64,000 bases of DNA from Ketogulonicigenium robustum. Lineage in GTDB: Bacteria; Pseudomonadota; Alphaproteobacteria; Rhodobacterales; Rhodobacteraceae. Both the position numbers and the translations under genes were made by a program. The notes beneath the pieces are model-generated. The model was not told the origin of the DNA. It searched no databases and worked only from the letters and a program-made list of their open reading frames with translations. How positions within the stretch are numbered: the stretch's first letter is position 1; every line of letters begins with the position of its first letter. The DNA is taken from positions 1 through 64,000 of the forward strand of contig NZ_CP019938.1 of the NCBI RefSeq assembly GCF_002117445.1. Reading direction: 5' to 3'. Below, piece after piece: positions 1 to 64,000 of the stretch.

Positions 1-1308
1 ATGTACACCCACGAAGACCTCGCTGCCCTTCAGGCGCAGTCCCTCAAGATGCAAAGCTATATCCGCAAGCAGACCTTCTCGCCCGAGCATGAGAAAAAAC
101 TGCGGCGTTTCTCCAGCTGGGAAGTCTCCGAGCTGATCTTCCGCATCAACCAGTCCACTTTCCGCGGTCGCTTAGCCCAAGACCCCGACCTTCCCAGCGG
201 CGAGGTCGAGGATGACGGTCGTCAGCGCTGGTTCAGCTTGACCGAGATCAACGAGCTGCGCCGGAAGATGAAGGTGAACCGCCACTCGCTGATGCCTCGC
301 CGCCCCGCCGGCAAGCGCGCGGTGCGTGTCGCGATCTCGAATTTCAAAGGTGGTGCTGGTAAGTCGACTGTCGCGCTGCACATGGCGCATGCGGCGGCCC
401 TCGATGGGTATCGGGTTTTGGTGGTCGACTTCGACCCGCAGGCGACGCTGACCCATTCCATGGGATTGCATGATGTGTCCGAGGAGTTGACGGTTTGGGG
501 TATCATCGCGAGAGATTTGGTGCGAGAGACCGACCGGATGAATGCGGCGCCGCGCGCGGCCGAGAGCGGGACAGCAGTGCCGCAGCGGCGGCTGCCGGCG
601 GCGGTGCGTGATCTGGGCCTCGGGGATTTGCGGGTTGGCGACTTTATCAAGCCGACGGCGTGGCCGACGATTGATATCGTCCCTTCGTGCGCGAATGCTG
701 CTTTCGTCGAGTTTGCGAGCGCGCAGTACCGCCACCTGAACCCTGACTGGTCGTTCTTTGCGGCGGTGTCGCGGTGGTTGGATGCGGTGCCGCGCGATGC
801 CTATGATGTCATTATTTTCGACTGCCCGCCCGCGATTGGCTACCAATCGATGAATGCGGTGTTTGCGGCGGATGTCCTCTATATCCCGTCGGGCCCTGGG
901 TATTGGGAGTATGATTCTACGACATCGTTTATCGGGCAGTTGGCCGAGGCGCTGTCGGATTTGGCCGAGGGATTTTCGGGAACCTTCCCCGCGGGGAAGA
1001 TGCGGTTGCCCAAGGCGTTTTTGGATATTCGCTTTCTGATGACGCGATATGAGCCGGGGAACGAGTTGCACCGCGCGATGCTGGAAGCGTTCCGCAAGGT
1101 GTTTGGCGATACGGTTGCGAAAGAGCCGATCGAGATGACCCGCGCGGTCGAGCAGTCGGGTCGGTTCCTGTCGTCGGTATACGAAATCGACTATCGCACG
1201 ATGACGCGCGAGACATGGCGACGCGCCCGTGCATCGTTTGATCGTGGGTATGAGGAATTCAAAGACTGCTTCTTGGGGGCGTGGGACAAGATGGAGGATG
1301 AAGAGTGA
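1..1308 (+). CDS. parA: Plasmid partition ATPase ParA (RepA-like)
   Basis: Partition ATPase that positions plasmid copies together with ParB and a centromere. The 435-aa protein has an N-terminal DNA-binding region of about 100 residues (helix-turn-helix-like around 38-90), then a ParA/MinD-type ATPase domain. The deviant Walker A motif KGGAGKST lies at 116-123, switch I DFDPQAT at 143-149 and a Walker B-like stretch DVIIFDCPPAIG near 266-277. Length and N-terminal extension fit the large ParA/RepA proteins of alphaproteobacterial plasmids. The ATG is the first base of the window, which suggests the record was linearised here. parB follows with a 4-base GTGA overlap. A perfect 16-bp palindrome is embedded in the coding region at 984-999. 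Any promoter lies outside the window. Confidence 0.95.
   Translation: MYTHEDLAALQAQSLKMQSYIRKQTFSPEHEKKLRRFSSWEVSELIFRINQSTFRGRLAQDPDLPSGEVEDDGRQRWFSLTEINELRRKMKVNRHSLMPRRPAGKRAVRVAISNFKGGAGKSTVALHMAHAAALDGYRVLVVDFDPQATLTHSMGLHDVSEELTVWGIIARDLVRETDRMNAAPRAAESGTAVPQRRLPAAVRDLGLGDLRVGDFIKPTAWPTIDIVPSCANAAFVEFASAQYRHLNPDWSFFAAVSRWLDAVPRDAYDVIIFDCPPAIGYQSMNAVFAADVLYIPSGPGYWEYDSTTSFIGQLAEALSDLAEGFSGTFPAGKMRLPKAFLDIRFLMTRYEPGNELHRAMLEAFRKVFGDTVAKEPIEMTRAVEQSGRFLSSVYEIDYRTMTRETWRRARASFDRGYEEFKDCFLGAWDKMEDEE
984..999. other. parS-like palindrome, copy 1 (inside parA)
   Basis: Perfect 16-bp palindrome CTTCCCCGCGGGGAAG, read in the parA frame as part of TFPAGK. The same 16 bases recur at 1361, 1790 and 2420 and I noticed no other copy in the window. 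Four copies confined to the parAB locus fit a ParB-binding centromere. This role is inferred. Confidence 0.65.
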
Positions 1309-1411
1309 AAAAGCGGCGCATTTTCGACATCAACCTTCCCGAGGATGATGTGGCGGAAACCTTCCCCGCGGGGAAGGTCGAGGAGAAAAACCTGCGCAGC
1401 GGCGTTCGCCC
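1305..1411 (+). other. parB: Frame-shifted N-terminus of parB
   Basis: A GTG codon overlapping the parA stop (GTGA) opens a frame reading MKKRRIFDINLPEDD, which resembles the N-terminus of plasmid ParB proteins. It runs for 35 codons to 1409 and then is out of phase with the long parB frame that begins with ATG at 1412. Two bases (cc) separate the last codon from that ATG, so one extra base would join the two frames into a single ParB reading ...RSGVRP-MAAAISEN. This looks like a one-base deletion in the short C run, either real or a sequencing error. The second parS-like palindrome lies inside this segment. Confidence 0.65.
1361..1376. other. parS-like palindrome, copy 2 (parB N-terminal region)
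   Basis: Second perfect copy of CTTCCCCGCGGGGAAG. Here the symmetry extends to 20 bp (1359-1378, flanked by AC and GT). In the upstream parB frame it encodes FPAGK, the same residues as copy 1 in parA. A looser half-site (aaccttccc) sits just before it at about 1332-1340. Confidence 0.65.
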
Positions 1412-2416
1412 ATGGCGGCCGCGATTAGCGAGAATGCCGAGGCGCTGCGCGAGCGCACCGCGCTGGAGGCAGAAATTCGCGCCGAGAATGACGCGCTGGC
1501 TGCTGAACATGTGCGGATGAAGCAGCTGGGTTTGATCGTCGATCTGGTGCCGGTAGATCAGATCGAGACGTATAAGTTGGTGCGCGACCGTTTGCCCGGT
1601 GACGATTTGGAGCTGGCTGAACTGACCAAGTCGATTGCCGAGATTGGGCTGTCGAACGCCATTCGCGTCGAGCAGCGCGAGGATGGCCGGTACGAGTTGA
1701 TCCAAGGGTTTCGCCGGCTTTCTGCCTATAAGGCACTGTTGGCCGAGACAGGTGATGCTGAACGGTGGGGGCGCATTCCGGCGGGAATTCTTCCCCGCGG
1801 GGAAGATATGGACAGCCTTTACCGGCGTATGGTGGACGAAAATCTGGTGCGGAAGGACATTTCTTTTGCCGAAATGGCTGCACTAGCCCTGAATTACGCG
1901 GCTGACCCCAGCACGCGGCAGAGCGACCCCGACCGCGTGGTGGCCGAGTTGTTCCAGTCGGCGGGCTATCAGAAGCGCAGCTATATTCGCCAGTTCATCC
2001 GCGTGATGGAGGTGCTGGGCGATGATCTGCGCTTTGCGCCGCATATTCCCCGGTCGCTGGGGTTGAAGCTGGCGACGCTGTTGGAGGTGCGCCCAGAGGT
2101 GGCGGGCCAGATCCGCACCGCGCTGCGCGGCTGGGATAACCGGTCGGTCGCGGACGAATTGGCGGTGCTGCGCCAGTCAGCCGGATTGGGCGAGGGGCCG
2201 CTGGATGACGACATCGTGCGGCCTGATGCGAAGGACAGCCCCGCTGCGCCGCCGCGCAAAGCGAAGACGACATTTCAGGTTACATCGGCCATGGGGCAGG
2301 CGCGGTGCACCGCATCTAACGGGCGGTTGGAGATCAAGCTGGACACCGACTTTTCGGCCGTCGATCGGCGTCGGTTGGAGGTTGCGCTGGCGCGGCTGCT
2401 GTCGGACATCGGGTAG
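1412..2416 (+). CDS. parB: Plasmid partition protein ParB (main frame)
   Basis: DNA-binding partition protein that loads at parS and stimulates ParA. The 334-aa frame shows the ParB/Spo0J nuclease-like domain: an IRVEQREDGRYELIQGFRRLSA stretch near 84-105 (GFRRLSA corresponds to the nucleotide-binding GxRRxxA box) and ENLVRKDISFAE at 143-154 (the second ParB box), followed by a helical DNA-binding region and a C-terminal dimerisation tail. No Shine-Dalgarno sequence precedes the ATG at 1412. An in-phase N-terminus starting at 1305 is lost by an apparent one-base deletion (see separate entry), so the native gene probably spans 1305-2416. A parS-like palindrome lies in the coding region at 1790. 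No repC-like initiator follows, unlike repABC operons. Confidence 0.88.
   Translation: MAAAISENAEALRERTALEAEIRAENDALAAEHVRMKQLGLIVDLVPVDQIETYKLVRDRLPGDDLELAELTKSIAEIGLSNAIRVEQREDGRYELIQGFRRLSAYKALLAETGDAERWGRIPAGILPRGEDMDSLYRRMVDENLVRKDISFAEMAALALNYAADPSTRQSDPDRVVAELFQSAGYQKRSYIRQFIRVMEVLGDDLRFAPHIPRSLGLKLATLLEVRPEVAGQIRTALRGWDNRSVADELAVLRQSAGLGEGPLDDDIVRPDAKDSPAAPPRKAKTTFQVTSAMGQARCTASNGRLEIKLDTDFSAVDRRRLEVALARLLSDIG
1790..1805. other. parS-like palindrome, copy 3 (inside parB)
   Basis: Third perfect copy of CTTCCCCGCGGGGAAG, read in the parB frame as LPRGED. This is a different reading phase from copies 1 and 2, so the DNA sequence rather than the peptide appears to be conserved. Confidence 0.65.
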
Positions 2417-2419
2417 GAT

Positions 2420-2435
2420 CTTCCCCGCGGGGAAG
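2420..2435. other. parS-like palindrome, copy 4 (after parB)
   Basis: Fourth perfect copy of CTTCCCCGCGGGGAAG. It begins four bases after the parB stop codon and lies between the gene and its terminator. Confidence 0.65.
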
Positions 2436-2441
2436 GTTTTG

Positions 2442-2478
2442 GGCCGCATCCCGAAAGGGGTGCGGCCTTTCTGCTTTA
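2442..2478 (+). terminator. Rho-independent terminator of parAB
   Basis: An 11-bp stem (GGCCGCATCCC at 2442-2452 with GGGGTGCGGCC at 2457-2467, one G-T pair) closes on a GAAA tetraloop and is followed by a T-rich stretch. It ends the parAB transcript. Confidence 0.85.
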
Positions 2479-2560
2479 GCGTGTATGTTATGTGATTGTG
2501 TTGCATGTTTCGTGCCCGTGCTAAACAGGGTGACGAATATTGTATGTAAATATAACAATC

Positions 2561-2572
2561 TTTGTATACAAA
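2561..2572. promoter_or_regulatory. Candidate GntR-type operator
   Basis: Perfect 12-bp palindrome TTTGTATACAAA in an AT-rich stretch, 24 bases before the ATG of the amidohydrolase remnant at 2597. A looser inverted repeat ATTGT...ACAAT lies just upstream at about 2539-2559. FCD-type GntR regulators commonly bind palindromes with a TGTATACA core. The GntR gene at 4187 is a possible partner, by inference only. Confidence 0.4.
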
Positions 2573-2596
2573 TTTGCTCGCCTTAAAGCGATGGCA

Positions 2597-2800
2597 TATG
2601 ACTGACGGTGCTAAAGATGCGATCTATCGGGTGCAGCTGGATCACACACGCGATGTTGCGGGGTTAAAGTAGCTGCAGGACGAGAGGGTGCTGCAACCCG
2701 ACGAGTTGGTTACGGTGACATGTTTGTCCTTGGGATTTGATGGTGCGATCTTCTTGGCGGTATGGAAGGATGCCCTGTGGGACAGGTTTGTCATGGCAGC
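2597..2800 (+). pseudogene. Remnant of a ring-opening amidohydrolase (possible)
   Basis: From the ATG at 2597 a frame reads MTDGAKDAIYRVQLDHTRDVAGLK, then a TAG stop, then continues in the same phase with LQDERVLQPDELVTVT. The pattern D-x-x-GL-x-x-L plus L-x-P-x-x-[IL]V resembles the N-terminus of cyanuric acid hydrolase/barbiturase-type ring-opening amidohydrolases. The usual GKTEGNG motif after it is not visible, and the frame soon runs into transposase fragments. I read it as a dead N-terminal fragment. The family call is tentative. Confidence 0.35.
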
Positions 2801-3110
2801 CCCCCAACCACGCACGCCGTCCGAGGCGCAATACAGCGATCTCGAACTACGATCGGGCAGCTGAGCAGGGAACTGGGTGTCAACCCCAAGACCGCCGCAA
2901 GCTGGCCCTCTGGCGCTATGACTACAATAACGTAAGGCGGCATTCCTCGCTGGGCAACAAGACCCCGGCAGATACGCGCCGGACGCGTGAGCAATCTGAG
3001 CGCTCCACGCCCGGCGCACTTGCCCAACCTGAAACCGAGCACTATCAAACCCGAGGGCTCTCGTTATGAACGAGGAACGGCCGCGGGGCAGGTCAAGATC
3101 TGGAAGTCAG
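2795..3110 (+). mobile_element. Chimeric transposase remnant (IS481-like plus IS3-like)
   Basis: Two unrelated transposase scraps abut here. At about 2807-2905 one frame reads TTHAVRGAIQRS...LSRELGVNPKTAA, like the N-terminal helix-turn-helix of IS481-type transposases. At about 2897-3069 another frame reads LALWRYDYNNVRRHSSLGNKTPADTRR and ends TRGLSL, which is the C-terminal end of an IS3-family integrase-core transposase (W-x-x-DYN-x-x-R-x-HSSLG-x-x-TPA). Neither has a complete catalytic DDE set, so the element is dead. The bases after 3069 may hold the IS3 right end. Terminal repeats could not be delimited. Confidence 0.7.
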
Positions 3111-3785
3111 AGCCACAAAGATTCATCCTAAACCCGATTCACAAAATGCCGAGACTGAACACCTAGCGAGCCTTCGAGACTGCAAATCTCGTCGACACGG
3201 GCGTGCGCGCTGCCGAGGTGCGTGGCGCCTACGCTTTCGATGATGTGTAGGACTGCATCGCTGTAGATTCTTTTGCTTCTTGATCAGCGGGCGGATGCCG
3301 GGGCCGTCGCGATCCTCGAGCTTAGCAATGATTAAGAGCAGGGATTTGGCGCCAAGGTGCGGAAGGGCGCGGATGACCTTCTAAAGGTCGGCTATGACAT
3401 CGCCTTGACCCAGCGCCGCAGCGATGGCTTACGGGCGCCGGTGCCTGCGTTGACCGCCATGCCCAGTTGGGTTGCTGCGTCGCGTTGTGCCCCGGGATGA
3501 TGTTGCTGAAGATGCCTGTCGCATCAATTTTCTGCTTATTGCATAAATAATAGTCTTTTATCCTATGTTAACTCTCTGATTATTTTATCAAATGCAGCGT
3601 GGATATAGAGGCCGTTTGCCGGATTTAGCAGCTTTTGTCGTATTTCCGCAGGCAATCGCAGGGTTACGGGTGAGATCAGGGGCGGCGGGAAATATCATAT
3701 TGATATTTTTATACAAAAATTGGTTTTGAAGGGTCTGCTGGCAGCATTGATGTTGAGATAAGCACGATTTGATTCGGCGGTTAGA
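3111..3785. other. Intergenic, decayed DNA without a recognisable gene
   Basis: No convincing reading frame. On the minus strand, short stretches such as KVIRALPHLGAKSLLLIIAKLEDRDGPG (about 3260-3390) look protein-like but are broken by stops and I cannot name the family. From about 3535 to 3780 the sequence becomes clearly more AT-rich than its surroundings, which fits an insertion scar or foreign DNA. Confidence 0.4.
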
Positions 3786-3789
3786 CTGC

Positions 3790-4093
3790 GGACCGAGAGA
3801 ACGCGCCGAGTGCGGCCAAGGAAGACATAGTCATCGTCGACCAGGAGGGCTGGCGCGTAGGAGTGATTGATGACCCGATCCGCGCGTTGCATATGAATTG
3901 CACGGCCGCCAACATGTCGGCCGCGATCATCAACGGGCCTGTGGTGATGGTTGATCGGCGGCAGTTGCCCTGTGTGGACGCGGTTTCAGGACTAATTTGC
4001 GCGGATAAAGGCGGGGTACTGGGCGCCTGGCTAAACGCGGCGCGCGGTTTACGCGCTCTTTCCTGCGACATTGGCGGTGAGATAACAGGCTGA
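3790..4093 (+). pseudogene. C-terminal remnant of an amidohydrolase (TRZ/ATZ type)
   Basis: Read from about 3814, the frame gives AKEDIVIVDQEGWRVGVIDDPIRALHMNCTAANMSAAIINGPVVM. This is typical of the last part of the metal-dependent amidohydrolase family (cytosine deaminase/triazine hydrolase-like), where a D-x-V-x-VD element and an I-x-DPIR-x-L segment precede the closing beta strands. The N-terminal metal-binding barrel is absent. An ATG within it (3863) gives a 76-codon frame, but the fragment is best read as a broken gene. It lies just upstream of the GntR gene that may once have controlled it. Confidence 0.6.
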
Positions 4094-4186
4094 GATTGTC
4101 ACATTGTGCACGAGGTGTGCGCCGGATGAATTCAAACTTGCCTTGTAATGCGGAGCTGCCTATCCAGCGAGAGAGGGCTGGTTCAT

Positions 4187-4885
4187 ATGCTTCATACTGA
4201 CGAGACCAGCAGCACGTCTGCGCGCTGGATCACCATTTACGACGAGCTAAAGTCGGCAATCCTGGCCCATAGCGTGGCACCAGGAACCAAGTTGCCCGAG
4301 GACGAGCTGGGCGAGGTTTTCTCGGTCAGTCGGACGATTGTGCGCACGGCCTTGCAGGCCTTGGCGCATGACCGTTTGGTGCAGTTGAAGCCGAACCGCG
4401 GTGCGTTTGTCGCAAAGCCGACCAAGAAGGAAGCGCGTGAGATTTTCGGGGCGCGTGCCCTTATTGAGCCGCGTGTTGCGGCTATGGCGGCGGCGGTTGC
4501 AAAGCCAAGTGATATCGAGGTGTTGCGCAAGCACCTAGAGGAAGAACACCGCGCCTTGTACGAGAACCGGCAGGGCGATGCGGTGTTGCTGTCGGCGCGC
4601 TTTCACGAGAGCATTGCCGAGATTGCCGGCCAGTCGATTTTGACGGAATTCGTGCGTTCGTTGTGTTCGCGCTCGGCGTTGATCATTTCGTTGTACTCGC
4701 GCCGCGATAGCCCGTTCTGCGAAAGCCACGCGCATGCCGCCTTGGTCGATGCGATTGCGGCGAATAACGAGGCGGAGGCCTCGGAATTGATGACGCGCCA
4801 TTTGGCGGATTTGCTGTCGGGGATTGATGTGTCCGACCGCGAGCCGCAGGGCAAGCGGTTGGCAGAGGTTTTGCGTCGCAGCTGA
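4187..4885 (+). CDS. GntR-family regulator (FadR/FCD type)
   Basis: Transcription factor with an N-terminal winged helix (ITIYDELKSAILAHSVAPGTKLPEDELGEVFSVSRTIVRTALQAL) and a C-terminal all-helical FCD ligand-binding domain containing FHESIAEIAGQ and a final H-x-x-AL-x-x-AI-x-x-x-[DN] pattern with the expected metal/ligand His residues. Length is 232 aa from the ATG at 4187, chosen because a GAGAGG ribosome site lies about ten bases upstream; an earlier ATG at 4148 lacks one. It converges on the LysR gene at 4893. Targets are probably a neighbouring amide/peptide catabolic gene set, possibly the decayed amidohydrolases upstream. Ligand unknown. Confidence 0.85.
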   Translation: MLHTDETSSTSARWITIYDELKSAILAHSVAPGTKLPEDELGEVFSVSRTIVRTALQALAHDRLVQLKPNRGAFVAKPTKKEAREIFGARALIEPRVAAMAAAVAKPSDIEVLRKHLEEEHRALYENRQGDAVLLSARFHESIAEIAGQSILTEFVRSLCSRSALIISLYSRRDSPFCESHAHAALVDAIAANNEAEASELMTRHLADLLSGIDVSDREPQGKRLAEVLRRS

Positions 4886-4892
4886 GGCGCGG

Positions 4893-5816
4893 TCAGCGTG
4901 CCTTTAGGGGCGTGACGGCGGCTATGTGGTCGTAGGACAGGCGCTGGATTTCGTTGCGCAGCGCCACCAGCGCCGGGCTAAGGTAGCCGTCGGCGCGCCG
5001 GATCAGGCCGAATTTGCGTTTCAGGCCGATAACTTCAGGACATTCTATCACTTGCAGGGGCGGGTTCGAGAAACCTTGGCCCAGCATGGGGGCGAACGTG
5101 AGCAGGTCGGTGCCGCCGACCAGCGCGACGAGCAGCGAGGAGGAGGCGGCCTCGTGGATAACGTGGGGCAGGGGGGCGTTGTTTTCGGCGCAGAGCTTTG
5201 CCAGCAGATCGAATTGGCCGCCGCCGGTGGCATTCGTCAGCGCCCAATCTTGTGCGAGAGCCTGTGCGACGGTGGTGCTGGTGCCCAGCGGGTGGCCGAT
5301 ACGCGCGACGATGCGGTGTTCGACGTCGAACCATGGCTCGACAATGACATTGGCCGAGGTTTCGATGCCTTGCAGCAGGACGACAGCGAAATCGATGGTG
5401 CCGTCGGCGACGGCGGCCATCGACGAGCGGGTGAACGCGGGCAGGAAGCGTAGGCTGATATTCGGAAACTGCTTATTAAATAGGCTATATGCCTTGGAAA
5501 GTATCATCTGCCCAAGCACGGGCGAGATGGCGATGCTAATTCTGCCCTTGTCGTGACCAGCTAGCTGGCGCATCTCCATTTCAGCATATTCGAGCTCGCG
5601 GAATACCACGCGGCTGCGGATGAGGAGGCGGGTTCCTGCCTCGGTCAGGACGGCGCCGCGGTTGCCGCGTTCCAATAATTTCAAGCTTGTAGCTGCCTCT
5701 AGCTCGCGCAGGGCTTTGGTCAGCGCGGGCTGGCTGAGGGCGAGTTCGCGCGCGGCAGCGCGGATGCCGCCGAGGCGCGCGACGGCGTCGAGGGCGCGCA
5801 GTTGGTGCAGCTTCAT
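4893..5816 (-). CDS. LysR-family transcriptional regulator
   Basis: 307-aa regulator with the canonical N-terminal helix-turn-helix (LRALDAVARLGGIRAAARELALSQPALTKALRELEAATSLKLLER) and a periplasmic-binding-like effector domain from about residue 90. It is divergent from the M20 amidohydrolase at 5915, with 98 bp between the start codons, so it very likely controls that gene and the Dpp importer behind it. A dyad with T-N11-A spacing, the classic LysR contact pattern, lies directly upstream of its start codon (5817-5833), consistent with autoregulation. Ligand unknown. Confidence 0.9.
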   Translation of the reverse strand: MKLHQLRALDAVARLGGIRAAARELALSQPALTKALRELEAATSLKLLERGNRGAVLTEAGTRLLIRSRVVFRELEYAEMEMRQLAGHDKGRISIAISPVLGQMILSKAYSLFNKQFPNISLRFLPAFTRSSMAAVADGTIDFAVVLLQGIETSANVIVEPWFDVEHRIVARIGHPLGTSTTVAQALAQDWALTNATGGGQFDLLAKLCAENNAPLPHVIHEAASSSLLVALVGGTDLLTFAPMLGQGFSNPPLQVIECPEVIGLKRKFGLIRRADGYLSPALVALRNEIQRLSYDHIAAVTPLKAR

Positions 5817-5833
5817 GATAACATCCGGTTATC
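5817..5833. promoter_or_regulatory. Candidate LysR operator
   Basis: Inverted repeat GATAAC-atccg-GTTATC immediately upstream of the LysR ATG, in the divergent lysR/M20 region. It contains the LysR-type T-N11-A spacing with dyad symmetry (5819-5831). The role is inferred. Confidence 0.45.
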
Positions 5834-5914
5834 GCTATATCTGGGTATTGTCTTGTTCCTTTTTTCGGCGGTGTCTACCCGATTTTACAGGATTTTCGGC
5901 CTGGAGGCTTAATT

Positions 5915-7090
5915 ATGGACATCGGGCAGACGCGTTTCGCCCCCTATGCAGAGGCGATGGTGCCGGTGCGTCATCATTTGCACGAAAACCCCGAGCTTGC
6001 ATTTGAGGAAGTGGAGACCGCCAAGCTGGTGGCGAAGCTGCTGGGTGAGTGGGGTTATGATGTGACGACGGGGATCGGGGGCACCGGTGTCGTCGGGACG
6101 TTGCGCGCGGGGACGGGGAACAAGGCCATCGGGCTGCGCGCCGATATGGATGCGTTGCCGATTTTGGAAGCGACCGGTTTGCCCTATGCCAGCAAGGTGG
6201 CGGGCAAGATGCATGCCTGCGGCCATGATGGCCACACAGCGATGTTGCTGGGGGCTGCGAAATATTTGGCCGAAACGCGCGATTTTTCGGGCGTGGTGCA
6301 TCTGATCTTCCAACCCGCCGAGGAGGGGAAGGCCGGCGCCAAGGCCATGATCGATGATGGTCTGTTCGAGCGTTTTCCGTGCGAGATGGTGTTTGGCATT
6401 CACAACGGGCCGGGCACGCCCGTGGGGCAGTTGCGCTATGCGGCGGGGTCGTTTGCGGCGGCGAACGACCGTTTGGACGTGGTGATTGAAGGCAAGGGTG
6501 GCCATGCGGCCCAGCCCGACACGACCTTTGATCCGATTGTTGCGGGCAGCACGATTGTATCGGCGTTGCAGTCGGTGGTGTCGCGCAATGTGAACCCGCT
6601 GGATTCGGCGGTGGTGACGGTTGCCATGTTCCGCGCGGGCGAGACGTTCAACGTCATTCCGCAGCGTGCCGAGATGAAGTTGTCGCTGCGGACGCACTTG
6701 CCCCGTGTGCGGGCGCATGTGAACGAGCGTGTGCGCCAGCTGATTGCGGATATTGCGGGGGCCTATGGTTGCGTGGCGAGCGTTGTGGCCGCGCCGAACC
6801 CCTATCCGCCGCTGATCAACGATGCCGAGGCGACCGATGTGGGGCGCCGTGCCGCTGTCGCCGCGCTGGGGGCCGAGAATGTGGTGAATCTGGACCGGCC
6901 CATGATGGGGTCGGAAGATTTCTCGTTCATGCTGGAGGTGAACAAGGGGGCCTATTTCTTCATGGGCAACGGCACCGAGGGCGCGAACGGGGTTGCGGTG
7001 CATAACCCGCGCTATGATTTCAACGACGACGCACTGCTGCCGGGCATCGCCTTTTGGGCGACGCTGGTCGAGCAAGAGCTGCAAGCTTGA
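5915..7090 (+). CDS. M20-family amidohydrolase (hippurate hydrolase-like)
   Basis: Cytoplasmic metal-dependent amidohydrolase that cleaves N-acyl amino acids or related amides. The 391-aa protein shows the M20D motifs: RADMDALPI at 75-83, MHACGHDGH at 99-107 (metal ligands Cys and His), FQPAEEG near 136-142 and a late GSEDFSFM. No signal peptide. Length matches hippurate/IAA-amino-acid hydrolases. It is the first gene of a plus-strand run with a solute-binding protein and Dpp-type importer, so its substrate is probably what they import. Likely controlled by the divergent LysR. Confidence 0.92.
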   Translation: MDIGQTRFAPYAEAMVPVRHHLHENPELAFEEVETAKLVAKLLGEWGYDVTTGIGGTGVVGTLRAGTGNKAIGLRADMDALPILEATGLPYASKVAGKMHACGHDGHTAMLLGAAKYLAETRDFSGVVHLIFQPAEEGKAGAKAMIDDGLFERFPCEMVFGIHNGPGTPVGQLRYAAGSFAAANDRLDVVIEGKGGHAAQPDTTFDPIVAGSTIVSALQSVVSRNVNPLDSAVVTVAMFRAGETFNVIPQRAEMKLSLRTHLPRVRAHVNERVRQLIADIAGAYGCVASVVAAPNPYPPLINDAEATDVGRRAAVAALGAENVVNLDRPMMGSEDFSFMLEVNKGAYFFMGNGTEGANGVAVHNPRYDFNDDALLPGIAFWATLVEQELQA

Positions 7091-7112
7091 GTGCGCAACA
7101 AGGAGAGTAACG

Positions 7113-8702
7113 ATGACACAGTCCAGACGTGATTTTTTACGCAATAGCGCGTTGCTTTCGGCGGCTTTTGCGATGCCGTGGCAGATGGCGATGGCCCAGA
7201 CCGGCCGCACTGCGGTGTTCAAGTGGGTGCCCCATGCCGATTTGGCCGTGGTTGACCCGATGTATTCGACATCGCTGATTACGCAGCTGTTCAGCCTGAT
7301 GGTGTTCGACACGCTGTTTGGTTTGGACGAGAATTACGAGCCGCAGTTGCAGATGGCTGAAAGCCATGTGGTGTCGGATGATGCGTTGCAGCATACGATT
7401 GTTTTGCGCGACGGGCTGAAGTTCCACAACGATCAGGATGTGACGGCGGCGGATTGTGCGGCCTCGATCACGCGGTGGATTGCGCGCGGTAGTTCGGCTG
7501 CGGTGTTGCAGCCGGTTGTTGAGACGGTGACGGCGGCGGATGCGAAGACCATTGTCATCACGTTGAACGCGCCGTTCCCGCTGTTGCCTGCGCTGCTGGC
7601 GCGCCCGCACAACGGTTGCACCATTTTGCCCGAGGCCGAAGCCTTGCAGGCCGAGCGGATCGACCGCCCGACCGGCAGCGGCCCCTACAAGATGGTTTGG
7701 GACGAGTGGGTTCAGGGCGCGAAGGTGGTGTTCGAGCGCTTTGACGGGTACGTGCCGCGCGAGGGGGCTGATGCCGTATTCACCGCCGGGGCCAAGGTTG
7801 CGATGATCGACCGTGTGGAATGGCTGGTCATTCCCGATGCGGCGACGGCTTTTGCATCGCTGCAGGCGGGCGAGGTTGACGGCGTCGAGGCGATGTCGCT
7901 GGATTTCGCGCCGATTTTGGAGATGGTTCCCGGCTTCAAACTGTATCGTGGGGCGCTGCCCCAGATTGGTGTGCTGCGGTTCAACCATCTGCATGCGCCG
8001 TTCAATGATGTGCGGGTGCGCCAGGCGGTGCAGATGGTCGTCAGCCAGCAAGAATTCATGTATGCGACGGCCGGTGCGGAAAACGCCGACTATCTGGATG
8101 TGCACACCGGCGCCTTTGTGCCCGATACGCCGATGGCCAGCGACCGCGGCATGGAAGCGCTGGATGGCCCGCGCGATTTTGATGCGGCCAAGGCTTTGTT
8201 GAAAGAAGCGGGCGTTTACGGCAGCACAATCACGCTGGTCGATACGGTGTCGGTCGGATCGCTGCATTCGCTGTCGCTGATTGGGGCCGAATTGCTGCGC
8301 AAGCTGGATTTCGACGTCAAGGTCGAGACCTTGGACTGGGGTGCATCGTTGCAAAAGCGCGAGGTGCGCTCTGCACCCGAGGAGGGGGGGTGGAACGTGT
8401 TCTTCACCCTGATCACCGGTGTGAACAATTTGGACCCCATCGGTCAGCTGGCCATTCGCGGCCGCGGCGAGGCCGGTTGGTTCGGTTGGCCGACGTCCGA
8501 GCGGATCGAGGCGCTGTACACGCAGTGGATTAACGCTGAAACGCAGGCGGATCGCATTGAGATTGCGGCCCAGATGCAGGAACAGATGTTCATCGACGTG
8601 CCCTATGTTCCGCTGGGGTCGATGTATAGCGTTTCGGCGCTGAAGGAGAACTGGTCGGGTGTTCAAACCGCCATGCCGACGTTCTACACGCTGCGCGGCT
8701 AA
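7113..8702 (+). CDS. Periplasmic peptide-binding protein, Dpp family (SBP family 5)
   Basis: Solute-binding receptor of the ABC importer encoded downstream. The start at 7113 follows a clear AAGGAGAG ribosome site; a longer frame from 6993 overlaps the preceding gene and is rejected. The 529-aa protein begins MTQSRRDFLRNSALLSAAF and ends its leader at AMA, a twin-arginine-like signal (SRRDFL). The SBP_bac_5 fold is seen in LRDGLKFHNDQDVTAADCAASITRW and the GSGPYKMV segment. The ligand is a peptide or similar amide-bearing compound by context. A hairpin with a T-tract follows and may raise its level over the permeases. Confidence 0.93.
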   Translation: MTQSRRDFLRNSALLSAAFAMPWQMAMAQTGRTAVFKWVPHADLAVVDPMYSTSLITQLFSLMVFDTLFGLDENYEPQLQMAESHVVSDDALQHTIVLRDGLKFHNDQDVTAADCAASITRWIARGSSAAVLQPVVETVTAADAKTIVITLNAPFPLLPALLARPHNGCTILPEAEALQAERIDRPTGSGPYKMVWDEWVQGAKVVFERFDGYVPREGADAVFTAGAKVAMIDRVEWLVIPDAATAFASLQAGEVDGVEAMSLDFAPILEMVPGFKLYRGALPQIGVLRFNHLHAPFNDVRVRQAVQMVVSQQEFMYATAGAENADYLDVHTGAFVPDTPMASDRGMEALDGPRDFDAAKALLKEAGVYGSTITLVDTVSVGSLHSLSLIGAELLRKLDFDVKVETLDWGASLQKREVRSAPEEGGWNVFFTLITGVNNLDPIGQLAIRGRGEAGWFGWPTSERIEALYTQWINAETQADRIEIAAQMQEQMFIDVPYVPLGSMYSVSALKENWSGVQTAMPTFYTLRG

Positions 8703-8720
8703 ACCGAAGACGTGATGCGA

Positions 8721-8769
8721 CGGGGCGGTTTGTCGGGAAACCGGCAGGCGGCCCCGCTTCACCTTTTTT
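8721..8769 (+). terminator. Intercistronic attenuator hairpin after the binding-protein gene
   Basis: Outer stem CGGGGC (8721-8726) with GCCCCG (8751-8756), inner stem GGTTT/AAACC, then a run of six T at about 8763-8769. It lies between the binding-protein and permease genes of one operon, so partial termination would give more binding protein than permease. Confidence 0.5.
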
Positions 8770-8781
8770 CCCTTGGGTGCG

Positions 8782-9723
8782 ATGACAAGTTATATTTTAA
8801 AGCGACTGCTTTCGACCATTCCGGTCATGGCGATGATTGCGATTTTCGCGTTCGCAGTGCTGCGGTTGGCGCCGGGCGATCCGGCGTTGATGATTGCGGG
8901 CGAGGATGCATCGGCCGACCAGATCGCCGCGATCCGCCATGACTTGGGCTTGGACCAGCCGTTCATTCCGCAATTCATGAGCTGGGTGGGCAATCTGCTG
9001 CATGGTGATCTGGGCTTGTCGCTGTACACGCGACAGCCGGTGGCCGAGATGATCGGGCAGCGGATCGCCCCGACGTTCACGCTGATGTTGTTGACGCTGG
9101 TGATTGCCGTGGTGTTTGGCATCGTGCTGGGTGTGATTTCGGCGTGGCGGCAGAACAAGGTGACGGACCAGTTGATCATGTTGGTCATGGTGCTGTTGTT
9201 CTCGATTCCGAACTTTGTGGTCGCTTATATTTTGACGTGGTTCCTGGGGCTAAAGCTGGGCTGGTTGCCGGTGCAGGGGTATACCCCGCTGGGCGACGGG
9301 CTGTGGGCATCGATGCGCAGTTTGCTGATGCCCGCGATGGCGCTGGCGTCGGTGTACATTGCGCTGATCGGGCGGATCACGCGGTCGGCGATTTTGGAAA
9401 ACCTGCGGCTCGATTTCGTGCGGACGGCGCGGGCGAAGGGCGTATCCGAGGGGATGGTGTTGTTTCGCCATACGCTGAAGAACGCGGCGGTGCCCATTGT
9501 CACCATCATCGGCAGCGGTGTGGGTGTATTGATGAGCGGATCGGTTGTGACCGAGAACGTTTTCGCCATTCCGGGATTGGGGCGTCTGACCGTTGATGCG
9601 GTGTTGCGCCATGATTACCCCGTAATTCAAGGTGTTATCCTGCTGTTCGGGGCGCTTTATGTGCTGGTGAACCTTGCGGTTGATATTGCCTACACTTTCT
9701 TCGATCCGAGGATCAAATACTGA
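8782..9723 (+). CDS. ABC importer permease, DppB type
   Basis: Inner-membrane subunit of the peptide-type importer, 313 aa from the ATG at 8782 (MTSYILKRLLSTIPVM); an in-frame TTG three codons earlier is possible. The features are the N-terminal membrane segment with R-R-L-L, the extracytoplasmic APGDPA loop, six predicted membrane spans and the EAA-like coupling segment around RTARAKGVSEGMVLFRHTLKNAAVP near residue 220. It overlaps the next permease gene by one base (TGATGG). Confidence 0.93.
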   Translation: MTSYILKRLLSTIPVMAMIAIFAFAVLRLAPGDPALMIAGEDASADQIAAIRHDLGLDQPFIPQFMSWVGNLLHGDLGLSLYTRQPVAEMIGQRIAPTFTLMLLTLVIAVVFGIVLGVISAWRQNKVTDQLIMLVMVLLFSIPNFVVAYILTWFLGLKLGWLPVQGYTPLGDGLWASMRSLLMPAMALASVYIALIGRITRSAILENLRLDFVRTARAKGVSEGMVLFRHTLKNAAVPIVTIIGSGVGVLMSGSVVTENVFAIPGLGRLTVDAVLRHDYPVIQGVILLFGALYVLVNLAVDIAYTFFDPRIKY

Positions 9724-10556
9724 TGGCCGGGTTCTTTTCCATTTTTCGGGGCAATCTGACCCTGACCATCGGGACGATCATGTTGCTGCTGATCGTGTTG
9801 ATGGCTATTTTCGCGCCCTATCTGGGCACTGTTGACCCCTCGACGATCCGCGCCGAGTTGCGCGGGGTGGGGCCGTCGGCCGAGCATTGGCTGGGCGGTG
9901 ATATGCTGGGGCGCGACATCTATTCGCGGGCGTTGTATGGCGCGCGGGTGTCGCTGATTGTCGGCTTTGGCGTCGCGCTGCTGAGCACGGTTGTGGGTGT
10001 GACGCTGGGCTTGCTGGCGGGTTTCGTTCGCTGGGCCGACCCGATCATCATGCGCGTGATGGATGGGTTGATGGCCATTCCCACCATTTTGATCGCGATT
10101 GCGATGATCGCGGTGGCGGGTGTGTCGCTGACGAATGTGATTATCTCGATCACTTTGGCCGAGGTGCCGCGGCTGGTGCGTTTGGTGCGGGCGTCGGTGT
10201 TGTCGCTGCGCGAGCAGCCTTATGTCGAGGTGGCCGCTGCATCGGGCGCCAGCAAGACGCGGATCATTTTGCTGCATTTGCTGCCCAATGCCACCGCGCC
10301 GATTATTGTGACGGTGACCTATCAGATCGCCTTGGCGATTTTGTTCGAGGCGGGTCTGTCTTTTCTGGGCGTGGGTATTCCGCCGACCATTCCCACGTGG
10401 GGCAACATGATGTCCGAGGGTCGTGCGCTGTGGCTGGTCAAGCCGCATCTGGTGATGATCCCTGCGGCGTTCCTCAGCGTGACCATTTTGGCCATCAACC
10501 TGATTGGCGACGGTCTGCGCGACGCATTCGACCCGCGTATGAAGAAGAGGGCCTGA
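9723..10556 (+). CDS. ABC importer permease, DppC type
   Basis: Second permease of the importer, 277 aa. It shows the DppC pattern of an N-terminal span, a short periplasmic segment with HWLGGDMLGRDIYSRALYGARVSL, five further spans and the coupling motif VEVAAASGASKTRIILLHLLPNATAPI. It begins inside the stop codon of the DppB gene and is followed two bases later by the ATPase gene, so translation is probably coupled. Confidence 0.93.
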   Translation: MAGFFSIFRGNLTLTIGTIMLLLIVLMAIFAPYLGTVDPSTIRAELRGVGPSAEHWLGGDMLGRDIYSRALYGARVSLIVGFGVALLSTVVGVTLGLLAGFVRWADPIIMRVMDGLMAIPTILIAIAMIAVAGVSLTNVIISITLAEVPRLVRLVRASVLSLREQPYVEVAAASGASKTRIILLHLLPNATAPIIVTVTYQIALAILFEAGLSFLGVGIPPTIPTWGNMMSEGRALWLVKPHLVMIPAAFLSVTILAINLIGDGLRDAFDPRMKKRA

Positions 10557-10557
10557 T

Positions 10558-12402
10558 ATGACACATTCCCCCTTGTTGGAGGTGAAGAACCTGACGGTTC
10601 GCTTTGACGGATCGGCGACGCCCGCCGTGCAGGACATTTCGCTGCATGTGAATGCGGGCGAGACGTTGGCGATTGTCGGCGAGTCGGGGTCGGGCAAGTC
10701 GGTGACCTCGATGGCGGTCATGCGGTTGAACGATTTCGCGGGCGGCAAGATCGAGCAGGGCAGCATTCGGTTGCGCCGTGCCGATGGGTCGGTGTTGGAT
10801 ATTGAAAGCGCCGATCAGGCTGTGATGCGCAAGGTGCGCGGCAGCGACATCGCCATGATCTTTCAAGAGCCGATGACATCACTGAACCCCGTGATGACGA
10901 TTGGCGACCAGCTGGTCGAGGCGATCCGGTTGCATCAGGACAAGTCGGTGGCCGAGGCACGCAACGAGGCGGCCCGTTTGCTGGATCTGGTGCGTATACC
11001 GGGGGCGCGGGCGGCTTTGGCGCGCTATCCGCACGAGTTTTCGGGCGGGATGCGGCAGCGGGCGATGATCTCGATCGCGCTGTCGTGCCGCCCCAGCCTG
11101 CTGATTGCGGACGAGCCGACGACGGCGCTGGATGTGACCATTCAGGCGCAGATTTTGGGCTTGATGCGCGATTTGCAAAAAGAGATGGGCATGGGGATGA
11201 TGTTCATCACCCATGACCTTGGGGTGGTGGCCGAGGTGGCGGACCGTGCTGTTGTGATGCGGCGCGGGCGTTTGATCGAGGAAGCCAGCATTGACGCGTT
11301 GTTCCGCGCCCCGAAGGAAGACTATACCCGTCGCCTGCTGTCGGCCGTGCCGCGTTTGGGGGCGACTTTGGGCACCGATCAGCCGCTGCGGTTTGATCTG
11401 ATCGAGGATGGCGAGGCCGCCCCCACTGCCGCGCCGGTGGTGGATGTTGTGCCCGACATGGCCGCCCCGATTCTGAGCGCGCGCGAGTTGGAGGTGCGTT
11501 TTCCGATCAAGGGCGGGATTTGGGGCCGTGTGCAGCGCGAGGTGCATGCCGTCGAGAAGGTGTCGTTCGATTTGCATCGCGGCGAGACCTTGGCGTTGGT
11601 GGGCGAATCCGGTTCGGGCAAGACGACCACGGGGCGGGCGCTGTTGTCGCTGGCGCCGCGTTCGGGCGGCCAGATCGTGTTTGACGGGCAGGCGATTGGC
11701 CCGAACAATGCGCAAGGGATGGCTGTGTTGCAGCGCAACATCCAGTTCATTTTTCAAGATCCCTATGCATCGTTGGATCCGCGGATGCGGATTGGCAAGT
11801 CGATCACCGAGCCGATGGAAATTCACGGGCTAGCCCGTGGTTCCGAGGCGCGGCGCAGGGCCGAGGCACTGCTGGAGCGCGTTGGCCTGTCGGCCGATAT
11901 GTTCGACCGCTTTCCGCACCAGTTTTCGGGTGGGCAGCGCCAGCGCATTTGCATTGCGCGCGCGCTGGCGGCCGAGCCGAAGGTGATTATCGCGGATGAG
12001 AGCGTTTCGGCGTTGGATGTTTCGGTGCAGGCGCAGGTAGTGAACCTGCTGCTGGATTTGCAGGCCGAGACGGGCATTTCGATGCTGTTCATCAGCCACG
12101 ATATGGCCGTGGTCGAACGGGTCAGCCACCGCGTTGCGGTGCTGTATCTGGGGCAGATTGTCGAGATCGGGACGCGGCGGCAGGTGTTCGAGAACCCGCA
12201 GCACCCCTATACGCGGCGTTTGCTGTCGGCGGTGCCGATTGCCGAGCCGGGTAAGCGTAAGGCGTTCAATCTGGATATGTCGGAACCCAAGGGGGCCATT
12301 TTGCCGGTTGGGGCCAGTGTGCCCTTGGCACCGCTGGTGGATATTGGCGGCGGCCACCGTGTGGCGCAGCATGCCATTGGCGACTTCAAGGCGGCTGTAT
12401 AA
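10558..12402 (+). CDS. ABC importer ATPase, fused DppD-DppF type
   Basis: Single 614-aa protein carrying both ATPase domains. The first half has Walker A GESGSGKS (41-48), signature [11 protein letters not shown] and Walker [13 protein letters not shown]. The second half repeats these as [29 protein letters not shown] and [12 protein letters not shown]. Each half ends with the oligopeptide/dipeptide C-terminal region ([10 protein letters not shown]). It closes the operon and is followed by a strong terminator. A pair of permeases with one fused ATPase is a common form of this transporter class in alphaproteobacteria. Confidence 0.94.
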
Positions 12403-12425
12403 AGCCAGCGTTTTAAATGTGTTGA

Positions 12426-12457
12426 GGCCACCCCGTCGAGCGGCGGGGTGGCCTTTT
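12426..12457 (+). terminator. Terminator of the first Dpp operon
   Basis: Stem GGCCACCCCG (12426-12435) with CGGGGTGGCC (12444-12453), an 8-base loop and TTTT. It lies between the convergent Dpp ATPase and MmgE/PrpD genes. Confidence 0.85.
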
Positions 12458-12462
12458 GCTGT

Positions 12463-13797
12463 TCAGGTGAACAGCGGGCCGAGGAAGGCCAGATCCGGCT
12501 GGGTCGCGATCGCCTCGCATGTCGCAAAGAGGGTTGCGGGGGGTGCGATGTGGCGCGTGCAGTCGGTGAACTTGGTTTGGCGGTCATCGGCGGTGAAGGG
12601 GTCGTTGATCGTGCCTTTGGCGAAGTGCCGCGTGCCGTGTAGTTGGGCGCCCGATGTCAGCGTGATCGTTGTCTGGTGGGGTTGGTCGATGCTGCTGGAC
12701 TGCGGGTCGTAGTCCATCGTGATGTTTTGGAGCAGCGGGTCGCTAGCATAGCGATCGACGGAGGCTTGGGTGAAATCGGCGAGGCCGAGGACGCCTTTGT
12801 GCAAAGTGCGGGCGACGCAATACTGCATCGAGAAGCGGGCCTGCATTTCGTTGATCGGCGCGGGGTAGGCGAGGTTGCGCCAGTTGGCGAGGCCGACCCG
12901 CGTGTCGACCCGCGCGACCTGCGCGGCGGTGAAGCCGTGGGTCTTTTGCAGGTCGATGACCGTGTCGAGGACGAGGTGCGTCGAGCCGCAGCAGGGGTGA
13001 CGCTTGGGCATGAGGCCGCTGGTTTCGATGACGTGGGCGGCGGGGATTTCGGGGGTGTCTTCCCACCATGTGGTGGGTGTGCCGCCTGCGTAAAGCGCGC
13101 GGAAGCCTTGCGCGCCTTCGAGGATGTCGAGGCGGCCCGAGAGGCCCGCTTGGGCGAGCAGTGCGGCCTCGACCGCGTTGCGGGCGGCCATGCCGGCGTG
13201 GAAGGGTTTTGCGGGCGTGCCGAACTGGCCCTTGATGCCTGATGCCATACTGGTGCCCAGCGTCAGCGCGCGCGCGATGCCAGCAGCATCGAGGCCGAGG
13301 AGCCACGCAGTGCCCGCCGCCGTGCCGATGCTGCCGGTTGTTGATGTGCCGTGCCAGCCCGCCGCGTAATGCGCGTAGCCGACGCCTTGGCCGACATGGG
13401 CCTGCGCCTGCAGCGCGATCAGGTAGGCGGTGACGAAATCGGCGCCGCTGGCCTGCGTTTGTTCGGCGATGGCCAGCAGCGCGGGGACGATGACGGCCGA
13501 GGCATGGCTGATCGCGGGGAGGAAGTTGTCGTCGTAATCCAGCGCGTGGGCGGCGGTGCCGTTGACAAGCGCCGCGACCGACGCTGTGGCGGTGCCGCCC
13601 CCCACCAGACGCGCGGGGCCGTGCGTGCCGTGGGGGGCCATAGCGCTGCGGACGGCGGCTGTGGCGGGGTCGGTTTCGCCCGCGACCATGCAGGCGAGCG
13701 TGTCGGTAATCGCCTGCGCCGCGCGGGTTTGGGCGATGGGGGAAAACGTGTGTGGCGCGGCGGCCCACGCGGCGATGGTTTCGATGACGGTTGGCAT
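12463..13797 (-). CDS. MmgE/PrpD-family protein
   Basis: 444-aa cytoplasmic protein of the MmgE/PrpD superfamily, which includes 2-methylcitrate dehydratase and cis-aconitate decarboxylase. Family hallmarks include an N-terminal helical domain with AHALDYDDNF near residues 80-95 and GIARALTLGTSMASGIKGQFGTPAKPFHAGMAARNAVEAA in the middle. It is the last gene of the LysR-M20-MmgE/PrpD operon, four bases after the M20 gene. In this setting it more likely acts on an intermediate of amide catabolism than in propionate metabolism, because no prpBC lies nearby. Exact reaction unknown. Confidence 0.88.
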   Translation of the reverse strand: MPTVIETIAAWAAAPHTFSPIAQTRAAQAITDTLACMVAGETDPATAAVRSAMAPHGTHGPARLVGGGTATASVAALVNGTAAHALDYDDNFLPAISHASAVIVPALLAIAEQTQASGADFVTAYLIALQAQAHVGQGVGYAHYAAGWHGTSTTGSIGTAAGTAWLLGLDAAGIARALTLGTSMASGIKGQFGTPAKPFHAGMAARNAVEAALLAQAGLSGRLDILEGAQGFRALYAGGTPTTWWEDTPEIPAAHVIETSGLMPKRHPCCGSTHLVLDTVIDLQKTHGFTAAQVARVDTRVGLANWRNLAYPAPINEMQARFSMQYCVARTLHKGVLGLADFTQASVDRYASDPLLQNITMDYDPQSSSIDQPHQTTITLTSGAQLHGTRHFAKGTINDPFTADDRQTKFTDCTRHIAPPATLFATCEAIATQPDLAFLGPLFT

Positions 13798-13801
13798 GGT
13801 T

Positions 13802-15226
13802 TTACGCCTGTTCGGGGCGGGGTTGCAGGGGGGGCGTCACGTCTGCGGGGATCGGGCAGACGTAGGGCGTTTTGGCGATGCGGCGTTGGTGGTCGGCTTT
13901 GGCGGCGACCAGCAGGGCGGGGTTGGTCAGCACCTCGGCCGCGGTGGAGGCCATGATTTTTGCCGCGTGGATCATGCCTTTGTGGGCGGCGGGCATTTTG
14001 CCTTGCGCGGTGATTTGCCAGCTGTGGCCGGGGGTGCCGATGGCGTGGGTGGCGACCCATGTTTGCACGGTGGGCACAACCCAGCTGACATCGCCGACAT
14101 CAGTCGAGCCCAGCATCAACTCGCCCCGTTGGTGCTGGGGGATGACGCCGTCGTGCAGGGGGGCGGTGTGGGGATCCTCGCCTGCGGCGCGGAAGTCGTT
14201 TTCGATGTCGTCGGGGTGCAGTGTGGCTTGGATCTGGCTGGCGAAGGCGCGGTCGGCAGCATCGAAGGGGACGCCGCCCAGTCGGTCGAGGCAGGCCTGT
14301 GTTGCGTCCTTGAGGGGGGTGTTCGCCAGCATGTTCGAGACCGCCGACATGATGCTGATGTCGACCTGCGTTTCGGTCATCATCGCCGCGCCGTGGGCGA
14401 TTTTCTTGACCCGTTCATTCAGCGCGAACATGCCGTGCAGTGTGCTGGCGCGGATGGCGTAGCGGACTTTGGCGCGGGCTTGCACGACGTTCGGGGCGAT
14501 GCCGCCTGCATCAAGCATGGCGTAGTGGATGCGGCTATCGGAGGGGACGTGTTCGCGCAGGTAGTTCACGCCGACGTTCATCAGTTCGACCGCGTCGAGG
14601 GCCGAGCGGCCCAAGTGGGGCGCGGCGGATGCGTGGGAGGCGCGGCCGGTAAAGGCGAAGTCCATGCGGGTGTTGGCCAGGGACAGCCCCTCGTCCACGC
14701 GGGTGAAGGTGGCGGGGTGCCAGCAGATGGCGATGTCGACATCGGCGAAGGCCCCTGCGCGCGCCATGAAGGATTTCGCGGCGCCCCCTTCTTCGGCGGG
14801 GCAGCCATAGTAGCGCACGCGCCCTGCCAGCCCGTTGCGGGCCAGCCAGTCTTTCACCGCCGTGGCCGCCAGCATCGAGGCCGCGCCGTGCAGATTGTGC
14901 CCGCAGGCGTGGCCCGCGCCGTTGCCCGGCAGCGGGCGGTGTTCGGCGACGCCGGATTCTTGGCTGAGGCCGGGCAGGGCGTCATATTCACCCAAAATGG
15001 CAATGACGGGGCCGCCCGATCCGGCCTCGCCCATGATGGCGGTGGGGATGCCCGCGACGTTTTGGGTGATGGTGAACCCTTCGGCCGCGAGCATATCGTG
15101 GTGGGCGGCGACCGAGCGGTATTCGGTATAGGCGATTTCGGGGATGCCCCAGATAATGTCGCTGAATGCGGCGAAGGCGGCGCCTTTGGCGTCGACGTCG
15201 TCCCAGATCGTGTCGGCGTTTTTCAC
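13802..15226 (-). CDS. M20-family amidohydrolase (AbgB-like)
   Basis: Metal-dependent amidohydrolase related to p-aminobenzoyl-glutamate hydrolase subunit B. Motifs are GEYDALPGL, HACGHNLHGAAS and CPAEEGGAAK, with the dimerisation domain inserted after about residue 180. The start is uncertain. A GTG at 15226 (VKNADTIWDDV) has a GAGG site about seven bases upstream and gives 474 aa, matching the family. An ATG at 15310 overlaps the LysR stop as ATGA and would add 28 residues of low-complexity sequence. It is co-transcribed with LysR upstream and MmgE/PrpD downstream. The substrate is probably an N-acyl or aminobenzoyl-type amide. Confidence 0.88.
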   Translation of the reverse strand: MKNADTIWDDVDAKGAAFAAFSDIIWGIPEIAYTEYRSVAAHHDMLAAEGFTITQNVAGIPTAIMGEAGSGGPVIAILGEYDALPGLSQESGVAEHRPLPGNGAGHACGHNLHGAASMLAATAVKDWLARNGLAGRVRYYGCPAEEGGAAKSFMARAGAFADVDIAICWHPATFTRVDEGLSLANTRMDFAFTGRASHASAAPHLGRSALDAVELMNVGVNYLREHVPSDSRIHYAMLDAGGIAPNVVQARAKVRYAIRASTLHGMFALNERVKKIAHGAAMMTETQVDISIMSAVSNMLANTPLKDATQACLDRLGGVPFDAADRAFASQIQATLHPDDIENDFRAAGEDPHTAPLHDGVIPQHQRGELMLGSTDVGDVSWVVPTVQTWVATHAIGTPGHSWQITAQGKMPAAHKGMIHAAKIMASTAAEVLTNPALLVAAKADHQRRIAKTPYVCPIPADVTPPLQPRPEQA

Positions 15227-15306
15227 CGGAACCTCGTGAGAATGGCTGTGATTGCGGGCAGGATGCGCTGCCGCGCGGGCCAAGCCCAGTGCCGTATTGG
15301 TCAGGG

Positions 15307-16230
15307 TCATTCCAAAATGGAATGAGGCTGCGGTGCGAGTTGGCTGACATTGCGCCAAAAGCGCGCCTTGCTGCGCGATTTGCGCGGGGTTGATTGATAG
15401 AGGCGGATCTCGACCAGCAGGTCGAATGCGGGGTCGGCGGCGCGCACAAGCCGGCCGCTGGTCAGGTCGTCGCCGAGGAGGGCCTCGGGGATCCATGCGA
15501 CGCCGAGGCCGACGCGCGCCGCCGCGAGGAGGGCGGCCGAGAGGGCGTTTTCGTAGACGGTGCGCAGCGTGAAGCGGCCGCCGCTGATCACATCGGGCAG
15601 GGCGCTGGCGAAGAACGAGTTGTTTTGGTAGCTGAGGTAATCGACCGGCATTTGCGTCTGGCGCAGGTCGAAGCGGGGTTTGCCCGCCTGATCGGGCACC
15701 GAGACGGGAATGCAGCGTTCGCTGCCCAGCGTGATATGCGGCAGATCATGCAGGCTTTGCAGGGCGGTGACATTCGGGTGGGCGTAGGTCAGCAGAAAAT
15801 CCACCGCGCCGCTGCGCAGCACATCAAGCGTGTCGGGCAGCGTGGTGCTTGCGTTGACGAAGCGAAAGCGGAAGTGTTCGCCCTTTTCCTCGAGCTGCGC
15901 GACGAGGCGGGGGAAGGTGGTGATGGACAGAGTGCTCATCATGCAGACGGTCATCATGTCGTGTTCGCTGGCGAGGGGGGGGCGGGCTTCCTCGCGCGCG
16001 AGGGTGGTGAGGGCCATCAGTTCCTCGGCGCGGGGCAGGAATTTTGCGCCAGCGGCGGTGAGGGTGACGGGCTGGGTTTGGCGGTCGATCAGCGGGGCGC
16101 CTAGCCAGTTTTCAAGCAGTTTGATGCGCCGCGACAGCGCGGATTGGGTGACGTTGCGTATATCGGCGGCGCGCCCGAAGTGGCGCTGTGCGGCAAGAAC
16201 CAGAAAGTCTTCCAGCCATTTGCTTTCCAT
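15307..16230 (-). CDS. LysR-family transcriptional regulator
   Basis: 307 aa. The N-terminal helix-turn-helix reads WLEDFLVLAAQRHFGRAADIRNVTQSALSRRIKLLENWLG, followed by a substrate-binding-like effector domain. It heads the minus-strand operon with the M20 and MmgE/PrpD genes and is divergent from maeB (183 bp between starts), so either or both may be its targets. The beginning resembles the HypT (YjiE) branch of LysR proteins, but this is only a similarity of style. Ligand unknown. Confidence 0.88.
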   Translation of the reverse strand: MESKWLEDFLVLAAQRHFGRAADIRNVTQSALSRRIKLLENWLGAPLIDRQTQPVTLTAAGAKFLPRAEELMALTTLAREEARPPLASEHDMMTVCMMSTLSITTFPRLVAQLEEKGEHFRFRFVNASTTLPDTLDVLRSGAVDFLLTYAHPNVTALQSLHDLPHITLGSERCIPVSVPDQAGKPRFDLRQTQMPVDYLSYQNNSFFASALPDVISGGRFTLRTVYENALSAALLAAARVGLGVAWIPEALLGDDLTSGRLVRAADPAFDLLVEIRLYQSTPRKSRSKARFWRNVSQLAPQPHSILE

Positions 16231-16413
16231 GCAGCCTGCCCCCTAACGTCTTGCCTCAGTTTAGCCGATGCGCGCCGCAGGGCCAAGCAGTCTGCGGCTA
16301 TTGGTCTCTGGGTATGAGGTTATGACAAGGTTTTGCGACCTGTCGCCGCGCCAGTGGTCTTGGCGGGGGGCGCTAACTGGTTTAGTGCAAGACAACTTCG
16401 ACAGGAGGGCCTT

Positions 16414-18696
16414 ATGACGTCGGGCATGCAAGACGAAGGCGCAAAACAAGCCGCGCTGAACTATCACGAATTTCCCCGCCCCGGTAAGCTGGAGGTGCGC
16501 GCGACCAAGCCTTTGGCAAACGGGCGCGACCTGAGCCGCGCCTATTCGCCGGGCGTCGCCGAGGCGTGTTTGGAGATCAAGGCAGACCCGGCGACGGCCA
16601 GCCGGTATACATCGCGCGGAAATCTGGTTGCGGTGGTCTCGAACGGGACGGCGGTGTTGGGGCTGGGGAACATCGGCCCGCTGGCGTCGAAGCCCGTGAT
16701 GGAAGGCAAGGCGGTTCTGTTCAAGAAGTTCGCCAATATCGACTGTTTCGATATTGAACTGAACGAATCTGACCCCGAGAAATTGGCCGACATTGTTTGT
16801 GCGCTAGAGCCGACTTTTGGCGCGATTAACTTGGAAGACATCAAAGCGCCCGATTGCTTTGTGGTCGAGCGGATCTGCCGCGAGCGGATGGGGATTCCGG
16901 TTTTCCATGACGACCAGCACGGCACCGCGATTGTGGTGGGTGCGGCGGCGACCAACGCGCTGATTGTGGCGGGCAAGGCGTTCGACCAGATCAAGGTCGT
17001 CTCGACCGGCGGCGGCGCGGCGGGCATTGCTTGTCTGGAAATGCTGGTCAAGCTGGGCGTGCGGCGCGAGAATATCTGGCTCTGCGATCTGGAAGGGTTG
17101 GTTTATAATGGGCGCGAGGCCCAGATGACCCCGCAGAAGCAGGCCTTTGCGCAAGGCACGCAGGCGGCGGGTTTGGCCGATGTGATTGCGGGGGCCGATT
17201 TGTTTTTGGGCCTGTCGGGCCCTGGGGTTCTGACGCCTGAAATGGTGGTCACCATGGCCGCGCGGCCGATTATATTCGCGCTGGCCAACCCGACGCCCGA
17301 GATTTTGCCCGATCTGGCGCGCGCGGCCTCGCCCGAGGCGATCATCGCGACGGGGCGGTCGGATTTTCCTAATCAGGTCAATAACGTTCTGTGTTTTCCG
17401 TTTATCTTCCGCGGGGCGCTGGATGTGGGGGCGAGCACCATCAATGACGAGATGGAGCTGGCCTGTATTGCCGCCATCGCGGCCTTGGCGCGCACCACGA
17501 CATCGGCCGAGGCGGCAGCGGCCTATCAGGGCGAGCAGCTGACCTTCGGGCCGGATTATTTGATCCCGAAGCCGTTTGATCCGCGCCTGATGGGCGCGGT
17601 CGCGACCGCCGTGGCGCAAGCCGCGATGGAGACGGGTGTTGCGGCGCGGCCCTTGCCCGATATTGCCGCCTATCGCGCGGGGTTGGACAGTTCGGTGTTC
17701 AAGTCGGCGCTGTTGATGCGCCCTGTGTTCGAGGCGGCGCGCCAGACCAGTCGGCGGATTGTGTTCGCCGAGGGCGAGGACGAGCGCGTTTTGCGCGCGG
17801 CCAGTGCCATGCTGGAGGAGACGACGGACGTGCCGATTTTGATCGGCCGGCCCGACGTGATCGAGGCGCGCTGCGAGCGGTATGGTTTGGCCATTCGTCC
17901 GGGGCGCGATGTGCATATTGTGAACCCGCAGGACGACCCGCGCTATCGCGATTACTGGGGCACCTATCACGAGTTGATGGCGCGGCGCGGGGTCAGCCCC
18001 GATATTGCCCGTTCGGTCATGCGCACCAACACCACCGCGATTGGCGCCGTCATGGTGCATCGCGGCGAGGCGGACAGCATGATTTGCGGCACTTATGGCC
18101 AATATCATGGGCATCTGAAGTATATTCAGCGCATCTTGGGCCGTGGGCCGTATCGCCCCGTGGCTGCGATGTCGTTGATGATCATGGAAGACGGCCCGCT
18201 GTTCATTGCCGACACGCAAGTGAACGCCGACCCGACGGCCGAGCAGATCAAGGACACGGTGATGGGGGCGGCCCGCCACGTACGCCGCTTTGGCATCGAG
18301 CCGAAGATCGCGCTGTGCACCCAGAGCCAGTTCGGCAACATGGATACCGATGCGGGGCGGCGGATGCGTGCGGCCTTGGCGCTGCTGGATGCCAGTGATC
18401 CCGACTTCCTCTATGAGGGCGAGATGAATGTGGATTCTGCGCTGGATCAGTCACTGCGTGACCGGCAGATGCCGAACGGGCGGTTCGAGGGGCAGGCGAA
18501 TGTGCTGGTGTTTGCCTCGACCGACGCGGCGTCGGGGGTGCGGAACATCCTGAAGGCCAAAGCTGGTGGGTTGGAAGTTGGGCCGATTTTGATCGGGATG
18601 GGGAATCGCGCGCATGTGGTGACGCCATCCATCACCACGCGGGGCTTGCTGAACATGTCGGCCATCGCGGGCACGCCCGTGGCGCATTACAGCTGA
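16414..18696 (+). CDS. maeB: NADP-dependent malic enzyme with phosphotransacetylase-like domain
   Basis: Converts malate to pyruvate with CO2 release and NADPH formation. The 760-aa protein has an N-terminal malic enzyme domain (SRAYSPGVAEACLEI, then VFHDDQHGTAIVVGAA, the malic enzyme signature), an NAD(P)-binding domain with the STGGGAAGIACLEML glycine loop, and a C-terminal phosphotransacetylase-like domain from about residue 440 (RIVFAEGEDERVLRAA) that is usually regulatory. The start at 16414 follows AGGAGGG. Length matches MaeB. It may serve NADPH or pyruvate supply when amino-acid-derived carbon enters the TCA cycle. Confidence 0.96.
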   Translation: MTSGMQDEGAKQAALNYHEFPRPGKLEVRATKPLANGRDLSRAYSPGVAEACLEIKADPATASRYTSRGNLVAVVSNGTAVLGLGNIGPLASKPVMEGKAVLFKKFANIDCFDIELNESDPEKLADIVCALEPTFGAINLEDIKAPDCFVVERICRERMGIPVFHDDQHGTAIVVGAAATNALIVAGKAFDQIKVVSTGGGAAGIACLEMLVKLGVRRENIWLCDLEGLVYNGREAQMTPQKQAFAQGTQAAGLADVIAGADLFLGLSGPGVLTPEMVVTMAARPIIFALANPTPEILPDLARAASPEAIIATGRSDFPNQVNNVLCFPFIFRGALDVGASTINDEMELACIAAIAALARTTTSAEAAAAYQGEQLTFGPDYLIPKPFDPRLMGAVATAVAQAAMETGVAARPLPDIAAYRAGLDSSVFKSALLMRPVFEAARQTSRRIVFAEGEDERVLRAASAMLEETTDVPILIGRPDVIEARCERYGLAIRPGRDVHIVNPQDDPRYRDYWGTYHELMARRGVSPDIARSVMRTNTTAIGAVMVHRGEADSMICGTYGQYHGHLKYIQRILGRGPYRPVAAMSLMIMEDGPLFIADTQVNADPTAEQIKDTVMGAARHVRRFGIEPKIALCTQSQFGNMDTDAGRRMRAALALLDASDPDFLYEGEMNVDSALDQSLRDRQMPNGRFEGQANVLVFASTDAASGVRNILKAKAGGLEVGPILIGMGNRAHVVTPSITTRGLLNMSAIAGTPVAHYS

Positions 18697-18705
18697 TGAT
18701 GTGCT

Positions 18706-18731
18706 GGCGCGCCCCCTGCAAGGGGCGCGCC
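18706..18731. terminator. Hairpin between convergent maeB and BMP permease genes
   Basis: Stem GGCGCGCCCC (18706-18715) with GGGGCGCGCC (18722-18731) and a six-base loop, in the 39-bp gap between two convergent genes. There is no clear T-tract on either side, so termination is likely but weak. Confidence 0.5.
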
Positions 18732-18735
18732 GCTA

Positions 18736-19668
18736 TCAGTCGTCGCTGAGGGGTTTGCCCAAGGCGGCGGGGGCGCGGCTGCGCCCGACAAGGCCCGCGA
18801 GCACGGCGATCGTCAGCACGTAGGGCAGCATTTGCAGGAATTGCACCGGAATATTGATGGGCAGCAGTTGGGCGCGCAGTTGAAGCGCCTCGGCTGCGCC
18901 AAACAGCAGCGCGCTGGCGAGGGCCCCAATCGGGTGGCGTTGACCCAAGATCAGAATCGCCAGCGCGATATAGCCCCGCCCTGCCGTCATATTGTCGACG
19001 AAGGTTCCCGTGGCGGCCAGCGACAGGCTGGCCCCGCCGACCCCCGCCAGCGCGCCGGCCACCGCCATAGCGCCAAAGCGGATGCGGGGGACGTTGAGGC
19101 CGAGGGTTTTGGCCGCCTCGGGGTGTTCGCCGGCGGCGCGCAGGTTCAGGCCGATGCGCAGGCGGGCCAGCACGAACCAGCTGACGAAGACAGCCGCCAG
19201 CGCCAGATAGCTGAGTGCGTCGAGCCGGAAGAGCAGGGGGCCGAGCACGGGGATGTCGGCCAGCGCGCCGAGGTTGAGGGATTGGAAGCTATCGACCCGT
19301 TGGCGCGGTGTATCGACGCCGAACAGCAGGCGGTAGGCGAAGGATGTTGCGCCCATCAGCCCCAAGTTCAGCGCGATGCCGACGATGACTTGGTTGGCGC
19401 GCAGGCGGATGGCGTAATAGGCCAGCACCAGCGCGGCCATCGCGCCTGCCACCATCGCGATGATAACGCCGAACCACAGGTTTTGTGTCAGGGTTGCGCC
19501 CGCGTAGCCCGCAAGCGCGCCGGTCAGCATTTGGCCTTCCAGCCCGATGTTCAGCACGCCTGCGCGTTCGGCGAAGATGCCGCCGAGCGCCGCGAGGAGG
19601 ATGGGGATGGCGAGGCGGACGCTGGCGGCGAGGAAGCCTGCGAAGACGGGATCGGTGAGGAAGTCCAT
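18736..19668 (-). CDS. BMP-type ABC importer permease 2
   Basis: 310-aa inner-membrane permease of the branched-chain/ribose-like class. It is dominated by membrane helices with the AERAGVLNIGLEGQMLTGALAGYAG segment characteristic of the nucleoside (BmpC/D, YufP/Q) permease family. It is the last gene of a minus-strand operon and its start directly abuts the stop of the other permease gene. Confidence 0.92.
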   Translation of the reverse strand: MDFLTDPVFAGFLAASVRLAIPILLAALGGIFAERAGVLNIGLEGQMLTGALAGYAGATLTQNLWFGVIIAMVAGAMAALVLAYYAIRLRANQVIVGIALNLGLMGATSFAYRLLFGVDTPRQRVDSFQSLNLGALADIPVLGPLLFRLDALSYLALAAVFVSWFVLARLRIGLNLRAAGEHPEAAKTLGLNVPRIRFGAMAVAGALAGVGGASLSLAATGTFVDNMTAGRGYIALAILILGQRHPIGALASALLFGAAEALQLRAQLLPINIPVQFLQMLPYVLTIAVLAGLVGRSRAPAALGKPLSDD

Positions 19669-20712
19669 TCAGGCCTCGGTCTTTGGGGTGTGGCGCGCCA
19701 GCCAGTTGCGCAGCAGCACCGGCGCGTTGCGCGCCAGCAGGCACAGGACGACCAGCGCCTGCGTGACGCTGGCCAGCGAGGATGGCACCCCGGCAGTCGA
19801 TTCCATCGCTGACGCCCCGACTTGCAGCGCGGCAAAGAAAAAGGCGGCGATGACAGCGCCGATGGGGTTGGTGCCGCCCAGCAGTGCGACGATGATCGCC
19901 GTGTATCCATAGCCCGGCGAGAGGTTTTCGATCATACGGCGCTGGACGCCCGCGACCTCGGTATAGCCAGCGATACCGGCGAGGGCGCCCGAGACGAGGA
20001 ACGCGCCGAGGGTGATTTTTTGCAGGTTCATACCTGCGTTCAGGGCTGCAGTCGGGTTTTGGCCAACGACGCGCAGGCGGAAGCCGCCGGTGCGCCGCCA
20101 CAGGTAAAGGGAAGCCAGCAGCGCGGCGAGGATGACGAGGAAGATACCCCAGTTGGCGCGGAACCCTTGGACGAGGACGGGCAGGCGTGCCTCGGCCGTA
20201 AGGCGCGCGGTTTGGGCGAGGGCCGAGCCATCGGCCCGCAGGGGGCCGTGCAGCAGGAAGCCCACGAAGAATATGGCGATGTAATTCAGCATGATCGTGG
20301 TGATCAGTTCATCCGCGCCGAAGCGTAGTTTCAGCGCGCCGGCGATGCCGGACCAAAACGCACCCGCGATCGCCGCGCCGAGGATCATGGCGGGCATGGT
20401 GATGAACGCGTCCGTGCCCGCCAGCGCGGTGCCGATGGCGGCAGCGGTGACGCCGCCGATGTAGAGCTGCCCCTCGGCCCCGGTGTTGAAGACGCCGGCG
20501 CGGAAGGACAGCGAAATGCCAATGGCGCACAGGGCCAGCGGCACCATGCGCAGCAGGGTTTCCGACAGGCCGTTTGCACTGCCGAGGGCCGATTGAGCCA
20601 TTGCGCCGAACGCAAGAAGCGGGTCTTTGCCCGCCAGCAGGATCAGCACCGCGCTGAGGGCGAAGGCGATTACCACCGCTGCCAGTTGCCCGAGGATGTG
20701 TTTGGCCATCAC
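19669..20712 (-). CDS. BMP-type ABC importer permease 1
   Basis: 347-aa permease with about nine membrane helices and the family segment RAGVFNTGAEGQLYIGGVTAAAIG near residues 70-95. It forms the heterodimeric channel with the product of the next gene. Its start overlaps the stop of the ATPase gene by four bases (20709-20712), indicating translational coupling. Confidence 0.92.
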   Translation of the reverse strand: MMAKHILGQLAAVVIAFALSAVLILLAGKDPLLAFGAMAQSALGSANGLSETLLRMVPLALCAIGISLSFRAGVFNTGAEGQLYIGGVTAAAIGTALAGTDAFITMPAMILGAAIAGAFWSGIAGALKLRFGADELITTIMLNYIAIFFVGFLLHGPLRADGSALAQTARLTAEARLPVLVQGFRANWGIFLVILAALLASLYLWRRTGGFRLRVVGQNPTAALNAGMNLQKITLGAFLVSGALAGIAGYTEVAGVQRRMIENLSPGYGYTAIIVALLGGTNPIGAVIAAFFFAALQVGASAMESTAGVPSSLASVTQALVVLCLLARNAPVLLRNWLARHTPKTEA

Positions 20713-22208
20713 GCGGCCCCCGCCATCAGGCGGCCAAGGTTTGCCATGGTCATGTCGTCTTCCGTCAAGATGCCTGCGAAGCGGCGGTCGAACATGACGC
20801 CGATCCGGTCGCTGAGGCTAAGGAGCTCTTCGAGTTCGGCGGATACCAGCAGCACACTGGCCCCCGCCGCGCGGCGCGCCAGCAGTTGTTGGTGCACGAA
20901 TCGCGTCGCCCCAAGGTCAAGGCCGCGCGCGGGGTAGACGGCCAGCAGCAATTGCGGCGCTTGAGCCAACGCGCGGGCGAGGACCACCTTTTGCTGGTTC
21001 CCGCCCGAAAGCGAGCCCATCGGTTGGCTGCGGGCCTGCATGCGCACGTCAAAGGCGGCGATGGCGCGGTCGGCCTCAGCGGTGATGGCGGGGGTATTGA
21101 TCCAGCCGGATTTGGAAAAGGGGGGCTGCTCGATACGGTCGAGGACCAGGTTATCGGCGACCGACATCTCGGCCACCATTGCGCTTTTGTGGCGATCCTC
21201 GGGGATTTGGGCGATGCCGGCGGCAAGGCGGGTTTTGATGCTGGCCCCCGTCAGGTCTTGCCCCAGAAAGTCAAAGGCCAGCCCCGCTTGGCGGCGCAGG
21301 CCCATGATGGTTTCGACCAGTTCAATCTGCCCCGAACCGTCGACGCCTGCGATGCCGAAGATCTCGCCTTTGTGCAGCGTCAGATCCAGCGGGCCGCGCC
21401 CGAGGTTCAGGCCGCGCAGCGTCAGCAGGGGCGTCGGGGCCACGCTGAGCGTGGGCGGGCGGGTGAGGTCGGGGATGTCGCTGCCGACCATCAGGCGCGA
21501 GAGTTCGGCCTCGCTTGTGTCGGCCACTTGCCGTTCGCCCACCAGCTTGCCGCGCCGGATGACGGTGACACTGTCGCATAGGTCCATGATTTCATGGAGT
21601 TTATGCGAGATGAAGAGGACGGCGGTTCCCTCGGCCGCAAGGGCGCGCACCATGGCGAAGAGGCCCTGCGCTTCGTCAGGCGAAAGGACGGCTGTTGGTT
21701 CATCGAGGATGAGGATGCGCGCGCCGCGATAGAGGGCCTTGAGAATCTCGACCCGTTGTTGCGCGGGAACGGATAGGGTTTCGACCCGCGCGTTCGGGTC
21801 GATATCGAACCCGTAGCGGGCGGCGAGGGCGGCGATCTCGGCCGCTGTGCGCCGTAGGTTCGGAATGACGCCGCCGGTGCGCGGCAGGCCAAGGCAGAAG
21901 TTTTCGGCCACGGTGAATTGCGGCACCTGCATGAAGTGCTGATACACCATGCCGATCCCCAGCGAGAGGGCAAGGTCGGCATCCAGCTTGGCATAGCTGG
22001 TGCCGAACGCCGTGATTTGGCCGCTAGCGGGCGTGACTTGCCCGGCCAGCACCCGCATCAGGGTCGATTTGCCTGCGCCATTCTCGCCCAGCACCGCGCG
22101 GATTTCGCCTGCGCGCAGCGTGGTCGAGATGCCGTCCACAGCCGTAAACGTGCCAAAGCGCACGGTGACATTGTGCAGGGACAGCGCAACTTCTGCCTTG
22201 GGATTCAT
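20709..22208 (-). CDS. BMP-type ABC importer ATPase (two-domain)
   Basis: 499-aa protein with two ABC domains in the sugar/nucleoside (RbsA-like) style. The first has Walker A GENGAGKST near 41-49 and the Walker B region ILILDEPTAVLS. The second has a degenerate Walker A-like GVDGSGQIEL and signature LSGGNQQKVVLARALA, as usual in purine nucleoside transporters of this class. Start and stop overlap both neighbours by a few bases. Confidence 0.93.
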   Translation of the reverse strand: MNPKAEVALSLHNVTVRFGTFTAVDGISTTLRAGEIRAVLGENGAGKSTLMRVLAGQVTPASGQITAFGTSYAKLDADLALSLGIGMVYQHFMQVPQFTVAENFCLGLPRTGGVIPNLRRTAAEIAALAARYGFDIDPNARVETLSVPAQQRVEILKALYRGARILILDEPTAVLSPDEAQGLFAMVRALAAEGTAVLFISHKLHEIMDLCDSVTVIRRGKLVGERQVADTSEAELSRLMVGSDIPDLTRPPTLSVAPTPLLTLRGLNLGRGPLDLTLHKGEIFGIAGVDGSGQIELVETIMGLRRQAGLAFDFLGQDLTGASIKTRLAAGIAQIPEDRHKSAMVAEMSVADNLVLDRIEQPPFSKSGWINTPAITAEADRAIAAFDVRMQARSQPMGSLSGGNQQKVVLARALAQAPQLLLAVYPARGLDLGATRFVHQQLLARRAAGASVLLVSAELEELLSLSDRIGVMFDRRFAGILTEDDMTMANLGRLMAGAA

Positions 22209-23164
22209 CAGTGCTGCGTCGTATCGAGCGGCACGATGAAATCGCCCGCGGCGATCGCGTCGAATTTGGCGTTCACCGTGGCCAGCACATCGGCGGGGAT
22301 GTTGCTGTCAAGGCCGTGGAAATCGGCCAGTTTGATTGCGCCTTCGGGGATGCCGTACGTCCATTCTTGCGATGTCCATGTGCCATCCTCGACCGCCTTG
22401 GCGACGGCAGTGACCAGCGGCCCCAGATCCCACAGCACCGATGTCAGCACGACATTCGGGCCGAGGTGGTTTTGGTCGGTCATCGCGCCAAGCGCCCAGA
22501 CATTTTCCGAGATGGCAGCGTCGATCACGCCCACCCCTTGGGCGGACAGCACGTCAGCGCCCTGTTCGGTTTGGGCGATGGCGGCCTCTTTGGTTTTGGC
22601 GGGGTCAAACCACGAGCCGATGAAAGTGTGCAGCACGTTGACATCGGGGTTTTGTTCTTGCGCACCAGCGGCATAGGCGTTCAGGTTTGCCAGCATGTTC
22701 GGGGCGGGCATGCCGCCGACCCAGCCGACAGTGCCGGTTTTGGATGTGCCAGCCGCCAGCATCCCTGCCAGATACGCGCCCTGATAGTCGGGGTTGGAAT
22801 AGGTGCCGACGTTCTCGGTCAGCTCTTGCGCGGTGGCGGCCATGAAGACGGTTTCGGGGAAATCCTCGGCCACGTTCAGGGCCGCGTCGCCGAACGAGAA
22901 GGAATGCGCGAAGATCACGTCGTAGCCTTGGCTGGCGTAGTCGCGCAGGATGCGTTCAGCATCGGCGTCGGTGACGTTTTCGGAATAGGCGATGGTCGCG
23001 CCGAGGGCGTCCTCGGCGGCTTTCAGGCCGTTATAGCCGACCGAGTTCCAGTCGGCGTCGGTGATCGGGCCGGTGAGGATCATGGCGATTTTAACTTCGG
23101 CCAGAGCAGCGTGCGGCAGCAGCAGCGCGCCTGCGACCAATGCGGTTTTGGTGATATTGAACAT
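22208..23164 (-). CDS. BMP-family solute-binding protein (nucleoside importer)
   Basis: 318-aa periplasmic receptor of the basic membrane protein/PnrA-like family, whose known members bind purine nucleosides and some other ligands. The signal peptide MFNITKTALVAGALLLPHAALA is followed by VKIAMILTGPITDADWNSVGYNG, the conserved N-terminal strand and D-x-x-[WF]N motif. It is the first gene of the operon (receptor, ATPase, permease, permease). No lipobox Cys is visible, as expected for a soluble Gram-negative receptor. No riboswitch or operator was recognised upstream. Confidence 0.93.
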   Translation of the reverse strand: MFNITKTALVAGALLLPHAALAEVKIAMILTGPITDADWNSVGYNGLKAAEDALGATIAYSENVTDADAERILRDYASQGYDVIFAHSFSFGDAALNVAEDFPETVFMAATAQELTENVGTYSNPDYQGAYLAGMLAAGTSKTGTVGWVGGMPAPNMLANLNAYAAGAQEQNPDVNVLHTFIGSWFDPAKTKEAAIAQTEQGADVLSAQGVGVIDAAISENVWALGAMTDQNHLGPNVVLTSVLWDLGPLVTAVAKAVEDGTWTSQEWTYGIPEGAIKLADFHGLDSNIPADVLATVNAKFDAIAAGDFIVPLDTTQH

Positions 23165-23471
23165 GGGGGCCCCGTTGGTGATGGATTTTATGCGCGCCTA
23201 TCCAGTTCGACTGTGCGGCGTTGGGGCCCGCCTTAGACCCGCGTTGGGGGCGCGGCAAGCGACGAGACGTCGCGCGGGCGGGAAGGTGGCGCAGTTTTTG
23301 GGCGTTGGTGCTGCAAATGGTTAATATTTAGGCGGTGCGCTGGTCTTGCAGGGCGGTGGCATCTTGACCGTTGCGCGCGCGCGCCTTACCCACGGTGCTA
23401 TGTGGCGGGGCGAGCACCGCTCGGCCAGCTTCAGCCAGCCTTGTTCCGTGATGTGATGGGGGCTGGCGGCG
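23165..23471. other. Divergent intergenic region (307 bp)
   Basis: This gap separates the divergent BMP receptor gene and the sigma factor gene. It must hold both promoters, but I see no palindrome, riboswitch-like fold or small frame that I can support. Confidence 0.5.
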
Positions 23472-24011
23472 ATGGATTCCGAGGATAGCGCGTTGGAACA
23501 GGCGTATCTGCAGATGCGCCCTCAGCTGTTGCGGTATGCTGCCGGACGGATGGGCACCGCCAGTGATAGCGAGGATTTGGTGCAGGAGGCGTGGTTGCGC
23601 GTGCGGCGGCATGCGCCCGCTGTGCTGGCCGCGCCCTTGCCCTACATGATGCGGGTCATGCGCAATCTGGTGATTGACCACGGGCGGGTGCGGGCGCGCC
23701 GGTTGCGACAGGCCGAGGTTGATGCCTTGCTGGAGGTGCCGGGCGATTTGCCTAGCCCCGAAGATGCCGCGATTGCCCGATCGCAATTGCGGCTGTTCGC
23801 GCGGGCGCTGGCGGGTTTGCCGCTGCGGCGGCGCGAGATTTTGATTGCGGCGCGGTTGCGGCGTGTGCCCTATGCGCAGATTGCGGCGCAGCACGGGGTC
23901 TCGGTGCGGACGGTGGAATACGAGGTGCGGTTGGCGTTGGACCATTGCATTGCGGCGATGGCCGCCGCCGAAGACGGTTATCGCATGGAAAACGGGGAAG
24001 CGCGCGGCTGA
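23472..24011 (+). CDS. ECF-type RNA polymerase sigma factor (FecI-like)
   Basis: 179-aa extracytoplasmic-function sigma factor. Region 2 is seen in RMGTASDSEDLVQEAWLRVRR and PYMMRVMRNLVIDHGRVRARR, and region 4 in LAGLPLRRREILIAARLRRVPYAQIAAQHGVSVRTVEYEVRLALDHC. It heads the sigma, anti-sigma, TonB-dependent receptor cluster and should direct transcription of the receptor when surface binding relieves the FecR-like partner. The inducing ligand, perhaps an iron chelate or heme, is not shown by sequence. Confidence 0.92.
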   Translation: MDSEDSALEQAYLQMRPQLLRYAAGRMGTASDSEDLVQEAWLRVRRHAPAVLAAPLPYMMRVMRNLVIDHGRVRARRLRQAEVDALLEVPGDLPSPEDAAIARSQLRLFARALAGLPLRRREILIAARLRRVPYAQIAAQHGVSVRTVEYEVRLALDHCIAAMAAAEDGYRMENGEARG

Positions 24012-24034
24012 CGCCGTGCTGTGGGGTGGCAGTG

Positions 24035-25000
24035 ATGAGCCCAGCAATGGCCAGGCAAGACAGCGTGACAGTGGGGCGTCCTGCCGTTGATGGCGGGCCA
24101 GATGAGGCAAGCGCGTGGATTGCCTTGCTGGTATCGGGGCGCGCGACGGCGCAGGATGCGGCCGATCTGCGCGCGTGGCAGGCCGCCAGCCCAGAAAACG
24201 CGGCGGCCTATCAGGCGGCGCTGCGGGTATGGCATGATGTTGGCCCCGCCTTGGCGCAAAGCGGGGCCGCCGTTGGCGCGCGCAGGGCGGTGTCGCGCCG
24301 CGCGGTGCTGCGCGGGGGCGTTGGGCTTGCGCTGGCTGTGGGCGGTGCGGGGGTTGCCAGTCAGGTCTTGGGTTTGGGCCCGTTTGGCGATGGGGCCGCG
24401 CATGTGGTGGGTGTCGGCGGGCGGGCGGATCTGCGGTTGCAGGATGGCAGCGCCGTCGTGTTGGATGGCGGATCGCGCATGACGCCCGAGATGGACAGTG
24501 GTGCGCGCGGGATGCATTTGCTGGCTGGTGCTGCGCAGGTGCAGGTTGCGGCTGAGGCCAGCCAACCCTTTGCCCTGCGGGCGCGCGATTGGCGCGCAAT
24601 CGCTGCGCCGGGTGCCGAGATCGCCGTGGTGTTGGGGGCGCAGAGCGATTGCATCGAGTGTTTAAGCGGGGATTTGGCTGTTGCTGGCATTGCGGTGCCT
24701 GCGGGCCACCGTATGGTGCGCAGCGCCGACGATGTTTACCGGATCGAGGCGGCGCCCCCCGAGGCGATGGCCGCGTGGCGGGCGGGGTATTTGGTGTTTC
24801 AGGATCGGCCGCTGGCGGATGTGGTGGCCGACATCAACCGGCACCGGCGTGGCCGCATTGTCGTGATGCGGGCGGGTGCGGATGCGATGCGGGTATCGGG
24901 AGTGTTTCATTTGCAGCGCCCCGACGAGATCCTGCCGCAGATCAAAAGCGTTTTAGGATTTCAAACCATTACGTTACCGGGTTTGACGCTGATCACCTGA
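24035..25000 (+). CDS. FecR-like anti-sigma factor / signal transducer
   Basis: 321-aa inner-membrane regulator that relays a signal from the TonB-dependent receptor to the ECF sigma factor. Its cytoplasmic N-terminus (DEASAWIALLVSGRATAQDAADLRAWQAASPENAAAYQ, the DUF4880 type) is followed by one membrane segment near residues 80-110, preceded by SRRAVLRGG, then a periplasmic FecR domain and a C-terminal STN-like segment (GYLVFQDRPLADVVADINRH...). The start at 24035 is chosen because upstream residues do not resemble the family. It lies 23 bases after the sigma gene. Confidence 0.9.
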   Translation: MSPAMARQDSVTVGRPAVDGGPDEASAWIALLVSGRATAQDAADLRAWQAASPENAAAYQAALRVWHDVGPALAQSGAAVGARRAVSRRAVLRGGVGLALAVGGAGVASQVLGLGPFGDGAAHVVGVGGRADLRLQDGSAVVLDGGSRMTPEMDSGARGMHLLAGAAQVQVAAEASQPFALRARDWRAIAAPGAEIAVVLGAQSDCIECLSGDLAVAGIAVPAGHRMVRSADDVYRIEAAPPEAMAAWRAGYLVFQDRPLADVVADINRHRRGRIVVMRAGADAMRVSGVFHLQRPDEILPQIKSVLGFQTITLPGLTLIT

Positions 25001-25099
25001 GTTTTTTTGTCGAAAAATCGGTTTTCGGCTGCGGGTGAGCGCATTGCCTATCGTTAACCCTGTATGCGCGCCAAAGCGCCGAGGGACAGAAAGAACGAT

Positions 25100-28000
25100 A
25101 TGGCACGATATATTCAAAACACGCGGTGCGGTTTGTCGGCGGTGCGGTTGCTGCGTCAGACTGCGCTTTGCCTCTCGCTAGGGGCTGTGATGGGCGCGGC
25201 GGGATGGGGGCCGCTGGCGGTTGCGCCTGCGGTGGCGCAGACCGCCAGCTTTGCGATACCGGCGGGGGCGCTGCAGGATGCGCTGACGGGGTTCGGGCTG
25301 CAAAGCGGGTTGCAGCTTTTTTACGATGCCGCTTTGACGAACGGCCTGCAGACCGGCGGTGTGACGGGGCAGATGGCGGCGGGCAGCGCCTTGGCGCAGA
25401 TTTTGGCGGGCACGGGTTTGACCTATCGGTTCAACGGGCCTGGTGCGGTTGTTTTGGTGCCGGTTGCCGCCGCGCAGGCGGGCGACAACCTTGTCTTGTC
25501 GCCGATCCGCATCGGGTGGGGCGAGGCGGGCGTCGCCGCGCCTTATTTCAACCCCGGGGCCAGCAGCCATGTCGCGCGAGAGGATATTCAGAATTTTCGC
25601 GGCTCGAACGCGGCGGATATGTTTCGCGGCACGGCGGGGGTGATGTCGGGCGATGCGCGCAATAGCGGTGCCGGTGTTGATGTGAACATTCGCGGGATGC
25701 AGGGTTTTGGCCGCGTGAACACCACCATCGACGGGGCTGAAAACGGCATTTCGGTGTATCAGGGCTATCAGGGCGCGGCGAACCGCACCTATGTCGACCC
25801 CGATCTGATTGCCGAGGTGGACGTGAACAAGGGGTCGGACGTGGCCTCGCGCGGGATTGCGGGGTCGGTCGCGATGCGCACCATCCGCGCCGACGATGTT
25901 TTGGGTGCGGGCGAGACGATGGGCTATCGCCTGAATGTCGAGCTGGGGGGCAACACCGCCAGCCCCGAGGACGGGGCTTTGGCCGGTTATGCATGGCCCA
26001 CCGCCTATTGGCTGCCCGCTGTCGCCACCCCGTCGGCGCAGGGTATGGACCGGCCCAGTGGGCTGCGGGCGACGCAGGGATCGGTCAGCATCGCGGCGGC
26101 CGTGCGCCACGAGGATTTTGACTTGCTGCTGGCCTATGCCTTGCGCAAGCGCGGCAATTATTTTGCGGGGTCGGATGGTCCGGGGGCCAGTCCCCTTGAT
26201 ATCGGCAAGGTGGTCAGCTGCAATGCCAATAACTACTGCACCACGTGGGACCCCTACATCGAAAACACGGGCCTGACCAATTACCGCACAGGCGAGGAGG
26301 TGTTGAACACGCAGTTGGAGACCCAATCGCTGTTGATCAACGCCACGCGCTATTTCGGCCCCGATGCGACGCTGCAGTTGGGGTATAACGGCTATTTTTC
26401 GGAAAGCGGCGACAAGCTGGCGTCAAGCCTGACGACCGAGCGCAGCCAAGCCGTGCAGGCCAGCCGCACCACCGGCACGGATGTGCATACGATGACCAGT
26501 CGGTTTCGTTGGAACCCGGCTGGCAACGATATGATCGATTTGCGCGCCAATGCCTGGGTGACTTTGCTGGCACAGCGGCAGGTGTCGCGCAGTTTGAACG
26601 TGCCGTTGGCCGCGATGCAGGAACGCTATCGGATTGGCACTGACGCGCGGATGCGGGGGGCGGATATCAGCAATACCTCGAGCTGGGATGTGCGCGAGGG
26701 CGCGCTGTCGCTGAGCTATGGCCTGTCGTATTTGAACGAGCGGGTCGAGCCGAGTTTGTATGGGCGCGAGTTGAACAGCTTTGTCACCACGCAGGGCGAG
26801 CGGAGCGAAAATTCGGGGTTCGTGCGCGCCAGCTATGCGCCGCGCGACTGGCTGACGCTGAATGCGGGGCTGCGTTATACCTATGTCGATCTGCACGACG
26901 CGAGTGATTACAGCGGCTATTCGACCGCCTATTTCGACCGTGACCCCTACCGCAGCGGCGGCGGGTTCAGTCCGTCGTTTGGTGTGACGGTCGCGCCGTT
27001 CGAGAACACCCAAATTTACGCCAACTGGTCCAGCACGTTGCGCTATGCCAGCTTGTATGAAAGCGCGATGGTGTCGTCATTCACTTTGGCGCCGATTTCG
27101 GTCGACCCCGAGCGGGCCAATAACTGGGAAGTGGGCATCAACCACGTGCGCGAGGGGCTGTTCACCCCGAACGACACCGCCATGGTCAAGCTGAGCTATT
27201 TCAACTGGGATATCGAGGATTACATCGGGCGGCAGTATGTTTCGGTGCCGCAGCCCAATGGTGCGCGTTATACGGGCATGCAGGTGATGAACTTGGACAG
27301 CGCCCGTTTTGAGGGGGCCGAGCTGAGCGCGCGTTACGAGAACAGTGGGTTCAGCGCCGACTTTGCGGCCAGCTATTTCATCGACATGCAGTATTGTCTG
27401 ACGGCGGGGGCCTGCGATTCCGCGACACTTTATTCCGATTTTGCCACGAACCATGTGCCGCCCAAGTTCACGCTGGATCTGACCGTGCAGCAAAAGCTGA
27501 TGGATGATCGTTTGACGCTGGGCGGGCGCGTCTCGCGCGTGGGGCCGCGGGCGATTGACCATGGGCAGGTGACCGCGACGGGGATGTCGCAGTTCATTTC
27601 GCAGGTGAAGTGGGACCCCTATACGCTGGTCGATCTGTTTGCCAGCTACCGCCTGAACGACGATGTGACGCTGTCGTTCCGTGTCGAGAATGTGGCCGAT
27701 AAGTATTACGTCGATCCGCTGGGGTTGGTAACGCAGCCTGGGCCGGGGCGGACGTTTTATGTGGGGCTGACCAATACCTTTGGGGCGGGCGGGGCGTTGC
27801 CGCGCGTGTTCTCGGGGGAGGTCAGCGACCGCAGTGGCGGGCGAGACTGGGCGGGCCTGTATGCGGGCGTTTATGGTGGCCGCAACTGGGCCGGTAACGC
27901 TACGCAATTTGCGGCGCTGGATGGGTCGACCACACCGATGACGCTGAACGAGGGTTTCGATCTGGCGTTCGACGCGCCGATGGCTGGTGTGCAGCTGGGC

Positions 28001-28696
28001 TATAACTGGCAGTTCGCCAACGGTTTCATTCTGGGCGTGCAGGGTGATTACGCCCGCCCCGACATGCGTTTGGATGTGACCAATCTGTCGGCCGAGGGTG
28101 ATCTGGCGGGGACGGACGCGGTGGCGTCTGTTTATCACCAAGAGGTGGACTGGACGGCGGCGCTTAACCTGCGGGCAGGTTATGCGTTTGACAACGGCCT
28201 GCAGCTGTACGGTTTGGCGGGCGTCGCGCGCCAAGGCGAGACGTGGTACCGCGACAGTTACAAGGCTGATTATGCCGACCGCTACCTGCCGAACGGGACG
28301 ACGACCACGCTGACGGAGATTGAGCAAATCTCGGTCTCGCGCAATGGATTGAATATCGGGCTGGGGATGGAATATGCGCTGAACGACAACTGGTCGATTT
28401 GGGCGCAGGTGAACCGCACCTTCTTCCGCAAGGCCGAGGGCGCGTTCCAGCACAGCCGCGAGGGGACGTCGCTGGGCTATACGAAAAGCGTGGCGGTGGG
28501 CACCGAGGAAGTTGTCATTCCTGCCAATCCACTGGCCTGCGAGCGGTTTGGTATTCGCTGCACCGAGACGGTGGCCGAGCAGACCATTTTCGAGCAGGTT
28601 CCCGTCGAAGGCAGTTATGAGCGGGTCACTGGCCGCGCGGCGCATAGCGAGATGACGAATGACAGCATTCGGCTGGGTGTCAGCTACCGGTTCTGA
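25100..28696 (+). CDS. TonB-dependent receptor with STN domain, fused to a second outer-membrane beta-barrel
   Basis: Outer-membrane ligand-gated channel of about 1,198 aa. In order it has a signal peptide ending near residue 47 (PAVAQ), a secretin/TonB N-terminal (STN) domain at about 51-121 (FAIPAGALQDALTGFGLQSGLQLFYDA), a plug domain at about 145-270 (FRGSNAADMFRGTAGVM, then VDVNIRGMQGFGRVNTTIDG) and a 22-strand barrel ending FYVGLTNTF near residue 894, a typical terminal strand. After a 20-residue linker, a second domain (about 916-1198) reads DWAGLYAGVYGGRNWAGN and ends SIRLGVSYRF, like the small porin-like OMP barrels (Omp25/Opa type). Reading is continuous with no internal stop. An in-frame ATG at 25064 is an alternative start. 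The STN domain and FecI/FecR neighbours predict surface signalling. The ligand, possibly a metal chelate or heme compound, is unproven. Confidence 0.92.
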   Translation: MARYIQNTRCGLSAVRLLRQTALCLSLGAVMGAAGWGPLAVAPAVAQTASFAIPAGALQDALTGFGLQSGLQLFYDAALTNGLQTGGVTGQMAAGSALAQILAGTGLTYRFNGPGAVVLVPVAAAQAGDNLVLSPIRIGWGEAGVAAPYFNPGASSHVAREDIQNFRGSNAADMFRGTAGVMSGDARNSGAGVDVNIRGMQGFGRVNTTIDGAENGISVYQGYQGAANRTYVDPDLIAEVDVNKGSDVASRGIAGSVAMRTIRADDVLGAGETMGYRLNVELGGNTASPEDGALAGYAWPTAYWLPAVATPSAQGMDRPSGLRATQGSVSIAAAVRHEDFDLLLAYALRKRGNYFAGSDGPGASPLDIGKVVSCNANNYCTTWDPYIENTGLTNYRTGEEVLNTQLETQSLLINATRYFGPDATLQLGYNGYFSESGDKLASSLTTERSQAVQASRTTGTDVHTMTSRFRWNPAGNDMIDLRANAWVTLLAQRQVSRSLNVPLAAMQERYRIGTDARMRGADISNTSSWDVREGALSLSYGLSYLNERVEPSLYGRELNSFVTTQGERSENSGFVRASYAPRDWLTLNAGLRYTYVDLHDASDYSGYSTAYFDRDPYRSGGGFSPSFGVTVAPFENTQIYANWSSTLRYASLYESAMVSSFTLAPISVDPERANNWEVGINHVREGLFTPNDTAMVKLSYFNWDIEDYIGRQYVSVPQPNGARYTGMQVMNLDSARFEGAELSARYENSGFSADFAASYFIDMQYCLTAGACDSATLYSDFATNHVPPKFTLDLTVQQKLMDDRLTLGGRVSRVGPRAIDHGQVTATGMSQFISQVKWDPYTLVDLFASYRLNDDVTLSFRVENVADKYYVDPLGLVTQPGPGRTFYVGLTNTFGAGGALPRVFSGEVSDRSGGRDWAGLYAGVYGGRNWAGNATQFAALDGSTTPMTLNEGFDLAFDAPMAGVQLGYNWQFANGFILGVQGDYARPDMRLDVTNLSAEGDLAGTDAVASVYHQEVDWTAALNLRAGYAFDNGLQLYGLAGVARQGETWYRDSYKADYADRYLPNGTTTTLTEIEQISVSRNGLNIGLGMEYALNDNWSIWAQVNRTFFRKAEGAFQHSREGTSLGYTKSVAVGTEEVVIPANPLACERFGIRCTETVAEQTIFEQVPVEGSYERVTGRAAHSEMTNDSIRLGVSYRF

Positions 28697-28710
28697 GCGC
28701 GCGGGGTGAA

Positions 28711-28746
28711 AAGAAAAGGGCGCGACCGGTGGTCGCGCCCTTTTGC
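28711..28746. terminator. Bidirectional terminator between receptor and GH3 genes
   Basis: Ten-base perfect stem GGGCGCGACC (28718-28727) with GGTCGCGCCC (28731-28740) and a three-base loop, flanked by A-rich sequence before and TTTT after. It can stop both convergent transcripts. Confidence 0.88.
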
Positions 28747-28762
28747 CTTTAGCCTGCCGGGC

Positions 28763-31171
28763 CTAAAGGTTTGGGGTTGTTGTGATTTTCAGCCGAATGT
28801 CGCTGCTGGATTGCCCGATCGCCAGCGTGATTGGCCCCGCGGGCATCGCCCATGCGGCGGCTGCCGTGTCCCATTCGCGCAGGGCGGTGGGGGTCACGGT
28901 AAGGGCGATGTCGCGGCTTTCGTGGCTGTTCAGGGCGATTTTGGCGAAGGCCAGCAATTTGTGCGCACCGTCCGGCAGGACGCGGTAAATCTGCGCGACC
29001 TCGGACGTGGGGCGGGGGGCGGCGTTGTGTAGGTGCAGGCCGACCAGCAGGCCACCGTCGGGCGTAGTGGCGACGCGCGGCTGGCTGTAGCTGACATCGC
29101 CAAAGCCCAAGCCGTGGCCGAAGGGGAAGAGCGGGGTCAGCCCCAGCACGTCGAAGCGGCGCTGGCCGATGGTCGGGCCTTCGGAATAGGTGACGGTGCC
29201 GCTGCGTTCGGGGCGTTCGGTGACGGTGGTGATTTGATCGTCCGACGCGGGGAAGACCTGTGGCAAGCGCCCTGACGGTTCTTGCAGCCCAAGGATCACG
29301 TCGGCCAGCGCGTTGCCGCATTCTTGGCCCGGGTACCATTGGTGCAGCACGGCGGCGACATCATCGGCCCATGGCATCGACAGCGGGCAGCCGGCTTGCG
29401 TGACCACGATGGTGCGCGGGTTCGCCGCCGCGACCGCGCGGATCAGATCGTCCTGTCCGGGGGGCAGGGCGAGGGTGCGGCGATCCTCGGATTCGGTTTC
29501 CCATTCGGGGCTGAGGCCGGTGACGATAATGGCGACATCGGCATCTTGCGCCAAGGCAACGGCGACCGCCGGATCGCCAAGGGCGGACGTGGCGCGCAGG
29601 CCAAAGCGGATGGCTTTCAGCGAGGTGGCAATGCCGTCGCCGCAGAAATACTCGGCCCGCAATTCATAGGTTTGGCCAGCGGTTAGCATCACCGTGCCGC
29701 GCCGTTCATCGCAGCCGTGGCCGAAGTAACTTTCGCCCTTGGCCCATGTATCCCAAGCATCAAGGATTTCGGCGTCGTCGAGATAGAGTTTGGAGAGGCC
29801 TGCCGACATCAGTCCGATTTCATGGGCGCCCGACTGCGTCGCGGTAAAGCGGACGCTGACACGCGCAGCAAAGGCTGAATGGTCGATTTCGGGGGCGACG
29901 GCACCAAACCATGCGAAATCGGTGCTGGCCGCCTGTTGGATCAGTGTCGGCGTGCCGCTGCGGTCTTCGCCGTTGAACAGTTCCAGCGTGACGTCGCCAA
30001 TGACAGCGGGAACGAAGCGTTCGGCGGCACGGCCAAGGGCGGTGTCGATTTGCACATCGGGCAGCGCGGCCTGCAAACCGGCCAGCGGCGTGATGGCATA
30101 ATGGGCATTGATCTGCGCCGAACCGCCGCCGTGGATGACCGCGACGGTCGCGTTCGGCCCGATCAGCGCGATGCGGCGCAATTTGGTCGGATCCAGCGGC
30201 AGGATGTTGTTTTTATTGGTCAGCAGCACCGTCGATTCCGCGATTGTGCGGCGGATCAGGGCGCGGGTAGCGGGGCGGTCTTGCGCGGTTTCGGCGGACA
30301 GATCGTCATCAAGCGATGTTCCAAGACGCTGGCCCATGGCGATGATACGGCCCGCAGATGTGCGGATGTCGGCGGGATCGACGCGGCCTTCGCGCGCGGC
30401 AGCGGCCAGTTTTTCACCGCGGAAGCGCCCCGGGCCGGGCATTTCCAGATCGAGGCCTGCAGAGATCGCAGCCTCGGTCGAGTGGGTGCCGAGCCAGTCG
30501 GACATGACGATGCCGTCAAAGCCCCATTCATCGCGCAGGATGGTTTGCAGCAGCCACGGGTTTTCGGATGTATGCGTGCCGTTCAGCCAGTTGTAGGAGG
30601 TCATCACGCAGGTGACTTTGGCCTCGCGGACGGCGGCCTCGAACGGGGGCAGATAGGTTTCGCGCAGGGTTTTTTCGTCGATGGCCGAGTTGATCGAGCG
30701 GCGCTCGGTCTCGCATTCGTTGCCGATGAAATGTTTGATGGTTGCGCCCACCCCCTGCGACTGGACGCCCTGAATGAAGGCCACCGCCATGCGCGCGGCA
30801 AGGTGTGGGTCTTCCGAGAAATTCTCGAAATTGCGGCCATTCAGCGGGTTGCGGTGCATGTTCACCGCAGGGGCAAGGATGATGTGGGCTTTCTTGGCCT
30901 TCACCTCGGCGGCCAGATCAATGCCAATCTCGTGCACCAGATCGGTGTTCCAAGTGGCGGCAAGGGCGACCTCGGCGGGGTAGGCGGCGGTGCGGCTACC
31001 GTTTGTAAACGCCTCGCCACGCGCGCCGTTGGTGCCGTCGGTCACTTTGATCGCGGGCAGGCCGACGCGCGGGATTTCGGTGGTGCGCCAATAGGTTGCA
31101 CCGGCAAGCAGGCTAACCTGCTCGTCCAAAGTCAGTTGGTCGAGCAGCGAATTTTGGGCGTCTTGGGTCAT
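28763..31171 (-). CDS. Glycoside hydrolase family 3 beta-glucosidase-like enzyme
   Basis: 802-aa enzyme that removes terminal beta-linked sugars. The N-terminal (alpha/beta)8 domain has NGRNFENFSEDPHLAARMAVAFIQGVQ and KHFIGNECETERR, with the predicted nucleophile Asp225 in the VMSDWLG motif. A PA14-like insertion (about 390-500, VRFTATQSGAHEIGLMSAGLSKLYLDD) and a C-terminal fibronectin-III-like domain follow, a common GH3 layout. No signal peptide, so it acts in the cytoplasm. It is the last gene of a Pot-type importer operon, three bases after the permease stop, so it probably deglycosylates the imported ligand. Confidence 0.93.
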   Translation of the reverse strand: MTQDAQNSLLDQLTLDEQVSLLAGATYWRTTEIPRVGLPAIKVTDGTNGARGEAFTNGSRTAAYPAEVALAATWNTDLVHEIGIDLAAEVKAKKAHIILAPAVNMHRNPLNGRNFENFSEDPHLAARMAVAFIQGVQSQGVGATIKHFIGNECETERRSINSAIDEKTLRETYLPPFEAAVREAKVTCVMTSYNWLNGTHTSENPWLLQTILRDEWGFDGIVMSDWLGTHSTEAAISAGLDLEMPGPGRFRGEKLAAAAREGRVDPADIRTSAGRIIAMGQRLGTSLDDDLSAETAQDRPATRALIRRTIAESTVLLTNKNNILPLDPTKLRRIALIGPNATVAVIHGGGSAQINAHYAITPLAGLQAALPDVQIDTALGRAAERFVPAVIGDVTLELFNGEDRSGTPTLIQQAASTDFAWFGAVAPEIDHSAFAARVSVRFTATQSGAHEIGLMSAGLSKLYLDDAEILDAWDTWAKGESYFGHGCDERRGTVMLTAGQTYELRAEYFCGDGIATSLKAIRFGLRATSALGDPAVAVALAQDADVAIIVTGLSPEWETESEDRRTLALPPGQDDLIRAVAAANPRTIVVTQAGCPLSMPWADDVAAVLHQWYPGQECGNALADVILGLQEPSGRLPQVFPASDDQITTVTERPERSGTVTYSEGPTIGQRRFDVLGLTPLFPFGHGLGFGDVSYSQPRVATTPDGGLLVGLHLHNAAPRPTSEVAQIYRVLPDGAHKLLAFAKIALNSHESRDIALTVTPTALREWDTAAAAWAMPAGPITLAIGQSSSDIRLKITTTPNL

Positions 31172-31174
31172 GGC

Positions 31175-32005
31175 TCAGTTCGTTTTGGCGCGCAGCGAAC
31201 GGGCAAGCGCAAAGCTGACAAAGAAGGAAAGGGCGAGGGTGCTGAACAGCAGAACAAAGGCCAGTGCTGCACCAAAGGGCCAGTTGCCGACCCGCACGAA
31301 CTGGTCGTAGACGGCAGGCGCCAGCATGCGAAAGCTGGGGCCGCCGAGCAGAACAGGCGTCGCATAGGCGTTCATCGCCATGATGAAGACAAGCACCGAC
31401 CCGGCCAGCACCCCCGGTGCCGCTTGCGGCAGCAGCACGCGGCGCAGCACCGTCAGCGGGCGCGCGCCAAGGTTGGCGGCAGCTTCTTCGGTTTGGCGCG
31501 GTACGGATTCGATCACCGAGGCCAGTGTCAGGATCATATAGGGCAGCACCACCGCAGCCGTGCCGAGGATGACGGCGAGCGGGGTGTAGAGCAGTTGGAA
31601 CGGCCCAAGGCCGAAGAGGCCGAAGAAGGCGTTGATCACGCCGTCGGTGTTCAGCAGCGCCATCCAGCCTGCCGCGCGCACCACATTGCCGACCAGCAGC
31701 GGGAACAGCGTCAGGATCATGAAGGCGGACTTCCAGCGGCTCTCCATACGCGCCAGCCAATAGGCCGGCGCGATGGCAAGGGCGAGGCACAAAAGCGTGC
31801 ATCCCAGTGCGACGCCGACCGTGATCAAAAGGATCTTTTGATAGAACGGGTCGGCGATCGCGTTCAGATAGTTCTGTCCCGTCAGGGCCGATACCATCAG
31901 CTCGGTCGGGCTGTATTGGTTCAGCGAAATGCGAAACAGCCCTGCCATTGGCATGACAAGCAGCATCAGCACCAAAAGTGTTGCGGGAAGAACCAGTAGG
32001 GGCAT
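31175..32005 (-). CDS. Pot-type ABC importer permease (PotB-like)
   Basis: 276-aa inner-membrane permease of the spermidine/putrescine-type class with about six membrane helices (the first is PLLVLPATLLVLMLLVMPMAGLF) and the coupling segment EEAAANLGARPLTVLRRVLLPQAAPG. It lies two bases after the binding-protein gene and is the partner of the PotC-like permease at 34159. Confidence 0.9.
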   Translation of the reverse strand: MPLLVLPATLLVLMLLVMPMAGLFRISLNQYSPTELMVSALTGQNYLNAIADPFYQKILLITVGVALGCTLLCLALAIAPAYWLARMESRWKSAFMILTLFPLLVGNVVRAAGWMALLNTDGVINAFFGLFGLGPFQLLYTPLAVILGTAAVVLPYMILTLASVIESVPRQTEEAAANLGARPLTVLRRVLLPQAAPGVLAGSVLVFIMAMNAYATPVLLGGPSFRMLAPAVYDQFVRVGNWPFGAALAFVLLFSTLALSFFVSFALARSLRAKTN

Positions 32006-32007
32006 GA

Positions 32008-33063
32008 TTAGCCTTTGAACTCGCGCGTCCAGAAGTCGAAGATATCGGCTTGGTTGGCGCTGAAATATGCGTTGTCGATCGCCTTAAGGTTGGCCTGCTG
32101 TTCGGGGGTCAGCTGCACCTGTGCGGCGATTTCGGGCGGCAGGACGGCGTTCGTGACCGAGGGCAGGTAGCCGATGCTGTCAAGGAAGCCGAGCTGCGAG
32201 TCAGGCTCGAGCGCCGCGTTCAGATAGGCATAGGCGCCTTCCTTGTTCGGGGCGTTTTTCGGCACGGCGAATTCGAACGTGACGGGGATCGCGCCTTCGG
32301 ACGGGATCGCCCAGTCAAGGTTCAGGCCAGCCTTGCGCCAGCCGAAGCCGCGCGCGACGTAGTTCAGCGTGATCCAGATTTCTTCCGATTGGAAGGCGGC
32401 GGCGATGGATTCGTTCGTCGGCAGGATTTTGGCTTGCTGTTCGTTTTTCAGCGCCAGCAGCTTTTCGCGGCCGGGCGTGTAGTCCGACATGCTGCCGCCT
32501 GCGGCCAGCGAGGCTGCCGCCGAGGTTGCGACATAAAGCACGTCCGAAATGCCGACCTTGCCCTTGTATTCGGGGTTCCAGAGGTCGTTATACGAGGTGG
32601 GGGGCGTCGTGATTTTCGCGGGGTTGTAGACGATCGCGATATACGAGAACAGCTGCGGCACCGCGTAGGGTTTGCGCAGGGCGGGGATGACGTTCGCGAT
32701 ATTGGGGACCTTGGTTTCGTCCAGATCCTCGAGCACGCCCAGCTGCGCCATCGGATACATATCAAGGTCGGCCAGCAGGCCCACGTCGAAGCTGGCTTCG
32801 CGGCGGTTACGCTCGGTGCGCAGTTTGGTTTGGCGCGCCTCGGTCGTCGAGACGTCTTGCAGGACTTCGTAGCCGGCGGGGATCATGACGCGTTCGTCGA
32901 CGATGCGGCGCAGCAGTTCGGCGTAATCGCCGCCGAGGATCGAGGCAACGATGCGGCCCTTTTCGGCCGCCGATGCGCCTTTGGGCAGGCCGGTGATGCC
33001 AAGAACGCCGGCCATGGCGCCAAGGGCCATCAATTCGCGGCGGGTAAAGGTTGTGTTGGACAT
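32008..33063 (-). CDS. Pot-type ABC importer solute-binding protein
   Basis: 351-aa periplasmic receptor in the family 1 / PotD-like group. The start at 33063 gives MSNTTFTRRELMALGAMAGVLG, a twin-arginine-like signal ending near ASA; a longer upstream frame lacks support. Features include the strand RIVASILGGDYAELLRRIVDE, TPPTSYNDLWNPEYKGKVGISD and TPEQQANLKAIDNAYFSAN near the end, typical of putrescine/thiamine/iron-type receptors. Despite the Pot class, the ligand may not be a polyamine, because a GH3 enzyme and LacI regulator share the locus. Confidence 0.9.
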   Translation of the reverse strand: MSNTTFTRRELMALGAMAGVLGITGLPKGASAAEKGRIVASILGGDYAELLRRIVDERVMIPAGYEVLQDVSTTEARQTKLRTERNRREASFDVGLLADLDMYPMAQLGVLEDLDETKVPNIANVIPALRKPYAVPQLFSYIAIVYNPAKITTPPTSYNDLWNPEYKGKVGISDVLYVATSAAASLAAGGSMSDYTPGREKLLALKNEQQAKILPTNESIAAAFQSEEIWITLNYVARGFGWRKAGLNLDWAIPSEGAIPVTFEFAVPKNAPNKEGAYAYLNAALEPDSQLGFLDSIGYLPSVTNAVLPPEIAAQVQLTPEQQANLKAIDNAYFSANQADIFDFWTREFKG

Positions 33064-33094
33064 TATTGCTTCCCTGTGATGTCTAACGTTTTGT

Positions 33095-34132
33095 TTATGC
33101 GTTGGTTCCGGCCAGAAGGCGGGCTTGGCAAACATCCCAGTCCAGCCCGATCTGATCGCCGATAGCAGCCCCTGCCAACGGGGTGCGCGTCGAGGCAAAG
33201 AGCGTGGTGCCATCGACGTTCACGGCGTATTCGGTTTGCGCGCCCAGATAGGTGATGCGCGTTATAGTGCCCGTCGCCTTGCCCGTTTGCATGGGCGCGA
33301 GGGTGATATGTTCGGGACGCAGCGCCAGCACGGTGCCCATTGTGTCGGGTGCGCAGGCCAAGCTTGCGCCGCTGTTCGCGCGGAAGGTGCCGGGCGCGGT
33401 CACGGCCCCCTCGACCAGATTGCAGCGGCCGATGAAGCCGGCCACGAAGACGTTCGCGGGGCTTTCATATAGATCGGTGGGCGTGCCCTGCTGCTGGATG
33501 ATACCGGCTTCCATCACGACCATTTTGTCGGCCATGATCAGGGCTTCTTCTTGATCGTGGGTGACCATCAGCGTGGTCAGGCCCAGGCGCTGTTGTAGGG
33601 CGCGGATTTCGTGCTGCACCTCGGCCCGCAGTTTAGCGTCGAGGTTCGAGAGCGGCTCGTCCAGCAACAGGATCGAGGGGTTCACCGCCAGCGCGCGGGC
33701 CAGTGCAACGCGCTGCTGCTGGCCGCCCGACAGCTGTTTGGGCAGGCGGTCGGCAAGGTGGCCCAGCTGCACCATCTCGAGCGCGTTTTTGATGCGCGCG
33801 TCGCGGTCGGATTTGCCGATCTTGCGCATTTCCAGACCAAAGCCGACGTTGGCGGCGACCGTCATATGCGGGAACAGCGCGTAGGATTGGAACACCATCG
33901 CCGTGTCGCGTTGGTGGGGCGGCAGCATGGTAATGTCCTTGCCGCCAAGGTCGATCTTGCCAGATGTGGGCGTAATAAAGCCCGCAACCATGCGCAAAGT
34001 AGTGGTTTTCCCGCACCCCGACGGGCCAAGCAGGGCGACCATTTCCCCTTCGGCAACATCCAGATCAAGGCCGCGGACGACCTCGGTTTCGCCGTAGCGC
34101 TTGACGAGGGATTGAATTTTGAGGCTGGCCAT
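33095..34132 (-). CDS. Pot-type ABC importer ATPase (PotA-like)
   Basis: 345-aa ATPase with Walker A GPSGCGKT, signature LSGGQQQRVALARALA and Walker B ILLLDEPLSNLD, followed by a C-terminal TOBE_2 domain (LALRPEHITLAP...). The start is the ATG at 34132 (MASLKIQSLVKRYGE); sequence further upstream reads as an out-of-phase extension. It energises the PotB/PotC-like permeases on either side. Confidence 0.93.
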   Translation of the reverse strand: MASLKIQSLVKRYGETEVVRGLDLDVAEGEMVALLGPSGCGKTTTLRMVAGFITPTSGKIDLGGKDITMLPPHQRDTAMVFQSYALFPHMTVAANVGFGLEMRKIGKSDRDARIKNALEMVQLGHLADRLPKQLSGGQQQRVALARALAVNPSILLLDEPLSNLDAKLRAEVQHEIRALQQRLGLTTLMVTHDQEEALIMADKMVVMEAGIIQQQGTPTDLYESPANVFVAGFIGRCNLVEGAVTAPGTFRANSGASLACAPDTMGTVLALRPEHITLAPMQTGKATGTITRITYLGAQTEYAVNVDGTTLFASTRTPLAGAAIGDQIGLDWDVCQARLLAGTNA

Positions 34133-34158
34133 GACGCGTAATTTCCTGCTGGGCGGCC

Positions 34159-34971
34159 TTAGAAGGCGCGGGCGATTTTGACGTAGCGGTCGGTGATCAG
34201 CATCAGTGCCGCGATCAGAATGATCTGCAACGTGCCGACAGCCGCGAGGGTCGGGTCGATTTTGAATTCGAGGTAGTTCAGCATGGCGACCGGCAGGGTA
34301 ATTTTGCCCGGCCCGATCAATAGCAACGAGAGCTCTAGATTCTCGAAGCTTTGGATGAACGAGAACATCGCCCCCGCGATAATCCCGGATTTCAGCATCG
34401 GCAGCGTGACACGCCAAAACACGGTCAGGGGGCCGGCACCAAGGTTGCGGGCGGCTTCCTCGACGCTGGTGTCAAGGCCTTCCATGCTGGCCAGCACAAG
34501 GCGGACCGTCCACGGGATAGTCAGCAGGATATGCGCCGCGATCAACCCCGATGATGTGCCCACGATGTTGCGGTCAAGAATGAACTCGGCATTGATGTAA
34601 AAGATATAAAGCGCAGTGCCCATGATGATCGAAGGCACGGCGAGCGGCCCCAGCAACAGCCCCGAGATAGCCTTGCGCCCCGCAAACGTACCGCGATGGA
34701 TGGCATAGGCGGCGGCGGTTCCGGCGGGAACGCCGATCGCTGTGGCGATCAGCGCCAGCTTCAGGCTTTCAATCAGACCCGCCGTGAATTCGCTGCGGGC
34801 CCACGCATTTGCAAACCATTTCAGCGTCAGCCCACTAGGGGGAAACTGGATGATCGGGTCGGCAAAAAAGCTGATGACCACCACTGCGACCACGGGTGCC
34901 AGCATGAAGACATAGGCTAGAACGACCAGTGCGGCGAATAGGACTTGCGGCAGAGAGCGTGTCACTTTCAT
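34159..34971 (-). CDS. Pot-type ABC importer permease (PotC-like)
   Basis: 270-aa permease with about six helices and the coupling segment VEEAARNLGAGPLTVFWRVTLPMLKSGI. The start at 34971 (MKVTRSLPQVLFAALVVLAYVF) follows AGGGG by about six bases; a longer upstream frame crosses the operator region and is rejected. It is the first gene of the operon (PotC-like, PotA-like, receptor, PotB-like, GH3) and is divergent from the LacI gene, with 115 bp between starts. Confidence 0.9.
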   Translation of the reverse strand: MKVTRSLPQVLFAALVVLAYVFMLAPVVAVVVISFFADPIIQFPPSGLTLKWFANAWARSEFTAGLIESLKLALIATAIGVPAGTAAAYAIHRGTFAGRKAISGLLLGPLAVPSIIMGTALYIFYINAEFILDRNIVGTSSGLIAAHILLTIPWTVRLVLASMEGLDTSVEEAARNLGAGPLTVFWRVTLPMLKSGIIAGAMFSFIQSFENLELSLLLIGPGKITLPVAMLNYLEFKIDPTLAAVGTLQIILIAALMLITDRYVKIARAF

Positions 34972-35025
34972 ATGGCCCCTGATGGCCATGGGGTGAAATT
35001 CACGCAGATCATGGCTGATTCCTAG

Positions 35026-35043
35026 AATGATGACGTCATCATT
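35026..35043. promoter_or_regulatory. LacI-type operator, left palindrome
   Basis: Perfect 18-bp palindrome AATGATGACGTCATCATT between the divergent LacI and importer genes. It shares its 16-bp core with a second copy whose centre is 22 bp away, about two helical turns, favouring cooperative binding. Binding by the adjacent LacI-family protein is inferred. Confidence 0.75.
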
Positions 35044-35048
35044 TACAC

Positions 35049-35064
35049 ATGATGACGTCATCAT
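35049..35064. promoter_or_regulatory. LacI-type operator, right palindrome
   Basis: Perfect 16-bp palindrome ATGATGACGTCATCAT, the same core as the left copy. It ends 22 bases before the LacI ATG, so occupation would also repress lacI itself. Confidence 0.75.
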
Positions 35065-35086
35065 CAACGAATAACTGAGAGGTTCG

Positions 35087-36178
35087 ATGTCCGAACGGCG
35101 CCTTCCGACGATGGGTGATGTGGCCAAGATGGCGGGGGTTTCCCCTGCGACGGTCGCCCGTGTGCTGTATGAACCTGAAAAAGTTGGCGAAGCGCGGCGG
35201 GCCAAGGTGCAGGCGGCGTTGGATGCGACGGGCTATAAACCCAACGTGGTGGCGCGGGGGCTGCGCACCAGCCGTAGCTGGAAAATTGGGCTAATTATCG
35301 TAGACGGGCGTTTGAACCCGTATTTCGTGAACCTCAGCCAAGCGATCCGGTTGGAGGCGATGGCGCAAGGTTACACGGTTTTGACCTTTCAATATGGTTC
35401 GGTCAACGAGCCGGTCGCCGATTCGGTGGCACAATTGATTCAGCACCGCGTGGATGCCGTGATCTTTGCCTATGCGCTGCGTCCCGAAGACATTGCCCCG
35501 CTGCAGGCCGCGAATATTCCGGTCGTGCAGGTCGAGCAGGAGGCCGTCGGTGGCACCGATGTGGTGATATGCGGGCCGCAGGCGGGTATTTCCGATGCGG
35601 TGGCGCATTTGGTTGCGCTGGGGCATCGGCGGATTGCATTTATGGGGGGTGACCCCGCGGCCTATCTGCGCCCCCGTGTCAGCGGCCAGACGATGGAGGA
35701 GGAGCGCCTCTCCGCCTTTCGCGCCGCTGTGGCGCAGCATGGCGCGGATGCCGACCATTCGCTGGAGGTTCTGGGACGCTATTTTAGCACAACGGGCGAA
35801 GATCCGGCCAAGGAAGGGCGGGTGATGATGCAGAAAATCCTGGATATGCCCGCGCCGCCGACGGCGATCCTCGCCTCCTCCGATATGCTGGTTGCGGGTA
35901 TTTTGCAGGTGTTGAGCGCGCGGGGATTGCGCGTGCCACAGGATTTTTCGGTCATCGGGTTTGATGATTCCATCGCGCCGTTGCTTGCCCCGGCCGTATC
36001 GTCGATCGGGCGGCCGCTGGGGGATGTGGCCAAGGCTGCGATTGCCTGTGTTATGGGGGCGATTGATGATTCGCCCCACCGCCCGCTGCGCCATGTGTTC
36101 CCCACCGAATTGCGGCTGCGGGATTCAACTGCGCCGCTGGCGGGTGCCGCGCGGCCCCTTAGCGCAGCGAAAGCGTGA
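35087..36178 (+). CDS. LacI-family transcriptional regulator
   Basis: 363-aa repressor-type regulator. The N-terminal helix-turn-helix is MGDVAKMAGVSPATVARVLYEPEKVGEARRAKVQAAL, with a hinge helix near residue 55 and a periplasmic-binding-like core (GLIIVDGRLNPYFVNLSQAI..., DMLVAGILQVLSARGLRVPQDFSVIGFDDS). The start at 35087 follows GAGAGG. It is divergent from the Pot-type importer/GH3 operon with two palindromes between them, so it most likely represses that operon and itself until a sugar-like ligand appears. Its 3' end overlaps the convergent barstar-like gene by 20 bases. Confidence 0.93.
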   Translation: MSERRLPTMGDVAKMAGVSPATVARVLYEPEKVGEARRAKVQAALDATGYKPNVVARGLRTSRSWKIGLIIVDGRLNPYFVNLSQAIRLEAMAQGYTVLTFQYGSVNEPVADSVAQLIQHRVDAVIFAYALRPEDIAPLQAANIPVVQVEQEAVGGTDVVICGPQAGISDAVAHLVALGHRRIAFMGGDPAAYLRPRVSGQTMEEERLSAFRAAVAQHGADADHSLEVLGRYFSTTGEDPAKEGRVMMQKILDMPAPPTAILASSDMLVAGILQVLSARGLRVPQDFSVIGFDDSIAPLLAPAVSSIGRPLGDVAKAAIACVMGAIDDSPHRPLRHVFPTELRLRDSTAPLAGAARPLSAAKA

Positions 36179-36557
36179 TATTGGGGTGCTGGTTGAACAG
36201 CTCGACCAGAATCTGGAAATAGGTTTGGCCGCTGCCATCTAGCAAGGCGGCCAGTTGCCGCGCGGCGGGGCCGGGGGCGTAGACGTCGGGGCGGGCGATT
36301 TTGGCGCGCAGCCAGCCTTCGGTCGCGGCGCGGCCCAAGTCGGTTTCACTTTTGGCGCTATCTGTCCAGATCAGCGTATGGGGGCCGTCCGGCTGCTCGG
36401 CTAGTCGGCCGTAGCCGCCGTAAAGCATGTCGTCGAGGGCGTCCAAGCTGTCGCCCAAGGCCCAATCCGCGGCCCCGGTCATGAACAGCGCGTTGATCTG
36501 CCGGTAAAAGCCGGGGATGTCGTCGAAGCTGCGCCCGTCTAGGGTGAAGGTTGCCAT
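36159..36557 (-). CDS. Barstar-like (ribonuclease inhibitor) family protein
   Basis: 132-aa cytoplasmic protein resembling barstar. The segment FTLDGRSFDDIPGFYRQINALFM...ADWALGDSLDALDDMLYGGYG matches the barstar pattern of an N-terminal strand, a helix and the L-DALNDLL-x-GG motif. No barnase-like ribonuclease is visible nearby, so it may be an orphan immunity protein or serve another role. The start at 36557 is inferred from the homologous N-terminus; a longer frame to 36761 overlaps the AI-2E gene. Its last 20 bases overlap the 3' end of lacI on the other strand. Confidence 0.78.
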   Translation of the reverse strand: MATFTLDGRSFDDIPGFYRQINALFMTGAADWALGDSLDALDDMLYGGYGRLAEQPDGPHTLIWTDSAKSETDLGRAATEGWLRAKIARPDVYAPGPAARQLAALLDGSGQTYFQILVELFNQHPNITLSLR

Positions 36558-36562
36558 TTGTA

Positions 36563-37735
36563 TCAGGGATCGGGGTTGCGGGCGGCGCGGCGGGGTTCGC
36601 CCTCGGTGATCTCTCGCTGCCATTCGCGCCAGATCGAGATCAACAGCGCCATCAGCACGGGGCCGACGAACAGTCCGACGATGCCCATGGTTTTGATGCC
36701 GCCGATCAGGCCGAAGAAGGTGGGCAGGAACGGAAGTCGCACCGGCCCGCCAACCAGCCACGGACGGATGGTTTTGTCGACGATGAACAGCTCGACCGCG
36801 CCCCAGATGAACAGGGCAAGGCCCGCGATGGGCGAGCCAGACGCCACGAGGTAGAGCGAGATGAGCGAGAACGACAGCGGCGCGCCCCCGGGGATCAGCG
36901 CCAGAAGGCCGGTGATCAAGCCGAATGTCGCAGGTGACGGCACGCCCGCCAGCCAGTAGGCGATGCCCAGAACGATACCCTCGCCGATGGCGATCAGGGT
37001 CATGCCGGTGACGGTTGAACTGATGGTCATGGGAGCGACGCGCGACAGGCGGTCCCAGCGGTCGGGCAGGATGCGGCGGCCGACGCGGTCGATTTGCGCC
37101 ACGATATGGTCGCCATCGTGGAAGAACACGAACAGCGCCACCAGCATGAACACCAGATTAAGGAACAGGTGGAAGGCCGAATAGCCCGTCGACAGCGCCC
37201 AGCGGTAGATATTGCCGATGTTCGAGCCGCTGAAGAGTTGAACCAGTTGCCCGAGGTTGCCGGGCTGGCCGAGCGCCTCTTGCCAGCGTTCGTCGATGGC
37301 GGGGCCGACATAGGGTAGGTCGGCCAGCCACTGCGGGGTGGGCGCGCCGGTGGCGTTTATGGTGATCATCCAGTTGATCCACTCGCGCGATTCGTGAATC
37401 GTGTAGAGGATTGCCAGCAGGATGGGCAGGACGATGAAGCACACCAGCGTCAGCACCAGCAGCGTGGCCGCCAGCAGGCTGTTCATGCGGTAGACCAGAT
37501 GTTGGCGCAGCGGCCATGCGGCGAATGCGATGATCGTCGCCGCCAGCACAGGCACGATAAACCCGTGGAAAAAATAGACCGATGCGGCCAGCAGCGCCAG
37601 CAGAAGCCAGCGGACGGCCGCCTGATCGGTGATCAGCGGGCGGCGGGCGTGGCGGTCAGCGGCGCTGAGCGGGGCCGACGTGTCGGGCGTTTGGCCTGTT
37701 GGCTCGGGGCCTGTGGGGGGCAGGGTTTGCGTCAT
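36563..37735 (-). CDS. AI-2E-family transporter
   Basis: 390-aa inner-membrane protein of the AI-2E (TqsA/YhhQ-like) permease family with about eight membrane spans. The conserved features are the N-terminal helix pair (VRWLLLALLAASVYFFHGFIVPVLAATIIAFA), a long periplasmic/amphipathic segment, and the C-terminal GLITGLLALIPGGAPLSFSLISLYL and GAVELFIVDKTIRPWLVGGPVRLPFLPTFFGLIGGIKTMGIVGLFVGPVLMAL. The substrate is not fixed for this family and may not be autoinducer-2. It is five bases upstream of the barstar-like gene, so they may form an operon. Confidence 0.9.
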   Translation of the reverse strand: MTQTLPPTGPEPTGQTPDTSAPLSAADRHARRPLITDQAAVRWLLLALLAASVYFFHGFIVPVLAATIIAFAAWPLRQHLVYRMNSLLAATLLVLTLVCFIVLPILLAILYTIHESREWINWMITINATGAPTPQWLADLPYVGPAIDERWQEALGQPGNLGQLVQLFSGSNIGNIYRWALSTGYSAFHLFLNLVFMLVALFVFFHDGDHIVAQIDRVGRRILPDRWDRLSRVAPMTISSTVTGMTLIAIGEGIVLGIAYWLAGVPSPATFGLITGLLALIPGGAPLSFSLISLYLVASGSPIAGLALFIWGAVELFIVDKTIRPWLVGGPVRLPFLPTFFGLIGGIKTMGIVGLFVGPVLMALLISIWREWQREITEGEPRRAARNPDP

Positions 37736-37844
37736 GGGCCGGGCCGATCATTTGGTTGGTCTTTGGGGCAGGCTATAGTGTTCGCGCGGCGGGGGCTAGG
37801 GTTGGTGCGTCGCTGTTGGGCACGCGGGCGGCTGATGTGGGGAA

Positions 37845-38681
37845 TTAGTCGCTGATCAGGCCGTTTTGGTGCAGTTCCCGCAGGATATCGGTTGCTGGCG
37901 TGATGTTCACCAAAGCCCCGCCGCTGGCGCGGGCAAGGCTTTGCAAGGCGCGAGTTTCAGCCGTAGCGGCGGCCATATAGGCGTCGCGCATGGCGGGGGT
38001 GATGTCGAGGGTGATCTGCGCGCCGGTTTCGGCGTCGATCAGGGTGGCGGGGCCGAGGGGCGGGGCGTCTTCGGACGGGGCGGGCAGGCGCAGCGCGATC
38101 AGCGGGCGGGTTTGCACCAGTGGTTGCAGCTGCGCGCGGGCGGCAGGGTCTTGCCAGTCGCTGATCACCACCAACAGGCCCGGGCCGCTAAGCGCGGCCG
38201 CTGCGCTGCGCAGCGTTTGGGAAAACGGGCGGTGGCGGGGTTTGGTGTCGGCCAACCAACTAAGCATGGCCGCCGTGTTGTGCGCCCCTGCAAACCGCGC
38301 GGTTGTGCCGCCAAAGTGCACATCCAGCCGGTCGCCACCGGCCAGCGTCAGCGCGCCCACAAGCGCGGCGGTGTGCAGCGCGCGGGCGGGGCGACCTGTC
38401 ATTGTGGCCATGGATACGCTGTCGTCGCAGATCAGTGTGACGGCAAGGCGTTGGTCGGCGGCATATTCGCGCAGCGTGGGTCTGCCCGCGCGCGCGGTGG
38501 CGCGGGCATCCAGCGCGCGGGGGTCGTCGCCGGTGCGGAAGGGACGCAGGCCCGCAAATTCCAGACCCGCGCCGATCCGCGCGGCGGGGCGTTCACCCGC
38601 GCCTGCCGCCGCCTCGGCGGGGGTTGTCAGGCGCAAGGTGGTGATCTGGTCGCGCAGGTTGGCGGCAAGAAGCGGCGTCAT
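37845..38681 (-). CDS. DUF58-domain protein
   Basis: 278-aa protein with the DUF58 segment GLEFAGLRPFRTGDDPRALDARATARAGRPTLREYAADQRLAVTLICDDSVSM, in which a vWA-like Asp-x-Ser-x-Ser begins (DDSVSM). DUF58 proteins are usually encoded beside MoxR ATPases and vWA membrane proteins, as here. It is the last gene of the minus-strand operon and overlaps the MoxR gene by four bases. Function in the complex is not known. Confidence 0.9.
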   Translation of the reverse strand: MTPLLAANLRDQITTLRLTTPAEAAAGAGERPAARIGAGLEFAGLRPFRTGDDPRALDARATARAGRPTLREYAADQRLAVTLICDDSVSMATMTGRPARALHTAALVGALTLAGGDRLDVHFGGTTARFAGAHNTAAMLSWLADTKPRHRPFSQTLRSAAAALSGPGLLVVISDWQDPAARAQLQPLVQTRPLIALRLPAPSEDAPPLGPATLIDAETGAQITLDITPAMRDAYMAAATAETRALQSLARASGGALVNITPATDILRELHQNGLISD

Positions 38682-39658
38682 GTGCGGGCGGGTAAGGCGG
38701 CGTGCAGCGTGTCAAACAGCTGCAGGGCGAGGGTTTCGGGGACGATCCCCTCGGCCCGTCCGTCGAAGTTGCATTGCAGGCGGTGGCGGGTGATCGGGGC
38801 GATGACGGCGCGGATGTCTTGCGGCGACAGGTGGCTGCGCCCCGCCAGCAGCGCGCGGGCACGGGCGGCGGCCAGCAGCGCCTGTGCGCCGCGCGGGCTA
38901 AGGCCGCTACGCAGGTATTGCCGCAGCTTGGCCCCCGCCGCGCGGGGCGTGACGTCGGCATCGGGCTGGGTGGCGACGGTGAATTCGGCGATCAGTTGCA
39001 GCAGTTGGGGTGCGACGGGGATGGTGCGGGCCTGCTGTTGCAGGGCGATAATGTCGGCGGCATCCATTTGCGCGGTGGTGGTGATGCTGGTCACCGCCTC
39101 GGCCAAGATGCGCGTCAGGGTCGCCGCGTCGGGGTAGCGCACATCGAGACGGAAGAGGAAACGGTCGAGCTGCGCCTCGGGGAGGGGATAGGTGCCGTCG
39201 TTCTCGATGGGGTTTTGGGTGGCGAGGACGAAAAACGGGCGGGGCAGTGCCATCGTATGCCCGCCAGCGGTGACGGTGTGTTCCTGCATCGCCTCGAGCA
39301 GGGCCGACTGGGTGCGGGGGGTGGCGCGGTTGATTTCATCGGCAAGCAGCAGCTGGGTGAAAATTGGGCCGCGCTGGAAGGTCAGCGTGTCGCCCTGCAG
39401 GGTCATGCTGCCGGTGATGTCGGCGGGCATCAGGTCGGGGGTGAACTGCACGCGGGCGAACGACAGATCGCTGGCCGCCGCTATCGCCTTGACCATCATG
39501 GTTTTTCCGGCGCCGGGGGGGCCTTGCAGTAGCACGTGGCCGCCGGCAAGGATGGCGGTCAACAGGTCGGCGATCAGCCCCTCTTGCCCGAGGACGGTGG
39601 CTTCGATCTGCTGGCGTGCGGCGTCGAGTTTGGCGCTGAGGTTTGAGGTGTCGGTCAT
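38678..39658 (-). CDS. MoxR-family AAA+ ATPase
   Basis: 326-aa AAA+ chaperone-like ATPase. Walker A GPPGAGKT lies at 46-53, with the MoxR hallmarks FTPDLMPADITGSM and LLADEINRATPRTQSALLEAMQEHTVTAGG (Walker B ADEINR). The start at 39658 gives MTDTSNLSAKLDAARQQIE and overlaps the stop of the vWA gene by four bases. MoxR proteins act with vWA and DUF58 proteins in folding or metal insertion of target complexes; the target here is unknown. Confidence 0.94.
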   Translation of the reverse strand: MTDTSNLSAKLDAARQQIEATVLGQEGLIADLLTAILAGGHVLLQGPPGAGKTMMVKAIAAASDLSFARVQFTPDLMPADITGSMTLQGDTLTFQRGPIFTQLLLADEINRATPRTQSALLEAMQEHTVTAGGHTMALPRPFFVLATQNPIENDGTYPLPEAQLDRFLFRLDVRYPDAATLTRILAEAVTSITTTAQMDAADIIALQQQARTIPVAPQLLQLIAEFTVATQPDADVTPRAAGAKLRQYLRSGLSPRGAQALLAAARARALLAGRSHLSPQDIRAVIAPITRHRLQCNFDGRAEGIVPETLALQLFDTLHAALPART

Positions 39659-42600
39659 GGTGCGGGCTTTCTGAAGGTGGGGCGCCAGCGGCTGCGCAGC
39701 GGCAGGATCAGCCACAGCAGCACCAGCGCAAGCAGCGTGGCGCCAATCAGCGCGGGGCCGAGGGCGAACGGGGTGCCCGCGCGGGGCGCAACCGTGGGGA
39801 GGGTGGCGATAAAGGCGGTGATGGCGGCGGTTTGATGGTCTGCATTCAGCGCGGCGCTGTAGCGCAGCGGCAGCTGGATTGTGCTGTCGCCCCACGTGAA
39901 CGGCATGGGGTTTGGCGCGCCGGCGGGGGGGATGATGCGGGTGGTGCCCGCGGGGCCCGTCAGGTCGATCCGGTCGCCGGTTTGGGTGATGGTGATGGCG
40001 TCAGGCGGGGTTGGGGCCAGTTGGCGCAGCGTGCGGCCGAGCAGCGCGGGCGTCAGCCCTTGGGTGTGCCAGCCCGCCGTCCACGCGGCGGCGGTGCTGC
40101 CGGTGGCCGCTGTGGCCAGCGCCGCGACCTGCCCCGCGCCCACCCGCCAATGCGCGAGGAGCGGCGCGGGGTCATCCCCCGCGCGGTCGGCCAGCCACAG
40201 CGCAGTAGCCTCGGGTTTCAGCGAGGTTTGGGCGAAGCCGGTAATGGGGTGCGGGGGCGGCAGGGCGCCGAGGAAATCGGTGGCGGCAGGGGTGGTGATG
40301 ACGGGGAAGGTGCCTTCCTCGACCACATCGCCCATCAGCATGATGGCTTCTTGCGCTAGGATTGAGGGCAGGGCGTCGAAATCGGCGGTATTGAAGAAGC
40401 GGCCATTGCCAAGGGCGGCGATGTCGGCCGCGATGTTGGTTTCGGATGTCGAGCCGAGCGCGATGGCCGAGACGGTGACCCCTTCGGCGGCGGCGCGCGC
40501 CAGCAGGCCGGGGAAATCGGCAGGTTCGCTCATCCCGTCGGTCATGACGACGATGTGGCGCGCGCCTGCGGTCGATCCGGCCAGTTGGTCCAACCCGAGG
40601 CTGAGGCCGGGGTAGATGTTCGTCCCGCCCCCGGGCTGCATTTGGGCCAGCACTTGCGTGATGGTGGCCGCGTCCGGCACCGTGCCAAGGGGCAGCAGCA
40701 CCTCGGCGTCCGAACCGAAGGTGACGATGCCGATTTGGCCGTGCGTCGGGTCGATCAGGTCGGCGGCGGCGGCCACAGCCATACGGGCGATTTCGATCCG
40801 CGTGCGGTCGCCGACGGCGCCCGTCATGCTGCCCGAGCGGTCGAGCACGAAGGTGATCGCCACGTCGGGCGCGTCATGCGGTAGGCGTGCCGACAGCGGT
40901 GACAGGGTTTCGAGGGGCGTTTCAAGGTAACCGCCGCCCGCGAAGCTGTCGGGGCCGCCCAGCAGAAACAGGCCCACCTTGCCCGCCTGCACCTGATCGT
41001 GCAGCAAGTCCATTTGGCGGGTTTGCAGAGCGATGGCGGGGGTGTTGGCCAGCACGGCGATGTCGTATTTTTCCCAGTCAACCGGACGTATCGGCATGCG
41101 CCCGGGGCTGAGGGGGATGGCATCGAATCCTTGGTCGCGCAGCGCGGCGGCCAGCGTGTCGCGGGGCGCTTCCTCGGGCGAGAAGACGGCGACGCGCGGG
41201 GCGGGCGCGACGGTGCGCGCCAGCAGCAGGGTGTTGTTCGCGGGCTGCGGGTCGCCTGTGGCCGCAAGGGTCGCGCGCAGCAGCGCGAGGCCGGGGGTGT
41301 CGAACGTGGTTGGCAGGTCGACACGGTTCAGCCCCGCCGTCAACGAAACGGGGGTAGAGGCGACGGCCGCGCCATTCAGGTCGAGGGTCAGCGTGCCCTC
41401 GGTGGCGGATGGTGCGTCTATCATCACCGTTAGCAGCAAGGTGTCGCCGGTGCGGATGGCGGTGGGCAGATCGAGCTGGGTCAGCGCGGTGTCGCCGTTG
41501 GCGCGCTGCGGCGGGGCGGCGGTAATGCGGATGCCTTGGGCGGCCAGTGTTTGCAGGGTGGGCGCAAGGCTGGCCAGCGGGGCGGTGGTTTCCAGTTGCA
41601 GCGCGGCGGTGTTGCGCGTGGCGGCCAGTTGCAGGGGCAGCGCGGGGTCGTGCCGTGCGGGCAGCGTGATGGCGGGGGTGTTGGGCGGCGTGACTGCGCT
41701 GTCCGTGACCATCACAGTACCGCGCGGGGCGGGCAAGCTGATCGCCGGGTTGGCGGCGGCCAGCGCCAGCGCTGCAACGGCGGCACTGCGCGCGGCGCGT
41801 TGCGCAGGTGTGCTGCCCCGCCAGCTGAGGGCCGTTTCAGCCAGTAGCGTCGCAACGGCAGCGGCCAGCATCCATAGGGCCAGGCTGACAGGCAGGGCTG
41901 GCATAGAGGTAGCGGCGGGCGCGGCGGGGGCGATGGGTGCGGGGGTGTCGGCCGGTTGCGGCGCGAGTTCGACCGTGCGTGCCGCCGGTTCGTGTCCCAG
42001 CCAATGCGCCAGCCGCGCGGCCAGCAGGATCGGCAGGGTCTCGGCCTGATTGCTGGCGGCGGGGTCGAACCCGAGGCGTAGGTGCTGCGGGCCGATGGCC
42101 AGCAGCGCCCCCGTGTCGGTTTGGACGAGGGGGATTTCGTCCGCTGCGGGGGCGAAGGGTGTGGCTGTGTCGAGCTGTAATCCGGCCCAATCGAGACCGG
42201 CGGTCAAAGGGTGGTTGGTGTCCCATGTGCGGGGGGCGATGGGCTGGGACGCCGGGGTGTCGTCCACGCGCAGAGTGAAGCTGGCATCGGCGTTTGACTG
42301 GAAGCCGGCGGCGGCGAAGGCTCGTTCCAACGCGGGCGCGGCGCCGGTCATGTTCAGCGGGATGGGCTGCACGGGGCGAAAGGTGAATGTAGTCGGTAGG
42401 CTGGCTGCCGTCTGCAGGCGCAGGGTGCTGGCGGTGTGCTGCGGCAGATCGTGCAGCGTGGCGCTGAAGGCACCCTTTTCATCGGCGGTGAGGGTGAAGG
42501 CCGTCGCCCCCGCGCCATCATCGGGGGTGAGCGTTGCGGTGATCTCGTCGGACGTGGGCGGTGTAAGGGTGCCGGTTATGTCCCAGCTGCCGTCGTCGTT

Positions 42601-43200
42601 TGGCGTCAGCGTCGCGCGGATGACGGGCGCGATTTGCGCGGCTGGCAGCGGCCAGATGTGGGGGCCGGACGCGTCTGCGCCGATCAGCAGGGGGGCCGCA
42701 TCGCCCAGCTGTGCGGCCAGCGCTCGGGCCGCGTCCCAGTCGGGGGTAAGGAAGGGCGTATGAGGAGCGGGCAAATCCCACGGGTGGGGCGCTGCGCTGT
42801 GGGTATCGGGGTGGGTGGTCGTGATCAGCGTCGGGCGGGCGCTGGCGGGCAGGATGTCGCGCAGGGTTTGCAGAGCATTCTGGGCCGCGGCGGCGTCGCT
42901 TTGGCCGGATGTGTCAAGGATGATCGTATGGCGATCGCCGCTGTGCAGCGTGATGTCTGGCGACCAGACTGGCCGCGCCAGCGCGAATGCGAGGGCCAGA
43001 ATTGTGAACATCTGCAGTAAGATGCGCATATTGATGCGCGGCGCGCCCCAGCGCGGGACGGATTGCGTGGTCGCCACCGCCAGCGACTGCCAGAGCGCGG
43101 TGCTGGCGATGGTGCGGCGGGGGTATTGGCCGCGCCGTAGGAATGGCGGCAGCGCGGCGAGCAGCGCAAGGCAAAGGGCGAGCGGGCTGAGGAACATCAT
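39655..43200 (-). CDS. Large vWA-domain membrane protein with BatA-like N-terminus
   Basis: Unusually large 1,181-aa membrane protein. It starts with a BatA-type region (SPLALCLALLAALPPFLRRGQYPRRTIASTALWQS) with membrane helices, followed near residue 93 by a degenerate vWA-like motif IILDTSGQSD. The middle is Ala/Pro/Thr-rich with a membrane segment near 440. A second, canonical vWA domain begins about residue 780 with the MIDAS motif Asp787-Arg-Ser-Gly-Ser and a matching GGTNIYPGLSLG and MTDGMSEPAD. A C-terminal membrane segment near 1150-1170 (ALIGATLLALVLLWLILPL) ends it. Most BatA proteins are much shorter, so this looks like a fusion of a BatA/DUF1550-like part and a vWA protein. It overlaps both neighbouring genes by four bases. 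Confidence 0.88.
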   Translation of the reverse strand: MMFLSPLALCLALLAALPPFLRRGQYPRRTIASTALWQSLAVATTQSVPRWGAPRINMRILLQMFTILALAFALARPVWSPDITLHSGDRHTIILDTSGQSDAAAAQNALQTLRDILPASARPTLITTTHPDTHSAAPHPWDLPAPHTPFLTPDWDAARALAAQLGDAAPLLIGADASGPHIWPLPAAQIAPVIRATLTPNDDGSWDITGTLTPPTSDEITATLTPDDGAGATAFTLTADEKGAFSATLHDLPQHTASTLRLQTAASLPTTFTFRPVQPIPLNMTGAAPALERAFAAAGFQSNADASFTLRVDDTPASQPIAPRTWDTNHPLTAGLDWAGLQLDTATPFAPAADEIPLVQTDTGALLAIGPQHLRLGFDPAASNQAETLPILLAARLAHWLGHEPAARTVELAPQPADTPAPIAPAAPAATSMPALPVSLALWMLAAAVATLLAETALSWRGSTPAQRAARSAAVAALALAAANPAISLPAPRGTVMVTDSAVTPPNTPAITLPARHDPALPLQLAATRNTAALQLETTAPLASLAPTLQTLAAQGIRITAAPPQRANGDTALTQLDLPTAIRTGDTLLLTVMIDAPSATEGTLTLDLNGAAVASTPVSLTAGLNRVDLPTTFDTPGLALLRATLAATGDPQPANNTLLLARTVAPAPRVAVFSPEEAPRDTLAAALRDQGFDAIPLSPGRMPIRPVDWEKYDIAVLANTPAIALQTRQMDLLHDQVQAGKVGLFLLGGPDSFAGGGYLETPLETLSPLSARLPHDAPDVAITFVLDRSGSMTGAVGDRTRIEIARMAVAAAADLIDPTHGQIGIVTFGSDAEVLLPLGTVPDAATITQVLAQMQPGGGTNIYPGLSLGLDQLAGSTAGARHIVVMTDGMSEPADFPGLLARAAAEGVTVSAIALGSTSETNIAADIAALGNGRFFNTADFDALPSILAQEAIMLMGDVVEEGTFPVITTPAATDFLGALPPPHPITGFAQTSLKPEATALWLADRAGDDPAPLLAHWRVGAGQVAALATAATGSTAAAWTAGWHTQGLTPALLGRTLRQLAPTPPDAITITQTGDRIDLTGPAGTTRIIPPAGAPNPMPFTWGDSTIQLPLRYSAALNADHQTAAITAFIATLPTVAPRAGTPFALGPALIGATLLALVLLWLILPLRSRWRPTFRKPAP

Positions 43201-44522
43201 TGCGGCGTGGCCCCATCGCGCGAGAGGACGCGGGCGAGCAGCGCGGCGTCGCCTGTGCGCGGCGCGGCGCGGGTCAGCGGCGGCGTGCCAAGGCGGGGCC
43301 AGTGCGGCAGCGGGCCTGCGGTCACGTCGTGGTAAGCGGTTGTGGCGGCGCGCTCGGCCTCGGTCAGGTAGCGGATCGGGCGGTTTTCAGGAAGGATGCC
43401 GTTGTAGGTCAGGAAGGCCTCTTGCAGGGTCGGGCGGGCTGTGGGCGGCGCGGCGGCCTCGCCTTGCTGGGGGATCGCCCCGTCGCTGCCGCTGGTGGCG
43501 GACAGACTGTCTTGGCGGGGGCTATCGCCCGCCCCGCTGGTGTCGATGGCTTGGCCAGCCTTGGGCGTGCCGATTTGCAGGCTGGGCGGGATGAAATTGG
43601 CGGTGCCTGCGGTGTCGGACGTGCGGGTGTCGCCCTGTGCCGGTGTGGCATCGGCGGGGTCAGGCAGGGTATCGACCTGCATCGCGGCCGAGGGGCGCTG
43701 GGTTTTTGGCTCTGCCGTCTGGTCGTTGCGGGCGGCGAGCCCTTCGGTGATGCGGGCGGCGGCGCGGTGGTTCGGCGCGGGCGCATCGGCCGAGAAGGTG
43801 GTTTCGCGGGCGATATAGGCCAGCAGCGCATCCGACAGGGTCGCGCCCGATGCCGTGGCGCGGGGCGTGTTGGTCAGGCGTGGTGCAGCCGTGGCGGCGG
43901 GCGCCGGCGTGTTGAGCGTGGGCGTAGTGCTAGCGCTTTGGTGCGCGGCGCTGCGATTTTGGGCGGCGGGGCCGTTGGGGGGTGGCGGCACAGTGGGCTG
44001 GTCGTCCGCGGGTGCGGTTCCGAGGGGCGCTGGTTGGCTGGCGGTGTTGGTGGGCAGCACCGGCAGGCGCTGCGTCTGCGGCACAAGCGCGGCGGTTGCG
44101 GTAGCCCCGATGGCGATGACGGCCCAGAGGGCCGTGGTGCGGTAAAGCGGGGCCATCAGCGGGCCGCGCGCGATATGCGGGGCGAGGGCGGCAAGGTCGG
44201 CGCGCAGCGCGGGGGTATCGTGCGCGAGGGCGGTCGTCAGTGCCGCGTGGCCTGCATAGGGGGGCGGGAGGGTCGCGTCAGCGCGCAGCGCCAGCGTTGC
44301 AAGGTTAGGTGCGCGGCGCAGCAAAATCGCAGCGGCAGCCCCGCCGATGGCGAGTGCGCCCGCAACGGCGAGGGTGGCCGGCCCGGTTGCTGCTAGCACG
44401 GCTGCGCCTGCGGCTACACCTGCCAACGCGGCGATGGTCAGGCGCAAGCGGCGATCTTGTGCCCGCAGCGGGGCCAGCAGATTGGCGGTTGTGTGCTGCG
44501 TGGTTGCAGACGCCGTGGCCAT
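43197..44522 (-). CDS. Ala/Pro-rich membrane protein of the vWA operon (function unknown)
   Basis: 441-aa protein from the ATG at 44522 (MATASATTQHTTANLL). Two or three membrane helices lie at about residues 30-70 and 140-165. The C-terminal two thirds (about 170-440) is low-complexity, rich in Ala, Pro, Thr and Gln, probably extended outside the membrane. It starts one base after the stop of the upstream gene and overlaps the vWA gene by four bases, so it belongs to the MoxR/vWA complex. I do not recognise a family. The sparse helices and disordered tail resemble accessory subunits seen with MoxR operons. Confidence 0.78.
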   Translation of the reverse strand: MATASATTQHTTANLLAPLRAQDRRLRLTIAALAGVAAGAAVLAATGPATLAVAGALAIGGAAAAILLRRAPNLATLALRADATLPPPYAGHAALTTALAHDTPALRADLAALAPHIARGPLMAPLYRTTALWAVIAIGATATAALVPQTQRLPVLPTNTASQPAPLGTAPADDQPTVPPPPNGPAAQNRSAAHQSASTTPTLNTPAPAATAAPRLTNTPRATASGATLSDALLAYIARETTFSADAPAPNHRAAARITEGLAARNDQTAEPKTQRPSAAMQVDTLPDPADATPAQGDTRTSDTAGTANFIPPSLQIGTPKAGQAIDTSGAGDSPRQDSLSATSGSDGAIPQQGEAAAPPTARPTLQEAFLTYNGILPENRPIRYLTEAERAATTAYHDVTAGPLPHWPRLGTPPLTRAAPRTGDAALLARVLSRDGATPQ

Positions 44523-44523
44523 A

Positions 44524-44997
44524 TCAGAAGTGGCGGATCGTGAAGCGACCGATGGGCAGCATCGCGGGCAGCAGCAGGGTGATCTCGCGGAGATCGGGCG
44601 TGGGGGCGAGGAAATCGGCTGTCCATTCGCCCACAACTTCGCGGCCGGTTCCGCCCGAATGGGGGCGCAGTTCCAGGCGGTCGGGCATGGCATAGACGCC
44701 GCCGTTCGAGATCACGCCGTAGTCGCGGTCGCCAGCCTTGAGGTAGACCTCGGCAATGATCTGGCTAGGGGTCAGGGCGTCGTAAATAACCTCGCCTTGG
44801 TAGGTCGCATCCATCGCGGTGAAGCGGGCGGTCACGCGCAGCACGTCGTCTTGGACACGCGCCGAGGTGACTTCGGCCAAGGCCCCTTTGGGTGTCAGCG
44901 TCACGCGTTCGTGGATTTGGGCTTGGGCTGCGGCGGGCAGCAGGCCTGCGGCCAGCGTTCCCAGCAGGAAGCTGCGGCGGGGCAGTCGGATTGTCAT
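44524..44997 (-). CDS. Small secreted protein of the vWA operon (function unknown)
   Basis: 157 aa from the ATG at 44997 (MTIRLPRRSFLLGTLAAGLLPAAAQA); an ATG at 45012 adds five residues. The signal peptide is twin-arginine-like, with RRSFLLG before an Ala-rich core. The mature part is a predicted small beta-rich domain ending LLLPAMLPIGRFTIRHF. It is the first gene of the run that continues through the vWA, MoxR and DUF58 genes. No family recognised. Confidence 0.75.
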   Translation of the reverse strand: MTIRLPRRSFLLGTLAAGLLPAAAQAQIHERVTLTPKGALAEVTSARVQDDVLRVTARFTAMDATYQGEVIYDALTPSQIIAEVYLKAGDRDYGVISNGGVYAMPDRLELRPHSGGTGREVVGEWTADFLAPTPDLREITLLLPAMLPIGRFTIRHF

Positions 44998-45023
44998 CTT
45001 GTGGCCTGTCATGCGGCAAAAGG

Positions 45024-45050
45024 CGAGGCCCCGCGCAGTGCGGGGCCTCG
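45024..45050 (-). terminator. Terminator after the alkaline phosphatase gene
   Basis: Eleven-base perfect stem CGAGGCCCCGC (45024-45034) with GCGGGGCCTCG (45040-45050). Read on the minus strand it is followed by CCTTTTG. It separates the phosphatase from the vWA operon, although the two could still share some read-through. Confidence 0.75.
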
Positions 45051-45060
45051 TTCGTCTGGA

Positions 45061-46494
45061 TTAGTTTGCAGCGACTTCTTCGATGCCCATGGCTGCCATT
45101 GCGCCATGGAAGATGTCGGTGTTGTCGACCCAGATCTGGGCGGCTTCGTCGACGCCGTAGCGGGCAAGGCCGGCTTCGGCTGCGGCGTTGGTGCGGAAGT
45201 ATTCCGAACCTGCGCCGTGGGCGAACAGCGGAACCAGCTCGCGGGTGTGGGTGTCGCTGTGCCAGCGCACCAGCGGCATCGCGCCTTGGCCCTGGTTGAC
45301 GATCGGCTGGTAGGCGATCGTGTCGGACTGCGGGCCGGCCAGCAGGCCGTTACCGTGGTCGGTGGTCACGATGATCAGCGTTTCGTCCCAGTTCGAGTTG
45401 GCCTCGACCCACTTCACGGCGGTCTCGATCGCCATGTTGAAGTCGATTTGCTCTTCGATCAGGCGCGGCAGGTTGTTTGCGTGGGCAGCCCAGTCAACAG
45501 CGCCGCCTTCGACCATCAGGAAGAAGCCGTCTTCGTCTTTGGCGAGCACGTTCAGCGCGGCGGCCGTCAGCGTCGGCAGGCTGGGTGAGTTTTCGAGGAG
45601 GTCGCCGAAGCCGACGCCCGGGCGGTTGAACTGCAGCGTCGCGTTGTTCTGCACAAGGCCGAGGATCTTGTCGCCGGTCATCTCGAAGGTGCCGTTGGCC
45701 AGCGCTTCGAAGTCTTCGCGGGTTTCGATGAACTGGTAGTCGGTCTCACCAGCGGTCAGGCGGGCGAAAGTGTCGCGGCCGCCGATGTAGCGGAAGGCGC
45801 CGTCAGCGGGTTCGGCAACGGGTTTGCCAGCGGCGTCGAACATCGGGTGGCCGGTGCCCAGCACGACGGTGGCGAGGCCGCTGTCGACGATTTCGGTGCC
45901 GATGGCGACATAGTCGTTACGGCTGACATTGTGGGCCAGATAGCCTGCGGGCGTCGCGTGGCTGATTTGAACCGACGACACCACGCCAAGCGCACGGCCC
46001 GATTCAACGGCATATTCGCCGATGTGGCGCAGCGATTCGCCGTTGTTCGACCAGTTGATCGAGTTGTTGTAGGTCTTTTGGCCCGAGGCCAGCGCGGTCG
46101 CTGCGGCGGCCGAGTCGGTGTAATCGGCACGGGCATAGTCGTAGCCCGAGAAGTAGCCGGCGTAGTTGCCAAGGGCGCCTTCATAAACGGTGTCGACAGC
46201 GGTGTCGGTCCACAATTCGGTCGGGTCGAAGGTGACCGAACCTTCGTCGCTAAAGGTCGGCTCGGACGAGGTGTTCAGCGGATGCGTGGCCATATAGGCC
46301 TTCAGGTCAAAGCCGTCGTAGGCCTCGTGGCCCAATGCGCCGTGGCGGTAGTAGCTGGCGGCATTCCAGCTTTCGGGGCCGGCACCGTCAGTGATCAGAA
46401 CGATGATGTTTTTCGCGTGGTCTTGGGCAAGTGCGGGCGCGACAAGTGCGGAGGAGGCCAGCAGGGCAAGAGCGGCGAGCTTGAGGGATTTCAT
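45061..46494 (-). CDS. Alkaline phosphatase (PhoA-type superfamily)
   Basis: 477-aa exported phosphatase. The signal peptide MKSLKLAALALLASSALVAPALA is followed by the metal-binding IIVLITDGAGP (Asp36) and the nucleophile motif TDSAAAATALASG (Ser128). Later metal ligands appear in GGAVDWAAHANNLPRLIEEQIDFN and TLIIVTTDHGNG. Length and motifs fit PhoA-type enzymes that release phosphate from monoesters in the periplasm. An AAGGAAG site precedes the start. A possible Pho box lies 75-92 bases upstream, suggesting phosphate control. Confidence 0.94.
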   Translation of the reverse strand: MKSLKLAALALLASSALVAPALAQDHAKNIIVLITDGAGPESWNAASYYRHGALGHEAYDGFDLKAYMATHPLNTSSEPTFSDEGSVTFDPTELWTDTAVDTVYEGALGNYAGYFSGYDYARADYTDSAAAATALASGQKTYNNSINWSNNGESLRHIGEYAVESGRALGVVSSVQISHATPAGYLAHNVSRNDYVAIGTEIVDSGLATVVLGTGHPMFDAAGKPVAEPADGAFRYIGGRDTFARLTAGETDYQFIETREDFEALANGTFEMTGDKILGLVQNNATLQFNRPGVGFGDLLENSPSLPTLTAAALNVLAKDEDGFFLMVEGGAVDWAAHANNLPRLIEEQIDFNMAIETAVKWVEANSNWDETLIIVTTDHGNGLLAGPQSDTIAYQPIVNQGQGAMPLVRWHSDTHTRELVPLFAHGAGSEYFRTNAAAEAGLARYGVDEAAQIWVDNTDIFHGAMAAMGIEEVAAN

Positions 46495-46568
46495 AGGTCT
46501 TCCTTTGTTTGTCCATGATGGAGGGAGGCCATCTGCGGGGCAAACTGACGGGATTCGTTGTCACAAAA

Positions 46569-46586
46569 GTGACAGAATCATCACGG
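46569..46586 (-). promoter_or_regulatory. Candidate Pho box upstream of the phosphatase
   Basis: On the minus strand, CCGTGAT-GATT-CTGTCAC gives two seven-base direct repeats four bases apart, close to the Pho box pattern CTGTCAT-N4-CTGTCAT. The first repeat deviates at two positions. A further inverted half (GTGACA) follows after TTTT. Suggestive only. Confidence 0.38.
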
Positions 46587-46670
46587 GATTGTAAAAATCC
46601 CTACATGCCGCCGGGAAAAAAACCTGATTATCTCGTGGGATGCTTGTCTTTTTGTTTTGGGGTAGATGTG

Positions 46671-46696
46671 AAAAGCCCCGCCGAGGGCGGGGCTTT
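46671..46696 (-). terminator. Terminator of the marR-emrB-emrA operon
   Basis: Perfect eight-base stem GCCCCGCC (46675-46682) with GGCGGGGC (46686-46693) and a three-base loop; on the minus strand it is followed by TTTT. Flanking A and T runs suggest that it may act in both directions. Confidence 0.8.
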
Positions 46697-46699
46697 GGG

Positions 46700-47731
46700 T
46701 TATTGCGGTTGGACTTTGACGTTGACCGAAAGGCCCGGCACCAGAGATTCGGCGCGGGGCTGGTTGGGGTCGATCGTTATGCGCACCGGCACGCGCTGCG
46801 GGATTTTGGTAAAGTTGCCGGTGGCGTTGGTGCCAGAGACAAGACTGAATTCCGACGCGGTGGCGGGCGAGAACCCCTCGATCCGGCCGGTGAAGGTTTG
46901 CCCCGCCAGCGCATCGACCGAGAATTTCACCGGTTGGCCGATGGAAAGGCTGTTCATGGCGCCTTCGTTGAAGTTGGCGACCAGCCAGACGTCTTCGCCC
47001 ACATGCGAGACCAGCGCGGTGCCGGGCGATACATACTGCCCCACACGCACCGAGACCTGCCCGAGGTGGCCATCTGACGGCGCGTGAATTTCGGTATTTG
47101 CAAGGTCGAGGCGGGCCAGTTCGACGGCGGCGGTTGCAGTGTCGATTTGGGCCTGCGCGCTGGCGATTTGGGCGCGGGCATTGGCAATTTGTTCACGTTG
47201 CACGTCGCGGCTGGCCTGGGCCTGGGTTTGGGTCGACAGGGCGTTTTGCAGTTGCAGCGCGGCTTGTTCGGTGGCCGATGTGGTGGTGACGCCCCGCTCC
47301 AGCAGGCCCGATGCGCGGTCGTTGGCGGATTGGGCGGTTGCGACCGACAGGTTTGCAGCAACAACGGCGGCTTCATTCGCGCCCAAGGTCGCCTCGGCCG
47401 AGCGGACGTTTTGTTCGGCGACGTGCATTGCGGCTTCAGCGGATGCGAGGCCCGCTTCGGCTTGGGCCAGCTTTTGCTGATAGATGCGGTCATCGATGAC
47501 GGCGATGACATCGCCTGCGTGGACTTCTTGGAAGTCTTGCACGCGGACTTCGCGGATATAGCCCGACAGCTGCGGCGACAGCGTGGTCACCCGCCCGCGT
47601 AGGTAGGCGTTTTCGGTGGTGGGCAGCGCCGATGCGAAGGGCGGCAGGTGCCATGCAAACAGCACCAGCAGCACGCCGGCGACCCCGACGGTGCCGACAA
47701 GCAGGGTCGACAGGAAGGTTGAGCGGTTCAT
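46700..47731 (-). CDS. HlyD-family membrane fusion protein (EmrA-like)
   Basis: 343-aa periplasmic adaptor of a multidrug efflux pump. One N-terminal membrane segment (STLLVGTVGVAGVLLVLFAWHL) is followed by a lipoyl-like half-domain (VTTLSPQLSGYIREVRVQDFQEVHAGDVIAVIDDR), a coiled-coil hairpin with alternating Ala/Gln-rich helices at about 75-190, and a C-terminal beta domain (GQPVKFSVDALAGQTFTGRIEGFSP). It links the EmrB-type pump to an outer-membrane channel not encoded nearby. It is the last gene of the operon. Confidence 0.92.
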   Translation of the reverse strand: MNRSTFLSTLLVGTVGVAGVLLVLFAWHLPPFASALPTTENAYLRGRVTTLSPQLSGYIREVRVQDFQEVHAGDVIAVIDDRIYQQKLAQAEAGLASAEAAMHVAEQNVRSAEATLGANEAAVVAANLSVATAQSANDRASGLLERGVTTTSATEQAALQLQNALSTQTQAQASRDVQREQIANARAQIASAQAQIDTATAAVELARLDLANTEIHAPSDGHLGQVSVRVGQYVSPGTALVSHVGEDVWLVANFNEGAMNSLSIGQPVKFSVDALAGQTFTGRIEGFSPATASEFSLVSGTNATGNFTKIPQRVPVRITIDPNQPRAESLVPGLSVNVKVQPQ

Positions 47732-47734
47732 TTC

Positions 47735-49438
47735 TTAGCTCCGAACGGGCTGGGCGCCTGCGGGGGCGGGCGCACTGGCGGGGGTGGGTGTGGGCGCTGT
47801 GACGGCTTGCAGGCGCGCAGCCAGCTTGTCGCGCAGCACGTGCAGGACAAGGGCGGCCAGCGCGACCAGAGCAACAAGCGAGATCAGTTTGTAGGCGTCG
47901 TTATAGGCCATGACCCACGCTTGCTGGCTGGCGTCGGTCACCATTTGGGTGACCGATTGCTGCCGGTTGGCGGCCATATCGGGGTTTTGCAGGGCAAGTG
48001 CTGCGCTTTGGCGCGCGATGCTGGCCTGCACCAGCGGGTCGCTGGGCACAAGTTGTTCGGTCAGCGTCGCAAGGTGCAGCACTTGCTGGTGGTTGGTGAA
48101 CGTGTTGAACAGACCCGACCCCAGCACGGCCCCAAGGCTTTGGGTCGAGATGAAGACGATGATGAACGACAAGATATACTGCGGCCCTTTGCGCAGGGCG
48201 GCCATCATGCCCATCATCATCGCGGGCGGCATGAACAGCATCGAGGCGATGGCGATCAGGCTTTGGCTAAACAGGAACTGGTGCGGGCGGGTATCGACGG
48301 TCGAGTGCGAGTCGAGGTAGGCCGCCAGCGCGATCAGGACGAGGGCGGCGGCGTGCATAGCCGCCTCGCGCGTGGGGCGAATCCAGATGACGCAGATAAG
48401 ACCGCCGATGATGCTGGCGACACAGATGACCGAGAACAGCCCGACCAGTTGGCCTTGCCCGACGCCGAGCACTTGGAACATGCGCGGTGCGCCCGCGCTT
48501 TGTTCCGACAAGACCAGCCGGAACAGCAACAAGGTCAGCGTCAGGTGCAGCATGGCGGGCGTCGCGAGCCAGCGGAAGTCGATCAGCGGGGTGGGGCGGC
48601 GCAGCTCCACGATGATCGCCGCCGCCAGCGCCCCGACCGAGGCTGCAATCAGCGCCCCGATCCAGCCTGCGGCGGTCCACCAATAGATGGGGCCCATTAC
48701 TGCGCCGATGACGATGCCAGAAAAACCAAACCCGATCAGAGCGAAGCTGATGAAATCCTCGGCCTGAATGACTTTTTCGGGCGGCGGTGCTTGTAGGGGC
48801 AGCAGCCAGACAACCGCGAACGAGAGCAGCGCTAACCCGAGGCTGGCCGTATGGACGCCCATCAACCCGCCGTCGCCGATTAGGGACGGCGAGATGACCC
48901 GCGCGAAGCTGGGGCCGATCAGGATGACAGTCATAATCACCGGCAGGCCGATTTTGATTTTGGCCGGTGGGCTCAGCGGTTCCAGCATATAAAGGAATGT
49001 CAGCGTCATTAGCGGCGCTGCGGCCGAGCCCGAGAGGAACTGCACGATCAGCGCCGAGCGAAAATCGGTAATCCAGAGCGAGGCGAACGCCACCGCCACG
49101 AATGCGACGATGCTGAATTCGGTAAAGCGGCGCAGCCCGATTTGCGAGCGCACCTTGGTGAGGATGAGCGGCAGCACCGAGCGCGGGATCATGTAAGCGG
49201 CCAGCAGCCAACTGGCGTCGGTCGTGTCGACACCCAGATCGCCCGCGATCTGCGGCAGGTTCGTCATGACGAACCCTTGCCCGAGGCCGGTGGCAAGCCC
49301 CGTCAGCAGCGCCGCCAGAAAATAGGGCAGCGCTTTGACGGGGGTCATGCCAGCGCCCAGCAGCGCGGGGCGACCGCTGGGGGTCATCGGGGTAGGGGGC
49401 ATGGGGGGCGGGGCACCCTCGTTAATCACTGTCGCCAT
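47735..49438 (-). CDS. MFS multidrug efflux pump (EmrB/DHA2 type)
   Basis: 567-aa transporter with about 14 membrane helices. The N-terminal half starts with a Pro-rich stretch and then PYFLAALLTGLATGLGQGFVMTNLPQIAGDLGVDTTDASWLLAAYM, the DHA2 hallmark of a first helix and NLPQIA loop. It exports hydrophobic toxic compounds with the EmrA-like adaptor. Its start overlaps the end of the marR gene by 13 bases; its stop is three bases before the emrA-like start. Confidence 0.92.
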   Translation of the reverse strand: MATVINEGAPPPMPPTPMTPSGRPALLGAGMTPVKALPYFLAALLTGLATGLGQGFVMTNLPQIAGDLGVDTTDASWLLAAYMIPRSVLPLILTKVRSQIGLRRFTEFSIVAFVAVAFASLWITDFRSALIVQFLSGSAAAPLMTLTFLYMLEPLSPPAKIKIGLPVIMTVILIGPSFARVISPSLIGDGGLMGVHTASLGLALLSFAVVWLLPLQAPPPEKVIQAEDFISFALIGFGFSGIVIGAVMGPIYWWTAAGWIGALIAASVGALAAAIIVELRRPTPLIDFRWLATPAMLHLTLTLLLFRLVLSEQSAGAPRMFQVLGVGQGQLVGLFSVICVASIIGGLICVIWIRPTREAAMHAAALVLIALAAYLDSHSTVDTRPHQFLFSQSLIAIASMLFMPPAMMMGMMAALRKGPQYILSFIIVFISTQSLGAVLGSGLFNTFTNHQQVLHLATLTEQLVPSDPLVQASIARQSAALALQNPDMAANRQQSVTQMVTDASQQAWVMAYNDAYKLISLVALVALAALVLHVLRDKLAARLQAVTAPTPTPASAPAPAGAQPVRS

Positions 49439-49863
49439 GAGTCACCCACTTTCGCCGCGTTATCGGCCATTTTGGCAAGCGCCCGCTGCAGGACGATGCG
49501 GTCTTCATCGGGGATGCCCTCAAGCATCTGCACCCGCGCGGCCTGCATGAAGCGGCGCACGATGTTGCTTTGGGCTTTTTCGGTCAGGAACAGCGCCCGC
49601 TTGCGCGCATCGCCATCGACGCTGCGGCGCTCCATATAGCCTTGACCCTCTAGCCAATCGATATGACGTTTTAGGGTCGGGGCTTCGATGTCGAGGGCTT
49701 GGGCGAGTTCGGCCTGCGTTGCGCCTTCCATGGTTGAAAGGCGCGTGATGACGCGGGCGCGCGAAATCGTCAGCCCGACCTGCGCCGCGCCGGTGTCGCA
49801 ACTGCGGCGCAGATCCCGCAGGACGCGCAGCAGAAGGTCGAAGACTTCCGAATTCGAATCCAT
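49426..49863 (-). CDS. MarR-family regulator of the efflux operon
   Basis: 145-aa winged-helix regulator. Features include a dimerisation helix (FDLLLRVLRDLRRSCDTG), the winged helix (ARVITRLSTMEGATQAELAQALDIEAPTLKRHIDWLEGQGYMERRSVDGDARKRALFLTEKAQ) and a C-terminal dimerisation helix. It is the first gene of the marR-emrB-emrA operon, and a 16-bp dyad lies 11 bases before its start, so it probably represses its own operon until a toxic compound binds. Confidence 0.92.
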   Translation of the reverse strand: MDSNSEVFDLLLRVLRDLRRSCDTGAAQVGLTISRARVITRLSTMEGATQAELAQALDIEAPTLKRHIDWLEGQGYMERRSVDGDARKRALFLTEKAQSNIVRRFMQAARVQMLEGIPDEDRIVLQRALAKMADNAAKVGDSWRQ

Positions 49864-49873
49864 TTCATTACCT

Positions 49874-49889
49874 TGCTAAGTTGTTAGCA
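49874..49889. promoter_or_regulatory. Candidate MarR operator
   Basis: Dyad TGCTAA-gttg-TTAGCA (16 bp), directly upstream of the marR start codon. Position and symmetry fit a MarR-family autoregulatory operator. No binding evidence. Confidence 0.55.
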
Positions 49890-49987
49890 GGCTATCTAAC
49901 TAGGATGAGCGTAAAGCCGCCGCAAGGCCAAAGGCAAAGGGTGCGACAAAACGCCAGATTCGGGCGAAAATCGAAGAAAAAGGGTCT

Positions 49988-50016
49988 AAAACGGCCCGCC
50001 CGCAGGGGGCAGGCCG
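49988..50016 (-). terminator. Terminator of the sugar dehydrogenase gene
   Basis: On the minus strand a ten-base stem (CGGCCTGCCC with GGGCGGGCCG, one G-T pair; plus coordinates 49992-50001 and 50007-50016) with a five-base loop is followed by TTTTAG. It lies downstream of the sugar dehydrogenase stop codon. Confidence 0.75.
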
Positions 50017-50029
50017 CAATTTTTGGACG

Positions 50030-51241
50030 TTATTGTGCCGGTGTGACGCGAATGAGTGCACCATCTTCGGCGTCGGTCAGAATCATGATCGCGCCATCGG
50101 GGGCGATGGCAACGTCGCGGATACGGCCCTGATCTTGCAGATAGCGGGCCTCGCCGGTCACGGATGTGCCGTCGAGTTCGAGACGCACCAATGCTTGCCC
50201 ACGCAGGCCGCCGGTCAGCAGGCTGCCCTGCCAATCGGGGAACATATCGCCGTCATAGAACACCAAGCCCGAGGGGGCGATGATCGGGTCCCAGTAATAG
50301 AGCGGCTGTTCGGTGCCATCGGCGGTGGTGTTGCCGGCGCCGACGATCTCGCCGCTGTATTCGGTGCCATAGGTCGCCAGAGGCCAGCCGTAGTTCAAGC
50401 CCGCCTCGGGGCGGTTCAGTTCATCACCGCCAGCGGGGCCGTGTTCGATTGTCCACAGCGCGCCATCGGGGCCGATGGTGGCGCCTTGCATATTGCGGTG
50501 GCCGTAGGACCAGATCTCGGGCAGGGCGCCGTCGATCGTGGGGTTGTCGGCGGCAGGCCCGCCGGCGGGGTCAAGGCGCAGCACTTTGCCGAGGTGGGTG
50601 CCGAGGTCTTGCGCCAGCGGGCGCGCATCGGGCACCGAGCGCTCGCCCGTGGTGACGAACAGCGCGCCGTCGGGGGCGAACACCAGCCGCGAGCCGTAGT
50701 GCAGGGTCGAGTCCCATGCGGGCTGTTGTTGGAAGATGATTTCCATGTTTTCCAGCGCGCTGCCGTCGGTCGACAGGGTGCCCGTGGCAACGGCGGTTGC
50801 GGTTTTGCCTTCCTCGCGCGGCGCGGCGAAGCTGAGCCAGATGCGGCGGGTTTCGGCGAAGTCATCGGCAATCGCCACGTCCAGCAAGCCGCCTTGGCCG
50901 CGGGTGTCGACGGTCGGCGTGCCGCTGATGGGGTCGGACAGGGTGCCGTCGGCGCCCACGTGGCGCAGCGCGCCCAAACGTTCGGTGACCAGCCAGCTAC
51001 CATCGGGTAGCAGCGCCATGCCCCACGGGTTTTGCAGCCCGTCAACAATGGTTTCGCTGTTCAGTTGGGTTTCGTCTGCCAAAACGGGGGCGCGGGTTTG
51101 CCCCTCGAAGGCGGGAGATTGGCCTTGGCGGTTTGGCGGCTCGGCGTTGAAATCCTGCGCGAGCGCGGCCGTTCCGAGGCTTGTGGTCGCAAGCAGGCCA
51201 AGGCCGGCAAGCATGTGACGGGTGTGTTGGCGGTGTATCAT
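50030..51241 (-). CDS. PQQ-type soluble aldose sugar dehydrogenase (YliI-like)
   Basis: 403-aa exported six-bladed beta-propeller oxidoreductase of the glucose/sorbosone dehydrogenase (GSDH) family, which oxidises aldose sugars in the periplasm with PQQ as cofactor. The signal region MIHRQHTRHMLAGLGLLATTSLGTAALAQ is followed by IVDGLQNPWGMALLPDGSWLVTERLG and the family signature IEHGPAGGDELNRPEAGLNYGWP. No PQQ-synthesis genes are in this window. It is a monocistronic gene, divergent from the DUF983 gene. Confidence 0.92.
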   Translation of the reverse strand: MIHRQHTRHMLAGLGLLATTSLGTAALAQDFNAEPPNRQGQSPAFEGQTRAPVLADETQLNSETIVDGLQNPWGMALLPDGSWLVTERLGALRHVGADGTLSDPISGTPTVDTRGQGGLLDVAIADDFAETRRIWLSFAAPREEGKTATAVATGTLSTDGSALENMEIIFQQQPAWDSTLHYGSRLVFAPDGALFVTTGERSVPDARPLAQDLGTHLGKVLRLDPAGGPAADNPTIDGALPEIWSYGHRNMQGATIGPDGALWTIEHGPAGGDELNRPEAGLNYGWPLATYGTEYSGEIVGAGNTTADGTEQPLYYWDPIIAPSGLVFYDGDMFPDWQGSLLTGGLRGQALVRLELDGTSVTGEARYLQDQGRIRDVAIAPDGAIMILTDAEDGALIRVTPAQ

Positions 51242-51440
51242 CGTCGACTCCTCTCGTCATATTGGGCCGCGTGTTTGGGCGCGGCGTGGCAAGTATGGGG
51301 GGTTATGCGGCGAAATGCCACATCCTATTCAGCCAAGCGTCGCTATCGGCGGATTACTGGCGGTCGCTATCGCCTTGAGTTGTCTTCGCTGACTGCATAA
51401 ATCTTAGGCAACGCCAGTATCGGCGCGCGAAGAAGGAGTG

Positions 51441-51803
51441 ATGCAGGTGGCAAGAGCCAAGGAAAATGTCGGCGCGGCTTTGACGCGCGGTTTGATGTGC
51501 CGCTGCCCCTCGTGTGGCGAGGGCAAGTTGTTCGCCGGCTATCTGGCGGTCGCGCCGGTGTGTACCGTCTGTGGTGAAGACTTGGGGCGGCTGCGCGCGG
51601 CTGACGGCCCCGCCTTCATGACAATGTTGTTGGTCTGCCTGTCGCTCATCCCGACGCTGTGGTTAGGGTTCGTCTATATCCCCAACCCCTTGGCGCTGGC
51701 GGGAACGGTGTCGGTTGTCATCGTAGCCTTGGCTTTGGTTCTGCTGCGATTGGTCAAGGGCGCGTGGTTGGCGTTCGAATGGGTGTCTGCCCGCAACGCT
51801 TGA
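51441..51803 (+). CDS. DUF983-family membrane protein
   Basis: 120-aa small membrane protein. Two CxxC motifs (CPSCGEGKL and CTVCGED) at about residues 21-50 form a zinc-ribbon-like element, followed by two membrane helices (FMTMLLVCLSLIPTLWLGFVYI and LALAGTVSVVIVALALVLLRLV). This pattern defines DUF983, a widespread family without a clear function. The start at 51441 follows AAGGAG by about eight bases; a GTG three bases earlier is less likely. It converges on the LysR gene. Confidence 0.9.
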   Translation: MQVARAKENVGAALTRGLMCRCPSCGEGKLFAGYLAVAPVCTVCGEDLGRLRAADGPAFMTMLLVCLSLIPTLWLGFVYIPNPLALAGTVSVVIVALALVLLRLVKGAWLAFEWVSARNA

Positions 51804-51807
51804 CGCG

Positions 51808-52713
51808 TCACACAGGAAGCGCGCGGGCGATTTGGCGGATGAGCCCCGCCAGATCGCGCGTTTTCACATCCATCGCCACGTTGCGCGACACCAGCATAAT
51901 GTCGGCGGTTGCACCCGGCAGGTTGATCGGGCGGAACACGACACCCGGCTGCGACAGCCACGCGGCGGATCGCGGCAGGATCGCGACCCCCTCGCTGGCG
52001 CTGACAAGGCAGAGGGCCGAGCTTGTATCGATGAATTCCGCCCCGATGACAGGCTTGACCCCCGCGCGTTTCAGGGCGCGGTGGATTTCGCGGCCATAGC
52101 CGGTGCCAAGTTTGGCGGTGAAGTTCATCAGCTGCACGTTGTCGAGGTGATGCGCCTCGAGCGTGGTGAGCGCGGTTAGGGGGTGGTCGGCCGGCAGCGC
52201 GACGCAGAAGCTTTCTTGAAAGATCACCTCGCCGTGGAGGTAGTTGGGCAGTGATGTCGGGCGGGTCAGGGCCAGATCCAGCTGGTCGTCCAGCAACATC
52301 TGGATCTGAACACCCGTGGTGTGGGTTACGGGGGTGACGATCGTGGCGGGGTGCAGTTGCTTCAGCTGCTTGATCGCACCGGGCAAGATTGTGGCCATCA
52401 CCATATTGATACAGCCAACGCGGATGCGGCCGGCCTCTTCACTGGTTGTGGCGCGGGTGAAGCGGATGGCTTCGTCAACGTCGGACAGGATGCGCTGCGC
52501 ATAGCTGGCAAACCGGTGGCCCGCGGCGCTCAGCTGCACGTGCCGCGTCGTGCGGTGGAACAGCGACGTGCCGATGCGTTCCTCCAACTGGCGGATTTGT
52601 TGGCTGAGCGGGGCTTGCGCCATGTTCAGGCGTTCAGCGGCGCGGCCGAAGTGCAGCTCCTCGGCCAGAACGGCGAAATAGCGGATATGGCGCAGGTCGA
52701 TTTGGTGATTCAT
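51808..52713 (-). CDS. LysR-family transcriptional regulator
   Basis: 301-aa regulator of the CatM/BenM/CbnR type, with helix-turn-helix IRYFAVLAEELHFGRAAERLNMAQAPLSQQIRQLEERIGTSLFHRTTRHVQL and a substrate-binding-like effector domain. The ATG at 52713 (MNHQIDLRHIRYF) is preferred over a TTG nine bases earlier. It is divergent from the second Dpp-type importer operon, which continues into the RraA-like, gamma-glutamyltransferase and N-formylglutamate amidohydrolase genes, so it is their likely regulator. Ligand unknown. Confidence 0.9.
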   Translation of the reverse strand: MNHQIDLRHIRYFAVLAEELHFGRAAERLNMAQAPLSQQIRQLEERIGTSLFHRTTRHVQLSAAGHRFASYAQRILSDVDEAIRFTRATTSEEAGRIRVGCINMVMATILPGAIKQLKQLHPATIVTPVTHTTGVQIQMLLDDQLDLALTRPTSLPNYLHGEVIFQESFCVALPADHPLTALTTLEAHHLDNVQLMNFTAKLGTGYGREIHRALKRAGVKPVIGAEFIDTSSALCLVSASEGVAILPRSAAWLSQPGVVFRPINLPGATADIMLVSRNVAMDVKTRDLAGLIRQIARALPV

Positions 52714-53050
52714 ATCGGCCAAGTTTAAAACTATTTTTCAACTGAATATAGATTGTGGCGCGGCGATGCGCTTGTCCAGCGCGTGACGTTGCGGCGCGGG
52801 CGCGCGGGCTTTGCGCCGCTTATTAATCAGGCGCGTTCGGGGGCATGGTGCATATGTTCGCCGCACGAAAACGACAGAATTGTTCTAAATCGGGGGTTTG
52901 GACCCGCGCGGAGGGATTTTGTGTTTCGCGTATTCATACGGGTTCGATATGAGAATAATTCGATCTCGGGTCTTTAACCGGGCACAGTGTCGCGTTTAAC
53001 GTGGCGGACAAGCTGGGCGTAGACCCTTGCAATTTAACACGGGGAAATGG
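52714..53050. other. Divergent regulatory region of the LysR / second Dpp operon
   Basis: 337 bp without a gene. Near the LysR start a short symmetric element AGTTT-A-AAACT (52722-52732) could be a LysR contact site. The rest is moderately GC-rich then AT-rich (about 52905-52970), where a promoter for the importer operon is expected, but no box was clear enough to call. Confidence 0.45.
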
Positions 53051-53974
53051 GTGACAGCGGAGTTTTGGCTGGTCAAAATTGGCCGCATGGCGTTGACGAT
53101 ATTTATCGTTTTAACCTTTACTTTCATAGCGCTGCGAACATCGTTCGACCCCGCGCAAGCGATGCTGGGGCCTGATGCGACCCAGCGCGAAATCGCCCTG
53201 TTCCGCGATAAGTGGCTGCTCGATCGGTCGATATTCGAGCAATATTTTGTGTATATCAAAAACGCACTGACAGGCGACTTCGGCATGTCGTTTCGTGACG
53301 GGCGCCCGGTGACCGAGCTGATCGCCGAGCGCATTCCGAAGACGCTGGCTTTGGGTGCGGTGTCGTATCTGATCGCGGTTTTGGTCGGGGTGCCGCTGGG
53401 GTTGTTGGCTGCGCTTTATCGTGGCTCGGCGCTGGACCGGCTGGTCATGGTGTTTTCGGTCGTCTGGTTCGCGCTGCCGAACTTCTTCCTTGGGATTTTG
53501 ATGATCCTGCTGTTCTCGCTGACGCTGCAGTGGCTGCCCAGTTCAGGGTCGTCGACGGCGTTGCACTTCATCATGCCGGCTGCAGCGTTGGGGTTGAGCT
53601 TGGCGGCGATTTTGGCGCGGTTCACCCGATCGGCCATGCTGGAAGTGCAGTCGAAGCCCTATATGCGCGCGGCGCAGGCCAAGGGCGTGCCGCGCTGGCG
53701 CCGGACTTTGTTCCACGCGCTGCCCAACGCAGCCATTCCGTTGGTCACGATTATGGGGCTGATGCTGGGCAATCTGGTCGCGGGCACCGTTGTGGTCGAA
53801 ACCGTCTTTGCGTGGCCCGGTGTTGGGCGGCTGCTGATCACCGCTGTGTCATCGAAAGATATGGCCGTGGTTCAGGCGCTGGTTGTGCTGGTGGCCGTAT
53901 CGATGGTGACGGCGAATATTTTGGTCGATTTGTCTTACGGGCTGCTCGATCCGCGCATGAGGAGCCGGTCATGA
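53051..53974 (+). CDS. ABC importer permease, DppB type (second system)
   Basis: 307 aa from the GTG at 53051 (VTAEFWLVKIGRMALTIFIVLTF), chosen because GGGGA lies about seven bases upstream; a TTG at 53027 is another possibility. It shows the DppB layout: first helix, periplasmic FDPAQAMLGPDATQREIALFRDKWLLD segment, about six helices, and the coupling segment YMRAAQAKGVPRWRRTLFHALPNAAIPLV. It overlaps the next gene by four bases (ATGA). Confidence 0.93.
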   Translation: MTAEFWLVKIGRMALTIFIVLTFTFIALRTSFDPAQAMLGPDATQREIALFRDKWLLDRSIFEQYFVYIKNALTGDFGMSFRDGRPVTELIAERIPKTLALGAVSYLIAVLVGVPLGLLAALYRGSALDRLVMVFSVVWFALPNFFLGILMILLFSLTLQWLPSSGSSTALHFIMPAAALGLSLAAILARFTRSAMLEVQSKPYMRAAQAKGVPRWRRTLFHALPNAAIPLVTIMGLMLGNLVAGTVVVETVFAWPGVGRLLITAVSSKDMAVVQALVVLVAVSMVTANILVDLSYGLLDPRMRSRS

Positions 53975-54807
53975 TCCGTTCGCGTTTGGTGTTGGGGGCC
54001 GCCGGGCTGGTTCTGGGCGTTGTGGTGTTCATGATGCTGTTCGGGCCGGTGGTCTGGCAGGTGGACCCGACCAAGCAGAACCTGCTGGCCCGCCTTGTAG
54101 GGCCGTTCTGGACCGAAAAAGGCAGTTGGGCGCACCCGCTGGGCACCGATCGGCTGGGGCGCGATGTGTTGGCGCGGCTGATTGTGGCAACGCAGATGTC
54201 GGTTCAGGTGGCCCTGTTGGGCACCGTCATCGGCGCGGTTTTTGGCGCGCTTGTGGGGGTGGTTTCTGGCCACTTTGAGGGGCGGGTCGACAATGTTCTG
54301 ATGACGATTGTCGATATTCAACTGTCGCTGCCGTTCATTCTGATCGCGCTGACCTGCGTGGCGTTCTTTGGTAATTCGCTGACGTTGTTCATTATTTTGA
54401 TGGGATTGTACGGCTGGGAAACCTATGCGCGCCTGGCGCGCGGGCTGGTGATGTCGGCCAAGCGGCAGACTTATGCGCGGGCCATCGTTTCACTGGGGGC
54501 GTCGCCCACGCGGCTTTACCTGCGCCACATCCTGCCCAACATTGCCAGCGCGCTGATCGTGCAACTGACGCTGACCGTGCCTGCGATTATTCTGCTGGAA
54601 AGCGCGCTTAGCTTTCTGGGGATGGGCATTCAGCCGCCGAACACCAGTCTGGGGCAAATTCTGGGCGAGGGCCGCGATTATCTGGCCACCGCATGGTGGA
54701 TCGCTGTCTGGCCCGGTGTGATTATTTTTCTGATTACCTTGTCGATTAGCGTTCTGGGCGATGCCCTGCGCGACCGGCTGGATCCCGTGCTGCGTGCACG
54801 GGCCTGA
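53971..54807 (+). CDS. ABC importer permease, DppC type (second system)
   Basis: 278-aa permease. The start at 53971 (MIRSRLVLGAAGLVLGVVVFMM) overlaps the DppB stop as ATGA; a much longer upstream frame is out of register with that gene. Features are HPLGTDRLGRDVLARLIVATQMSV after the first helix, and the coupling segment YARAIVSLGASPTRLYLRHILPNIASALI near residue 170. Confidence 0.93.
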   Translation: MIRSRLVLGAAGLVLGVVVFMMLFGPVVWQVDPTKQNLLARLVGPFWTEKGSWAHPLGTDRLGRDVLARLIVATQMSVQVALLGTVIGAVFGALVGVVSGHFEGRVDNVLMTIVDIQLSLPFILIALTCVAFFGNSLTLFIILMGLYGWETYARLARGLVMSAKRQTYARAIVSLGASPTRLYLRHILPNIASALIVQLTLTVPAIILLESALSFLGMGIQPPNTSLGQILGEGRDYLATAWWIAVWPGVIIFLITLSISVLGDALRDRLDPVLRARA

Positions 54808-54841
54808 CCGCCAACTTTCATTCCCTTCAAAGGAGCCAGCC

Positions 54842-56422
54842 GTGATTACTCGTCGTTCCCTGAATAAATTGCTGCTTGGCGCAAGTGCGTTGGCCTATAC
54901 GGGTTTGCTGACGCGCCCTGCGGCGGCGCAAGCGCCTGACGTGTTAAAGATTGCCGTAGATTCGTTGTGGCAGACCATGTCGCCGGTCACCGGCTTTGCC
55001 ACCAGTTCGGCGCGCATCTATTGCAACTTCTACGAACGTTTCACATCGGTCGACTATCTGGCTGACCCGAACGGTTCGGTGGTGGTGAACCATCTGGCCG
55101 AAAGCTTTGAGCGTAACGGTAACATCTGGACCGTGAAGATGCGCGAAGGGGTGATGTTCCACAACGGGGTCGAGATGACCGCCGAGGATGCCGCCTTTAC
55201 CCTGTCCGAGGAACGCTACCGCGCCGTGGATGCCTACGAGCCGCGCGGCGCGACCTTTACCGAAGGGTTCGTGCGTGTCGAGGCGATCGACAAGTACACG
55301 ATCGAAATCGAGACCGCGTCTGAAGACCCCCACGTTCCTGCCAAACTGTCCAGCGTTGCGGGCATTATCGTGCCCAAGGCCTACTATCTGGAAAAGGGTG
55401 TCGACGGGTTTGGGCAAGAGCCGATCGGCACTGGCCCCTACAAGGTGACCACCTTCCGCTCGGGCGAGATTATGGTGCTTGAGGCATTCGACGGCTACTG
55501 GGGCAGCGAGACGGCGTCGGTCCCGCGGATGGAATGGCATGTCGTGCCCGAATTCGCCGCGCGCATGGCAGGGGTTGTCTCGGGCGAATTCCACATGATG
55601 GCCGGCATCCCGACCGACCAAGAGGCGCAGGTCGCCAGCTATGACGGTGTCGAGGTGACGAGCGTTCCGTTCACGTCTTACGCCGCCGTTGCGTTCAACA
55701 CCTTGCCCGATCCGGTCGACAACCCGCTGGTGGATGCGCGGCTGCGTTATGCGATGGTGCAGGCCGTCGATATGGATCTGATCGTGCAGGCACTGTTCGG
55801 CGATACCACCTTCCACCCCGCCGTGCCGTTCAATTTCCCCGAATACGGTGATTTCTACGAGCCTGACCTGAAGTCGAACCTGCCCTACGACCCCGAGGCG
55901 GCGCGCGCCTTGGTCGAGCAGACCGACTACAACGGCCAGCCGCTGATCTGGCACATTACCCGCGGCTTTTACCCGAACTACGAAACGGCGGCCGAGATCA
56001 TGGTTCAGCAGTGGGCCGAGGTAGGGATCAATGTCGAGATGCGGGTCTTGGACAACTTCTCGATGGTGTATCAGCGCCCGTTCCACCTGATGAACTTCGC
56101 CAATGCGACGGCATTTATTCCGGGCGACCCCTACCAGCCGCTGTGGCTGGACTGGAACCCCGAGGCCAACCGCTCGCGCGCGGATTGGAAAACGTGGGCC
56201 CCGAGCGAGGCTTACATCGCCGCAGGTGCGCGCTTTAACGCCGCGCTGTCGTTCGAGGAGCGTTTCGCGGCCTATAAAGAGATGTCGGCGGCGTGGCAGG
56301 AGGTGACGCCTGCGCTGTTCATGTGGCGTCAGGTGGGCAGCTTTGCGCTGCGCAGCGGCATCAACTGGACGCCTGCCGGCGCGGAAATGCGCCTGTTCGG
56401 CGGGTATTTGTCGTTTGCTTAA
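54842..56422 (+). CDS. Periplasmic peptide-binding protein, Dpp family (second system)
   Basis: 526-aa solute-binding protein (SBP family 5). The GTG at 54842 follows AAAGGAG and gives VITRRSLNKLLLGASALAYTGLLTRPAAAQ, a twin-arginine-like signal (TRRSLNK). The fold is seen in MREGVMFHNGVEMTAEDAAFTLSEERY and IGTGPYKVTTF. Unusually, the receptor gene sits between the permeases and the ATPase. The ligand may be a gamma-glutamyl or N-acyl compound, given the downstream enzymes. Confidence 0.92.
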   Translation: MITRRSLNKLLLGASALAYTGLLTRPAAAQAPDVLKIAVDSLWQTMSPVTGFATSSARIYCNFYERFTSVDYLADPNGSVVVNHLAESFERNGNIWTVKMREGVMFHNGVEMTAEDAAFTLSEERYRAVDAYEPRGATFTEGFVRVEAIDKYTIEIETASEDPHVPAKLSSVAGIIVPKAYYLEKGVDGFGQEPIGTGPYKVTTFRSGEIMVLEAFDGYWGSETASVPRMEWHVVPEFAARMAGVVSGEFHMMAGIPTDQEAQVASYDGVEVTSVPFTSYAAVAFNTLPDPVDNPLVDARLRYAMVQAVDMDLIVQALFGDTTFHPAVPFNFPEYGDFYEPDLKSNLPYDPEAARALVEQTDYNGQPLIWHITRGFYPNYETAAEIMVQQWAEVGINVEMRVLDNFSMVYQRPFHLMNFANATAFIPGDPYQPLWLDWNPEANRSRADWKTWAPSEAYIAAGARFNAALSFEERFAAYKEMSAAWQEVTPALFMWRQVGSFALRSGINWTPAGAEMRLFGGYLSFA

Positions 56423-56432
56423 AGACTGACAC

Positions 56433-56456
56433 GGGTGGCCCCCCTGGGGGTCGCCC
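56433..56456 (+). terminator. Intercistronic hairpin after the second binding-protein gene
   Basis: Stem GGGTGGCCCCC (56433-56443) pairs with GGGGGTCGCCC (56446-56456), including two G-T pairs, just after the receptor stop. No strong T-tract follows, so it more likely stabilises the upstream mRNA end or attenuates weakly. Confidence 0.45.
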
Positions 56457-56474
56457 TTGGTTCGAGGAAAAGAT

Positions 56475-58103
56475 ATGTCCGACCATCTGCCCGATGACGT
56501 GCTGCTAAGTTATGAAAACCTGACGATCCCCTTGCCCGGTAAGGGTGACCGGGCGCGCGCCGTCGAGGGGTTGAGCCTGCAGCTGCACCGGAATGAGATT
56601 TTGTGCATCGTGGGTGAAAGCGGGTCGGGAAAATCGTTGACAGCGCTGTCGACGATGGGGTTGCTGGACGCGGAATTCGACCGGCCGCAGGGGCAGATCA
56701 TGTTCCACGGTAACAACCTGCTAGAGATGGGCGAGCGTCAGCGGACGCAGCGCATCGGCGGCAAGTTGGCGATGATTTTCCAAGAGCCGACGGCCTCGTT
56801 GAACCCGTTTTATACGGTCGGCCATCAGGTGTCCGAGACCTTCAAGATCCACACCGACCTGTCGAAGGCCGAGATTCGCCAAAAGGTGCTGGATCTGTTC
56901 GCCGAGGTGTTGCTGCCTGATCCTGAGCGCATCTATCGTAGCTATCCCCACCAGCTATCGGGCGGGCAGTGCCAGCGCGTGATGATCGCCTCGGCGCTTG
57001 CGTTGAACCCCGAGGTGCTGATCGCGGACGAGCCGACGACCGCGTTGGATGTGACGACCCAGGCCCAGATTCTGAAGCTGATGCTGCGCCTGCGCGAACG
57101 CCATGGCACGGGTATTTTGTTCATCACTCATGACTTTGGTGTCGTGGCCGAGATTGCCGACCGCGTCGCCGTTATGTGCCGCGGCGAGTTGGTGGAGGTT
57201 GGCCCCACCGCCGAAGTTTTGAACAACCCCCAGCATGCCTACACCAAGCGCCTTGTCGCCGCCGTCCCTCGGTTGGAGCCGCGCGCCGCGCGTAGCGATT
57301 TGGGCGAGACTGTGCTGCGCGCGCAGAATATCTCGAAAACCTATCGCACGGGCCATATCGGCAAAGCGGTGCACGAGGTGCGGGCCGTTGACGACGTCAG
57401 CCTGACGCTGCGGCGCGGCGAGACGCTGGGCTTGGTCGGCGAAAGCGGGTCGGGCAAGTCGACGCTGTCGCAGTGCATCATCCGTATGGTTGATGCCGAC
57501 GGCGGCGAGATCGAGATTGACGGGATCCGCTTCGACAGCCTGCGCCCGCGCGCCTTGCGCCATGCGCGCCGTCATGCGCAGATCATTTTCCAAGATCCCT
57601 ATACCGCGCTGGACCCCCGCCAAAAGGTGGGTGATGCCATTGCCGAAGGCCAGTTGATCCACGGTGTGCCAATGGCCCAAGCCGCCGCGCGCACGGCCGA
57701 ATTGTTGGAGGCGATGGGCCTTGACGCCTCGGCCGCCGAGCGGTTCCCCCACCAGTTTTCGGGTGGTCAGCGCCAGCGTATCTGCATCGCCCGCGCCTTG
57801 GCGCTAGAACCCGCCCTGCTGATCGCGGATGAAAGCGTCTCGGCGCTGGATGTGTCGGTGCAGGCGCAGATTTTGGAATTGCTGGTCGATGTGCAGCAGC
57901 GCCTGCAGTTTGGTCTGCTGTTTGTGACCCACGACTTGCGCGTTGCAAGCCAGCTGTGTGACCGGATCGCGGTCATGCAAAAAGGCAAGATCGTCGAAAT
58001 CGGCGAGCCTGTTCAACTGTTTACCAATCCCGCGCAGGAATACACCCGCCAGTTGCTGTCCGCGGTGCCGGGCGCAGGCTGGGTGCCGCAAAGCGCGGCC
58101 TGA
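56475..58103 (+). CDS. ABC importer ATPase, fused DppD-DppF type (second system)
   Basis: 542-aa protein with two ATPase domains. The first has Walker A GESGSGKS and signature LSGGQCQRVMIASALA with Walker [13 protein letters not shown]; the second has [25 protein letters not shown] and [12 protein letters not shown]. Each ends with the oligopeptide-type C-terminal segment (YTKRLVAAVP and YTRQLLSAVP). The start at 56475 follows GAGGA. It energises the second importer, and the enzymes follow directly. Confidence 0.93.
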   Translation: MSDHLPDDVLLSYENLTIPLPGKGDRARAVEGLSLQLHRNEILCIVGESGSGKSLTALSTMGLLDAEFDRPQGQIMFHGNNLLEMGERQRTQRIGGKLAMIFQEPTASLNPFYTVGHQVSETFKIHTDLSKAEIRQKVLDLFAEVLLPDPERIYRSYPHQLSGGQCQRVMIASALALNPEVLIADEPTTALDVTTQAQILKLMLRLRERHGTGILFITHDFGVVAEIADRVAVMCRGELVEVGPTAEVLNNPQHAYTKRLVAAVPRLEPRAARSDLGETVLRAQNISKTYRTGHIGKAVHEVRAVDDVSLTLRRGETLGLVGESGSGKSTLSQCIIRMVDADGGEIEIDGIRFDSLRPRALRHARRHAQIIFQDPYTALDPRQKVGDAIAEGQLIHGVPMAQAAARTAELLEAMGLDASAAERFPHQFSGGQRQRICIARALALEPALLIADESVSALDVSVQAQILELLVDVQQRLQFGLLFVTHDLRVASQLCDRIAVMQKGKIVEIGEPVQLFTNPAQEYTRQLLSAVPGAGWVPQSAA

Positions 58104-58122
58104 TCCGATCGAGGAGTAGATC

Positions 58123-58806
58123 ATGGGACCGAAGTATAAAGTCAATCCGATGCCGGAGCAGATCTCGGCCGAGAAGATCGCGCGCTATAGCGGTGTCGAG
58201 GTTGCGATGGTGGGGCATTTCCGCGACCGCGGGTTCGTGCACCGCGCGATCCAGCCTATTTTGCGCAAGCCGGGCACGGTTGTGGGCACGGCGGTGACGG
58301 TTGCCATCCCGTCCGACGATTCCACCATGCTGCACTACGCCATCAAGCAGCTGCGTCCGGGCGATTTTTTGATGATCGACCGTTTGGGCGATGATCGCCA
58401 TGCGCCCATTGGCGGCGGCACGGGCCAGATGCTGAAGCTGCGCGGCGCGGCGGGTGTGGTGATCGACGGGCCGTGCACAGACCCTGACGAGATTTTGGAG
58501 CTGGATCTGCCTTGCTGGTCGCGCGGATTTTCGCACATCACGACGCGCGTTTACAATCGCGGCGGGGCGATGAACGTGCCGGTCTCGGTCGGGAATACGC
58601 CGGTGATGCCGGGCGATGTGGTGATCGCCGATGCGACGGGTGTGATCGTGCTGCCCCCCGACGAGGCGGACGAGGTGTGTGATCACGCGCTGTTCCGCCA
58701 AGCGCGCTATAACGAATTCATCGCCAAGGTGCGCGCGGGTGAAGTGATGCCCCAATCCGCCGCGCAGAAATATGTCGAGGAAGAGTTGAACAATGCAACG
58801 CGCTGA
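58123..58806 (+). CDS. RraA-family protein (HMG aldolase/demethylmenaquinone methyltransferase-like)
   Basis: 227-aa protein of the RraA superfamily, which includes 4-hydroxy-4-methyl-2-oxoglutarate aldolases and RNase E regulators. Family landmarks are TVVGTAVTVAIPSDDSTMLHYAIKQL, GDDRHAPIGGGTGQMLKLRGAAGVVIDGPCTDPDE and PGDVVIADATGVIVLP. In aldolases the last motif before D is normally R-D; here it reads CTD, so the usual Arg is Thr, which argues against a typical aldolase activity. It follows the ATPase gene by 19 bases with GAGGAG before its start and overlaps the gamma-glutamyltransferase gene by 14 bases. Confidence 0.85.
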   Translation: MGPKYKVNPMPEQISAEKIARYSGVEVAMVGHFRDRGFVHRAIQPILRKPGTVVGTAVTVAIPSDDSTMLHYAIKQLRPGDFLMIDRLGDDRHAPIGGGTGQMLKLRGAAGVVIDGPCTDPDEILELDLPCWSRGFSHITTRVYNRGGAMNVPVSVGNTPVMPGDVVIADATGVIVLPPDEADEVCDHALFRQARYNEFIAKVRAGEVMPQSAAQKYVEEELNNATR

Positions 58807-60355
58807 CGTTGAAAAGGCCCGCCGCGAGCGGTGGGACCGCACCAAACCCGCCGGTGTCAGCGCGCAGGGCGTGGTGACCGCGCAGCACTACAGCGCCGCC
58901 GATGCGGGTGCGAAAGTATTGGAAGAAGGCGGCAATGCCGTCGACGCGGCGATCACCGCCGCATTGACGTTGCAAACGGTCGAGCCGTGGATGTCGGGTC
59001 TGGGCGCCTGCGGTTATATGCAGGTGATGCAGCCCAATGGTGACGCGCAAACTATTGAATTCACAGGGCGATTGCCCGCGCATCTGGATATGGACGTTTA
59101 CGCGCCAGCCGATGACGGGGCCGTATTCTTCAACGGCAATGCGATCTCAAAGGGAGGCGCGAATGTGCGGGGGTTTACCTCGGTCGTGGTGCCGGGGGCG
59201 GTGAGGGGCTTTGCAACGGCGCTGGCGCAGTTCGGAACCATCGGCTTTGACCGCGCCATCCGCCCTGCGCGCGATGCGGCGGCGGCGGGCACGGTGGTCG
59301 ATTGGCACACGACGCTGGCGATCGGCCTCGGCCATGGCGAGATGCGCGCCGATGCAAACATGCAGGCAGTTTTCCAGCCGGGCGGCAAGATCCCTGCGCC
59401 GGGCGCAGTGCTGCGCAACCCTGCATTGGCGGTCACGCTGGCACGCCTGCACGACGCGGGACCTGACGATTTTTACACCGGCGCGACCGCCGCTGCGTTG
59501 GTGGCCGATTTGCAGGCCGCCGGCAGCACCATCACGCTGGACGACATGGCCGCTTACGAGGCGCGGGTCTACCCCTCGGTTCCGTTTGAATTTGCGGGGC
59601 ATACCGTGTTCACCCCCGGCGATACCAGCGGCGGGTCGCGGCTGCGGCTGGCGTTAGGGCGGTTTGCCGAATTGTTCGGCACGCAAGGCGAGGTGGGGCC
59701 GAAGTTCTACGCCGATTTCGCCACCGCGCTGAAATACGCCTATTCCGAAGAAAAACGCCCCCTGACCGCGACCGAGCGCGACAAGGACGGATCGACCACG
59801 CAAATCAACGCCGTCGATGCCGATGGCCGTTTTGCGACCATCACCTTCACGCTGTTCAATCGGTTCGGTGCCTATGCGATGTCGCCCGCGACAGGGATTT
59901 TGCTGAACAACGGGATGGCGTGGTACGACCCGCGCCCGGGGCGGATCAATTCCATGGTGCCGATGGCTTACGCGCACAACAACATGTGCCCCGTCGCGAT
60001 TGCGGGCGGTGGCCGGTCGGTCGCGGTGCTGGGCGCGTCGGGTGGCAATATGATCGTGCCTGCGCTGGCGCAGATTACCGCGATGCATCTGGTGGCGGGG
60101 ATGGATGTGGCCGATGCCGTCAGCCACCCGCGGATCGACGCGGGCCCCGCGCCGGTCGTGACGGTGAACGTCGATATGACCGATGCCGAAATCGCCGCCG
60201 TCGCTGCCCTTGGCCCCGTGCGCGCCGCGCAGACCGAAGTGATGCCGCGTCCCTTCGCCTCGCCCGCAATGACGGGGCGGCGGGGTGATTTGTTCGTCGG
60301 CATGCCGGATACCTCTTATCCGCCGGCAGCCGCTGCTATCGTAGTTTCAGGGTAG
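58793..60355 (+). CDS. Gamma-glutamyltransferase family protein (no signal peptide)
   Basis: 520-aa N-terminal-nucleophile hydrolase, made as a proenzyme that self-cleaves before a catalytic Thr. Family features are QGVVTAQHYSAADAGAKVLEEGGNAVDAAITAALTLQTVEPWMSGLG, the catalytic region DGSTTQINAVDADGRFATITFTLFNRFG (predicted nucleophile Thr335; the residue pair is TTQ rather than the usual TTH), and GGRSVAVLGASGGNMIVPALAQ near the end. Unlike periplasmic gamma-glutamyltransferases it starts MQRADVEKARRERWDR without a signal peptide, so it should act in the cytoplasm on imported gamma-glutamyl or related amides. Some relatives are cephalosporin acylase-like. Confidence 0.9.
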   Translation: MQRADVEKARRERWDRTKPAGVSAQGVVTAQHYSAADAGAKVLEEGGNAVDAAITAALTLQTVEPWMSGLGACGYMQVMQPNGDAQTIEFTGRLPAHLDMDVYAPADDGAVFFNGNAISKGGANVRGFTSVVVPGAVRGFATALAQFGTIGFDRAIRPARDAAAAGTVVDWHTTLAIGLGHGEMRADANMQAVFQPGGKIPAPGAVLRNPALAVTLARLHDAGPDDFYTGATAAALVADLQAAGSTITLDDMAAYEARVYPSVPFEFAGHTVFTPGDTSGGSRLRLALGRFAELFGTQGEVGPKFYADFATALKYAYSEEKRPLTATERDKDGSTTQINAVDADGRFATITFTLFNRFGAYAMSPATGILLNNGMAWYDPRPGRINSMVPMAYAHNNMCPVAIAGGGRSVAVLGASGGNMIVPALAQITAMHLVAGMDVADAVSHPRIDAGPAPVVTVNVDMTDAEIAAVAALGPVRAAQTEVMPRPFASPAMTGRRGDLFVGMPDTSYPPAAAAIVVSG

Positions 60356-60358
60356 AAA

Positions 60359-61243
60359 ATGCTGAATTCTTCTTTGTTCGACGCAATTCCGGGTGTCCTC
60401 GACGTCGCGGCACCGCGTGTTGCACCCATTTGCGTGGTGTATGACAGCCCGCACAGCGGCGTGGATCTGCCCGCAGGTTTCCATCCGTCGGTCTCGGCCG
60501 ATATGGTTCTGAAGGCGACCGATACGCATGTCGACGCGCTGTTTGACAATGCGCCCGCCACGGGTGCGCCGCTGCTGCGAGCGTTGTTTCCGCGCAGTTT
60601 TCTGGATGTGAACCGCGCCGAGAGCGATGTCGATGTCGAAATGCTTGACGCGCCGTGGCCGCATCCGGTGCTCGGGTCTGCTGCGGCCAAACGGGGCATG
60701 GGTCTGGCCTGGCGTTTCGCCTGGGGCGATACGCTAATGCATGATGTGCCGATTTCGGTAGCCGAGATGGAGGCGCGAATCGCGACCTATTGGCAGCCTT
60801 ATCACCAGCGCGTTGCGGCCCTGATCGACGGCGTGCATGCGAAATTTGGTCAGGTTTACCATGTCGATTGCCATTCCATGCCCGCCTTTGGTCATGCGCT
60901 TTCGCCCGACCCTGCAGGCACCCGCCGCCCCGACTTTGTGATCGGCGATTTTGATGGTCAGACGGCATCGCCTGATTTCGTGGCGGTGGTGGTCGATACA
61001 CTTCGCGCGCAGGGTTACGAGGTGGCGCTGAACAACCCCTTTCGCGGGGCCGAGCTGATCCGCCGCTATGCCGACCCTGCGAAGGGCCGCCATAGTTTGC
61101 AGATTGAGGTAAACCGCGCCCTCTACATGGACGAAGACACCCGTGCGCGCAGCGGCGACTTTGCTGCTGTGAAGGCCAATCTGGATCGGCTGACCGAAGA
61201 AATCGCCGCCTTTGCCAAGGCGCGCATGGCCGCTGCCGTTTGA
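60359..61243 (+). CDS. N-formylglutamate amidohydrolase family protein
   Basis: 294-aa zinc-dependent hydrolase. The landmarks are VYDSPHSGVDLPAGF, LKATDTHVDALFDNA, LFPRSFLDVNRAESDVDVEML and VYHVDCHSMPAFG. Classical members (HutG-type) release glutamate from N-formylglutamate in histidine breakdown, but no hut genes are here; context with an importer and gamma-glutamyltransferase suggests a related N-acylglutamate or glutamyl amide. It is the last gene of the operon, three bases after the transferase stop. It converges on the phytase-like gene. Confidence 0.9.
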   Translation: MLNSSLFDAIPGVLDVAAPRVAPICVVYDSPHSGVDLPAGFHPSVSADMVLKATDTHVDALFDNAPATGAPLLRALFPRSFLDVNRAESDVDVEMLDAPWPHPVLGSAAAKRGMGLAWRFAWGDTLMHDVPISVAEMEARIATYWQPYHQRVAALIDGVHAKFGQVYHVDCHSMPAFGHALSPDPAGTRRPDFVIGDFDGQTASPDFVAVVVDTLRAQGYEVALNNPFRGAELIRRYADPAKGRHSLQIEVNRALYMDEDTRARSGDFAAVKANLDRLTEEIAAFAKARMAAAV

Positions 61244-61244
61244 A

Positions 61245-61281
61245 AAAGCGCCCCCCGCAAGATGCTGCGGGGGGCTGCCAT
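61245..61281. terminator. Bidirectional terminator between the amidohydrolase and phytase-like genes
   Basis: Ten-base perfect stem GCCCCCCGCA (61250-61259) with TGCGGGGGGC (61266-61275) and a six-base loop. Five A precede it, giving a T-tract for the minus-strand transcript, and TTTT follows a few bases later for the plus strand. Confidence 0.85.
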
Positions 61282-61282
61282 T

Positions 61283-62626
61283 TTAGTCGGCTTTCAGGAA
61301 GTCGGCGACGTCCAGCAAGATGACTTCGTTATCATCGGCACGGCCGAATTCGCGCCCGACCGAGAACGGGTAGTTGTTGTCGTTAGCGACGACGATGGTG
61401 GTCTCGTTCACCCAATCGACATCCTCGATCGTCATGAAGGGGAAGTTGAACACGCCGTCGATGGTGCCGCGCGGGGCAAGGCCGTTCGGGTCGGCGATGT
61501 TCATAAGGTCGATGTAGGCGATTTTTTCCAGCACGCCGTTCTCGTCTGCACGCTCCAGATCGATCAGATAGATACGCTTGAAGTTTGCGGGCTTGGTGAA
61601 GGCGGCGTCGCGGGGGTCGCCCTCGTTCTGGTCGCGTTCAATGACCAGCGCGCGCGTGGTGCCAGGGATCATGTTGAAGCTGCCCATCGAATAGGACGCG
61701 TCTTCCAGCGGGTAGAAACGCACCTTGTCGCCCCAGGCATTGGCGACGGTATCATATTCGAAAATGCGCAGAACCGGCGTGCCGTTGATGGATTCAAAGC
61801 TGCCGTCGGCCCAGTTGTAGACGGTTTTTTCGATCATCGGGTACAGGGTCGTGCCATCCGAACCAAGGGCCATCCCCTCGTACCCGCCCGAGCGTTGGAC
61901 GATCACGTTGTCGGGCAGTTGGCCTGCGGGTGCAGGGGCCTGCACGAACGCGTTGTCGGGCGAACGGTAGAGCTGGCCGTCAACCTCGGTCGCGACCACT
62001 TGCAGCACGCGGCCGTTGCCGTCCAGTTGGATCAGCCACGGGCCGAATTCGTCGCCAATCCAGTAGCCATCGCCGACGGGTTGGATCGATTCGAAATCGA
62101 AGTCTTGGCCGGTCAGGTAGCGGGTATCGGTGGTTTCCGTGACGATGGGGAAGGGCACGATGCGGTCGGGGTCGTGGGCGAAGATCGTCCGTTCAAAGGC
62201 CAGACGGCCTGTGTCGAAGTCGGCTTTGAAGATGCTGAAGTGCAGCATGGCATCGGCCGAGTTCAGCTGATTGCCGTAGCCGTTATCGGTCAGGAACAAG
62301 AAGCGGTTATCGCCAAGGCTGCGGGTCGAGGAAAACCCCTGCACCGGCTGCCCAGCGAACGGGCGCGACAGGCCGGTTTTTTCGTCGAAGATGCCCATAG
62401 GCTGTTCAACCCGCGCGCCAGCCGTAAAGCGGCCCGATTGGGCGAAATAGCTGGGCGCGTCGGCGGGCGGCGCGATGAAAGTGGCTGCGGGCAGTTGGGC
62501 GTGGCCGGCCAGTTGCGCGGGAAACGCGCGGGCATCAGCTGCGGTGTCTTGCGCGTGGGCGGCGGCAGCGATGGCAAGGAAGCTGGCAGAGAGGAGAGCG
62601 GTAAAGCGGACCATTTGCATTTCCAT
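61283..62626 (-). CDS. Esterase-like activity of phytase family protein, exported
   Basis: 447-aa exported beta-propeller protein. The signal peptide (MEMQMVRFTALLSASFLAIAAAAHA) is followed by a phytase-like esterase domain (PF13449 type) with RFTAGARVEQPMGIFDEKTGLSRPFAGQPVQGFSSTRSLGDNRFLFLTDNGYGNQLNSADAML and DYWIGDEFGPWLIQLDGNGRVLQV-like segments. Relatives hydrolyse phosphate esters or are uncharacterised. The start could also be the ATG at 62620 or 62614. No clear Shine-Dalgarno sequence is visible. Confidence 0.85.
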   Translation of the reverse strand: MEMQMVRFTALLSASFLAIAAAAHAQDTAADARAFPAQLAGHAQLPAATFIAPPADAPSYFAQSGRFTAGARVEQPMGIFDEKTGLSRPFAGQPVQGFSSTRSLGDNRFLFLTDNGYGNQLNSADAMLHFSIFKADFDTGRLAFERTIFAHDPDRIVPFPIVTETTDTRYLTGQDFDFESIQPVGDGYWIGDEFGPWLIQLDGNGRVLQVVATEVDGQLYRSPDNAFVQAPAPAGQLPDNVIVQRSGGYEGMALGSDGTTLYPMIEKTVYNWADGSFESINGTPVLRIFEYDTVANAWGDKVRFYPLEDASYSMGSFNMIPGTTRALVIERDQNEGDPRDAAFTKPANFKRIYLIDLERADENGVLEKIAYIDLMNIADPNGLAPRGTIDGVFNFPFMTIEDVDWVNETTIVVANDNNYPFSVGREFGRADDNEVILLDVADFLKAD

Positions 62627-62745
62627 ATGCGGGGGATAAACGCGCCCGTCATCACGGGAAAATGCAACGTAACTGTCGCGTGGGTATGACTTTTTTGTAA
62701 AATTACCGCGGCCGCGCTATGGAACCGCCCCCATCATTAAATGGT

Positions 62746-63735
62746 TCAGGCGCCGGGGAGCAGGCGCAGCCAGCCGGGGGTCGACGCGCCTTGAACTTCG
62801 CCGAAATGGAGCGCGAAGGTCTGTTTCCAGCGTTCGGTCGCCGCGCGGTCTGCCATGAAAGTGGGGAAGTCGTCGAGGTTGGCGTTCGCTTAGTCTCAAG
62901 CGGTTTTGAGGCCGCCCGCCGCTGATGCGCCTATGCACAGCGACCAGCCGTCATACGACTGCAGCTCGGTCGAGACTTGCCATGCCACGGGGGTGCGCCT
63001 CGGCCACCTTCCATCGTACCGACTGGCAGTCATCGCGATCAACGAGTCCGAGCCACCGCTGCCGAAGTTGAGTTCGTTATTGGTCAACACCGCGCGGGGA
63101 GAGTGCGAACCGCGCGCAAATGTTATTTTTTGGTCGGTCATCGCTCGCAGCCAGTTTCGGCCATTGGCCTCGACATAAAGCCTGTAGAGGTCGAGCACCG
63201 CGTCATGATCGTGAGGGTAGCTCGACGCGATTTCGCCCTACCACTCTAGTTTGATAAAATTCAGCGGGCTTGTGGGCACAGTGGTGGCCGGATCTTACAT
63301 ATAACTGAAGGCCAATAGGCCGACCAACAGCCACGCGCCATCGGGATCTTTGAACAGGTCGCGGACATGCTCGTGTCCTTCGTGCTTGGAGGGGAGCAGG
63401 CGGTCTTCAGCCTTCCGGCGGGTGAAATCTTGCAGGGTTTGCAGTTGGATGACATCGGGGATGATACTGCCGGTCGCGCATTGATTGTCGACGTAAGCGC
63501 CGTGCAACTTGCTTTAGTCGACCAAGATTTCGATTGTGATGCGGGGAAAGCGCTGGGTGAAAGCAGGTTTCGTCACTTCGTACTGGGCGGTGTGTCGCCG
63601 CGCACGTCGATCGCCAGCTTGTGCCCTTTGGTGCTTCGGGGACGGCGGTCTCGGATGCGATAGCGGTTTGGGGGAAGGCGCGGAGAGCACGGTTGCAGGA
63701 ACACTGAGGCGGCTGATGCCGGATGTGCGGAACAT
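62746..63735 (-). pseudogene. Decayed solute-binding protein gene (ABC importer, SBP family 1)
   Basis: The minus strand carries a recognisable family 1 periplasmic receptor in one phase from the ATG at 63735: FTQRFPRITIEILVD, DNQCATGSIIPDVIQLQTLQDF, DLFKDPDGAWLLVG, GEIASSYPHDHDAVLDLYRLYVEANGRNW and ITFARGSHSPRAVLTNN. Three in-frame stops interrupt it (TAA at 63514-63516, TAA at 63295-63297, TAG at 63238-63240). The C-terminal end, DDFPTFMADRAATERWKQTFALHFGEVQGASTPGW, lies in another frame, indicating a frameshift near 62900. The N-terminal part after MFRTSGISRLS is also out of register. No permease or ATPase partner is visible nearby. Confidence 0.7.
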
Positions 63736-63822
63736 GGAATTCCTTGTGCTTTGGGCAGCCTCCATCCGGTGCGCGAACCGCTGGTTTACCCGCGATGACG
63801 GTGCGTTGGGGAAGGGAAGATA

Positions 63823-64000
63823 TCAGAGGGTTTTGAATATATCGAACAGGCCGGGGCTTTTGCGCCAGTCGTTTAAGAAGACGGCCACCGATGTGATGAG
63901 CCAGAACATCTGATATTCGATGCCGCCGCGGGCCCAATACAAATTGGGGCCTTTGGCGCTGAATTGCGCCAGCGCGGCGACAGCCATCAGGCCGATCGAA
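63823..64000 (-). CDS. DoxX-like membrane protein, partial (runs off the window)
   Basis: The minus strand from the window end reads without a stop down to a TGA at 63823-63825, giving 58 codons: SIGLMAVAALAQFSAK...NLYWARGGIEYQMFWLITSVAVFLNDWRKSPGLFDIF. Two hydrophobic segments with a GGIEYQMFW motif between them resemble the C-terminus of DoxX-family proteins (terminal oxidase/quinol-related membrane proteins). The start and most of the protein lie beyond the window end, so the family call is modest. Confidence 0.55.
   Translation of the reverse strand, partial: SIGLMAVAALAQFSAKGPNLYWARGGIEYQMFWLITSVAVFLNDWRKSPGLFDIFKTL

Follow-up and report, generated by a model that had tools for sequence, protein, structure and literature searches.

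The window analysed here comprises 64,000 nucleotides of Ketogulonicigenium robustum (contig NZ_CP019938.1, positions 1 to 64,000). On the forward strand, positions 25100–28696 form a single frame of 1198 residues with zero internal stops, on a 226-kb contig within a 2.7-Mb genome. The frame can be extended upstream to 25064; judged by eye, the start at 25100 suits a signal peptide. Genes for a sigma factor and a FecR protein lie directly upstream on the same strand (Table 1). The convergent ORF downstream (28763–31171, minus strand) looks, on inspection by eye, like a family 3 glycoside hydrolase.

The sequence-only reading had described a TonB-dependent receptor whose frame runs on past the closing motif FYVGLTNTF, near residue 894, through a short linker into a second barrel ending in SYRF. 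Both observations were borne out. FYVGLTNTF occupies residues 886–894 (27755–27781) and closes barrel 1, and no stop follows until 28696. After 21 linker residues, DWAGLYAGVYGG opens barrel 2 at residue 916 (27845), and SYRF (residues 1195–1198) is the end of the chain.

Table 1 Features of the receptor gene and its upstream neighbours (window coordinates)
Feature	Coordinates	Strand	Basis
ECF sigma factor, FecI type	23472–24011	+	Pfam Sigma70_r2 and r4_2 above cut-off; NCBIfam ECF/FecI models
FecR-type anti-sigma/sensor protein (DUF4880 + FecR), exact start putative	24032–25000	+	Pfam DUF4880 and FecR above cut-off; NCBIfam NF007296 6.5e-23, below its cut-off
Fused TonB-dependent receptor and second barrel, 1198 aa	25100–28696	+	Single open frame; Pfam STN, Plug, TonB barrel, OMP_b-brl
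Predicted signal peptide, ~residues 1–47, cleavage near AVAQ/TA	25100–25240	+	By eye; N-terminus variable in alignment
STN signalling domain, residues 51–121	25250–25462	+	Pfam STN 1.8e-10; matches HasR, FecA and PupB signalling domains
Putative TonB-box segment, ~residues 130–137	25487–25510	+	Conserved LxLxxIxV between STN and plug
Plug domain, residues 152–252	25553–25855	+	Pfam Plug 8.5e-13
Barrel 1, TonB-dependent receptor barrel, closing with FYVGLTNTF	25880–27781	+	Pfam 2.1e-36; TIGR01785 to 677/677 at residue 894; HasR aligned to residue 861 of 865
Linker, residues 895–915, no hydrophobic signal sequence	27782–27844	+	Sequence
Barrel 2, predicted 8-stranded OMP_b-brl (Omp25-like), β-hairpin in last extracellular loop	27845–28693	+	Pfam PF13505 4.2e-13 (tail alone); AlphaFold2 pLDDT 80.4, pTM 0.70

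Evidence for two barrels in one chain

Pfam matches fall along the chain in the order STN (residues 71–121, 40.9 bits), Plug (152–252, 49.2 bits), TonB barrel (413–865, 127.1 bits) and OMP_b-brl (919–1111), so that the four domains for which a search had been proposed are all present above their curated cut-offs. The last of these, PF13505, scores 36.7 bits on the whole chain and 50.3 bits on the tail alone, with a gathering cut-off of 28.7. The NCBIfam hemin-receptor model TIGR01785 reaches its last position (677/677) exactly at residue 894, which places the end of barrel 1 there; at 302.4 bits this match lies slightly below the model's cut-off of 316.85. The 22 strands of barrel 1 are predicted by homology.

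The tail (residues 916–1198) was modelled by AlphaFold2 from 19 sequences as eight strands plus an extracellular β-hairpin (Table 1). At 283 residues it has the size estimated earlier (roughly 280), but the description "porin-like" was loose, as the model and family match indicate an eight-stranded OMP_b-brl of the OmpA/Omp25 kind and not a classical 16-stranded porin. A PDB sequence search with the tail profile returned chance-level matches only. The fold search retrieved assorted small barrels (OmpA, Ail, OprG) at low TM-scores, which indicates just a small outer-membrane barrel.

Structure prediction was informative for the tail but not for the whole chain, whose model, built from five sequences, was poor (pLDDT 46) and said nothing on how the barrels sit together. 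Such a model cannot by itself speak against a reading in which the tail belongs to barrel 1 and the two form one larger barrel. This reading is nevertheless very improbable, and we rejected it: barrel 1 matches receptor models through their last position, at residue 894, unfused homologues stop at the same place, and the tail alone both matches complete stand-alone proteins in sequence comparison and models as an eight-stranded barrel. The linkers of the homologues differ among themselves and, by eye, likewise contain no signal peptide. With no signal peptide at the junction, the tail would rely on the export of the receptor.

Judged from sequence and model, the chain thus holds two complete barrel domains, as a multi-barrel protein does, together with an STN domain, and the Pfam matches, the TIGR01785 end point and the tail model all agree with the architecture first proposed. 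That a receptor and a complete second barrel share one polypeptide is, on this evidence, very probably real.

Proteins that place several barrels in the outer membrane have already been described as a class (Solan et al. 2021, as cited in PMC11494523) and are known mostly from prediction. GfcD, as presented in that source, likewise has more than one barrel per chain, but its predicted barrels have 12 and 13 strands and surround a middle domain, whereas here a TonB-dependent receptor is joined to an eight-stranded barrel. In the literature searched, no paper was found that describes an eight-stranded barrel at the C-terminus of a TonB-dependent receptor. Thus, multi-barrel proteins are already known, while this combination is new as far as could be checked. 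It also poses the question of how the BAM machinery folds a polypeptide that has a closing strand in its interior.

Distribution and history of the fusion

The survey of other genomes recovered the same fusion in 16 further alphaproteobacterial genes, giving 17 fused proteins with the present one. A congener carries it in frame at 67% identity and has a second, more distant fused homologue. Others occur in Hoeflea, Azorhizobium (two), Ancylobacter, Pseudochrobactrum, Novosphingobium and Shinella, and seven more were found in six of the 397 sampled genomes of the order around G347. Among 391 sampled genomes of its own order, and among 387 of its class, the fusion was found only in the K. robustum genome itself. 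The fusion is rare and scattered, which suggests that it was transferred into Ketogulonicigenium.

These homologues bear directly on whether the long frame could be an error, or could have arisen when two genes were joined by the very recent loss of a stop. We found no point in support of this, and its probability is negligible: the frame is fused in the congener and in other genera, the junction contains no signal peptide, and the tail appears to be under purifying selection. For the last point, the tails of the two congeners give a dN of 0.32 and a dS of 1.7, an indication only, as dS is near saturation. A lost stop codon or sequencing error was accordingly discarded. Nor do the homologues encode the two barrels as separate genes, the arrangement that would have refuted the sequence-only reading; the tail is either in frame or missing, and in annotated unfused loci no separate second-barrel gene was seen at the junction or downstream.

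The receptor tree intermixes fused with unfused copies and requires six to seven changes, at least four to five of them forced by well supported branches. A quick tail tree grouped 15 of the 17 fused tails together, apart from stand-alone barrels. Two rows labelled stand-alone in that tree were duplicate fused genes; they were corrected for the p-AU run, in which a single clade of all 17 fused tails was not rejected (p-AU 0.26). From these trees the fused tails probably form one group with one or two origins, and the simplest reading is one or two fusions followed by several losses of the tail; alternatively, the tail may have been exchanged repeatedly. Some receptor pairs (G000 with G001, L111 with L112) are found again in the tail tree, a pattern that inheritance of the fusion as one unit would produce.

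Several homologous loci have features of their own. The Hoeflea olei locus (L023) encodes a fused receptor (5995–9525) followed by an unfused paralogue (9926–12667); the first 430 coding bases of the two and the 122 bases upstream are identical, so the two proteins would have the same signal peptide and STN domain. Azorhizobium oxalatiphilum (L024) has two different fused receptors close together (300–3803 and 5863–9471), and after both comes an autotransporter-like ORF of 1792 residues. A large autotransporter also lies near the fused receptor of Ancylobacter (L034). In L063, one ORF (1051–2721) encodes both a small barrel and an OmpA C-terminal domain.

Receptor family, gene neighbourhood and candidate ligand

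Among solved structures, the closest both by sequence (1.7e-48) and by fold is HasR, which serves Serratia marcescens as hemophore/heme receptor. It is itself under sigma/anti-sigma control, a likeness to the present gene. The HasR structures (PDB 3CSL, 3DDR) have STN domain, plug and barrel in the same order, but HasR ends at barrel 1 where the present chain continues, and its heme ligands are replaced here: H189 aligns to Y223, which is invariant in ten aligned fused proteins, and H603 to V658. The gene order sigma factor-FecR-receptor and the STN domain recall the FecA/FecI/FecR system, although the receptor is nearer the hemin family, as the FecA model gives only 49 bits of the 1100 required. 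The genome also encodes an unfused receptor paralogue of 37% identity on the same contig (G000:C2:144781-147465; L014, L071), likewise preceded by sigma- and FecR-like ORFs.

Heme is a likely ligand for the receptor family. Of 33 homologous loci, 12 contain heme-oxygenase genes (5 of 16 fused, 7 of 17 unfused), often with exbB, exbD and tonB, though none is beside this gene; one was confirmed by Pfam and one is annotated in Roseinatronobacter. The congener's orthologue adjoins exbB-exbD-tonB, and the K. robustum genome encodes the heme-handling protein HemS. For this particular member heme is less sure, because the HasR ligands are replaced and PF01126 heme oxygenase is absent from its genome, as it is from that of the congener. 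A search of the genome for the hemophore HasA (PF06438) gave no match, and control searches were equally silent.

These same gaps would fit a receptor that imports a ferric siderophore or another metal complex, captured by the tail; moreover, a multicopper oxidase is encoded near one fused homologue, and cytochrome bd genes adjoin another. Yet the receptor comes closest to the models for hemin receptors and to HasR, and with the heme-oxygenase loci and HemS also counting against it, we regard a non-heme ligand as improbable.

Possible roles of the second barrel

Six residues are conserved in the fused tails and not in stand-alone barrels (E951, R1051, Y1054, E1075, R1081 and R1179). In the modelled topology all map to the extracellular half of barrel 2, which points to a ligand or partner at the cell surface. 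Barrel 2 resembles stand-alone alphaproteobacterial members of the Omp25/Omp31/Hbp-type small barrels (PF13505) but has no signal peptide of its own and stands at the C-terminus of a receptor. Hbps of Bartonella are reported to bind heme and to promote its uptake by a separate heme transporter (PMC3483173); one of them, Pap31, is homologous to Brucella Omp31 and Agrobacterium Omp25 (PMC8877253). By resemblance at the family level, the tail may be akin to Bartonella Hbps and Brucella Omp31.

From this analogy and the genome context we propose a mechanism in which one signal peptide would export the whole chain and BAM would fold both barrels side by side, with the short linker between them in the periplasm. 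At the cell surface, barrel 2 would gather a ligand that is probably heme, much as free-standing heme-binding barrels reportedly do in Bartonella, and so raise the local ligand concentration for barrel 1, which would import it with TonB energy. The ligand-bound receptor would then signal from the STN domain through FecR to FecI, inducing its own gene. As a whole, this explanation, a HasR-like heme receptor that is coupled to FecI/FecR and carries a tethered barrel for capturing heme at the surface, has, in our estimate, an even chance of being correct. Its most specific part, that barrel 2 is a covalently tethered heme-capture barrel feeding barrel 1, so that a heme-binding barrel of the surface would be naturally fused to its receptor, we hold only tentatively.

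The role of barrel 2 need not involve heme, because small barrels of the same type are also fused to sugar porins. It might instead be a structural partner that does not touch the ligand, serving as a folding aid, in packing against LPS or neighbouring proteins, or as a shield against phage or bacteriocins. Omp25-type stand-alone barrels are abundant, and the fusion of this barrel type to OprB sugar porins (PF04966 with PF13505) makes a general structural or surface role plausible. Unfused homologues, moreover, retain their heme-oxygenase neighbour, which makes the tail dispensable for the core function. The conserved extracellular residues absent from stand-alone barrels suggest, however, a specific surface interaction, and we consider a purely structural role rather unlikely. 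The roles guessed by the sequence-only reading, namely dimerization, anchoring of an enzyme or gating of a different solute, found no support; the genome context favours heme uptake.

Were tethered heme capture correct, it would explain how unlinked barrels such as the Bartonella Hbps aid heme uptake. In this fusion a small barrel, with relatives whose roles are disputed, is attached to a transporter that is well understood, so that the role of the small barrel can be tested by simple deletion.

Fusions of small barrels may be a wider habit of alphaproteobacteria. The OprB porins mentioned above (L045, 157–2199; L046, 178–2229) resemble the present protein in that a small barrel is fused to a larger one, but there the small barrel (OMP_b-brl) is N-terminal and its partner is a sugar porin.
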